Shown here: positions 1 to 33,339 of the stretch, piece by piece
Layout: each line of letters opens with the position of its first letter
Numbering within the stretch: position 1 is the first letter of the stretch
Virus record (IMG/VR): IMGVR_UViG_3300025778_000008
Coordinates: 1 to 33,339 of that record
Reading direction: 5' to 3' (one strand)
Length of the DNA stretch: 33,339 nucleotides
Source of the DNA: a virus
Notes under the pieces: model-generated
What the model saw: the letters and a program-made list of their open reading frames with translations, nothing else
What the model was told of the DNA's origin: nothing
Databases searched by the model: none
Position numbers and translations under genes: made by a program

Positions 1-127
1 TCAATTCTGGCGCAACAATAACAATTCCTAGCGGTAGTCGTTGGGTAATTTTATAAGGATTAATTATGAGTTATGGATCAGGTTTAATGGATGTAGTTCA
101 GTCAAGTACGACTGGAGTTGCTCCTCA
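1..127. repeat. Terminal direct repeat, left copy (circularisation overlap)
   Basis: These 127 bases are identical to 33213-33339. An exact overlap of this length at both contig ends is what a de Bruijn assembler leaves when it closes a circular or circularly permuted molecule with k = 127. I therefore read it as proof of a complete circle rather than a physical terminal repeat of the virion DNA. It covers the end of one tail gene and the start of the next. Confidence 0.93.
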
Positions 128-443
128 ATTTAATGATGGATCGGGTACTCAAGTTGGTACTTTGTGCAAGGCTTGGGGAGACTTTACTCAATCTGGAACA
201 ACATTAACAACACAAGCATCTTTTAATGTTTCTTCAATAACTAGAACAGGAGTAGGAACTTATACTGTAAATTTTACAAACGCATTTTCTGATAATAAAT
301 ATTCTGTAGTTTTCGGAGCAAGACAAGCTACTGTTGGATATGCCGGAGTTGATGTTCAAGCAACAACTTATTTCACAATGTATGGTTCTTCAGCGGGTTC
401 ATATAATGAATTAACGATTGGCAATTTTGCAGTTTTCAGATAA
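66..443 (+). CDS. Small beta-rich tail fibre/receptor-binding-type protein
   Basis: 125 residues, rich in Thr, Ser, Gly and Asn, with no signal peptide or membrane segment. Residues about 52-80 carry the pattern NVSSIT...GTYTVNFTNAFSDNKYSVV, recalled from phage tail-fibre tips where it forms a beta-sandwich repeat. The next gene carries the same pattern, so the two look like tandem paralogues. The start is supported by AAGGAT nine bases upstream. It follows the tail gene at 32945-33268 across the circle junction. I infer a virion-surface adhesin role; no enzyme motif is visible. Confidence 0.6.
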   Translation: MSYGSGLMDVVQSSTTGVAPQFNDGSGTQVGTLCKAWGDFTQSGTTLTTQASFNVSSITRTGVGTYTVNFTNAFSDNKYSVVFGARQATVGYAGVDVQATTYFTMYGSSAGSYNELTIGNFAVFR

Positions 444-455
444 GGATAAAACAAA

Positions 456-842
456 ATGAATATTATAAATGCCGTATCTGGAACAGGAATAACACAGACT
501 GCCGATGGTTCAGGATTAATCAAACTTCAATCAAACGGAGTTACGACAAATGCGTTGGCTTGGGTTAATTTTGCTGGTGCTTCTGGAACTCGTAATGCTT
601 ATTACAATGTTTCAAGTGTTACTTTAAATAGTGCAGGAAATTACACAATAACTTTTACAACTGCTCAAACAGATGCAAATTATGTTTCTATTGCTAGTAC
701 AACTGGAAGCACTACTACCGCAGGAGGTGTGAGTTGGCAGTTTACATCTCCAAGTACAAGTTCTGTTGTTTTTAATACTTATCTTGGAAATACTGCAACC
801 ACTTTTTCATACCCTATTCAAATAGCAATTTTCGGAAACTAA
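456..842 (+). CDS. Small beta-rich tail protein, paralogue of the preceding gene
   Basis: 128 residues. The segment YNVSSVTLNSAGNYTITF, then TTAQTDANYVSI, matches the equivalent stretch of the 66-443 product in order and spacing, although the N-termini differ (this one starts MNIINAVSGTGITQTADGSG). It has an AAGGAT ribosome site and a 12-base gap from the previous stop. Tandem short adhesin-like genes suggest interchangeable receptor-binding modules. The function is inferred from composition and neighbours only. Confidence 0.58.
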   Translation: MNIINAVSGTGITQTADGSGLIKLQSNGVTTNALAWVNFAGASGTRNAYYNVSSVTLNSAGNYTITFTTAQTDANYVSIASTTGSTTTAGGVSWQFTSPSTSSVVFNTYLGNTATTFSYPIQIAIFGN

Positions 843-852
843 AGGAAAAATT

Positions 853-1281
853 ATGTCAAAAGTAATCGTTTATACAAACACAAACGGAAATGTCTCGGTA
901 TGTGTACCCACAGGCGAACTACCAATTGAAACCGTCTTAACTAAAGATTGTCCTGCCGGTGCGGTAATCGTTGATGATTCAACACTACCCCAAGGCGATG
1001 ATGCTTTATTCTTTAACGCATGGACACTAAGCGGAACAACTGTAACAGTTGACATGACCAAAGCTAAAACAGAAGCTACAAATCAGTTAAACGCAATGGC
1101 TTATGCTGAAGTACAACACAGAGCAAACAAAGCAGGGATTGGTCTTAGTAACGTGATGGCAGATTCTGATTGGACTACCGCACTCACAACGGCTAGATCT
1201 GCGATTACTGCATCTACAACAACCGCACAACTTGTCGCTGCAATTGCACCGGTTCAGTCTGCTATTACTGCTAACGCTTAA
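853..1281 (+). CDS. Conserved phage protein of the tail module, possible tail-fibre chaperone
   Basis: 142 residues. The N-terminus (VIVYTNTNGNVSVCVPTGEL, then PAGAVIVDDSTLPQGDDALFFNAWTL) is a type I recall from many phages next to tail genes. The C-terminal half (from about residue 72) is helical, with AYAEVQHRANKAG and Ala/Thr-rich heptads. A compact N-terminal fold plus helical tail downstream of fibre genes would fit a fibre-assembly chaperone or a minor tail component. That role is inference. AAGGAAAAATT precedes the ATG. Confidence 0.5.
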   Translation: MSKVIVYTNTNGNVSVCVPTGELPIETVLTKDCPAGAVIVDDSTLPQGDDALFFNAWTLSGTTVTVDMTKAKTEATNQLNAMAYAEVQHRANKAGIGLSNVMADSDWTTALTTARSAITASTTTAQLVAAIAPVQSAITANA

Positions 1282-1290
1282 GGGGTTACT

Positions 1291-1812
1291 ATGAGCATCA
1301 CACTTGATGGTTCAAACGTCAATACAGTTGGAGTTTTAAACTCTGGTACTGCTCAGGCATCCACTTCGGGAACGGCAATAACTTTTACTGGTATTCCGTC
1401 TGGTGTAAAACGTATTACAGTAATGTTTAATGGTGTTAGTACTAGCGGAACTTCTAACTTGCAATGCCAAATTGGTACATCTGGTGGTGTTCAATCAACT
1501 GGTTATAACAGCGTTACGTCTACTGTTCCTAACGCCTCAAGCCCTAGTTCTACAGCTATTACAACAGGGTTTGGTTTAAACGCTAACGTGGCGAACTCCG
1601 TAACACTGCAAGGTGCGTTTAGGTTAAGTTTACTTGATTCTTCAACAGGAATTTGGGTTTGCGACGGGGTTTTATCTCGCGGCGACGCTGCGGCTACATA
1701 TTTATTTGGCGGTGTTAAAACATTGTCTGGAACACTTAATCTCGTAGTAATTACAACAGTCAACGGTACAGATACCTTTGACGCTGGCTCAATCAACATC
1801 CAATACGAGTAA
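1291..1812 (+). CDS. Beta-rich structural protein, probable tail or fibre component
   Basis: 173 residues, beginning MSITLDGSNVNTVGVLNSGT. Composition is strongly beta (Thr, Ser, Gly, Val) with no membrane segments. An AAGGGG site precedes the start. It is the last of the small tail proteins before the lysis genes. I recognise the type from phage tail regions but not a defined family, and no catalytic residues can be assigned. Confidence 0.5.
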   Translation: MSITLDGSNVNTVGVLNSGTAQASTSGTAITFTGIPSGVKRITVMFNGVSTSGTSNLQCQIGTSGGVQSTGYNSVTSTVPNASSPSSTAITTGFGLNANVANSVTLQGAFRLSLLDSSTGIWVCDGVLSRGDAAATYLFGGVKTLSGTLNLVVITTVNGTDTFDAGSINIQYE

Positions 1813-1815
1813 ATC

Positions 1816-1992
1816 ATGTCAGATATAGACCCAAATGTACTGAAAGAAGTTGCGAAAGAAGCCTTAAAAGAATGGCTAAACGATCAATTTGCTGCCTTTG
1901 GTAAGTTTACTTTAGGTGGATTAATGTCCGCAGCGTTTGCCGGTCTAGTCTATCTTTGGTTGGCCTCGCATGGTTGGGTTATCTCTAAGTAG
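1816..1992 (+). CDS. 58-residue single-pass membrane protein, holin-like or lysis accessory
   Basis: Starts three bases after the previous stop. The N-terminal half is a charged amphipathic helix (VLKEVAKEALKEWLNDQF). Residues about 30-51 form one hydrophobic segment (FTLGGLMSAAFAGLVYLWLA), followed by a short SHGWVISK tail. Small one-TM proteins at the head of a lysis cassette are often holins, antiholins or pinholins. A second holin candidate lies 650 bases downstream, so this could be its regulator. The assignment rests on topology and position. Confidence 0.55.
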   Translation: MSDIDPNVLKEVAKEALKEWLNDQFAAFGKFTLGGLMSAAFAGLVYLWLASHGWVISK

Positions 1993-2021
1993 GTGCAATC
2001 ATAGATCCTTTTACTTTAGCG

Positions 2022-2495
2022 ATGATGGCTCTCGGTGCGGTTAAATCGGGAGTTGCTTTTTACAAGGAAGCTAAATCAGTCGGTAAAGAGGCAATTGGGG
2101 TTATTACTGAGATCGCAGACGGTCTTGGTTCTTTTTTTGAACATCAAGAAAAGGCAATTGAGTATGCAAAAGAAATTGAGAAAAACCCGCCTAAAAACAA
2201 AAGTCTTCAAGCCATTGCCCTTGACAACGTCCTCAGACGAAAAAGACTTGAACAAGCCGAGGCAGATCTTAGAACAATGCTTACATGGGAAGCCCCTCCA
2301 GAATTAGGATCACTCTGGGCAGACTTCCAAGAGGAACGATCTAAGCTAATGGCAGACAAGTCTAAGTTTGACAAAGCGCAAAAAAAAAGGACGAACAAGA
2401 ACGTATACAACTTCAGGCTGATAGAGAAGATTTCCAGTTTAAGGTTGCAATTTGTATCGCAGTGCTCGTTTTTACACTCACTTGTTTTAGTTTGA
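2022..2495 (+). CDS. Lysis-region protein, zero-frame product of a probable -1 frameshift gene
   Basis: 157 residues from the first ATG. It is helical and charged (GVAFYKEAKSVGKEAIGVI; KSLQAIALDNVLRRKRLEQ). Up to the A9 run at 2380-2388 it reads like a real domain. After it the zero frame becomes an unconvincing Asn/Ser/Leu tail that stops at 2495. The ATG at 2022 has no ribosome site. The frame is open back to 1989, and upstream codons read IIDPFTLA, which I recall as the usual N-terminus of this family (MIDPFTLA). An AGGTG sits at 1991-1995, which suggests initiation at ATC 1998 or ATA 2001. Confidence 0.6.
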   Translation: MMALGAVKSGVAFYKEAKSVGKEAIGVITEIADGLGSFFEHQEKAIEYAKEIEKNPPKNKSLQAIALDNVLRRKRLEQAEADLRTMLTWEAPPELGSLWADFQEERSKLMADKSKFDKAQKKRTNKNVYNFRLIEKISSLRLQFVSQCSFLHSLVLV

Positions 2496-2644
2496 TGTAT
2501 TACATTCGACAAGATTACCAGGAAAGTCTCAAAGGTGACAGAGCGCATATTGAGTTTAAAAGAAAATTTCAGGCTAACTCGGTTGAAATGGAATGTTTAA
2601 AAATATTCAAAGAAACAGGTTATTTACCTAAATATTGTCCATGA
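2387..2644 (+). CDS. -1 frame extension of the 2022 gene: coiled coil plus membrane segment
   Basis: Reading from the A9 run in the -1 frame gives KDEQERIQLQADREDFQFK, a natural continuation of the upstream coiled coil. One hydrophobic segment (about 2441-2503, VAICIAVLVFTLTCF) follows, then a soluble tail ending GYLPKYCP. The TGA at 2642-2644 overlaps the next gene's ATG (ATGA), as at most junctions here, whereas the zero-frame stop at 2495 would leave a 145-base gap. The fused product from 2001 would be about 214 residues. Alternatives are polymerase slippage, a base-calling error in the homopolymer, or a truncated gene. Confidence 0.62.
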   Translation, partial: KDEQERIQLQADREDFQFKVAICIAVLVFTLTCFSLMYYIRQDYQESLKGDRAHIEFKRKFQANSVEMECLKIFKETGYLPKYCP

Positions 2645-2967
2645 TCGGTATTAATCAAACCTCAGATTCAATTAGTGAATCATCCCTTGTCAAGGATGAC
2701 AATACTGGGTGGTTAAATTCTAAATGGAGACCAATGATGGGTTGGATGTACATGATGGTCTGTGTCTGTGATTTTGTGATCTTTCCGGTGTTTTGGTCAC
2801 TCGTTCAGATTTACGGTAAGGGAAAGGTTGATGACCAATGGAATCCGTTGACTTTGCAAGGCGCAGGGTTCTTTCACTTGGCAATGGGTGCGGTTCTCGG
2901 AATAACCTCATTTGGCAGATCTCAAGAGAAAATGACGGCAATGACTACACCTACAACTTCAAAATGA
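2641..2967 (+). CDS. Holin of the GTA/3TM type
   Basis: 108 residues from ATG 2641. The core NSKWRPMMGWMYMMVCVCDF starts a hydrophobic helix (about 34-58). A second helix follows LTLQGAGFFHLAMGAVLGI (about 72-91), and the tail is polar. The WRP..GW.Y...C..DF..FP and LTLQGAG.FH.AMGA..G signatures are those I associate with 3TM holins of phages and gene transfer agents. It would form the inner-membrane lesion that releases the endolysin. It overlaps the upstream stop (ATGA 2641-2644) and the i-spanin start (ATGA 2964-2967). A TTG six bases upstream is less likely as the start. Confidence 0.85.
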   Translation: MIGINQTSDSISESSLVKDDNTGWLNSKWRPMMGWMYMMVCVCDFVIFPVFWSLVQIYGKGKVDDQWNPLTLQGAGFFHLAMGAVLGITSFGRSQEKMTAMTTPTTSK

Positions 2968-3395
2968 TCTATTACAACCTGATATTTTCACTACTTATAG
3001 CTATTCTTTCCGCAGGGGGAGGATGGTATATAGAGCACCTTAGATATGATGCTTTAGAGGCTGAATATCAGGTATTTAAAGATCAAGTTGCTACTAAGGG
3101 TGAAATAGCTCAAGAGCAAGTAAAAACCGAAGTTGTAGAGCAAAAATCAATTACCCAAGGAGTTGTATCAAATGAAAAAGCTAAGTTGGCTCTTGTTGAT
3201 AGTTATTATGCAGGGTTGCGCATCAAAGCCCCAGGTGATACCGGTAGCAGTTCAGTGCCCCAAGTTTCCATCTCCTCCAGAGGAATTGATGGCATCCCCA
3301 AAGACACAATATCTATTGAACACGACTGCGCCAGTGAAACAGTGAAATTGATGGCTTTGCAAGATTGGATTAGACAACAAAGTGAGTTGAAATAA
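2964..3395 (+). CDS. i-spanin (Rz-like), inner-membrane spanin subunit
   Basis: 143 residues. An N-terminal membrane anchor (about 4-20, YNLIFSLLIAILSAGGGWY) is followed by a long periplasmic coiled coil (LEAEYQVFKDQVATKGEIAQ onward), the Rz layout. It would pair with the lipoprotein encoded inside it to fuse inner and outer membranes in the last lysis step. The start overlaps the holin stop (ATGA), and its stop overlaps the endolysin start (TAATG, 3393-3397). The longer frame open from 2838 is rejected because it runs through the holin gene. Confidence 0.83.
   Translation: MIYYNLIFSLLIAILSAGGGWYIEHLRYDALEAEYQVFKDQVATKGEIAQEQVKTEVVEQKSITQGVVSNEKAKLALVDSYYAGLRIKAPGDTGSSSVPQVSISSRGIDGIPKDTISIEHDCASETVKLMALQDWIRQQSELK
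3172..3345 (+). CDS. o-spanin (Rz1-like) outer-membrane lipoprotein, nested in the i-spanin gene
   Basis: 57 residues in the +1 frame, entirely inside the i-spanin gene. It has a lipoprotein signal: MKKL, a hydrophobic stretch, then lipobox IMQGC with the acylated Cys at 16. The mature part is short and Pro-rich (CPKFPSPPEEL), as in Rz1 proteins. AAGGAG at 3157-3162 lies nine bases before ATG 3172, which decides the start over the TTG at 3163. Its lipoprotein nature implies a host with an outer membrane. The fully embedded arrangement is as in lambda. Confidence 0.85.
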   Translation: MKKLSWLLLIVIMQGCASKPQVIPVAVQCPKFPSPPEELMASPKTQYLLNTTAPVKQ

Positions 3396-3844
3396 TGGAA
3401 TATTCAAAAGACGGATTAAAGCTGACCGAACGATTTGAAGGATGTAGGCTTGAAGCCTACCCTGATCCTGGAACTGGTGGTGATCCTTGGACAATTGGTT
3501 ATGGTCACACAGGAAAAGATGTATTTCAATCCCTTGTAATAACTCAAGAATACGCTGAAAAACTGCTCTTAGAGGACGTTCAGAAGGCAGTAGCTAATGT
3601 CAATGCTCACCTTAAAATAGAAGTCACACAAGAGGAATTTGACGCATTGGTGGACTTTGCTTTTAACTGTGGTTGCGGTAACTTGGATAGCTCTACTTTA
3701 CTTAAAAAATTAAATGAGGGTGACCATGAAGGCGCAGCAGATGAGTTTCTAAAATGGGACCGGTCTGGAGGTCATGTTATGGCAGGACTGCTCAAGCGTA
3801 GACAAGCGGAGGCAGCGTTATTTTTATCGGATTTATCCAAATGA
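3395..3844 (+). CDS. Endolysin, GH24 T4-type lysozyme (muramidase)
   Basis: 149 residues, typical of single-domain GH24 endolysins. The catalytic E-8-D-9-T spacing is visible: Glu15 in ERFEG, Asp24 in AYPDP and Thr33 in PWTIGYGHT. Downstream are the usual helical motifs DALVDFAFNCGCGNLDSSTL and GLLKRRQAEAALF. It cleaves the MurNAc-GlcNAc bond of peptidoglycan. No signal or SAR segment is present, so it should accumulate in the cytoplasm and depend on the holin. Gene order is holin, spanins, endolysin, with the spanins before the endolysin, unlike lambda. Confidence 0.93.
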   Translation: MEYSKDGLKLTERFEGCRLEAYPDPGTGGDPWTIGYGHTGKDVFQSLVITQEYAEKLLLEDVQKAVANVNAHLKIEVTQEEFDALVDFAFNCGCGNLDSSTLLKKLNEGDHEGAADEFLKWDRSGGHVMAGLLKRRQAEAALFLSDLSK

Positions 3845-4056
3845 ATGACATAGCAGATGACGCACATTACACCGAGGAAATGCACAGGGAATCAGCACTG
3901 AACGCAATCAGGCAAAGGGAAAAGGCAAAGTACACCGGATTTTGCTTAACTTGCAATGATGCTGCTTTGCCAAATTCTCAGTTTTGCTCTAAAGATTGTC
4001 AGGAAGACCAAGAATTAATTATCAGGATTGGTCGAATAAAAGGCAAAGTAAATTAA
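3841..4056 (+). CDS. TraR/DksA-like small C4 zinc-finger protein
   Basis: 71 residues. The N-terminal helix has the DDA..TEEMHRESALNAIR pattern of TraR/DksA-type phage proteins. Four cysteines follow as C-x2-C (FCLTCND) and C-x3-C (FCSKDC), about 15 residues apart, with a short basic tail. Family members bind in the RNA polymerase secondary channel and alter promoter kinetics; whether this one does is inference. It overlaps the endolysin stop (ATGA). Its TAA overlaps the stop of the convergent gene, so this is the last gene of the rightward late transcript. Confidence 0.68.
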   Translation: MNDIADDAHYTEEMHRESALNAIRQREKAKYTGFCLTCNDAALPNSQFCSKDCQEDQELIIRIGRIKGKVN

Positions 4057-4265
4057 TAACTTAGGATTTTGTTGTATTTTTCATTTTGTTCTATTCCTGC
4101 ATCATAGCCTTTGTGCCAGGCTTTCTCCCAAGTTTTGTAATTACTTTCTACATAAGGCTTATCAGTCTTTAGAAAATCAATAGCTTCTTGCACCTCTTTC
4201 CATTTGTGGTGACTGCTTTTGTCTAAGAATTTCTGTATTCTTTCTATTGCTTCATCTCTAGTCAT
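4053..4265 (-). CDS. Hypothetical small acidic/helical protein
   Basis: 70 residues, last gene of the leftward operon. It begins TRDEAIERIQKFLDKS and contains KWKEVQEAIDFL and KTWEKAWHKGYDAG, so it is mostly helical and soluble. A GGGG-containing ribosome site lies about six bases upstream. It overlaps the preceding gene by eight bases. No family is recognised; the YDAGI segment resembles tails of many small phage early proteins. Confidence 0.6.
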   Translation of the reverse strand: MTRDEAIERIQKFLDKSSHHKWKEVQEAIDFLKTDKPYVESNYKTWEKAWHKGYDAGIEQNEKYNKILSY

Positions 4266-4425
4266 TCTTGTCCCCTTGCTGTTCTATAAATGTTCTTTTA
4301 ATAATTTCTATGGCATTATGGAATTGATCACTCACTTTACCAGTTGAAAGAGTCCTAGCCAACACAAGTGCTTCAAGTGCAACTGCTAACGCATAATCTT
4401 TAGTTAATATTTCTTCTTTAGTCAT
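4258..4425 (-). CDS. Hypothetical small protein of the leftward operon
   Basis: 55 residues from the ATG at 4425, chosen because GGAGGA lies five bases upstream. An ATG 21 bases earlier (4446) lacks such a site. It begins MTKEEILTKDYALAVALEAL and is predicted helical and soluble. It overlaps both neighbours by eight bases (4418-4425 and 4258-4265), so it sits in a chain of coupled ORFs. Function unknown. Confidence 0.62.
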   Translation of the reverse strand: MTKEEILTKDYALAVALEALVLARTLSTGKVSDQFHNAIEIIKRTFIEQQGDKND

Positions 4426-4579
4426 TATCTTCCTCCATAGCATCATTAATTAAATGTTGCTTCACCAACTCCAAACAACCAATTACAGTTGCCATGTAAA
4501 GCGTATCGTCATAATTGTGAATTATTTGTAATACTTCATCAACAAGACCTTCAGCTAATTTACCTTGATTAAAATTCAT
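4418..4579 (-). CDS. Hypothetical 53-residue protein
   Basis: Starts MNFNQGKLAEGLVDEVLQII, then HNYDDTLYMATVIGCLELVK, and ends in an acidic AMEEDND. Start and upstream stop form an ATGA overlap (4576-4579). Its TAA lies inside the next start (ATGACTAA, 4418-4425). Coupling on both sides and natural amphipathic composition support a real gene. I recall similar short proteins in phage early regions, but no function is known. Confidence 0.62.
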   Translation of the reverse strand: MNFNQGKLAEGLVDEVLQIIHNYDDTLYMATVIGCLELVKQHLINDAMEEDND

Positions 4580-4794
4580 TCTTGTCCCCTTGCTCTAATT
4601 GCAAATTGAACACCAGACAAATACATCTTTTCTTTAAAGAATTTTGTTTTGTCTTCAAGTTCTTTAAAATATTTGCACAAATCCTCACGTTCTTTTTCTG
4701 CTATTAGTTTCCCAAATTTAATAACTGATTCATCTGAATCAAGGTATAAATCTGCTTTTACGGCTAATGCAAATATTTCTTCTTCAGTCATCAT
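4576..4794 (-). CDS. Hypothetical small phage protein
   Basis: 72 residues from ATG 4794; an in-frame GTG at 4800 and the next ATG at 4791 are alternatives. AGGTG lies just upstream. The pattern EEIFALAVKADLY...FGKLIAEKEREDLCKYF...FAIRARG resembles a short protein common in phage early operons (E-I-ALA-KA, FA-LIA--ERE, AIRARG). It is probably helical and cytoplasmic, of unknown role. The start lies within the stop region of the upstream micropeptide gene. Confidence 0.62.
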   Translation of the reverse strand: MMTEEEIFALAVKADLYLDSDESVIKFGKLIAEKEREDLCKYFKELEDKTKFFKEKMYLSGVQFAIRARGQE

Positions 4795-4897
4795 AAACAC
4801 CTACTAAATAAAGAAAGAAAATAAACGCACCAGTTGAGACTAACCCTGCAAGCATTATTATTGATGCAAAAATAATAGAATCAATTAGTGCGTCCAT
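4784..4897 (-). CDS. 37-residue single-pass membrane micropeptide
   Basis: Begins MDALIDSII. Residues about 7-33 are almost wholly hydrophobic (FASIIMLAGLVSTGAFIFF), and it ends LVGVYDD. GGAG lies about six bases before the ATG. The TGA overlaps the start of the next gene by about 11 bases. Lying between SSB and another small ORF in the recombination operon, it resembles the second micropeptide at 6850-6936. Possible roles (membrane stress, exclusion, inhibitor of a host membrane protein) are speculation. Confidence 0.58.
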   Translation of the reverse strand: MDALIDSIIFASIIMLAGLVSTGAFIFFLYLVGVYDD

Positions 4898-4908
4898 TTT
4901 TACTCCGA

Positions 4909-5322
4909 TCAAAAGGGTACGTCTGAGTCCATGTCATCAAAGCCCGATCCAGTATTGGAAGGTTTTTGATTACTTTGTGGATGTTTAGCGGAATCTTTTT
5001 CCCCTCCAAGCATGCGGATTGTGTCTGCTTTGATATGGTGGGAAGTTTTTTCAATACCATTCTTATCCGTATATTTCTGGGTTACAAGCGAACCCTGAAT
5101 AAATAGCATTTTCCCACTTTTAATGTACTTTTCACAGATTTCAGCCAGCTTTCCAAAAGCGGTGATATTGTGCCACTCGGTCTTGGTTTTAAGCTCCCCA
5201 GACTTGTCTTTCCATTTCTCGGAAGTAGCTACAGAGAAGTTAGCTACTAAGTCCCCTGAAGGCAAAGCTCGGATCTCTGGGTCTTTCCCACAATTACCGA
5301 TAATTTGAATTTGGTTGAACAT
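4909..5322 (-). CDS. ssb: Single-stranded DNA-binding protein
   Basis: 137 residues. The N-terminal OB-fold (about 1-105) starts MFNQIQIIGNCGKDPEIR and includes VANFSVATSEKWKDKSGE, TEWHNITAFGKLAEICEKYI and GKMLFIQGSL. A Ser/Asn-rich linker leads to the acidic tip DDMDSDVPF, which in bacterial SSBs recruits repair and replication proteins. It should coat ssDNA made by the exonuclease and at replication forks. A GGGG ribosome site precedes it. It overlaps the upstream ORF by 29 bases. Confidence 0.94.
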   Translation of the reverse strand: MFNQIQIIGNCGKDPEIRALPSGDLVANFSVATSEKWKDKSGELKTKTEWHNITAFGKLAEICEKYIKSGKMLFIQGSLVTQKYTDKNGIEKTSHHIKADTIRMLGGEKDSAKHPQSNQKPSNTGSGFDDMDSDVPF

Positions 5323-5488
5323 TGTTTCCCCTTTCTAGTTCGTCTGCTAAAGTTCGGTATTGAGCCGAGTTAAATAAATACATCCAGTGAAGTACATCAT
5401 GCTTTTCAAACTGGTCAAAAGCTAGAACCATGTAATACCACTCCAGATGCCTAAGTTCGTAATAGTTTAAATATCTATTTGTGTCCAT
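5294..5488 (-). CDS. Hypothetical small protein, aromatic-rich
   Basis: 64 residues with many Tyr/His/Trp (NYYELRHLEWYYMVLAF; HDVLHWMYLFNSAQY). It is helical, not clearly membrane-spanning, with the C-terminus overlapping the SSB start by 29 bases and the start overlapping the exonuclease stop by 14. Position between exonuclease and SSB suggests an accessory recombination or replication role, but nothing in the sequence identifies one. Confidence 0.58.
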   Translation of the reverse strand: MDTNRYLNYYELRHLEWYYMVLAFDQFEKHDVLHWMYLFNSAQYRTLADELERGNNVQPNSNYR

Positions 5489-6242
5489 TTTTAGTCTGCC
5501 AAAATTGAAGTAAGTTAGTGAACATTAACCAACCTTTTTTAAGGTCTTCCTCCGTCCATTTGTGGAGGACAACTAAGCCAGGTACGGTGCGAGATACAAA
5601 AGCATTGGCACACTCGGCATGCGGAAGTCTCAAACCCATGCGGTAAGCTGCAAGTTGCATTAAGTGCTCGTCATAGCCAACAATCTTGTCATCCTTGTCA
5701 AATTCCTTGGTCTTAACGTCAATCACAACTCCATGCCCTGCGGTGGTATGTAAGTCCGTCTTTCCTCCAAATCCAAGTTCATTGGCAAAGCTCATTTCAG
5801 GAATCCAAGTCTGCCGTCCATAATTTTCGGTGATCAAGTCCTCAAAAGATTGAACGTGATCAGGGTGATTACCGTAGCCTTTGCCCTCAAAGTATCCCTG
5901 AATGGACGCATGGATTTCAGTACCTCGGTTAGCTGCCTCTTTGCCCTCCTCCTTGGAGTCTTGCATAATTCGGCTAATCCAGTCCTCCTCGGACTCGTCT
6001 GGACGCTTTGGCAGGGTTAGTGCAGCCATTAGAACCTGGCGTTGAATCCAAATGTTTAAAGCCGGTTTAGCTGCGACATTAAGGATTGTGGTAACACTTG
6101 GGACTAAATTTAATGCTCTACCGTCTCTTAAAGTTGTCGGTCTTTCTTTTCCATTTTTACCAATAACTGTATACATTGGCTCACCCAACCTGGTATACCA
6201 ATGTTGTGACTCGGATGCTCTGATTTCGTTTTGTGTTGTCAT
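5475..6242 (-). CDS. PD-(D/E)XK phage exonuclease (RecB/Cas4-like nuclease fold)
   Basis: 255 residues. N-terminal LVPSVTTILN, then the nuclease core: RGTEIH (His111), Glu149 in IPEMSF, Asp163 in GGKTD, DVK (Asp175/Lys177) in VVIDVKTKE, and Gln196 in HLMQLAAYRMGL. These are the motifs of lambda Exo/RecB-type nucleases. Immediately downstream of ERF (TAATG overlap at 6240-6244), it would resect dsDNA ends to make the ssDNA that ERF anneals, with SSB downstream. It probably supports recombination and genome circularisation. Confidence 0.87.
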   Translation of the reverse strand: MTTQNEIRASESQHWYTRLGEPMYTVIGKNGKERPTTLRDGRALNLVPSVTTILNVAAKPALNIWIQRQVLMAALTLPKRPDESEEDWISRIMQDSKEEGKEAANRGTEIHASIQGYFEGKGYGNHPDHVQSFEDLITENYGRQTWIPEMSFANELGFGGKTDLHTTAGHGVVIDVKTKEFDKDDKIVGYDEHLMQLAAYRMGLRLPHAECANAFVSRTVPGLVVLHKWTEEDLKKGWLMFTNLLQFWQTKNGHK

Positions 6243-6853
6243 TATTTAACCTCAAATAATTTAGATTTCATTTGATCTTTAGCTTTTATTGCAGTTATTC
6301 TATAAGTTTCATTATTATTGCAATATAGATATGCAGCCTTAAAAGCCTTTTCTAGTTCTATTAAGTTTTGGCAGTCCCCAATAGCAGTTATTAGATCGGC
6401 AGCTACGGATTCGTTAAACTCAGGTTGTTTCATAACGGTTTTGACTGGTGTTTCAGGTCTATTACTGGCAACATTTCCATCGTCATCCTCTGGACTAATG
6501 CCACATGCAGCCATTAAAGAACCTCGTCTTGCATACGTCAAACAAGCCATTGCGCCCTGTGGATCGTTTTTAGCTATTGGGAATCTAAGAATCCCAGTCT
6601 CTAAAGTTTCACCTGATTCATGCAGGAATACGGTTTCAATCATTATTCCTCCATCACAATCGTATGACTTTTGAATAAGAGCAATTCCGTTGTTATTCAA
6701 AGCTCCAAGTACTGCCTCAACACAATTTTCTAGTTTGGCAAACTTAGATTTGAAATGAGGATTTACCGCAGTTCTAAGAACCGGAGAAAACTCACGTTGA
6801 GCTTTGACAAATGCCGTAGCAATTAATTTCCCGCCTTGATTAGTTTGTGTCAT
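6242..6853 (-). CDS. erf: ERF-family single-strand annealing protein
   Basis: 203 residues from ATG 6853. The frame is open 51 bases further upstream, but that part overlaps a micropeptide gene and ATG 6853 has a G-rich site. Diagnostic ERF features are the N-terminal LIATAFVKAQREF / NPHFKSKFAKLENC segment and the block GAMACLTYARRGSLMAACGI followed by SPEDDDGN. P22 Erf circularises the genome by homologous annealing of redundant ends; a terminally redundant headful phage would need this. The C-terminal third (about 140-203) is helical and variable. Confidence 0.9.
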   Translation of the reverse strand: MTQTNQGGKLIATAFVKAQREFSPVLRTAVNPHFKSKFAKLENCVEAVLGALNNNGIALIQKSYDCDGGIMIETVFLHESGETLETGILRFPIAKNDPQGAMACLTYARRGSLMAACGISPEDDDGNVASNRPETPVKTVMKQPEFNESVAADLITAIGDCQNLIELEKAFKAAYLYCNNNETYRITAIKAKDQMKSKLFEVK

Positions 6854-6936
6854 ACCTGTGCCCCTGTTAAATATCCAATAATAAATACGCAAATAATGAT
6901 GCAAGCGTAAACGACTAATTTATCTTCTTTGTCCAT
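6850..6936 (-). CDS. 28-residue single-pass membrane micropeptide
   Basis: Begins MDKEDKLVV, then a hydrophobic helix YACIIICVFIIGYL, and ends TGAQV. AAGGAG lies eight bases upstream of the ATG. The start overlaps the upstream stop (TAATG, 6934-6938) and the stop overlaps the ERF start (ATGA, 6850-6853). A good ribosome site plus coupled junctions on both sides make translation likely. Function unknown; compare the micropeptide at 4784-4897. Confidence 0.6.
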   Translation of the reverse strand: MDKEDKLVVYACIIICVFIIGYLTGAQV

Positions 6937-7130
6937 TATTTGATCTCCTTAAGTGGTGGATATAAAGCATCAAGCTCAAGTCTTCTAACAAACTTAATTA
7001 ATTCAGCCTGGGAAGTTATTTTGTGTCCGGTGTAGTCATGGACTAGATTTAGGACTGATACGATACCATCTTGGTAACCATCACGGTAGTAATCCAAATT
7101 GGATTTTGAGGGGAGATTTTTATTTTCCAT
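6936..7130 (-). CDS. Hypothetical small protein, first gene of the leftward early operon
   Basis: 64 residues: polar N-terminus MENKNLPSKSNLDYYRDGYQ, then SVLNLVHDYTGHKI and ELIKFVRRLELDAL. Soluble and helical. AAGGAA lies about nine bases before the ATG. It is the first ORF after the leftward promoter and so the earliest product on that strand; such genes are often host-takeover or regulatory proteins. No family is recognised. Confidence 0.6.
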   Translation of the reverse strand: MENKNLPSKSNLDYYRDGYQDGIVSVLNLVHDYTGHKITSQAELIKFVRRLELDALYPPLKEIK

Positions 7131-7183
7131 CTTTAGTTTTCCTTAGTTAAAAATGACGTACGGGTTTGTAGCGTCTGGGATTG

Positions 7184-7193
7184 AGTATATACT
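7184..7193 (-). promoter_or_regulatory. Leftward early promoter -10 region within a 10-bp palindrome
   Basis: AGTATATACT is a perfect 10-bp palindrome. On the minus strand it supplies a TATACT -10 (7189-7184), about 54 bases upstream of the first leftward gene. No good -35 is visible 16-18 bases further up, so the promoter may be weak, activator-dependent or repressor-controlled. The palindrome could also be an operator for the Cro-like protein. Confidence 0.45.
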
Positions 7194-7240
7194 TTAATCG
7201 ACACACTTTTGATGTATTTTGCAAAAAAATATTAAAAATG

Positions 7241-7270
7241 TTGGATTTTGTCCATTTTTGTGGCTATACT
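7241..7270 (+). promoter_or_regulatory. Rightward early promoter for the Cro-like gene, with candidate operator
   Basis: TTGGAT (7241-7246), an 18-base spacer and TATACT (7265-7270) form a plausible sigma-70 promoter. The expected start site (about 7277) falls at the ATG at 7278, so the mRNA would be leaderless. Overlapping the -35 is a short dyad TGGA-N5-TCCA (7242-7254), a candidate operator. The rest of 7131-7277 is AT-rich and holds no gene. Confidence 0.55.
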
Positions 7271-7277
7271 TTACATT

Positions 7278-7445
7278 ATGGACATTAACAAAGCAATTGA
7301 ATTGGCAGGATCGCAAAGCAATCTTTCTAGGCTTTTAGGGGTATCTAGGGGCGCAGTTTTCAACTGGACTTTGAAAGGTTTGCCTAAAATGCGAATTTGG
7401 CAATTGAAAGTGTTGCGTCCAGAATGGTTTGAAATAATCGTGTAG
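7278..7445 (+). CDS. cro: Cro-like helix-turn-helix repressor
   Basis: 55 residues from ATG 7278: MDINKAIELAGSQSNLSRLL, then GVSRGAVFNWTLKGLP, a classic helix-turn-helix (about residues 11-32), and a short RIWQLKVLRPEWF tail. Size and layout match P22-type Cro or YdaS-like proteins that bind operators between divergent early promoters. The gene sits exactly there. The frame extends upstream to a TTG at 7248, but that runs through the promoter. No Shine-Dalgarno sequence precedes the ATG; see the leaderless finding. Confidence 0.82.
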   Translation: MDINKAIELAGSQSNLSRLLGVSRGAVFNWTLKGLPKMRIWQLKVLRPEWFEIIV

Positions 7446-7546
7446 AATTTGTTTAAACACGGCTAGGGTAGCTCCCAAAAAGACGATTCTTCACCGTCCT
7501 GCCGATTGTGTTTTAGTGAAGTCAACCGATGAAGTAAGGTTAAACA
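7446..7546 (+). other. Non-coding leader with potential three-way-junction RNA fold
   Basis: The 101 bases between cro and the next gene contain no ORF of note but several pairings. AAACAC-GGC (7455-7463) pairs with GCC (7501-7503) and GTGTTT (7508-7513), leaving a 4-base bulge. Inside lie GGG/CCC (7466-7468 with 7474-7476) and GACG/CGTC (7482-7485 with 7495-7498). An alternative pairing, CTTCAC/GTGAAG, competes with this fold. It may be a structured leader, an antisense-type RNA or chance; no U-run marks a terminator. Confidence 0.35.
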
Positions 7547-7780
7547 ATGGCAACATTAACGCTTAAAAAAGCCAAAACTATTGGCGAAATTCCCCTTTTA
7601 AATCTTGATGGCAAATTTGTCGTTATGCGACAGTCTCGCCATGTCAAATCATTTAGATTTACCTGTTACATGGATACGCATGAACAAGCTATGCGTGAAG
7701 CTAATAGGTTAACCAAAGCAAATCAAACTGAGCGTTATCTTGTACTTCAAGTACAAGGCTGGGCTGATTGGGAGATTTGA
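7547..7780 (+). CDS. Hypothetical protein preceding the replication gene
   Basis: 77 residues: MATLTLKKAKTIGEIPLLNL, then GKFVVMRQSRHVKSFRFTCY, HEQAMREANRLTKAN and LVLQVQGWADWEI. A mixed beta/alpha soluble protein with basic patches. AAGG lies eight bases before the ATG. Its TGA overlaps the replication gene's ATG (TGATG), so the two are probably made together. The role is unknown; a small nucleic-acid-binding accessory is one possibility. Confidence 0.6.
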   Translation: MATLTLKKAKTIGEIPLLNLDGKFVVMRQSRHVKSFRFTCYMDTHEQAMREANRLTKANQTERYLVLQVQGWADWEI

Positions 7781-8544
7781 TGCACTATTACAAATTTAAT
7801 ATTGCCGATTATCGAAAAGATACGGTACATCTAAATACTGTGGAACATGGTATTTATCGTCAACTTATTGATTGGTATTATTTGGATGAAAAACCTATCC
7901 CAAAAGAAACCGAAACGGTTATTAGGCGGTTACGTTTGGGTTCTGATGAGCAAAAATATTTAGACATAATTCTCAAAGAATTTTTTAAAAATACATCCAA
8001 AGGATATGTACATACAAGAATTGAAGTTGATATTCATGGTTATCAAGAAAATTCTGATAAAAACAGAGCCAACGGAAAGCTAGGAGGTAGGCCAAAGAAA
8101 ACCCAGTCGGTTATTTCTGGGTTATTAAATGAAAGCGAATCAAAAGGCAACCATAAACCATTAACCATAAACCAAGAACCATTAACCAATATAAATACTA
8201 TACAGGCGGGAAACAAGTTTCCCCCTTGTCCTAGTCAGCAGATTTTGGAATTATGGAAAAAGCATTTACCTCATTTAACGCAACCTAGAACATGGGAAGG
8301 TAGTAGGCAGTCGAATCTTAAAAATCGGTGGATACAAGCAAGTAAAAATTCAGATTATTCTGATGGTTACACAAATTTAGAAGAAGGCATACATTGGTGG
8401 GATTCCTTTTTTGAGTACATTGCTAAGGATACAAAACTGGCAATTGGGTTTGAAAGCAAGGATAGAACTTGGAAGCCAGATTTGGAATGGGTGGTAAATG
8501 CAAGCAATTTTCAAAAAATTATTGATGGGAAATACAACAAATGA
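7780..8544 (+). CDS. DUF1376-type phage replication initiation protein
   Basis: 254 residues from ATG 7780 (TGATG junction; GGGAGAT upstream). N-terminal DUF1376 signature: HYYKFNIADYRKDTVHLNTV, EHGIYRQLIDWYYLDEKPIP, VIRRLRLGS, then NRANGKLGGRPKKTQ at about 97-111. A low-complexity linker follows. The C-terminal domain (about 145-254) has ELWKKHLPHL, WWDSFFEYI and KPDLEWVVNASNF..I..GKY, seen in phage O-like initiators. It should recognise the replication origin and recruit host helicase machinery. The origin may lie in the Asn/Thr-rich coding linker near 8130-8210, as in lambda O, but no clear iterons are visible. Confidence 0.78.
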   Translation: MHYYKFNIADYRKDTVHLNTVEHGIYRQLIDWYYLDEKPIPKETETVIRRLRLGSDEQKYLDIILKEFFKNTSKGYVHTRIEVDIHGYQENSDKNRANGKLGGRPKKTQSVISGLLNESESKGNHKPLTINQEPLTNINTIQAGNKFPPCPSQQILELWKKHLPHLTQPRTWEGSRQSNLKNRWIQASKNSDYSDGYTNLEEGIHWWDSFFEYIAKDTKLAIGFESKDRTWKPDLEWVVNASNFQKIIDGKYNK

Positions 8545-8837
8545 GTTTTAAAAAATCAGAAACACAATCCGATGACCAAAAAATAGTATTTGGTTTTTGT
8601 TCAAAATGTTTGTCTAAAGTATTAAATGAGGAATTGATTAAATTTGGAACAACTTGTGAGTCTTGTTTTAATTCTTATTGTCAAGAATTAAGTCCTTACG
8701 ATCCTTTATATAAAAAATATGATGGAGATCCTAAAGGTTGGGCCAAAAGAATAATTGATAGGCATAAATCTGGTGAAAAAGTCAGACCAATTTCATTAAA
8801 ATTTGCAGAGGAAGCATTGAGGTCGCGTTATGTTTAA
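8541..8837 (+). CDS. Zinc-ribbon protein adjacent to the replication initiator
   Basis: 98 residues. Two Cys pairs, FCSKCLSK (about 19-22) and TCESCF (about 39-42), with a further Cys in NSYCQE, form a likely zinc ribbon. The C-terminal half has YDPLYKKYDGDPKGWAKRII and ALRSRYV. It starts by ATGA overlap with the replication gene. In lambdoid layouts this slot holds the helicase loader or partner, so an accessory replication role is a reasonable inference, not shown by sequence. Confidence 0.6.
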   Translation: MSFKKSETQSDDQKIVFGFCSKCLSKVLNEELIKFGTTCESCFNSYCQELSPYDPLYKKYDGDPKGWAKRIIDRHKSGEKVRPISLKFAEEALRSRYV

Positions 8838-9012
8838 AACTATCTGGCAACCAGTCCCAAGGTGGGATATTTCTATCAAAAAACTAGACCGAGCAAAGTA
8901 TCCTATCAGACGTGATGAGTTTAAAAGGGTCAGACCGGTAAAAGACGGTAGATCAAACAGTGGAACTAGACCCAAGCCTGAAATGCGAATCTGGATGTTT
9001 GAAAATGTTTGA
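8830..9012 (+). CDS. Hypothetical basic protein
   Basis: 60 residues, highly basic (about 15 Lys/Arg): MFKTIWQPVPRWDISIKKLD, DEFKRVRPVKDGRSNSGTRP and a terminal RIWMFENV. It overlaps its neighbours by eight bases on each side (8830-8837 and 9005-9012). The basic, Pro/Gly-containing composition suggests nucleic-acid binding. No family is recognised. Confidence 0.55.
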   Translation: MFKTIWQPVPRWDISIKKLDRAKYPIRRDEFKRVRPVKDGRSNSGTRPKPEMRIWMFENV

Positions 9013-9208
9013 CTGGGATGCAGAGTATGAATCAATCGTCAAGTTCTATGCTCAATTAGCAATAAGACCAGGATGGAGAGAATATACAAGAGGGATTGTG
9101 AAAGAGAAAATGAAAACCGAGCCAATATTTAAAAACTTAGGGAGGGACGTAGGAAACAGAATCAAAGAGTTAGAAAGTGTAAGTTTATTAACAACTAAGG
9201 AAAATTGA
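9005..9208 (+). CDS. Hypothetical early-region protein
   Basis: 67 residues from ATG 9005: MFDWDAEYESIVKFYAQLAI, RPGWREYTRGIVKEKM, then LGRDVGNRIKELES. The DWDAEY...YA.LA..PGW..Y pattern recurs in short phage proteins of nin-type regions, as I recall. The longer reading from 8960 runs through the preceding gene and lacks a ribosome site. Soluble, helical, function unknown. Confidence 0.58.
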   Translation: MFDWDAEYESIVKFYAQLAIRPGWREYTRGIVKEKMKTEPIFKNLGRDVGNRIKELESVSLLTTKEN

Positions 9209-9210
9209 AG

Positions 9211-9423
9211 ATGAAATCACAAAACGAACAAATATTAAATTATTTACAAAAAGGTAAGTCGCTAACCGCAATGGATGCTCTTAAGCTATTTGGATGCTTT
9301 AGATTGGCAGCTAGGATCAGAAATTTGAAGGACGATGGTAAAAAGATAGTCTCCTCAAGAAAGCATGTTAAAAACCAATTTGGCAAAGATGTAATCGTTG
9401 CAGTTTATTCATTAAAGGCTTAA
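9211..9423 (+). CDS. Small winged-helix/HTH-like DNA-binding protein
   Basis: 70 residues from ATG 9211; AAGGAA lies about eight bases upstream, which favours this over a TTG six bases earlier. NEQILNYLQKGKSLTAMDAL, then KLFGCFRLAARIRNLKDDG and YSLKA. This is the helix-turn-helix plus wing layout (LTAMDALKLF.C.RLAARI..LK..G) common in short phage proteins. It may regulate early genes or bind the origin. Target unknown. Confidence 0.65.
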   Translation: MKSQNEQILNYLQKGKSLTAMDALKLFGCFRLAARIRNLKDDGKKIVSSRKHVKNQFGKDVIVAVYSLKA

Positions 9424-9425
9424 TC

Positions 9426-9701
9426 ATGAAATATTTACTTATACTTTTAATTCTTGCAGGATGCTCAACAACTCCTGCGCCGGTTCAATACGCTAACCCT
9501 CCAGTAGTTCCTATTGTCCTTGACCCCAAGGTGCAGCAGATGAGCAGGGAGGAAGTAATTTCGGCTACGATCCAATGTGAGAACTCAGGTCTTAGGGCAG
9601 TGCCGGTATTTTCTAAAAGATTGGTCAGCGGATATTTAACGGATATTGTGATTGATTTGCAATGTCTACCTAAACGTAATATTTTTGATGGTAAATTCTA
9701 A
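9426..9701 (+). CDS. Predicted lipoprotein, early expressed
   Basis: 91 residues. Signal sequence MKYLLILLILAGC ends in lipobox LAGC (Cys13), followed by STTPAP and a Pro-rich linker; the folded part includes VQQMSREEVISATIQCENSG and DIVIDLQCLPK. Ser at +2 predicts sorting to the outer membrane by the Lol rule in enterobacteria. It lies among DNA-metabolism genes, away from lysis, so an envelope role early in infection, such as superinfection exclusion, is worth considering. That is inference. Confidence 0.7.
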   Translation: MKYLLILLILAGCSTTPAPVQYANPPVVPIVLDPKVQQMSREEVISATIQCENSGLRAVPVFSKRLVSGYLTDIVIDLQCLPKRNIFDGKF

Positions 9702-9904
9702 TGAACGCAAAAAAAGCAAAAGCACTTAGAAAATCATTAAGAGAAAACAACATTGACGTTTTTGATCAAACTTATGAGACAGATGTAAGGCGAGTTGGCA
9801 AACAAACTCAACTTAAAAAAGAATCAGGTCGATCAATGTACCAAATGCTAAAGAAGACAATATATGAGTACGGACAAAAGAATATTCGTTCTCAGACACT
9901 CTGA
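9701..9904 (+). CDS. Hypothetical basic protein upstream of ninB
   Basis: 67 residues, Lys/Arg rich: MNAKKAKALRKSLRENNIDV, YETDVRRVGKQTQL and GRSMYQMLKKTIYEYG. It starts in a TAATG overlap with the lipoprotein stop, and its last 41 bases overlap ninB. A similar short protein (NAKKAK.LRK, then GR..YQ.LKKT) recurs in phage early regions, as I recall. Nucleic-acid binding is plausible. Confidence 0.6.
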   Translation: MNAKKAKALRKSLRENNIDVFDQTYETDVRRVGKQTQLKKESGRSMYQMLKKTIYEYGQKNIRSQTL

Positions 9905-10268
9905 GGCAAGGCAAAGGGCTAAAGAGTTTGTTTCAGTAGCTCCCGAGGGTTGGGTTGTAGAGTTTAAACCTATGACCCGATCTTTGGAGCAAAATAGCAA
10001 ACTCTGGGCATCTTTGGCAGACATTGCTAAACAAGTAGTCTGGCATGGAAGGAAACTTAGCGCAGAGGATTGGAAACACATCTTTTCGTCTGCGATTAAA
10101 AAACAAGAGGTTGTACCAAACATTGATGGAACTGGGTTTGTGGTTTTAGGTCAATCAACTTCTAAAATGAACAAGAGCGAAATGAGCGAACTACTAGAGT
10201 TGATCATGGCTTTTGGTGCTGAACATAACGTAAAATTTGAGGATGATTATGCCGAGGTCGAAAAGTGA
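9864..10268 (+). CDS. ninB: NinB (lambda Orf-type) recombination mediator
   Basis: 134 residues. Core motifs RSLEQNSKLWASLADIAKQV, WHGRKLSAEDWKHIF, GFVVLGQSTSKMNKSEMSEL and ELIMAFGAEH are those of the NinB/Orf family, which binds SSB-coated ssDNA and replaces RecFOR in lambda. It fits with the phage SSB and ERF on the other strand. The first 41 bases overlap the upstream gene; the last 20 bases overlap the next gene. Confidence 0.9.
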   Translation: MSTDKRIFVLRHSEARQRAKEFVSVAPEGWVVEFKPMTRSLEQNSKLWASLADIAKQVVWHGRKLSAEDWKHIFSSAIKKQEVVPNIDGTGFVVLGQSTSKMNKSEMSELLELIMAFGAEHNVKFEDDYAEVEK

Positions 10269-10428
10269 GATTACAGGATCAAAAGTAAACATTGGTTTGA
10301 GAATGACTGAAAATCAGCGAGATATGTTTAAGGCACTTGGGGGAATCCAATGGTTGAGAAACTATTTGGATAGGCAGATCAGATCAGAGGAAATACAACT
10401 TGGAATAAATAAGGAAGACAGAATATGA
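10249..10428 (+). CDS. Small basic protein, possible DNA-binding
   Basis: 59 residues from ATG 10249: MPRSKSEITGSKVNIGLRMT, then ENQRDMFKALGGIQWLRNYL. The GLRMTENQRDMFKALGG segment resembles a strand followed by two helices, as in ribbon-helix-helix-like phage proteins, but the match is loose. GAGG lies six bases before this ATG, favouring it over upstream starts. It overlaps ninB by 20 bases and the next gene by ATGA. Confidence 0.58.
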   Translation: MPRSKSEITGSKVNIGLRMTENQRDMFKALGGIQWLRNYLDRQIRSEEIQLGINKEDRI

Positions 10429-10952
10429 CTAAAGAAGTAATGAAACAAGCTCTTGAGGCGTTTGAAGCAATCATGATGGTTCGTGACATTAATTCGGCTA
10501 CAACAATTGCTAAAAATGCTAGGTATGGATTGCGTGAGGCACTAAATCAAGATCAAAGTGAGCAGTTAGCAAGACTTGGATGGCAAGAAATTTATTGTCC
10601 AATTTGTGGAGGTGGTGCACGAGCGTTTCCAAAGCAAAAGCAGGGTGAGCCTGTAGCGTGGGTTGACTTGCTAAAGGATGCACAGCAGATTGTCAAAGAT
10701 AAGTTTCTCTACAAACGATTTATTGATGGTACGCCTTTGGCAAACGACATTCCATGCTGGATGGCTGATTTTGCACAGAAATACACCAAACCACAAACTA
10801 AAGAATGGGTAGGGTTGACGGATAAAGAGATATTTGAAATTTGGGAAAAGGCAATGTTTATAAACAACGGAAAACATGCTGTTTTAAACAACCAACCATT
10901 TGTTCATTTTGCAAGAGCAATAGAAGCTAAATTAAAGGAAAAAAATGCCTAA
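10425..10952 (+). CDS. Modular phage early protein of unknown function
   Basis: 175 residues. The N-terminal helix (MTKEVMKQALEAFEAIM) and ...LREALNQ are typical of mosaic phage proteins. One zinc-ribbon-like half, YCPICGG (about 57-63), follows, then EPVAWVDLL and a C-terminal module EWVGLTDKEIFEIWEKA..., ending FARAIEAKLKEKNA. The EWVGLT..EI and FARAIE.KLKEKN ends recur in many phage proteins, suggesting domain shuffling. Only one CxxC is present, so zinc binding would need a partner. Function unknown. Confidence 0.55.
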   Translation: MTKEVMKQALEAFEAIMMVRDINSATTIAKNARYGLREALNQDQSEQLARLGWQEIYCPICGGGARAFPKQKQGEPVAWVDLLKDAQQIVKDKFLYKRFIDGTPLANDIPCWMADFAQKYTKPQTKEWVGLTDKEIFEIWEKAMFINNGKHAVLNNQPFVHFARAIEAKLKEKNA

Positions 10953-11160
10953 AGTACCTCCTTACGACACCGGCAAGATAAAGATTGGATGCAGATACGA
11001 CCCTCCACTAAGAGATCAATACAACCCAGATCAAGACTGGATACAGGAATGGCTACTAGGAATTGAGAAAGATTGGTTTGAAAAAACTGAAAACTTGATT
11101 GAGTATGCAATTTACATCATTGTCATTTATTCAGTTTTAACTTTACTGGGAAGACCGTAA
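10945..11160 (+). CDS. Small protein with C-terminal membrane anchor
   Basis: 71 residues. The N-terminus MPKVPPYDTGKIKIGCRYDP is a motif I recall from short phage early proteins. The C-terminus (about 51-68, IEYAIYIIVIYSVLTLL) is hydrophobic enough to anchor in the membrane, ending GRP. It overlaps the upstream gene by eight bases. A tail-anchored topology would expose the N-terminus to the cytoplasm. Function unknown. Confidence 0.55.
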   Translation: MPKVPPYDTGKIKIGCRYDPPLRDQYNPDQDWIQEWLLGIEKDWFEKTENLIEYAIYIIVIYSVLTLLGRP

Positions 11161-11161
11161 A

Positions 11162-11263
11162 ATGAGACTTGGGAGGTTAACAAGGCACTCCAGGATGTTG
11201 TACTTAGGGAATTTTCCTTGTTTCTGCCCTAACTCGCTGAACAACCAAATGGACTCCCAATGA
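11162..11263 (+). CDS. Possible 33-residue ORF coupled to ninG
   Basis: MRLGRLTRHSRMLYLGNF, then PCFCPNSLNNQMDSQ. It starts two bases after the previous stop and ends in an ATGA overlap (11260-11263) with ninG. The ninG ATG itself has no visible Shine-Dalgarno sequence, so this ORF may serve mainly as a translational feeder. The peptide is basic with two Cys and no recognisable family. GGAAG lies rather far upstream of its start. Confidence 0.38.
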   Translation: MRLGRLTRHSRMLYLGNFPCFCPNSLNNQMDSQ

Positions 11264-11808
11264 CTAAATGCAAGGTTTGCAGGGCAAAATTCACCAAACG
11301 GAGCATGACCCACAAGGCATGCAGCCCAGAATGTAGCCTAATCCTTGTCAATCAAGCCAAGGAGAAGGAAAAGGCTAAGGTGGAGAGACTCGATAGGGTA
11401 AAGACTAAAAAAGCCTTGGAGAGCCTAAAAACTCGATCAGACTGGATGAAGGATGCTCAAAAGGTATTCAACGAGTTTATTCGTGAGCGAGACAAAGCCG
11501 AACCCTGCATTTCCTGCCAAAGATTTCACCAAGGTCAATATCATGCCGGACACTTTGTTTCGGTGGGTTCTAGGCCAAATTTGAGGTTTGACGAGCAAAA
11601 CGTCCATCGTCAATGCGCCCCATGCAACAATCATCTTTCTGGCAACATCATCCACTACAGGATGAATCTCATTAAAAAACTGGGAGTTGAGGCAGTTGTC
11701 AGGCTAGAAACGGACTTTGAGCCTAAAAAATATACGATTGACGATCTAAAAGAAATTATTACAATTTACCGAAAAAAGGTTAAAATGTTAAAAGCCGAGT
11801 GTCATTGA
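11260..11808 (+). CDS. ninG: NinG (Rap-type) recombination endonuclease
   Basis: 182 residues. N-terminal zinc finger C-x2-C...C-x3-C (CKVCRAKF; HKACSPECS), a Lys-rich helical linker, then the HNH-like core CISCQRF....YHAGHFVSVG, NLRFDEQNVHRQCAPCNNHL and SGNIIHYRMNL. This is the NinG/Rap arrangement; Rap cleaves branched DNA such as D-loops and Holliday junctions. It complements NinB and ERF. Its TGA lies inside the -35 hexamer of the late promoter. Confidence 0.92.
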   Translation: MTKCKVCRAKFTKRSMTHKACSPECSLILVNQAKEKEKAKVERLDRVKTKKALESLKTRSDWMKDAQKVFNEFIRERDKAEPCISCQRFHQGQYHAGHFVSVGSRPNLRFDEQNVHRQCAPCNNHLSGNIIHYRMNLIKKLGVEAVVRLETDFEPKKYTIDDLKEIITIYRKKVKMLKAECH

Positions 11809-11832
11809 CAAAATTTCAGATTTTGTGATAAT
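11805..11832 (+). promoter_or_regulatory. Late promoter for the virion operon
   Basis: Perfect -35 TTGACA (11805-11810), a 16-base spacer and GATAAT (11827-11832), preceded by TG-T, make an extended -10. This is the strongest sigma-70 promoter I found. The predicted start is near 11839. It lies between the nin-type early genes and the first virion gene, so it can drive the structural genes and, round the circle, tail and lysis genes. Confidence 0.8.
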
Positions 11833-11873
11833 TCGGTAATCTGATCAGATAAATCCCTATTAGGAGTACCGAA
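11832..11873 (+). promoter_or_regulatory. Candidate operator and leader hairpin at the late promoter
   Basis: A perfect 12-bp palindrome, ATCTGATCAGAT (11839-11850), starts at the predicted +1, a typical repressor position. Around it, TTCGGTA (11832-11838) can pair with TACCGAA (11867-11873), which occupies the space between the AGGAG ribosome site (11862-11866) and ATG 11875. If transcribed from slightly upstream, this stem would limit ribosome access. The palindrome also contains a GATC methylation site. Confidence 0.55.
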
Positions 11874-11874
11874 A

Positions 11875-12096
11875 ATGGCAAAAATGGAATATGAAAGCGA
11901 TGCAGCAAAAGACAAGATGGGCAAATCAGGCTTAAAAGATCCTGGTCACCTCCAAGTAGCTGCGAACTATGCAACAGAGTGCAGAGACGGCACAAAAGCC
12001 TATATCCGTCCTCCAATGGGGCCAAAGAAAGAGCCAAACTTGACCAACGGAGTTCCAATGCTCCCACAAAAGAATATTAGTTCTGGTAACAAGTAA
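11875..12096 (+). CDS. Small protein, first gene of the virion operon
   Basis: 73 residues, polar and Lys-rich: MAKMEYESDAAKDKMGKSGL, then GHLQVAANYATECRDGTKAY and PPMGPKKEPN. No membrane segment and probably partly disordered. AGGAG precedes it. The TAATG overlap with the next gene points to paired synthesis. It could be a minor head protein or an assembly factor; the sequence does not decide. Confidence 0.55.
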   Translation: MAKMEYESDAAKDKMGKSGLKDPGHLQVAANYATECRDGTKAYIRPPMGPKKEPNLTNGVPMLPQKNISSGNK

Positions 12097-12302
12097 TGGC
12101 TACAAAAGTCGCTAAAAAGGTTGAGGTTCTCTCCATGCCGAGCCGAGATATGGCTCAAGAAAAGAAATGGCAAGCAGAATCTGACCTTAGAACGCTTCAG
12201 CAAGCTAGAGAAATTGAGGCAAGTCGGTCAAGAATGTCTGCTGCAAAGCGGATCGCTGACGAGCAGATGAAGGCTCTTTCTAAGATTAAATTGAAAAAAT
12301 AG
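12096..12302 (+). CDS. Small helical, basic protein of the head operon
   Basis: 68 residues, almost entirely helical: DMAQEKKWQAESDLRTLQQA, REIEASRSRMSAAKRI and a KLKK end. High coiled-coil propensity. It starts in a TAATG overlap with the previous gene. No family is recognised; an assembly or DNA-associated role is possible. Confidence 0.55.
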   Translation: MATKVAKKVEVLSMPSRDMAQEKKWQAESDLRTLQQAREIEASRSRMSAAKRIADEQMKALSKIKLKK

Positions 12303-12311
12303 GGGTAGATT

Positions 12312-12743
12312 ATGGGACACATAGCTTTAGGTGTAGCATTTGAAGACATGAACCTAATAGGTTCGCAAGCCATTGCAGCCGACAACTCAACTGGTCAACT
12401 TGGTTACAGAGTTGGTTATAGCGGAACAATACCTTCGGTAACACAAGCCACAAGCAAGTCTACAGGCGTGACAATCAACAATGCTTTGGGTAAGATTGTG
12501 ATGAATAACGCTGCTTTAGCTGCATCTGCTGCGGTTAAATTCACAGTTACCAACTCATTAGTGACTGCTGGTGATGTCCCAATTGTGGTAATTGCATCTG
12601 GTGGTACTTCAGGCGATTATTCGATTGATTGCTCCGCAGTTGGCACAGGATCATTTGACATTACTTTACAAAACATTTCCGCAGGATCACTTTCTGAGGC
12701 AGTTGTCATAAGTTTTGCGCTGATTCAAGCGATTGCACTGTAA
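12312..12743 (+). CDS. Head decoration-like beta protein, copy 1
   Basis: 143 residues: QLGYRVGYSGTIPSVTQATS, KSTGVTINNALGKIVMNNAA, then ASAAVKFTVTNS, VVIASGGTSGDYSI and LSEAVVISFALI. The G..VTQATSKST.VT.N...G.I...NAAL pattern is one I recall from small beta-sandwich virion proteins near phage head genes. The next gene is a diverged duplicate. AGGGG precedes the ATG. A capsid-surface decoration role is inference. Confidence 0.6.
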   Translation: MGHIALGVAFEDMNLIGSQAIAADNSTGQLGYRVGYSGTIPSVTQATSKSTGVTINNALGKIVMNNAALAASAAVKFTVTNSLVTAGDVPIVVIASGGTSGDYSIDCSAVGTGSFDITLQNISAGSLSEAVVISFALIQAIAL

Positions 12744-12745
12744 TC

Positions 12746-13174
12746 ATGGGCAATTCCCAAGCAATAGGGGTAGCTTATTCTGACCAAAACATCATTGGTG
12801 CGGACATAGTTTCTGCAAATAATGTGTTTGCAATTGGGCAGATAGGCTACGCAGCAGGGAATTATTCAACTGTTACACAAACAAACAACAAAAATACTGC
12901 GGTAACGATTAACACTCCGTCAGGATCAATTGTTACGGCAACTTCACAACTCGCACCGGCAGCTCAAGGTGTTTTTGTTGTAAATTGTTCAGCAGTAAGC
13001 GCAAAAGACACCGTAGTTGCAAGTGTTGCAAGCGGTGGAACTCTTGGAGCGTACAACGTATTTGTCGCAGCAATAGCAAGTGGTCAGTTCACGGTTGTGA
13101 TCAAAAACTCAACCAACAACGCTTATTCTGAGGCAGTTCAGATCAATTATGCTATTTTGCATACCCAAGGATAA
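12746..13174 (+). CDS. Head decoration-like beta protein, copy 2
   Basis: 142 residues, colinear with the previous product: IGQIGYAAGNYSTVTQTNNK, NTAVTINTPSGSIVT, VVASVASGGTLGAYNV and YSEAVQINYAIL. Both proteins begin G-x-x-x-A-x-GVA(Y/F)-D-x-N-IG, confirming tandem duplication. The start is three bases after the previous stop with little ribosome site, so translation probably depends on the upstream gene. Two decoration-like proteins could occupy different lattice positions. Confidence 0.6.
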   Translation: MGNSQAIGVAYSDQNIIGADIVSANNVFAIGQIGYAAGNYSTVTQTNNKNTAVTINTPSGSIVTATSQLAPAAQGVFVVNCSAVSAKDTVVASVASGGTLGAYNVFVAAIASGQFTVVIKNSTNNAYSEAVQINYAILHTQG

Positions 13175-13176
13175 AA

Positions 13177-13317
13177 ATGCTTAAAAAATCAGCATCAAAG
13201 AAGGCTTTTAAAGAGAACGTAAAAACGGAAATCAAAGAAGGCCGTCCAGTTAAGCAAGCCGTAGCAATAGCCTATTCTGAAAAGCGTGAAGCTGAAAAGA
13301 AAAAAAAGAAAAAGTGA
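13177..13317 (+). CDS. Lys-rich 46-residue protein
   Basis: MLKKSASKKAFKENVKTEIK, then GRPVKQAVAIAYSEKREAEK and a poly-Lys end. The P.KQA.AIA.S..R segment recurs in short basic phage proteins of head regions, as I recall. Charge suggests DNA or RNA contact, perhaps inside the capsid. AAGGAT lies before the ATG. Its TGA overlaps a GTG start of the next ORF. Confidence 0.6.
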   Translation: MLKKSASKKAFKENVKTEIKEGRPVKQAVAIAYSEKREAEKKKKKK

Positions 13318-13481
13318 GCAGGGCAAACGTCACTATTGACATAGATGACGAAACTCAAGAGGTAAACATCACTTTAATCGGTGATGGCTACGCTTTAGTC
13401 ATTGCTCACGACTGGCTTATAGTTTTAAAGCAGTTTGGATTAGAAGTAACAATAGATCAACAACCTCAGACGATAAACTAA
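13314..13481 (+). CDS. 55-residue protein with GTG start
   Basis: Starts at GTG 13314 in a GTGA overlap with the preceding stop. The product reads SRANVTIDIDDETQEVNITL, then GDGYALVIAHDWLIVLKQFG and LEVTIDQQP, a balanced acidic beta/alpha sequence that looks protein-like throughout. One base separates its stop from the ART gene's ATG. No ATG is available in this frame; translation is probably coupled to the upstream basic protein. Function unknown. Confidence 0.55.
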   Translation: MSRANVTIDIDDETQEVNITLIGDGYALVIAHDWLIVLKQFGLEVTIDQQPQTIN

Positions 13482-13482
13482 A

Positions 13483-14823
13483 ATGCCCTCGATAGCTGAT
13501 CTTTACTCTACGATTGACAGTTACAAACGCAGGGCATCTGACGTTCTAAGTGACCCACAAAACAGTCTTATGCAGATGTTGGGATTTGCTAACGACAGAT
13601 CCAGAGAATTCAATCAAAATCTAAATCAATCCCTTGGTGTAGAACGAGCCAAGATAAGGGGTGAGCAACCCACTTTAGCGGATTTGAGGGCAGATAAATA
13701 CATCACTGACGAAATGGCAAATGCCGTAATGGGGGGAATGACTGCCTGGCATGGTAGCCCACACACATTCAACAAGTTCGACATGAGCAAGATCGGGACA
13801 GGGGAAGGGGCGCAGGCCTACGGTCATGGGCTTTATCTAGCTGAAAACCCAAAAGTTGCACAAGGCTATCAAAAAGATATATCTAAAAATGCAGGAGTTG
13901 AAGGTACTATTGGTGATATTCCTTTAAGCAAATTACATGAACAAATTAGTCGTAAAGCAGATCGTTTGCCAATTGATAAAGCTCAAGCAGAATACGAAAA
14001 ATTAGCATTTTTGGAAGATTTAGATCAGCAACCAACTTTTAAACATGCTTTAGAAAGAATTGATAGCTCAGAAGTTGAAAAATGGGCCAAAACTTTACAA
14101 GATAAATACAAACCGGCAGGTAATCTTTACAAAGTAGACCTACCAGACGAACACATTGAAAAAATGCTTGATTGGGATAAACCCTTAAGCGAACAACCTC
14201 ATGTAATAAATTCATTAAGAAATCAAGCAAGAATTCAATCTGAACAAGATGCAAGATCAAAATTAGAATCTGAATTAATTCCTACATTGCCAAAGAAAGA
14301 AATAACTGGAAATTATCTTGAAGATTTGTTTGGACAACAAAATAAAGGCAATAAAGATCTTTTAGATCAAATGGTTAACGAAAAACTAAAAACTTTAAAT
14401 TTAACAAAAGAAACTGAAAATTATCTAAATCAATATTTGCCAAAAGATACAAATTGGAATGTATTAGGAAAAGATTTTTATAATAATTTGGCAACTACAA
14501 ATTCAGGCGCTGAAAATGCGTCTAAAAACCTTAAAAATATTGGTATCCCTGGTATTAAATATTATGATGAAGGAAGCCGAAATAATTATTTTTTACAGGG
14601 GCAACAAGGAACTAGAAACTTTGTCATTTTTGACCCAAATTTAGCCAAAATAGAGGAAAGAAACTCCGTTCCAATACCTCAAGACCCGCACCAACCTAAT
14701 TATTTGGATGACCTCCACACAATGCTTGGCTTAAAGTCAAAAGATTTCGATATTTCAGATGTATACTCACCAACCTATTTAGGTGACTTACATTCGTTTT
14801 TATCAACCCAAAAACAACCATGA
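13483..14823 (+). CDS. PARP-like ADP-ribosyltransferase domain protein (ART-PolyVal type)
   Basis: 446 residues. Residues 1-85 (MPSIADLYSTIDSYKRRASD...) are helical, of a type I recall at the N-termini of large phage polyvalent proteins. The ART core runs about 88-392: WHGSPHTFNKFD (His90), GTGEGAQAYGHGLYLAEN (Tyr118) and Tyr129, then IPGIKYYDEGS and TRNFVIFDPN. Tyr118 and Tyr129 are 11 apart, like the nicotinamide-stacking Tyr pair of PARP1. The usual third-motif Glu aligns with Asn379. The C-terminus has YLDDLHTML and YLGDLHSFL. Codons 287-326 (14341-14460) are about 22% G+C, against 45% near the start. It would transfer ADP-ribose from NAD+; target unknown. Position suggests late or virion-linked expression. 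Confidence 0.75.
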   Translation: MPSIADLYSTIDSYKRRASDVLSDPQNSLMQMLGFANDRSREFNQNLNQSLGVERAKIRGEQPTLADLRADKYITDEMANAVMGGMTAWHGSPHTFNKFDMSKIGTGEGAQAYGHGLYLAENPKVAQGYQKDISKNAGVEGTIGDIPLSKLHEQISRKADRLPIDKAQAEYEKLAFLEDLDQQPTFKHALERIDSSEVEKWAKTLQDKYKPAGNLYKVDLPDEHIEKMLDWDKPLSEQPHVINSLRNQARIQSEQDARSKLESELIPTLPKKEITGNYLEDLFGQQNKGNKDLLDQMVNEKLKTLNLTKETENYLNQYLPKDTNWNVLGKDFYNNLATTNSGAENASKNLKNIGIPGIKYYDEGSRNNYFLQGQQGTRNFVIFDPNLAKIEERNSVPIPQDPHQPNYLDDLHTMLGLKSKDFDISDVYSPTYLGDLHSFLSTQKQP

Positions 14824-15020
14824 ACCCACTAAAAATCACGTTCTCTGATCTATCAACTCAAGAAACAGATATCATCTTTGCAGGATTAGGAAGTCTCCCA
14901 ATGGCACAAGTCGAGCAACTGGTGAACAAACTCAGACAACAAGTAGCAATCCAGGTCAGCCAATACCAGGCAAAGATTCAAAAGGAAAGCGAACAAACGG
15001 ACGGAAACCCAGTCCAGTAA
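14820..15020 (+). CDS. Small helical protein upstream of terminase
   Basis: 66 residues: MNPLKITFSDLSTQETDIIF, then GLGSLPMAQVEQLVNKLRQQ and VAIQVSQYQAKIQKES. Gln-rich, amphipathic helix. It starts in an ATGA overlap with the ART gene, so the two are co-translated; a chaperone or immunity-like partner for the ART is conceivable. Equally, similar short proteins sit in head operons without an ART, as I recall. Confidence 0.55.
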   Translation: MNPLKITFSDLSTQETDIIFAGLGSLPMAQVEQLVNKLRQQVAIQVSQYQAKIQKESEQTDGNPVQ

Positions 15021-15131
15021 AGATTTTGGGACGGTAATACGGTTTAGCTCCGTAAATCACGAAGAATTGGTGCACAAAAAGAACGCTGCTTTATGCGAAC
15101 CGTCCCAAATTCAACACAGTAAACAAATAGT
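15021..15131 (+). other. Structured non-coding segment before terminase (candidate pac/cos site or ncRNA)
   Basis: TTTGGGACGGT (15025-15035) pairs perfectly with ACCGTCCCAAA (15099-15109), an 11-bp stem enclosing 63 bases. Inside, TACGG (15038-15042) pairs with CCGTA (15050-15054) around a 7-base loop. No ORF and no U-run is present, so it is not a simple terminator. Lying directly upstream of the small terminase gene, it could be a packaging recognition site or a structured RNA. The 79-base span from GGGACGG to CCGTCCC is tRNA-sized, but it lacks tRNA arms. Confidence 0.5.
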
Positions 15132-15159
15132 TTGCAATACGTCAATTTAAGCATACAAT
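15132..15159 (+). promoter_or_regulatory. Promoter for the terminase genes
   Basis: TTGCAA (15132-15137), a 16-base spacer and TACAAT (15154-15159). The -10 ends eight bases before ATG 15168, so the predicted start coincides with the start codon and the transcript would be leaderless. No Shine-Dalgarno sequence is seen before that ATG, which agrees. Confidence 0.55.
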
Positions 15160-15167
15160 TGGCAACC

Positions 15168-15638
15168 ATGAAGAAAACAGTTAAATCACAACCCCAAAAA
15201 TTAGGCAGACCTACTCTTTATAAAGAGCAATATGCCCAAGAACTCATAGATTACTTTAATCAACCGGCATACTCGGAGAAAACAATTATTCTCCCCAACG
15301 GAGTAGAACGGACTGAAAGATTATCTAATCTATTCCCCACACTAACCCGATTTGCAGCCAGTAGAGGGGTCACAAGAGACACTTTACATGAATGGGCTAA
15401 CGCAAAAGATGAGAACGAAAGACTTAAACATCCTGAGTTTTCCGACGCGTATAAAGTTGCAAGGCAGTTACAAGAGTCTGTTTTAGTCGAAGGTGCGACT
15501 GCGGGAGTGTTTAACGCACAGTTTTCAATCTTTACCGCAAAGAACATCTTAGGATGGCGAGACAAAACCGAACAAGAAATTACCGGAGCATCTGGTGGCC
15601 CACTTCTTATGCAAGTAGCTACAGACAATGACGCTTAA
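15168..15638 (+). CDS. terS: Terminase small subunit
   Basis: 156 residues from ATG 15168. N-terminal GRPTLYKEQYAQELIDYF, a helix-turn-helix-like segment FAASRGVTRDTLHEWANA, PEFSDAYKVARQLQES, then NAQFSIFTAKNILGWRDKTE. This GRP-x-KY...GVSRDTL-EW...HPEFSDAY...KN--GWRDK pattern is characteristic of phage small terminases, which recognise the packaging site and regulate the large subunit. It overlaps terL by 11 bases. The upstream reading from 15132 overlaps the promoter. Confidence 0.87.
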   Translation: MKKTVKSQPQKLGRPTLYKEQYAQELIDYFNQPAYSEKTIILPNGVERTERLSNLFPTLTRFAASRGVTRDTLHEWANAKDENERLKHPEFSDAYKVARQLQESVLVEGATAGVFNAQFSIFTAKNILGWRDKTEQEITGASGGPLLMQVATDNDA

Positions 15639-16992
15639 GTACACTGAGAAACAACTAGAGGCAATGAAGTTGATGAGTGGTGATGCCACTTACATCATGC
15701 TTTTTGGTGGATCACGTTCAGGAAAGACTTTTACGATTGTTCGGCAGATTGTTACCAGAGCAATTAAGGCAGGAGGGTCAAGGCACACAATCCTACGTTT
15801 TAGGTTCAATCACGTTGTCAACTCGGTGGTGTACGACACTTTCCCAAAAGTAATGAAAGTCTGTTATCCAACAGTAAATTACAAGGTAGATAAAACCCAT
15901 TGGTTTGCAAAGCTAGATAACGGCTCTGAAATATGGTTTGGTGGATTGGATGATAAAGAAAGAACGGAGAAAATTTTAGGGATGGAATTTGCAAGTATCT
16001 ATTTGAACGAATCCAGTCAAATTGCCTGGGGTTCAGTAGGTATTGCTATGACCAGGTTAGCGCAACGAGTTAATCAACAAATACAGGTAAAAGGCAAAAT
16101 AGAAATGAAGCCTTTAAAACCTCGGATGTTCTTTGACTGTAACCCTCCCGACAAAAACCATTGGACTTACAAGATATTTGTACAAAAGCGTGACCCAGAT
16201 ACAGGGGTTAATATTTATAACCCAGAAGATTATGCTTATTTCCAGATCAACCCAAAGGACAACCAAGAGAATCTATCCGATGGCTACATCAAGACTTTAG
16301 AGGGATTATCAGCAAGGCTTAGAAAACGATTTTTAGAGGGAGAGTTTACAGATGCTAACCCCAACCAGTTATTTACAGACCTTTACTTTGACCGTTGGCG
16401 CACTCAAGAGGAAGATTTACCCGAGTTTGTGCGAGTTGTTGTTGGTGTCGATCCCAGTGGAGCAGGGGATAGTGACAACGCTGACAATGACGCAATTGGT
16501 ATTGTTGTAGGTGCTTTGGGAACGGATGGAAACGCATACTTACTGGAAGACTGTACGGTAAAAGCCGGCCCTGCAACTTGGGGTAAGGTGGCAACAAGCG
16601 CATTTGAACGGCATAACGCAGACATAATAGTTGGAGAAAATAATTATGGTGGGGCGATGGTTGAAATGGTTATCCAGGCATCACGACCTAGAACTAATTA
16701 CAAGTCGGTACTTGCCACAAGATCAAAGATGGTCAGGGCAGAGCCGTTTGCTCCACTATACGAACAAGGAAAGATCAGGCATGTAGGTAGGTTTGTTGAT
16801 TTGGAGGAGGAACTTGGAGGATTTAGCACCAATGGTTACAATGGGTCTAAGTCACCAAATCGTGCAGATGCTTGGATTTGGGTGCTAACTGAGTTATTTC
16901 CGGCAATTTTGCGATCAAAAATTGAGAAAAAACCGCAAAACACACCGAAAAAACAATTTAATTCAAACAATTCACCTGGATATTGGATGTAA
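15628..16992 (+). CDS. terL: Terminase large subunit (packaging ATPase and nuclease)
   Basis: 454 residues. ATPase: Walker A GGSRSGKT (27-34), Walker B ASIYLNES with catalytic Glu128, and FFDCNPPD coupling motif. Nuclease (RNase H fold): Asp275 in VGVDPSG, Glu337 in IVGENNYGG and Asp414 in NRADAW. It drives DNA into the prohead and cuts it; with a P22-type portal and ERF, headful packaging is likely. The Lys/Asn-rich C-tail (about 430-454) may contact the portal. It overlaps terS by 11 bases and precedes portal by two. Confidence 0.95.
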   Translation: MTLKYTEKQLEAMKLMSGDATYIMLFGGSRSGKTFTIVRQIVTRAIKAGGSRHTILRFRFNHVVNSVVYDTFPKVMKVCYPTVNYKVDKTHWFAKLDNGSEIWFGGLDDKERTEKILGMEFASIYLNESSQIAWGSVGIAMTRLAQRVNQQIQVKGKIEMKPLKPRMFFDCNPPDKNHWTYKIFVQKRDPDTGVNIYNPEDYAYFQINPKDNQENLSDGYIKTLEGLSARLRKRFLEGEFTDANPNQLFTDLYFDRWRTQEEDLPEFVRVVVGVDPSGAGDSDNADNDAIGIVVGALGTDGNAYLLEDCTVKAGPATWGKVATSAFERHNADIIVGENNYGGAMVEMVIQASRPRTNYKSVLATRSKMVRAEPFAPLYEQGKIRHVGRFVDLEEELGGFSTNGYNGSKSPNRADAWIWVLTELFPAILRSKIEKKPQNTPKKQFNSNNSPGYWM

Positions 16993-16994
16993 TT

Positions 16995-19136
16995 ATGGCA
17001 AATACTACCGAAGACGAAATTGTCAAAAGAGCGCAGGACAACTTTAAACACTGTTTAGACTGGGAGCAAGCGTCAAGACAAAGGTTCAGGGAGGACATGA
17101 GATTCCTTTTTGCTGACTCTGACAATCAAGACCAATGGGAACCGGCAGTAAAAGCCAGGCGGAAGTTAAACACTCAGCCTATGGTCACTATTAATAAGGT
17201 GCACACTCACTGGTTGCATGTTGTCAACAACTTAAAAGAGAATAAACCCTCCGTTTCGGTACATCCAACCAATGACGAAGCCACTTATGAGGCAGCAGAG
17301 ATATTTGAAGGATTGGTAAGACACATTGAGTACATCTCCAACGCTAAGACTGCCTACGATATGGCAGCCGAGCAACAAGTTGGTGGTGGAATAGGATATT
17401 GGACGGTTACAACTGCCTACGCAGACGATTCAACCTTTGACCAAGAGATATATATTAGGGAAGTTCCCGATGCTATGTCGGTCTACCTTGATCCGCATAT
17501 TAAGAAAAGGGACGGATCGGATGCTCGATTTGGGTTTATCTATGAAGATATGCCAAGGGAGGAATTCGAGAAAAAGTACCCTGGCGAATCTGTGCCAATG
17601 GCTTATTCCGGTGGCAATCAGTCCTGGGTGACTAAAGACGTAGTTCGATTGGCTACTTATTACGAGAAAGAGACTAAAAAAGAATGGCTTTACTCTATCC
17701 CTCAAGCTGACGGTTCTTTGAAGTTTGAGAGACAGTCAGATATGAGCAAAGAGGAAGTTAAGATGCTGAATGAAGCAATCCGCATGGGTGCTGACATTGA
17801 GCGCAGACGCATTGACAAGCATGTTATTCACAAGTATTTGATCGGTGGTAACAAGGTATTGGAGAAGGGAATCTGGGCAGGAAAGTACATTCCAATCGTT
17901 CGAGTACCTGGCGAGGAAATGACAATTGAGGGAAGATTAGACCGTAAGGGTCTGGTTCGGTACATGAAAGATGCACAAAGAGCGTACAACTACAACGCTT
18001 CCGCTGCACTTGAATATGGTGCTCTACAGTCTAAGACTCCTTACCTTGCCCCAGTTGAAGCTATTGAAGGACTGGAAAACTACTGGGCTACTGCCAACAC
18101 CGAGAACCATGCTTATCTAGCGTACAACCATGCGGACGAGAATGGAAACGCAATTCCTAGACCGGAGAGGGCACAAGCTCCAATGAGCGCACCGGTTTAC
18201 ATGGAAGGCATGCAGACTGCTGAAAATGAGATGATGATGACCTCTGGGCAGTATCAACAAAGTTTCGGTGCTGAAGGTCAAGAATTGTCTGGGGTGGCTA
18301 TTGACAAGCGCAAATATCAGGGAGAGAGGGTAACTTACCACTTCCAAGATATGCAAAACATGGCTATTCAGTTCACCGGTAAGATTCTTATTGACTTAAT
18401 CCCGCACATTTACGACACCAAACGGACGGTTCGTATTTTGAGTGAAGACGGTGAAGAACAACAGATTATGATCGACCCTAATCTGAAGGAAGCCTTTAAA
18501 CAGATGGAACATAAGGAGGAGGCTAAAGTCTCCACTATTTTCAACCCCTCCGTTGGTTCTTATGACGTAGTAGCTGAGTGCGGATCTAATTACGACACGA
18601 GAAGACAAGAGGCTTTCTCTGCAATGTCCCAGATGATTGCCCAACAACCTCAATTAGCTCAGGTTATCGGTGATCTTTATATGGGCTCGGCAGACTTCCC
18701 GAACGCTGACAAGCTACAGGAACGGATGAGAAACTGGATTCCTCCTGCAATTTTAGGGACTGGCCCGAGCGAGACTGAGCAAGCATTGACTGCTCAACTT
18801 CAACAAGCTCAACAAGTTATTGCTGCGCTGACTCAGCAAGTACAAGATAAATCCATTGATCAGAAGATGGAGAAACAACGCTTGGATATGGACGCATTGA
18901 ATCATTTGGCGATTCGTCTAGAGAAAGAGCGTGACAGTTTAATTAGTGCTTTCAAAGCTGAGACTGAAAGGTTGAAGGCATTAATTACGGATGTGAACCC
19001 TGTGCAGATGGGTGAAATCACAAGCAAGATGGTGAGCGAGATAGAAGGCGCTGACAATCCTGCTAGAGATTTCAACCCAGACCGTATAGACCCCTCACAA
19101 TATTTGCAAGCAGAAATTCCCACTATCACAGGATAA
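16995..19136 (+). CDS. Portal protein, P22 gp1 type
   Basis: 713 residues from ATG 16995 (a TTG at 16983 is open but overlaps terL). Motifs: DWEQASRQRFREDMRFLFAD, INKVHTHWLHVVNNLKENKP, TAYDMAAEQQVGGGIGYWTV, EGRLDRKGLVRYMKDAQRAY, then TSGQYQQSFGAEGQELSGVA. These are typical of P22-like portals. The C-terminal third is a long Gln/Ala-rich coiled coil (about 590-660), matching the P22 barrel. It forms the dodecameric channel and nucleates prohead assembly. Confidence 0.92.
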   Translation: MANTTEDEIVKRAQDNFKHCLDWEQASRQRFREDMRFLFADSDNQDQWEPAVKARRKLNTQPMVTINKVHTHWLHVVNNLKENKPSVSVHPTNDEATYEAAEIFEGLVRHIEYISNAKTAYDMAAEQQVGGGIGYWTVTTAYADDSTFDQEIYIREVPDAMSVYLDPHIKKRDGSDARFGFIYEDMPREEFEKKYPGESVPMAYSGGNQSWVTKDVVRLATYYEKETKKEWLYSIPQADGSLKFERQSDMSKEEVKMLNEAIRMGADIERRRIDKHVIHKYLIGGNKVLEKGIWAGKYIPIVRVPGEEMTIEGRLDRKGLVRYMKDAQRAYNYNASAALEYGALQSKTPYLAPVEAIEGLENYWATANTENHAYLAYNHADENGNAIPRPERAQAPMSAPVYMEGMQTAENEMMMTSGQYQQSFGAEGQELSGVAIDKRKYQGERVTYHFQDMQNMAIQFTGKILIDLIPHIYDTKRTVRILSEDGEEQQIMIDPNLKEAFKQMEHKEEAKVSTIFNPSVGSYDVVAECGSNYDTRRQEAFSAMSQMIAQQPQLAQVIGDLYMGSADFPNADKLQERMRNWIPPAILGTGPSETEQALTAQLQQAQQVIAALTQQVQDKSIDQKMEKQRLDMDALNHLAIRLEKERDSLISAFKAETERLKALITDVNPVQMGEITSKMVSEIEGADNPARDFNPDRIDPSQYLQAEIPTITG

Positions 19137-19138
19137 AA

Positions 19139-19861
19139 ATGGAAACAACCGTTGACCAACCAGTAAACGAAGGAACAACTCCACAAGCTGACGCAACCAA
19201 TGCCAATCAGCAAACTCCAGAGGCGAAAGCTCCTGAAGCCAAAGACAACTCCTATCACGACCTACCCGAATGGGCTAGAAAACGAATGGGTGAACTTGCA
19301 GCAGCTAAGAACTCGGCAGCCGAACAACTCGCAGCTCTCAAGGCGCAGATTCAAGTTCAGCAAGAACCTCAACAGTCCTATCAACCTCAGCAAAATGTCG
19401 AGGAATTGGCTACTCAGATCGCTAATCAGCGTCTTCAGGAGCAGACTTTCCTCAATAAGATGAATGATATTGAGAAAAGGGCAAAAGAGGAGTTTGGGCA
19501 GGATTATGACCGTTCCGTTCAAAATTTACAGTTGGCAGGGGTTGGAGGAAACGACTTTCTCCATGCTTTAGCTGAAGTTCCCAATCCTGAGAAGGTCATC
19601 ACTTGGCTTGGAAAGTCTGAGAATGTGAACGATGCAATCCGAATTGCAAGTCTCAGCCCAATGCAACTGGGTATTGAGTTGACCAAGTTATCAACAAAGG
19701 CAGCCAAAGAACTCAGCAAACAAAAGTCTAGTGCCCCTGCTCCGGTGGGGGAAGTTTCCGGTGGATCGTCTGCACCGACTGGTGGTGGTGCTGAACCTCC
19801 AATGAGCGATACCGAGGCTTGGGTTGCCTGGAGAAGGCAAACTGCTAGAAAAAAGCGTTGA
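19139..19861 (+). CDS. Scaffolding protein
   Basis: 240 residues, acidic and Gln/Ala-rich at the N-terminus, helical in the middle (WARKRMGELAAAKNSAAEQL; FLNKMNDIEKRAKEEFGQDY) and ending in a basic WRRQTARKKR. P22 scaffold likewise binds coat through a basic C-terminal helix-turn-helix. Position between portal and coat is the P22 gene 8 slot. It directs procapsid shape and then leaves. No protease gene is seen nearby. Confidence 0.85.
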   Translation: METTVDQPVNEGTTPQADATNANQQTPEAKAPEAKDNSYHDLPEWARKRMGELAAAKNSAAEQLAALKAQIQVQQEPQQSYQPQQNVEELATQIANQRLQEQTFLNKMNDIEKRAKEEFGQDYDRSVQNLQLAGVGGNDFLHALAEVPNPEKVITWLGKSENVNDAIRIASLSPMQLGIELTKLSTKAAKELSKQKSSAPAPVGEVSGGSSAPTGGGAEPPMSDTEAWVAWRRQTARKKR

Positions 19862-19865
19862 TTAG

Positions 19866-19894
19866 TTGATAAGTTAAAAAAAACGCATTAGAAT
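19866..19894 (+). promoter_or_regulatory. Promoter for the coat protein gene
   Basis: TTGATA (19866-19871), exactly 17 bases, then TAGAAT (19889-19894). The predicted start is near 19901, giving a coat mRNA leader of about 128 bases. An extra promoter before coat fits the need for many more coat than portal copies. Confidence 0.65.
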
Positions 19895-19900
19895 CGGGTA

Positions 19901-20028
19901 CAGGCAGAAACGAGCCGTAAATCGTTGTGTTGGGCCGTTAAATGTTTGTCTCCATAGGCCAGGGGAAATTAGGAGTTTACCGAAAGGTAAGCAATTCATT
20001 TCTTTTGTTCATAAGGAGGTAGTTCAAC
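19901..20028 (+). promoter_or_regulatory. Structured 5' leader of the coat mRNA
   Basis: Non-coding, about 128 bases. Pairings: AACGA/TCGTT (19909-19913 with 19922-19926), GGCC/GGCC further on, and a TTACC-GAAA-GGTAA hairpin (19977-19990) with a GNRA tetraloop. The coat ribosome site AAGGAGGT follows eight bases before the ATG. The string TTAGGAGT(TT)ACCGAAA here also occurs at the first late gene's ribosome site (11861-11874). It may stabilise the mRNA or regulate coat translation. Confidence 0.5.
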
Positions 20029-21231
20029 ATGACTACTAATTCTCTACTGACGATTAATCAGATCACCAACGAAGCGGTGCGTCTGTTTACTCAATCTAAT
20101 GCGTTTTTACGCACTGTAAGCCGTCAATATGACGATCAATTTGCTCGTACAGGTGCAAAAATAGGTTCAGCACTCCGTATTCGTTTACCCAACGATTACA
20201 CTGTATCAACTGGCCCTGCAATTACACCTCAAGGCACTAACGAACAAAACACATCTTTGACTGTGGCAACACAAGCAAACGTACCTGTTTCATTCGGTAC
20301 TGCTGAGAAAACATTGTCTTTGGACGATTTCTCTGAGCGTATTCTTGCTCCTGCCGTTAACCGTCTCGCAGCATACGTTGCAGCCGACTTAATGAACGTA
20401 GCTTCACAATCAGCCAACATCACACCTAACTTGAGTGGTTCAACACTATCAAGCCCAAATGCGACTACATGGTTGACTGCTGGATCTGCACTTGATCAAA
20501 ACTTGTCCCCAAGAATGGATCGTAAGATTATTCTTGACCCAGTTACTCAAGCTCGTACAGTGTCTTCATTAGCCGGTTTATTTAACCCACAAGTTAAAAT
20601 CGGTGAAAACTATGAAACTGGTATTATTACCAAGGACACACTCGGATTTGACTGGATGTATGACCAAACTACTCTAGTTCACACAGTAGGTTCGTTCTCT
20701 GCCGGTACTGTTAACGGTGCAAACCAAACAGGTACAACTCTGACAGTTAACGCTATCACTGGTACATTGAACCAAGGTGACATCATCACTATCGCGGGTG
20801 TATATGCAATCAACCGTTTGACTGGCAACTCACAAGGTCAGCTCCGTCAATTCGTTGTTACATCTAACGTAAACTCTGGCGCTACAAGCATACCAATTTA
20901 CCCTGCTATTACTCCTGCTCCTGCCGCGTTTAATACAGTAACTGCATCTCCTGCTAACTCAGCAGCGATCAGCCTGGTAATGCCAGCGTCATCTAGCTAT
21001 CGTCAGAACATTGCATACTTCCCAGAGGCTTTCACGTTGGCAACTGCTGACTTAGAGATGCCTACTGCCGGTGTTGTGCAAGCTGCACGCGCTCAGTTTG
21101 ATGGCATCTCCTTACGTATGATTGAGGCTTATGATGTTATGTCAGACTCCTTGATCACTCGTTTGGATATTTTGTACGGCTACGCTGCGATTCGTCCAGA
21201 GTGGTCATGTATTGTTCCTGATATCGTTTAA
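20029..21231 (+). CDS. Major capsid (coat) protein, P22 gp5 type
   Basis: 400 residues. N-terminus NSLLTINQITNEAVRLFTQS, NAFLRTVSRQYDDQFARTGA, IGSALRIRLPNDYTVSTG and then SFGTAEKTLSLDDFSERILA are typical of P22-like coats with HK97 fold. A beta-rich insertion (about 223-302, NGANQTGTTLTVNAITGTLN...GDIITIAGVYAIN) corresponds in place to the P22 I-domain/telokin region. The C-terminus is LDILYGYAAIRPEWSCIV. AAGGAGGT is the best ribosome site in the window, as expected for the most abundant protein. Confidence 0.93.
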   Translation: MTTNSLLTINQITNEAVRLFTQSNAFLRTVSRQYDDQFARTGAKIGSALRIRLPNDYTVSTGPAITPQGTNEQNTSLTVATQANVPVSFGTAEKTLSLDDFSERILAPAVNRLAAYVAADLMNVASQSANITPNLSGSTLSSPNATTWLTAGSALDQNLSPRMDRKIILDPVTQARTVSSLAGLFNPQVKIGENYETGIITKDTLGFDWMYDQTTLVHTVGSFSAGTVNGANQTGTTLTVNAITGTLNQGDIITIAGVYAINRLTGNSQGQLRQFVVTSNVNSGATSIPIYPAITPAPAAFNTVTASPANSAAISLVMPASSSYRQNIAYFPEAFTLATADLEMPTAGVVQAARAQFDGISLRMIEAYDVMSDSLITRLDILYGYAAIRPEWSCIVPDIV

Positions 21232-21440
21232 TGGCATTAGAAACATACTACAGGGGTAAGTTAGTTACTCCTGTGTACACTTTCGTAGAGTTCCCCAAGT
21301 GGGTCACTGACTCGCTTGGGAAACAACATCTTGTTCAGAATCCTGAAGAAGAAGCACAAGTTTTAATCGTTCCAGAGCAAAAAGAAACTAAGAGGGGCAG
21401 ACCAAAAAATGACTCAACCGCTGCCGACAACACCCTCTGA
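21231..21440 (+). CDS. Small protein between coat and head-completion genes
   Basis: 69 residues: MALETYYRGKLVTPVYTFVE, FPKWVTDSLGKQHLVQ and a polar tail with KRGRPKN, an AT-hook-like tripeptide context. It starts by TAATG overlap with coat, and its last 32 bases overlap the next gene. It may bind DNA at the portal or be a minor head protein. Family not recognised. Confidence 0.55.
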   Translation: MALETYYRGKLVTPVYTFVEFPKWVTDSLGKQHLVQNPEEEAQVLIVPEQKETKRGRPKNDSTAADNTL

Positions 21441-22152
21441 TCTAATCACTCAAGCGTTAAAAATAGCAAACGTCATTGGTGTTGGTCAGACTCCAAATGC
21501 GACTGACATCAATGATTGTTTCAACCAGTTAAACATGATGCTTGCCCAGTGGCAACGCAGACGTTATATGGTGTATAACCTGGTAACAACTTCTAAGGTT
21601 GCTACAGGACAAATTTCATACACAATCGGAACTGGTGGTGATTTCAACATTACCAGACCAGTCAAATTAGAATCAGCGTTTTTTAGGATGCAATCTGGCA
21701 GTCCTTTACCAGTGGACTATCCACTTGAAGTATTAAGGGCTAATGAGGATTACAACCGGATTTCCATTAAGAAACTGAACGCTTTTCCTCAGTATATTTA
21801 TTACAACACCGGTTACCCACTAGGCACTATTTACGTCTGGCCTGTACCCAATAATCAGTATGAGATTTTCTTGACTGTGATGACACAGTTAGAGGCTTTT
21901 CAGACGATTACGGACACGGTAACTATGCCTCCAGAGTACCTTGCAGCGATGCAATGGAACTTGGCTAGGATTATTTGCGTCATGTATGGTCTTCCAATCA
22001 CTCCCGAACTCACAGGATATGCCGAGGCATCCATGAGAGCAATTGAGGAAGTTAACTCACAAATCCCACTTCTCCACATGCCTGTAGCACTCAGAGGAAA
22101 GTCTGGTGCATACAATATTTATGGAGATTTCTACGTTGGTAGTGCCGGATAA
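21409..22152 (+). CDS. Tail accessory factor / head-tail adaptor, P22 gp4 type
   Basis: 247 residues. Signature: DLITQALKIANVIGVGQTPN, ATDINDCFNQLNMMLAQWQR, and VMYGLPITPELTGYAEASMR. P22 gp4 binds the portal ring first after packaging and creates the tail-binding platform. Here it sits directly before the gp10-like gene, as in P22. Longer than P22 gp4 (about 166 residues, recalled); the extra middle segment (about 85-170) is beta-rich. Confidence 0.82.
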   Translation: MTQPLPTTPSDLITQALKIANVIGVGQTPNATDINDCFNQLNMMLAQWQRRRYMVYNLVTTSKVATGQISYTIGTGGDFNITRPVKLESAFFRMQSGSPLPVDYPLEVLRANEDYNRISIKKLNAFPQYIYYNTGYPLGTIYVWPVPNNQYEIFLTVMTQLEAFQTITDTVTMPPEYLAAMQWNLARIICVMYGLPITPELTGYAEASMRAIEEVNSQIPLLHMPVALRGKSGAYNIYGDFYVGSAG

Positions 22153-23558
22153 TGGGAAAGGCAGCACTAACTACTGGTGCTTACCAGACCAAAAGTATCA
22201 TTGCAGGGGCGCAACGGTGCATTAATTTGTACATGGAGCAAAATCCTGAAGGGGTGGTGTTTCCTTTTACGCACTATCCCACGCCTGGTCTGACAAAAGT
22301 AGCAAGTTCGGGTCAAACATCTTGGAGAGGACTTTACTATGCAAGTAATAATCAACTTTATGGTGTTTGTGGCAACACTTTTTACAGCATTAGCACTGAT
22401 TGGATTCTTAGTCCTATTGGCACTCTCGCAAGTTCCACTGGCACTGTTTCGATGGTTGACAATCAAGTTGATTTGTTGATTGTTGACGGAACAAGTGCAG
22501 GATACGACTACAACATCACGACCAATACGTTCACGACCATCAATCAGCCAGGCTTTTACGGTTCAAATCAAGTCAATTATGTCGATGGTTACTTTGTTTG
22601 TAACTATCCAGGCACTCGGGAATGGTACATTTCCTTAATAAATACCGCAGAGTTTGACCCTTTGTATTACGCTTCTAAGTCTGGTTCACCTGATAATTTG
22701 GTTGGCATAGGTATATCAAGACGTTATATCTACTTATTGGGGGAATTTACCTCCGAAGTCTGGTTCAATGCAGGGAATACTGCTTTTCCTTTCCAGATTC
22801 TTCCAGGTTCATTTATTCAATATGGATGCGCTGCGACTAATTCAATAGCTCAGATGGACGGTGAGGTTTACTGGTTGGCTCAAAGTCCTCAAGGTCAGGC
22901 TTATGTCTGCCGTAGTCAAAACTTTGGTGCGGTTCAGATCTCTACCTTTGCGATGGATCAAGAGTTTCAGACTTACGGTAAATTGTCAGATGCTATTGGG
23001 TATACATACGAAATAAATGGCCACTTCTTTTATGTATTGACATTCCCACAAGCTAATAAGACTTGGGTGTTTGACTTATCTAACAATCAATGGAATGAGT
23101 GGTTATGGACGGACAATGATGGTAATTTTAATCGTCATCGGAGCAATTGTTTTGCTTTTGCTAACGGAAATCTTGTAGTTGGAGACTGGCAAAACGGCAA
23201 TTTATACGTTTTAGATCAAAACAATTATTCTGATTTTGGTGGGCCAATTGTGAGAGTTCGCAGTTTCTACCACACCGAAGACGATGATTCAAATCGTCTA
23301 AGATACAAGCAATTTATTGCTGAAATGGAATCTGGCAATGCTCCGGCAACCGTTTATCTATCTTGGTCAGATGATCGGGGAAAGACTTACGGCAACCCAG
23401 TTGGTCAAACGATGGGCACGACTGGGCAGTATTTGACTTCGATATCTTGGTGGCGGTTGGGAATGGCTAGAGATAGAGTATTTCAATTGCAATGGTCAGA
23501 TCCGGTGAAGACTGCTCTGAACGGTGCTTTTGTTGACGTTGCACAGAATCACAAATGA
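22152..23558 (+). CDS. Packaged DNA stabilisation protein, P22 gp10 type
   Basis: 468 residues, close to P22 gp10 (about 472). N-terminal GAYQTKSIIAGAQRCINLYM, then repeated beta-blade-like segments (TSWRGLYYASNNQLYGVCGN; YFVCNYPGTREWYISLINTA; LVGIGISRRYIYLLGEFTSE; SNCFAFANGNLVVGDWQNGN). A propeller-like body fits the gp10 hub that plugs the portal and holds the tailspikes. TAATG overlap with the adaptor; ATGA overlap with the next gene. Confidence 0.88.
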   Translation: MGKAALTTGAYQTKSIIAGAQRCINLYMEQNPEGVVFPFTHYPTPGLTKVASSGQTSWRGLYYASNNQLYGVCGNTFYSISTDWILSPIGTLASSTGTVSMVDNQVDLLIVDGTSAGYDYNITTNTFTTINQPGFYGSNQVNYVDGYFVCNYPGTREWYISLINTAEFDPLYYASKSGSPDNLVGIGISRRYIYLLGEFTSEVWFNAGNTAFPFQILPGSFIQYGCAATNSIAQMDGEVYWLAQSPQGQAYVCRSQNFGAVQISTFAMDQEFQTYGKLSDAIGYTYEINGHFFYVLTFPQANKTWVFDLSNNQWNEWLWTDNDGNFNRHRSNCFAFANGNLVVGDWQNGNLYVLDQNNYSDFGGPIVRVRSFYHTEDDDSNRLRYKQFIAEMESGNAPATVYLSWSDDRGKTYGNPVGQTMGTTGQYLTSISWWRLGMARDRVFQLQWSDPVKTALNGAFVDVAQNHK

Positions 23559-23947
23559 GCAATCTATCCTCCAATCTCCCGCATCTAGGTGTACCGTTCC
23601 TGAATGGTGATGGATCGGTAAATCAGACATGGTTGATGTTTTTGGTTCAGGTTTATCAAAGGACAGGAGGCCCAGATACTCCTCCTTTGAACTTGACTCA
23701 AATTCAAAGCGAAGGACTTTTTAATTTAACGGTTGAGCCGGTTAACGGATTTTCGGGAACTGTAGTTCCTGGACAAAATGCGACTTTAACCTTGGATACA
23801 ACGGTTTCGGGAATTATTTATGGTAGTGGGGGCGCAATGAAGCCGGTGACGATAGGGGCAAACCTTAATTTCACCAATGGCACTCTTACTGCGACAGGAG
23901 GGGGAACTTCTCCAACTGGTTACGCTTTCTCTGCGAGGCATGGATGA
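23555..23947 (+). CDS. Tail structural protein preceding the fibre gene
   Basis: 130 residues. The N-terminus LPHLGVPFLNGDGSVNQTWL, then MFLVQVYQRTGGPD, matches a short adaptor (P...PF...G..N..W..FL...Y.RTGG) common at the start of phage fibre operons, as I recall. The C-terminal part is Gly/Thr-rich, like the fibre it precedes. It probably links fibre to tail. ATGA overlaps on both sides. Confidence 0.6.
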   Translation: MSNLSSNLPHLGVPFLNGDGSVNQTWLMFLVQVYQRTGGPDTPPLNLTQIQSEGLFNLTVEPVNGFSGTVVPGQNATLTLDTTVSGIIYGSGGAMKPVTIGANLNFTNGTLTATGGGTSPTGYAFSARHG

Positions 23948-26649
23948 TAAGACTTGACACAGTAAATAGATCACTTCAGATGTTCTTAGGGGCAGCTACG
24001 ACTAGCAATCCCCTGCAAGTTATCGTCTGTTATTCAGATCAAACTTTATCGACTTATCAGGGTTCGACTCAACTATCCAACTCTAACGGCACGACTGCGG
24101 TCACAATCTGCTCTGCTCCTGCATCTGGGGCAACCAGAGATATTGATATGTTGTCGGTGCTAAATACCGATACGGTTGCAGCCAACGTCACAATTGAAGT
24201 GGTTGATACTTCCACGCCTTATCAGTTGATTTACGTCCAACTGAGCGCACAGGACAAGTTAACTTATACGCATGGAAGCGGTTGGCAGATAGTCACTTCT
24301 CAGGGAAATATCAAGTATTCCGTTCAATCAGTGCCTGGGGTGACTTCTTTTAACTCTAGGACTGGGGTTGTAACGCTTACTTCGAGCGATGTAACTACGG
24401 CATTGACTTATACTCCTGCGCCCCAAACTTCCGGCACATCTTTACTTTACGGTAATGGATCGGGTGGTTTCTCAAATGTGATTATTGGTAGCGGAGTGAC
24501 TTTCTCGGGGGGGACACTCTCAGCTACAGGTACTGGTACTGTAACTAGTGTTGCTCTAACTGTACCTACAGGGTTTAGTGTTACTGGTTCTCCAGTTACT
24601 AGCTCAGGTACTCTAGCTATATCTACAAGCCTTAGTGGGATTATTAAAGGTACTGGCAGTGGGTTTACGACAGCTACTAGCGGTACTGATTACGCACCGG
24701 CAACAAGTGGATCATCTATTTTGTACGGTAACGGATCGGGAGGCTTTTCAAACGTCACAATTGGTTCTGGAGTATCTTTTACCGCAGGGACTTTATCAGC
24801 TACTGGATCGGGCGGTACGGTAACTAGCGTTGGTTTGTCACTTCCATCAATCTTTTCGGTGACTGGTTCGCCTGTTACTGGTTCAGGCACTTTGACGGCT
24901 ACTTTAGCAAGTGAAACGGCTAATACGGTGTTCGCTGCACCAAACGGATCGTCTGGAACTCCCACATTCAGATCATTGGTTAACGCTGATTTCCCAACTT
25001 CAGGAGTTAGCTCTGGTACTTATGGATCAGGCTCAGTTGTTCCAGTTATTACAGTTAATTCTCAAGGTATTGTTACTTCGGTCACAACGGCAGCGACAAA
25101 CGCACCGGCTTATCAAGGAACTTGGAACGCAAGTACAAATACTCCGACTTTGACTTCTTCAGTAGGAACTCAAGGATATTACTATGTAGTATCTACTGCC
25201 GGAACAACAAACTTAGACGGTAATGCAGTTTGGGTGGTTGGAGATTGGGCAATATTTGGTAATGGTAAATGGGAAAGAATCCCAGGATCTGCAAGTGAAT
25301 CCTTTACAAATCTGACTACTGCTAATTTAGCGGTAACTGGTTTGACAGGGTATATGTATGCCAATGGATCGAGCAATGTAACGTCTTCTACAACAATACC
25401 AACAACGGCATTGTCTGGAACGATTACAAATGCTCAACTTGCCAACTCAACCATTTCGGGGGTTGCTTTAGGTAATAGTTTATTTAACCTTACCGCAGGG
25501 ACAAATGTAACTTTTAGCAGTGGGTCAACTTATAACGGATCAACTGCAATCACAATTAATGCGTCATCAACGATGGTGTATCCAGGCGCAGGGATACCAA
25601 ATTCGACTGGTAGTGCTTGGGGTACATCTTACTCAACGACTGGATCTGGAACGGTTGTAGCTTTGGCAACTTCACCGACTTTTGTAACTCCAGTTTTAGG
25701 TACACCTACTTCAGGAAACTTTTCAACTGGTACGTTTACTTGGCCTACATTCAATCAGAATACAACCGGAAACGCTGCGACTGCTACTTTAGCAACAACT
25801 GCGACTAATTTGGCGGGTGGTGCAGCAAGTCAAATCCCTTATCAAACAGGATCGGGGGCTACTTCTTTTATTGCTAACGGAACAACTGGACAAGTTTTAA
25901 CAAGCAATGGCACTTCAGCACCTACTTGGACAACGCTTACATCTTTGGTCACTATTTCTGATCAAACATCAAGTTCTAGCACTTTTTACCCTGCATTTTT
26001 AAATGCAACGACTGGCACAGTTTCAGTAATTGACACAAGTTCTACAAAACTTCAATATGTACCAAGTACAGGTACTTTTACTTCTACGGTTTTTAGTGGT
26101 GGAAGTTTTATAGGAACTGAAACAATCACTGGCTCATTGTCTGCCGGTGCTTTTAGTTATGGAACTCTTGGTTATTCAGATGTAAATATATTTGGTTCAT
26201 TTACTTCAAGCGTAAATACTTACAACCAGATCATTTTACAAAACACCAATTCTGGATCGGCAGCATCGACAGATTACGTTGTTTCTAACAATCTAGGGAC
26301 TTCAACCACTTATTACGGTGATTTCGGGATGAACTCGTCCACTTTTAGTGGTACTGGTTCTTTATCTTTGGCTAATGCGGTTTATTTAACTGCAACGTCA
26401 AGCGATTTGTCAATTGGAACGACAACCGCTAACCCTATTCACTTTGTTATTAATGGGAGTGCAACCGATGCAATGACTATTAATACCAGTGGGGCGCTTG
26501 CACTTAATGGACAATATGGTACTTCAGGACAAGTCTTGAGTTCAGGTGGTTCTAGCGGTGTTCCCACTTGGATAAATGCCGGAAGTGGTGGATCATCTCC
26601 TCCTGCTTTAAATGTAACATTACAACAAAATTTCGGAGGTTTCCTATAA
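23944..26649 (+). CDS. Large repetitive tail fibre (901 residues)
   Basis: N-terminal domain (about 1-135) starts MIRLDTVNRSLQMFLGAATT and is probably the attachment part. Then comes a Ser/Thr/Gly-rich shaft with a 60-residue unit (LYGNGSGGFSNV.IGSGV.F..GTLSAT) present twice. A recognisable tail-fibre module at about 387-448 reads AYQGTWNASTNTPTLTSSVG...DGNAVWVVGDWAIFGNGKWE. The C-terminal region has NIFGSFTSSVNTYNQIILQN, a GTTTANPIHFVING motif and GTSGQVLSSGG, typical of fibre tips. It lies where P22 has its gp26 needle. No endosialidase-type or chaperone motif is visible. Confidence 0.75.
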   Translation: MIRLDTVNRSLQMFLGAATTSNPLQVIVCYSDQTLSTYQGSTQLSNSNGTTAVTICSAPASGATRDIDMLSVLNTDTVAANVTIEVVDTSTPYQLIYVQLSAQDKLTYTHGSGWQIVTSQGNIKYSVQSVPGVTSFNSRTGVVTLTSSDVTTALTYTPAPQTSGTSLLYGNGSGGFSNVIIGSGVTFSGGTLSATGTGTVTSVALTVPTGFSVTGSPVTSSGTLAISTSLSGIIKGTGSGFTTATSGTDYAPATSGSSILYGNGSGGFSNVTIGSGVSFTAGTLSATGSGGTVTSVGLSLPSIFSVTGSPVTGSGTLTATLASETANTVFAAPNGSSGTPTFRSLVNADFPTSGVSSGTYGSGSVVPVITVNSQGIVTSVTTAATNAPAYQGTWNASTNTPTLTSSVGTQGYYYVVSTAGTTNLDGNAVWVVGDWAIFGNGKWERIPGSASESFTNLTTANLAVTGLTGYMYANGSSNVTSSTTIPTTALSGTITNAQLANSTISGVALGNSLFNLTAGTNVTFSSGSTYNGSTAITINASSTMVYPGAGIPNSTGSAWGTSYSTTGSGTVVALATSPTFVTPVLGTPTSGNFSTGTFTWPTFNQNTTGNAATATLATTATNLAGGAASQIPYQTGSGATSFIANGTTGQVLTSNGTSAPTWTTLTSLVTISDQTSSSSTFYPAFLNATTGTVSVIDTSSTKLQYVPSTGTFTSTVFSGGSFIGTETITGSLSAGAFSYGTLGYSDVNIFGSFTSSVNTYNQIILQNTNSGSAASTDYVVSNNLGTSTTYYGDFGMNSSTFSGTGSLSLANAVYLTATSSDLSIGTTTANPIHFVINGSATDAMTINTSGALALNGQYGTSGQVLSSGGSSGVPTWINAGSGGSSPPALNVTLQQNFGGFL
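24433..24893 (+). repeat. Tandem repeat inside the fibre gene
   Basis: Two units, 24433-24615 and 24709-24893, are 276 bases apart. They encode the same order of motifs: LLYGNGSGGFSNV or ILYGNGSGGFSNV, then GTLSATG.G, TVTSV and FSVTGSPVT.SGTL. DNA identity is partial with many third-position changes, so the duplication is old and under protein selection. Several Gly/Thr-rich minus-strand ORFs across this area are shadows. Confidence 0.75.
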
Positions 26650-27060
26650 ATGGCTTCTAATACTTCACCAATTTTTCCATTAACCCCTATTGTTGGTATT
26701 GCAACGCTAACCTCGGCTACTGCGATTACTTCCAGGGCTAACATTACCGGCACAACTGGCTTGGTTCAATTGACTGCAACCTCTACCAACGGAACAAAAG
26801 TAGACGCAATTACGGTCACTGCCAAGGGTACGACAGTAGCTAATATCGTAGATATTTGGATTTATAACGGCACAACTTCATTCTTGTACGCTGAAATCCC
26901 AGTATCTGCGATCACTCCGAGCACGACAGTCCAGGCTTTTACGACAACAGTGACGTTTAACAATCTGGTTTTACCTCCCACTTATCAGTTGTATATCTCT
27001 GAACAAGTAGGCACGACAAGCGCAGATTTGAACATTATGGCTTTTGGAGGTCAATACTAA
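26650..27060 (+). CDS. Beta-rich tail protein
   Basis: 136 residues: VGIATLTSATAITSRANITG, TTGLVQLTATSTNGTKVDAI, then VANIVDIWIYNGTTSFLYAE and VTFNNLVLPPTYQLYISEQV. Reads as a single beta-sandwich with no signal or membrane segment. It begins immediately after the fibre stop. It recurs in tail regions of aquatic phages, as I recall. Probably a fibre-associated or baseplate-like component. Confidence 0.55.
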   Translation: MASNTSPIFPLTPIVGIATLTSATAITSRANITGTTGLVQLTATSTNGTKVDAITVTAKGTTVANIVDIWIYNGTTSFLYAEIPVSAITPSTTVQAFTTTVTFNNLVLPPTYQLYISEQVGTTSADLNIMAFGGQY

Positions 27061-27263
27061 TGGCTTTTCCAGGTCAGTCTTTTCAATTCAATCAGACTGT
27101 GCCGGTGGTACAGGCAACGACTCCGTTTGTGGTTAACTCCCAGACGGTTACTTCTAGTTACGCAATTCCAGTGGGTTCGAGTTGCGTTTCTGGTGGGCCA
27201 GTTACGATCAATTCAGGGGCTACGGTGACAATCCCAACAGGAAGTAAATGGATCATTTTATAA
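27060..27263 (+). CDS. Short tail protein carrying a shared C-terminal beta domain
   Basis: 67 residues. From VNSQTVTSSYAIPVG through GPVTINSGATVTIPTGSKWI it matches the C-terminal 45 residues of the 32945-33268 product almost position by position. This cap-like motif (I.SG..V.IPSGS.W.IL) is common at phage tail-protein C-termini, as I recall, where it may aid trimer formation. TAATG overlap upstream; its last 16 bases overlap the gp14-like gene. Confidence 0.6.
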   Translation: MAFPGQSFQFNQTVPVVQATTPFVVNSQTVTSSYAIPVGSSCVSGGPVTINSGATVTIPTGSKWIIL

Positions 27264-27655
27264 AAGACTTTATTGAATCCGTCATGCGGGACGATAGAGT
27301 TTGGAAGTGGGTTAAGGTTGATGGGATTAAAAAAGAGAATTTTGGGTATCAAGAGAGCGAGATTTACTACACAAATACGCATGGTTTTGTGATGTTTAGA
27401 CCCGCAACTCCGACAATGTACGAGGTTCACATTTGTATGTTGAAGGGGGCAAAAGAAGTGGATTCTTTCTTTTTAGATTGTCTTGAGAAAATGAGGCAAA
27501 AAGGAGCAAGAAAGTTCCTCGGAACTATTGGTGAATGGAACACCTCTGCGTTAAAATTAGCACTGCGGTGCGGATTTGTCGAGGAGGGTAGGATTAGCAA
27601 GGCTTACCGTAGAGATGGTGTAGATCGGTCTATGGTAATGATGGGGAGAGAATAA
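27248..27655 (+). CDS. Head-completion protein, P22 gp14 / GNAT-fold type
   Basis: 135 residues. MDHFIKDFIESVMRDDRVWK, YTNTHGFVMFRPATPTMYEV, then LDCLEKMRQKGARKFLGTIG, EWNTSALKLALRCGFVEEGR. The ending N..A..LA...GF..EG is the acetyl-CoA-binding end of GNAT acetyltransferases. P22 gp14, needed for ejection-protein packaging, lies in the same place, and I recall it as related (DUF2824). Whether it still acetylates is uncertain; the loop Q/RxxGxG/A is present only in the form RQKGAR. Confidence 0.65.
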   Translation: MDHFIKDFIESVMRDDRVWKWVKVDGIKKENFGYQESEIYYTNTHGFVMFRPATPTMYEVHICMLKGAKEVDSFFLDCLEKMRQKGARKFLGTIGEWNTSALKLALRCGFVEEGRISKAYRRDGVDRSMVMMGRE

Positions 27656-28371
27656 TGTCTTTTATTGCAAATGCAGTTCGTGATTTAACAGGGGCAAATC
27701 AACAAGCCAAAGCTGCAACTGATGCTGCGAATACTCAAGCTGCAGCAGCTAAATATGCAGCGGATTTGCAAAACTCACAGTTTCAGCAAACTCAGCAGAA
27801 TTTAGCTCCTTATATGGGTCTTGGTACGGCAGCGATGCCTCAACTTATGAGCCTTTTAGGTCTTGGCCCACAAGGAAGTCAAGGGATTCAGTCTACTTTG
27901 GCTAATACTCCTGGCTATCAATTTACTTTAAATCAAGGACTTCAACAGTTACAGAATCAACAATCTGCGACTGGTCAGAATTTATCTGGGGCGCAACAAA
28001 AAGGGTTGCAACAATACACAACCGGATTGGCTCAAAGTAATTATCAACAATATTTGAATAATTACATGAATACGGTAGGAATGGGGCAAAACGCTGCTGC
28101 CGGTCTTGGTGGACTTGGTGCAGCCAATGCCTCATCAGTAGGGAATGCCCTAATGGGTGGAGCAAATGCAACTGCAGCAGGACAAGTCGCAGCAGGAAAC
28201 GCTCAATCTAATTCTTTAAATAGTTTGATGCAATTAGGATTGGGAGGAGCAGGAATTTATTCTCTTGGTGCTAAATCAGGATTGAACTCTGCAATAACTA
28301 ATTTATTTAGCGGTACTGGTGGAGCTGCTGCTACAGGCGGTGTTTCAGATGCAGTTTTAGCATTAGGGTAA
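27655..28371 (+). CDS. Ejection (DNA transfer) protein, P22 gp7-like
   Basis: 238 residues, Ala/Gln/Gly-rich. N-terminus MSFIANAVRDLTGANQQAKA, a helical Gln-rich stretch (FQQTQQNLAPYMGLGTAAMP), TPGYQFTLNQGLQQLQNQQS, then a Gly/Ala-rich C-half with a hydrophobic segment (LMQLGLGGAGIYSLGA). The TPGY.F....G...L....A..G motif is typical of gp7-like internal proteins, which exit the capsid into the host envelope before DNA. Overlaps the previous gene by one base (TAATG). Confidence 0.75.
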   Translation: MSFIANAVRDLTGANQQAKAATDAANTQAAAAKYAADLQNSQFQQTQQNLAPYMGLGTAAMPQLMSLLGLGPQGSQGIQSTLANTPGYQFTLNQGLQQLQNQQSATGQNLSGAQQKGLQQYTTGLAQSNYQQYLNNYMNTVGMGQNAAAGLGGLGAANASSVGNALMGGANATAAGQVAAGNAQSNSLNSLMQLGLGGAGIYSLGAKSGLNSAITNLFSGTGGAAATGGVSDAVLALG

Positions 28372-28382
28372 AGGATAAAAAT

Positions 28383-29924
28383 ATGCCAATAGATCCATCA
28401 ATAATCCCTACAAAACAAACCATTCCCGATTTCGGTGGGTTTGTGAATAATCTTATGAACTTGCAAAAGAACAATATTGCGGTTCAACAAGGCGATCTTC
28501 AACTTCAGCAACTTCAACAAGAGATTGCGTTAAATAAAGCATCTTCCAAAGCTATTCAACAAAACACGGACGAAAACGGAAATGTAAATATCCCTGGTGT
28601 TATTAGTATGCTTTCAAAGTCTCCAGAGGCAGCGACTAATTTAGCACCAACGATTACATCTTTACTTGGTCAACAAGGAACTCAACAAGAAAATATTAGC
28701 AAAAAACTAGGAAATCTGGTTCAAAAGAACACTATTTCTGGTCAGCGTTTGGGTGGATTAGTTGAAAAAATTAAAAAAGGTGGAACAGTCACACCTGAAG
28801 AACACGCAAAAGAAATGGCTAATTTAATTGCTGAAGGTGTATTAACTCCAGATGAGGCTCTTTTACATTTAAGAATGGCCCCTACTCCAACTGGAGACAA
28901 AAAGAAAGATCAAGATGCTTATCATAATTTTATTGAACAAGAATTATTTGCAACTCAAACTAATTCAGATCAAATAAACAAAATACTTGGTACTTTACAA
29001 CCTGGCGCAAATGGACAACCTCCGTCTGTTTACAACGCACTTACACAGACTTTAAACCCTGTACAGTTTGCTAATCCTAATCAAGCACAACCGCAGACTA
29101 ACTTAGCTCCTGGCGCACCTGGTACACCTTCTGGACAGTTTCCTAGCGCACCTCCACAAACTCAAGACCCAGTAGCATCTCAATTGATGTTCCCTGTTCG
29201 TCAACCTGGAACTAATTACGCACCATTGCCAAATGAGGATACAAAGACTCAAGAAGGCGGTCAATACGTCAGTAGTTTAATTGACAGAAAGAAAAACCTT
29301 GTCACAGACCGTAGAAACTTGGATGAAATGCTCAAACAAGTTGAAAAGGTCAAAGAGGAAACAATGCGGATTCCAGGCGGTGATTTGCCTGTAGTTGGTG
29401 GTGCAGTCAATCTTGCAAATAAAGGTATTCGATACGCAAGTAGCATGGTTGCAGATCCAAAGTATCAGCAATTGTCAAAAGACATTGCAAATATGCAGAT
29501 ATCCAATCTAAAAGCTGCCGGTGGTTCAATGGATACGGTTGCAGGACAGGCTCTACAGGCTCACGCAAACGGAAGTGAAGTCTATGATCCAGATGTACTC
29601 TTAAACATTGGAAGACGAGCAAAATCAGACATGAAGAATCTTGATCTTCAAACGGACGCAGCAACCAAGTTTATTAAGCGTTATGGCGCAAATAACATGG
29701 ACACATTTAAAAAGATTTGGGGTGATAACGCAGACAGTAAATTATTTGAAATGATGAATCATTACGAAGATAAGACAATGACGGATGAGCAGAAAAAGCA
29801 GAAACGTGATGAATTAGCTGGTATAACTCCTGGAATGTCTGCTGAGAAAAAGAAAGAACTATTAAAAGAATTCAAAGACAAGCACGAAGTTATTCAAAAA
29901 TTAGTTAACACAGGCGGTCTGTAA
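28383..29924 (+). CDS. Internal virion/ejection protein in the P22 gp20 position
   Basis: 513 residues. Gln-rich helical N-terminus (NNIAVQQGDLQLQQLQQEIA), a helical body, a Pro/Gln-rich linker (about 215-290, NPNQAQPQTNLAPGAPGTPS) and a C-terminal helical domain (KGIRYASSMVADPKYQQLSK; HEVIQKLVNTGGL). No enzyme motif. Between gp7- and gp16-like genes it most likely forms part of the channel extruded across the periplasm. It overlaps the next gene by one base (TAATG). Confidence 0.65.
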   Translation: MPIDPSIIPTKQTIPDFGGFVNNLMNLQKNNIAVQQGDLQLQQLQQEIALNKASSKAIQQNTDENGNVNIPGVISMLSKSPEAATNLAPTITSLLGQQGTQQENISKKLGNLVQKNTISGQRLGGLVEKIKKGGTVTPEEHAKEMANLIAEGVLTPDEALLHLRMAPTPTGDKKKDQDAYHNFIEQELFATQTNSDQINKILGTLQPGANGQPPSVYNALTQTLNPVQFANPNQAQPQTNLAPGAPGTPSGQFPSAPPQTQDPVASQLMFPVRQPGTNYAPLPNEDTKTQEGGQYVSSLIDRKKNLVTDRRNLDEMLKQVEKVKEETMRIPGGDLPVVGGAVNLANKGIRYASSMVADPKYQQLSKDIANMQISNLKAAGGSMDTVAGQALQAHANGSEVYDPDVLLNIGRRAKSDMKNLDLQTDAATKFIKRYGANNMDTFKKIWGDNADSKLFEMMNHYEDKTMTDEQKKQKRDELAGITPGMSAEKKKELLKEFKDKHEVIQKLVNTGGL

Positions 29925-32524
29925 TGGGAACATTTGCTGATTTTCTTGATGACGTTGAGACTGAAAAGCCTCAATCTAAGAATGTTCCTGCACCGATCAG
30001 GAATAACAACCCAGGCGCACTCATGCCTGGTGGAAAGTTGGCACAGTACAAAACTCCAGAGGAAGGACTTGCAGCACTTGATAAGAACTTAGCAAGTTAC
30101 GGGAAAAAGGGTGTAAGCACTTTAGCGGATGTAATCTCTAAATGGGCGCCTCCTAATGAGAACGACACAAATGCTTATATTGCTCACGTTGCAAAAGTTG
30201 CAGGACTTGATCCAAATCAAAAGATTGATTTAAGTAATCCGTTGATTCGTCATCAAATATCTGCCGGAATTGTTCAGCATGAGAATGGAACTAAAGCCAT
30301 TTATCAACCGTCTGCACAAGCCAAATCAACTCCCTCAGACTTTGCCAGTTTCTTAGAAGATGTAGGAGAAACACCAAGTCAAGCTAAATCTGTAGCTCCA
30401 GTTGTCCAACAAGCCCCACAAGTAAGTCAGACTGCGCCAGTCGTTCAAGCTCCTGCAAGACAGATGAACGCAGGGGAAAAGATGTATCAAAACAGAATCA
30501 ATGCCTTAAAAGACTTAGGTATTGGTCTTTCATCATTGGCAGATGTGACAGTTGGTGGCGTACTTCCTGCGGTTGCCGGTCAAGTTACTTATCCAGTAGC
30601 TAGATTCTTACAACAAACCCCTGAACAGGCTCAAGCTACAACTGCTAAGGTTACTGGTGCTCTTGAGAAGCCTTTTGGTAAGACTTTTGGAGTTACCGAA
30701 ACTCCTGCTTATAAGAATGAATTGTCTCAAAATGCTCTAAACTTTATTGGTGAGAATATCAATAAAGGGGCGCAGTATATATCCGAGAAAACAGGAATTC
30801 CAACTGGGGACGTTCAAAGTTACATTAATTCTTTAACTTTGGCAGCCGGTAAGCCTGTAGGTCAAGCAATGGGTAAAGTTGGAGGTGCAGCATTAAATCA
30901 AGGTGCTAAGTTAGCCCAAGAGTTTAAAGAGGTTACAACTCCTCCAATGAAAACTGAAATTGCCCAACCTAGTGAGGTAATGGCAGGATCAACAGGCGCA
31001 GCAAAGACAACCACAAACCCCTATCCTAAGTTTACTGGTCAAGAAACTGGTAAGGGTGGAGAGTTCCCAATGGTGAAACTTTCCAACATTTCCAAAGATG
31101 TATCTCCTAAAGAGCAACAAACCAGAGCGCAAATTGCAACCGAAATCCTTGGGGACAAAGATGCGGTTAGAACTGGTGTAGTTACAGGAAATGAAGACAC
31201 TTTAAGAAACGAGCACACCGAGGCTAAATCTTCTAATCAAACTCCAAAAGCGCAAGTTTTAAGGGATCAACTGGCTAGAGAGCAAAATGCTTTGTCAAAT
31301 TATGCTCAAGATCGTATTAAAAACACTGGGGCAAGTCCAACTTTAACGTCTGATTACGAAAGAGGCCAAGCAATTAATGATGCCTTTGCCGGTGATCAAG
31401 GATTGACTGGATTCTTTAAGACTGCCAAAAATCAGTTATATGATGAGGCAAAAACAAAGGTTGGAGAGAATCCGATTAAGACAGGGCATGTTGATACTTT
31501 GCTTAACAACGAGCAATTTAGAGCCGGTCTTGGATTAAAAGGCAACGAAGGAGTTGCATCTAGTGCTGAAAAGCTAATTAATTTGGCTAAGACTATTGGA
31601 TTTGAAGATGAATTTGGCAATAAATATGCTCCAAACACTATTGGCGCATGGGATGCAGTTCGCAAGTCTTTAAATTCAGAATGGACAAAAGATAATGCGT
31701 CAGTGATTAGAAAGATTAACACTGCTATTGACAAAGATATAGCGGGGGCAGGAGGTCAGGAACTTTACAAAAAAGCCGATCAATTGCATCAAGCCGAAAA
31801 GACTTTGTTCTCGTCCAAGGGCATTAAATCAATCTTTGGTGATATTGATCCTAATGGAGTTCAGACTGGTACACCTTTTGAGAATATTCCTCAAAAACTT
31901 AACAGTATTCCCAAAGATGAATGGGCGCATATATTTGATACTGCTGACAAGATTTCTAAAGGCAAAATTGACGGCCCAATCAATAAAGAGACTGGATTGC
32001 CTAACTGGAGTATTGAAGTCCCAGAGGAAGTAAGGCAAAATGCTGAAAGGGCAAAAGCTGAGATTAAGGGCGCAATTGCCAGGGAAATCTACGAAAAAGG
32101 CTCAAAAAGGGCAGGAGTTTGGAATCAAAACGATGTGACTTCCATTCTTAATGCAAGAGCCGAAAAGATTAAGCATGCGTTTGATCCAGAAGAAATTAAG
32201 GCTTTTCACACTTTAAATGTTGGTGGTCAGATCATGCCTGGGGTTCATGGGTATGAAGGCGCAGGGTTACAAGAGCAAAGACTTGGGATGCTTGCAAGTC
32301 ATGCTCCAAAGATTGGTGCTGCAACTGGTGCAAGTATTGGTTCTGTATTAGGCCCAACTGGTACGGCAGTAGGTGGTTATTTAGGTCAAAGAGCAGGAAC
32401 TGCATTTGAGCAAAGTTCACTTGAAAAGGCTTTAAATAAAGCAGCGACTGAGACACAAAAAGAGATGAAAAAGAACGCACAAAAAGCTAGTATTTTGAAC
32501 CTCAGAGAGAACAAAAAGGATTGA
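29924..32524 (+). CDS. Large ejection protein with N-terminal murein hydrolase-like domain (P22 gp16 position)
   Basis: 866 residues. Residues about 22-125 form a compact domain: PIRNNNPGALMPGGKLAQYK, EEGLAALDKNLASYG, VISKWAPPNENDTNAYIAHV, then RHQISAGIVQHENG. This RNNNPG...WAPP.EN.T..Y pattern belongs to virion-associated lytic transglycosylase-like domains, which would open peptidoglycan during DNA entry. It is flanked by two similar short helices (FADFLDDVE; FASFLEDVG). A long helical body follows. Near the C-terminus a Gly/Ala-rich segment (IGAATGASIGSVLGPTGTAV) could insert in membrane. Confidence 0.75.
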   Translation: MGTFADFLDDVETEKPQSKNVPAPIRNNNPGALMPGGKLAQYKTPEEGLAALDKNLASYGKKGVSTLADVISKWAPPNENDTNAYIAHVAKVAGLDPNQKIDLSNPLIRHQISAGIVQHENGTKAIYQPSAQAKSTPSDFASFLEDVGETPSQAKSVAPVVQQAPQVSQTAPVVQAPARQMNAGEKMYQNRINALKDLGIGLSSLADVTVGGVLPAVAGQVTYPVARFLQQTPEQAQATTAKVTGALEKPFGKTFGVTETPAYKNELSQNALNFIGENINKGAQYISEKTGIPTGDVQSYINSLTLAAGKPVGQAMGKVGGAALNQGAKLAQEFKEVTTPPMKTEIAQPSEVMAGSTGAAKTTTNPYPKFTGQETGKGGEFPMVKLSNISKDVSPKEQQTRAQIATEILGDKDAVRTGVVTGNEDTLRNEHTEAKSSNQTPKAQVLRDQLAREQNALSNYAQDRIKNTGASPTLTSDYERGQAINDAFAGDQGLTGFFKTAKNQLYDEAKTKVGENPIKTGHVDTLLNNEQFRAGLGLKGNEGVASSAEKLINLAKTIGFEDEFGNKYAPNTIGAWDAVRKSLNSEWTKDNASVIRKINTAIDKDIAGAGGQELYKKADQLHQAEKTLFSSKGIKSIFGDIDPNGVQTGTPFENIPQKLNSIPKDEWAHIFDTADKISKGKIDGPINKETGLPNWSIEVPEEVRQNAERAKAEIKGAIAREIYEKGSKRAGVWNQNDVTSILNARAEKIKHAFDPEEIKAFHTLNVGGQIMPGVHGYEGAGLQEQRLGMLASHAPKIGAATGASIGSVLGPTGTAVGGYLGQRAGTAFEQSSLEKALNKAATETQKEMKKNAQKASILNLRENKKD

Positions 32525-32527
32525 TAT

Positions 32528-32935
32528 ATGAGTGGAATAATCCCAAACGGTAGGCAACAATTCTTTAATTCCAATGGTGGCCCATTGGCAGGGGGATTTG
32601 TCTATTACTACATCCCAGGCACAACAACATTCAAAAACACCTATCAGGATGATACTTTAACGACTCTCAACACCAATCCTATTGTTCTCGATGGAATTGG
32701 AAGTTGCCAGGCTTACGGTTCAGGATCTTACCGTCAGCAAGTCTATGATGTGAATATGAATCTGATCTGGGATGTTCAGACAGATGCGCCCCAATCTTTC
32801 TCATTTTCTGATTACACCATATCGGAATCTAACAGTAAGCTATTTTTCTATTTCCAAGGCACTCCGATAGCTTCCTTGGATCAGTACGGAAACTGGAAGA
32901 CTCTTGGATCTGTATATAGTGCAACAACCCCATAA
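32528..32935 (+). CDS. Stand-alone tailspike head-binding domain
   Basis: 135 residues: IIPNGRQQFFNSNGGPLAGG, VYYYIPGTTTFKNTYQDDTL, TNPIVLDGIGSCQAYGSGSY, RQQVYDVNMNLIWDVQT. This is the pattern of the N-terminal head-binding domain of P22-type tailspikes (about 110 residues). Normally it continues into a large beta-helix enzyme, but here the gene ends after a short linker. It probably trimerises on the tail hub and carries other proteins. It follows the ejection genes by three bases. Confidence 0.78.
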   Translation: MSGIIPNGRQQFFNSNGGPLAGGFVYYYIPGTTTFKNTYQDDTLTTLNTNPIVLDGIGSCQAYGSGSYRQQVYDVNMNLIWDVQTDAPQSFSFSDYTISESNSKLFFYFQGTPIASLDQYGNWKTLGSVYSATTP

Positions 32936-32944
32936 GGAACGAAC

Positions 32945-33268
32945 ATGGCAGGAACAACAATCGGGGCAAATGGCATATTACTGAGCAACTGGACAACGGC
33001 TACAAGACCAACCAGTCCGGTACTCGGTCAGATGGGATACAACTCTACTTTATACAACGTAGAGACTTGGAACGGTACTTCATGGACATTGGGCGGTGGA
33101 TCGGCAACCGGTGGTGGTACGGATACAGTATTTGTAATAAATAGTCAAACTATTACTACATCTTATACAATACCAACAGGAAAGAGCGCAAGCAGTACTG
33201 GCCCGATCACAATCAATTCTGGCGCAACAATAACAATTCCTAGCGGTAGTCGTTGGGTAATTTTATAA
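32945..33268 (+). CDS. Tail protein with shared C-terminal beta domain
   Basis: 107 residues. N-terminal part GANGILLSNWTTATRPTSPV, LGQMGYNSTLYNVETWNGTS and WTLGGGSATGGG is the TRP..P..GQ.GYN...N..E.WNG..W fibre motif. The C-terminal 45 residues (VINSQTITTSYTIPTG, then GPITINSGATITIPSGSRWV) match the 27060-27263 product. The motif order suits a fibre-tip protein. AAGGAACGAAC precedes the ATG. Confidence 0.65.
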   Translation: MAGTTIGANGILLSNWTTATRPTSPVLGQMGYNSTLYNVETWNGTSWTLGGGSATGGGTDTVFVINSQTITTSYTIPTGKSASSTGPITINSGATITIPSGSRWVIL

Positions 33269-33339
33269 GGATTAATTATGAGTTATGGATCAGGTTTAAT
33301 GGATGTAGTTCAGTCAAGTACGACTGGAGTTGCTCCTCA
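33213..33339. repeat. Terminal direct repeat, right copy (circularisation overlap)
   Basis: Exact copy of 1-127. Removing one copy gives a circle of 33,212 bases. Confidence 0.93.
33278..33339 (+). CDS. 5' fragment of the tail gene at 66-443 (same gene, duplicated by overlap)
   Basis: The first 62 bases of the gene fully present at 66-443, cut by the window end. It is not a separate gene. Confidence 0.9.
   Translation, partial: MSYGSGLMDVVQSSTTGVAP

What the first reader, a model, noticed from the sequence alone, without database searches (positions are those of the whole stretch)
13483..14823. PARP-like ADP-ribosyltransferase in the head operon with a variant third motif
His90, Tyr118 and Tyr129 reproduce the H-Y plus second-Tyr spacing of PARP1 (11 residues between the two Tyr), but the Glu position of the third motif is Asn379 (RNFVIFD). 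Variants lacking Glu usually do mono-ADP-ribosylation or are inactive. The helical N-terminus and placement before terminase suggest a protein that is packaged or acts at assembly, possibly injected to modify the next host. The co-translated 66-residue partner (14820-15020) may be a chaperone or inhibitor.
Basis: partly seen in the sequence, partly recalled or inferred. Interest (0 to 1): 0.62.

Follow-up and report, generated by a model that had tools for sequence, protein, structure and literature searches.

The report
Swappable phage effector gene beside terminase
This freshwater phage gene encodes a probable ADP-ribosylating enzyme attached to a short conserved front piece, and related phages carry other enzymes (a protease, an acetyltransferase, a ParB-like domain) behind the same front piece at the same spot next to the DNA-packaging genes, as if it were a slot for exchangeable weapons delivered to the host.

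Summary
The 446-aa ORF at 13483-14823 has an ART fold with H90, Y118 and Y129, and Asn379 in the third-motif position. Asn is not a lesion: it is present in 149 of 158 related ART domains, with Cys, Gln or Gly in the other 9 and never Glu or Asp. This is a distinct H-Y-N family, sister to ART-PolyVal, lying just upstream of terminase and portal. Its N-terminal ~80 aa are a header with no Pfam/PHROG match, found in 55 distinct genes from phages with two deeply diverged terminase types; all 46 with enough flanking DNA have a terminase or other head gene nearby. Behind the header sit an ART, HExxH peptidases, a GNAT or ParB-like domains. On the TerL tree cargo needs at least 21 changes. Phages with 96%-identical TerL differ in cargo, with breakpoints at header and tail boundaries. 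Within the ART, two inserts also shuffle independently. The 66-residue neighbour is identical beside different cargoes, so it is not an ART-specific inhibitor. Packaging, injection and catalysis are inferred, not shown. New variant of a known kind (polyvalent/MuF-like effectors).

The parts
13483..13740 (+). N-terminal header (aa 1-86, helical), proposed delivery/packaging module
   Evidence: Shared with phages of a different terminase lineage (header profile built from those finds the window ORF, E=1.4e-23); DNA homology to the peptidase-bearing relatives L015/L070 ends exactly at 13740; 46/46 header genes with >2 kb downstream have TerL, portal or MCP nearby
13732..14670 (+). ADP-ribosyltransferase-fold cargo domain (aa 84-396): H90 codon 13750-13752, Y118 13834-13836, Y129 13867-13869, N379 14617-14619
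13734..13885 (+). ART conserved island 1 (HGSP ... GTGEGAQAYGHGLYLAEN ... Y129)
   Evidence: DNA island shared with relatives (80-88% identity) between unrelated inserts
13886..14117 (+). Exchangeable insert V1 (33% GC)
   Evidence: V1 pairs are 96-100% or at most 26% identical among close relatives; recombined independently of V2
14118..14200 (+). ART conserved island 2 (GNLYKVDLPDEHIEKMLDWDKPLS)
   Evidence: 83 bp, 93% identical to L003, L014, L053
14201..14603 (+). Exchangeable insert V2 (26.6% GC, among the lowest 403-nt windows of the contig, which averages 41%)
14604..14697 (+). ART conserved island 3 with strand 5 / Asn379 (GTRNFVIFDPN)
14683..14727 (+). Tail repeat 1 DPHQPNYLDDLHTML (aa 401-415)
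   Evidence: Repeat motif occurs only in this gene and its close relatives; also follows each cargo module in relatives with several modules
14758..14802 (+). Tail repeat 2 DVYSPTYLGDLHSFL (aa 426-440)
   Evidence: DNA homology to peptidase-bearing relatives resumes at 14698 (97%)
14820..15020 (+). 66-aa ORF, 4-bp overlap with the ART gene; function unknown, not cargo-specific
   Evidence: Identical beside different cargoes, no homologue beside ART genes with the other tail version; no Pfam match, no significant PHROG match
15132..15638 (+). Terminase small subunit (context)
   Evidence: phrog_3064 E=7.5e-24
15628..16992 (+). Terminase large subunit (context; marker for the survey)
   Evidence: phrog_979 E=9e-65
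16983..19136 (+). Portal protein (context)
   Evidence: phrog_156 E=8e-110

Best explanation
The gene is a header-cargo effector of a tailed phage. Residues 1 to about 86 are a conserved helical header that probably directs the protein into the virion during head assembly (inferred). Residues 84-396 are the current cargo, an ART-fold enzyme of an H-Y-N family that most likely uses NAD+ to ADP-ribosylate a host macromolecule after being ejected with the DNA (fold and conserved residues shown; activity, target and delivery inferred). Residues 397-446 carry a repeat tail that marks module ends in this phage group. The slot is kept filled at a fixed place upstream of terminase, but its content is exchanged by recombination at the header and tail boundaries (shown by comparison). 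The shared DNA islands and the phage's own Erf/NinB/NinG recombination genes probably help the exchange (inferred). The enzyme's two inserts are exchanged separately, which would retarget or disguise the effector (inferred).
For: ART fold and conserved residues. Head-gene linkage: for the window; independent phages have the ART next to TerL, between TerL and portal, or near the major head protein; 46/46 header genes with >2 kb downstream. Header with several cargoes: ART, HExxH/LPD23 peptidase, GNAT (Acetyltransf_1 E=1e-4, above cut-off), ParB C-terminal-like (phrog_2579 E=7e-28 to 4e-36). Swapping: 21 changes on the TerL tree, shuffled mean 24.0; breakpoints at 13740 and 14698; slot filled in every close relative with enough upstream sequence; insert shuffling V1/V2. 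Delivery: best PDB fold match of the compact ART is a chain of the cyanophage A4 pre-ejectosome (prob 0.98, E=2.4e-3); a relative fuses SLT transglycosylase and this ART (L176); precedent of virion-borne ARTs such as T4 Alt (PMC5512222, PMC9503650). Recombination genes.
Against: No virion proteomics, no enzymatic data and no target. Foldseek to PDB does not reach E<0.001, and superposition is loose (TM about 0.4). The third motif lacks the Glu used by poly-ADP-ribosylating enzymes. Cargo calls for some loci rest on motifs. All data are metagenomic contigs.
Confidence: 0.62

Rival explanations
1. Late-expressed, non-packaged effector (moron-like): the protein acts inside the producing cell, for example against defence systems or competing phages, and lies next to terminase only because that is a tolerant insertion point in the late operon.
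For: No direct proof of packaging; swapping of cargo is also typical of anti-defence and moron loci (own knowledge).
Against: A moron locus would often be empty and need no shared header; here the slot is always filled in close relatives and the header recurs across two diverged TerL clades. Related ARTs occur in large polyvalent proteins with SLT.
Confidence: 0.2
2. NAD+ glycohydrolase (NADase) rather than transferase: without Glu the ART fold hydrolyses NAD+, starving the host or NAD-dependent defences.
For: Some Glu-lacking ART-fold toxins are NADases (own knowledge); N379 invariant.
Against: The same survey found ART NADases under-represented in viruses (PMC9503650); conserved HGSP, GTGEGAQ, YxDxxSR motifs and variable inserts suit a substrate-binding transferase.
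Confidence: 0.2
3. Assembly factor: the protein modifies or processes phage structural proteins during head assembly.
For: Position between late genes and terminase.
Against: A structural substrate would not tolerate replacement of ART by peptidase, GNAT or ParB-like domains in phages with near-identical TerL.
Confidence: 0.06
4. Inactive pseudo-enzyme or decaying gene.
For: Asn in place of the catalytic acid.
Against: H, Y, Y and N are near-invariant across 158 divergent regions from phages and bacterial contigs; intact ORFs.
Confidence: 0.05

Closest known systems
ART-PolyVal (Pfam PF18760) / Tox-ART-HYD2 ARTs of phage polyvalent proteins (Iyer et al. 2017, PMC5512222)
   Same: ART fold, His in strand 1, Tyr in strand 2, phage head-gene context, proposed injection; detectable profile similarity
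   Different: Third-motif residue is Asn, not the Asp stated for that family; long insert regions; below Pfam cut-off; single enzymatic cargo behind a short header instead of a giant multi-domain protein
MuF polymorphic toxins of temperate phages (PMC12226406)
   Same: Conserved N-terminal part linked to phage head genes with exchangeable enzymatic part
   Different: No MuF domain found; header of ~80 aa is unrelated by profile search; no cargo-specific immunity gene seen; neighbour 66-aa gene does not follow the cargo
Phage T4 Alt
   Same: ART-fold enzyme proposed to be packaged and injected
   Different: Alt belongs to the R-S-E clade; here H-Y-N, different gene context, exchangeable cargo
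PARP1 / tankyrase
   Same: H-Y-second Tyr spacing and fold core
   Different: Glu absent, so poly-ADP-ribose synthesis not expected; no PDB sequence match

Membership tests
ART superfamily (fold) | Split beta-sheet ART core with His on strand 1 and Tyr on strand 2 | tested here: met
   AF2 models and Foldseek PDB rows for the compact relative, almost all ART fold; conservation. PDB E-values are no better than 2e-3
ART-PolyVal PF18760 | Profile score at or above curated cut-off (31.2 bits) | tested here: not met
   21.8 bits for P0001; a distant relative L174 just reaches 31.2
ART-PolyVal / Tox-ART-HYD2 | Asp in strand 5 | tested here: not met
   Asn379; 0 of 158 homologues have Asp or Glu; definition from PMC5512222
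H-Y-E PARP-type ARTs | Catalytic Glu in third motif | tested here: not met
   Asn379 invariant
ART superfamily (activity) | NAD+-dependent transferase activity | not testable with these tools
   No biochemistry possible
Polyvalent proteins (Iyer 2017) | Two or more domains of different activity in one polypeptide | tested here: not met
   Window protein has one enzymatic domain; close relatives L003 and L008 have two ARTs, L066 a peptidase plus a further ART-like module
Polyvalent proteins (Iyer 2017) | Injected with the DNA | not testable with these tools
   Context only
MuF polymorphic toxins | N-terminal MuF domain | tested here: not met
   No MuF match in Pfam or PHROGs for P0001 or the other header proteins scanned
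MuF polymorphic toxins | Cognate immunity gene next to the toxin | tested here: not met
   The adjacent 66-aa gene is the same beside different cargoes

The most novel reading that the evidence does not exclude
An unrecognised class of phage polymorphic effectors: a single-gene slot at the terminase locus, defined by an ~80-aa header ending near a YNPxG[MI] junction, whose cargo (H-Y-N ART, zincin, GNAT, ParB-like and others) is swapped between near-identical phages. A second level of diversity is combinatorial exchange of two inserts inside the ART, i.e. retargeting of an injected enzyme by shuffling.
Probability: 0.6. Interest if true: 0.78.

Novelty: new variant of a known kind. Interest (0 to 1): 0.62.

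Why it matters
If the header is a delivery signal, it is a short tag that sends unrelated enzymes into a virion and then into bacteria. That would make the long-standing but mostly computational idea of injected polyvalent effectors testable with small single-domain proteins. It also gives a way to find new effectors: read whatever follows the header upstream of terminase. The natural V1/V2 recombinants offer matched enzymes for finding what sets the target of an injected ART.

Tried and rejected
Direct sequence search of PDB gave only spurious helical matches (DsbA, tektin), and the family profile gave none. Foldseek of the full-length model to PDB was non-significant because of the long inserts, so a compact relative was folded instead. 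PADLOC gave no hit. The 66-aa ORF as ART inhibitor was rejected by its constancy next to other cargoes. The chance that V1/V2 shuffling is assembly chimerism was considered: several combinations recur in separate metagenomes (L005/L006; L008/L009/L010; L011/L012; L025/L026) and the shared islands are not identical, so chimeras are unlikely but not excluded. The tail repeat was searched in all other ORFs of the window and the loci then held and found nowhere else. Literature on the cyanophage A4 pre-ejectosome was not in the library. phiGT1 virion proteomics exists, but its table is in a supplement that could not be opened.

Full report
OBSERVATION. The ORF at 13483-14823 encodes 446 aa and overlaps a 66-aa ORF by ATGA. 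Small terminase, large terminase and portal follow, and the major head protein lies at 20029-21231. Pfam finds ART-PolyVal at residues 88-135 with E=3.5e-4, below the curated cut-off.

THE ENZYME. In a 22-sequence alignment, His90, Tyr118, Tyr129, Asp362, Ser365, Arg366 and Asn379 are invariant. In 158 distinct regions taken from phage and bacterial contigs, N379 is Asn in 149, Cys in 7, Gln in 1 and Gly in 1, never Glu or Asp. The search patterns partly demanded Asn, so I looked at the 95 regions whose third motif does not match the pattern: 86 still have Asn. The residue is therefore the rule of the family and under selection. The published clades are H-H-h, H-Y-[EDQ] and R-S-E (PMC9503650), and polyvalent-protein ARTs are given as H-Y-D (PMC5512222); H-Y-N lies outside these labels. 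Classical PolyVal domains taken from the same contigs show mixed residues (Asp, Glu, Asn and others) in that column of my alignment. They align to this family by profile with probability 96% and E=3.8e-9, over the first 40 columns only. AlphaFold2 gives high confidence over most of the core. Foldseek finds viral proteins named ART-PolyVal-like. For a compact relative (L013) almost all of the best 50 PDB rows are ART enzymes, with E no better than 6e-3 for those. The single best row is a chain of the cyanophage A4 pre-ejectosome (prob 0.98, E=2.4e-3), a hint, not proof, that ART-like domains sit in ejected proteins.

THE SLOT. Relatives with almost identical flanks carry different middles. Against L015, window DNA is 91% identical up to 13740 and 97% from 14698, with nothing alignable between; L015 has an LPD23-like part (Pfam E=3e-4, below cut-off) and an HExxH motif there. 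Surveying by terminase rather than by ART gives an unbiased view: every phage with TerL at least 92% identical and enough upstream sequence has a gene with the same repeat tail there, never an empty slot. Its first module is this ART, an HExxH peptidase, an FGHAVHG module, or one of two other ART-like domains.

THE HEADER. A profile of the N-terminus from other phages recovers the window protein with E=1.4e-23. Scanning viral contigs for the header gave 55 distinct genes among the 80 loci kept. All 46 with more than 2 kb downstream have a terminase large subunit, portal or major head protein nearby. The cargo is ART in most, LPD23/HExxH peptidases in many, a GNAT acetyltransferase in L290 (Acetyltransf_1 E=1e-4, above cut-off), and ParB C-terminal-like domains in L285, L268 and L281 (phrog_2579, E from 7e-28 to 4e-36). 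In most, cargo begins after a YNPxG[MI] junction. On a TerL tree of 61 phages the cargo label needs at least 21 changes; shuffled labels need 24.0 on average and reached 21 or fewer in 10 of 200 shuffles. L280 (peptidase), L281 (ParB-like) and L023 (ART) have nearly the same TerL. Cargo and phage lineage are almost uncoupled.

SHUFFLING INSIDE THE ART. Among ten close ARTs, three core segments are mostly 78-100% identical (core 3 is lower for the window, 66-77%, and for L004, which has an extra insertion there), while insert V1 is either 96-100% or at most 26% identical, and insert V2 is 94-100%, 78% (one pair) or at most 31%. One V1 type occurs with three V2 types (L003/L005/L014, L004, L008), and one V2 type with four V1 types (L004, L007, L012, L025). 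In the window the inserts are 33% and 27% GC against 41% for the contig; only 3 of 3294 sampled windows of that length are as low as V2. The phage carries SSB, exonuclease, Erf-like annealase, NinB and NinG; annealing recombinases are known to recombine short, diverged stretches (PMC3945230). That these genes make the exchanges is inference.

THE 66-AA NEIGHBOUR. It is identical next to ART, peptidase and FGHAVHG cargoes, and no homologue was found in the loci whose ART gene has the other tail version. It follows the tail, not the cargo. A cargo-specific inhibitor is excluded for practical purposes; a factor for the tail is possible.

DELIVERY. Indirect evidence only: linkage to head genes in unrelated phages, fusion of the same ART with an SLT transglycosylase in L176, the pre-ejectosome fold match and the general precedent (PMC5512222, PMC9503650). 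The nearest annotated isolates are Sulfitobacter phage phiGT1 gene 5, between portal and scaffold genes, and Tunturiibacter phage Tunturi_5.

LIMITS. Scans are pattern-based and capped; cargo classes of some loci rest on motifs; all close relatives are metagenomic contigs; no host is known. The ART fold and the header-cargo slot are well supported; catalysis, target, packaging and injection are inferred.

Noticed in passing
window 4909-11808: Lambda-like recombination set: SSB, exonuclease, Erf-like annealase, NinB/Orf, NinG/Rap, a plausible engine for the mosaicism seen.
   Followed up: partly
window 12312-13174: Two tandem genes of ~142 aa both match phrog_18251 (unknown function) and look like paralogues.
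   Followed up: no
L048, L060, L007, L025: Module with YVYQGGDPHDFLNAIDPETGLNTNEKFRAIHDYFGHAVHG, matching only phrog_3170 (unknown function); a candidate new effector domain.
   Followed up: no
L144/L303 (contig IMGVR_UViG_3300020044_006024): Same 4.2-kb contig shows an ART header gene on one strand and a peptidase header gene on the other; probably a palindromic or chimeric assembly.
   Followed up: no
L205, L208, L211, L215 and similar bacterial contigs: A sub-branch of the same ART family with Cys (Gly in L205) in place of Asn in the third motif.
   Followed up: no
L040 3992-4714: H-Y-N ART inside a ~2000-aa protein of a virus assigned to methanogenic archaea (Methanomicrobiales), next to an annotated internal virion protein.
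   Followed up: no
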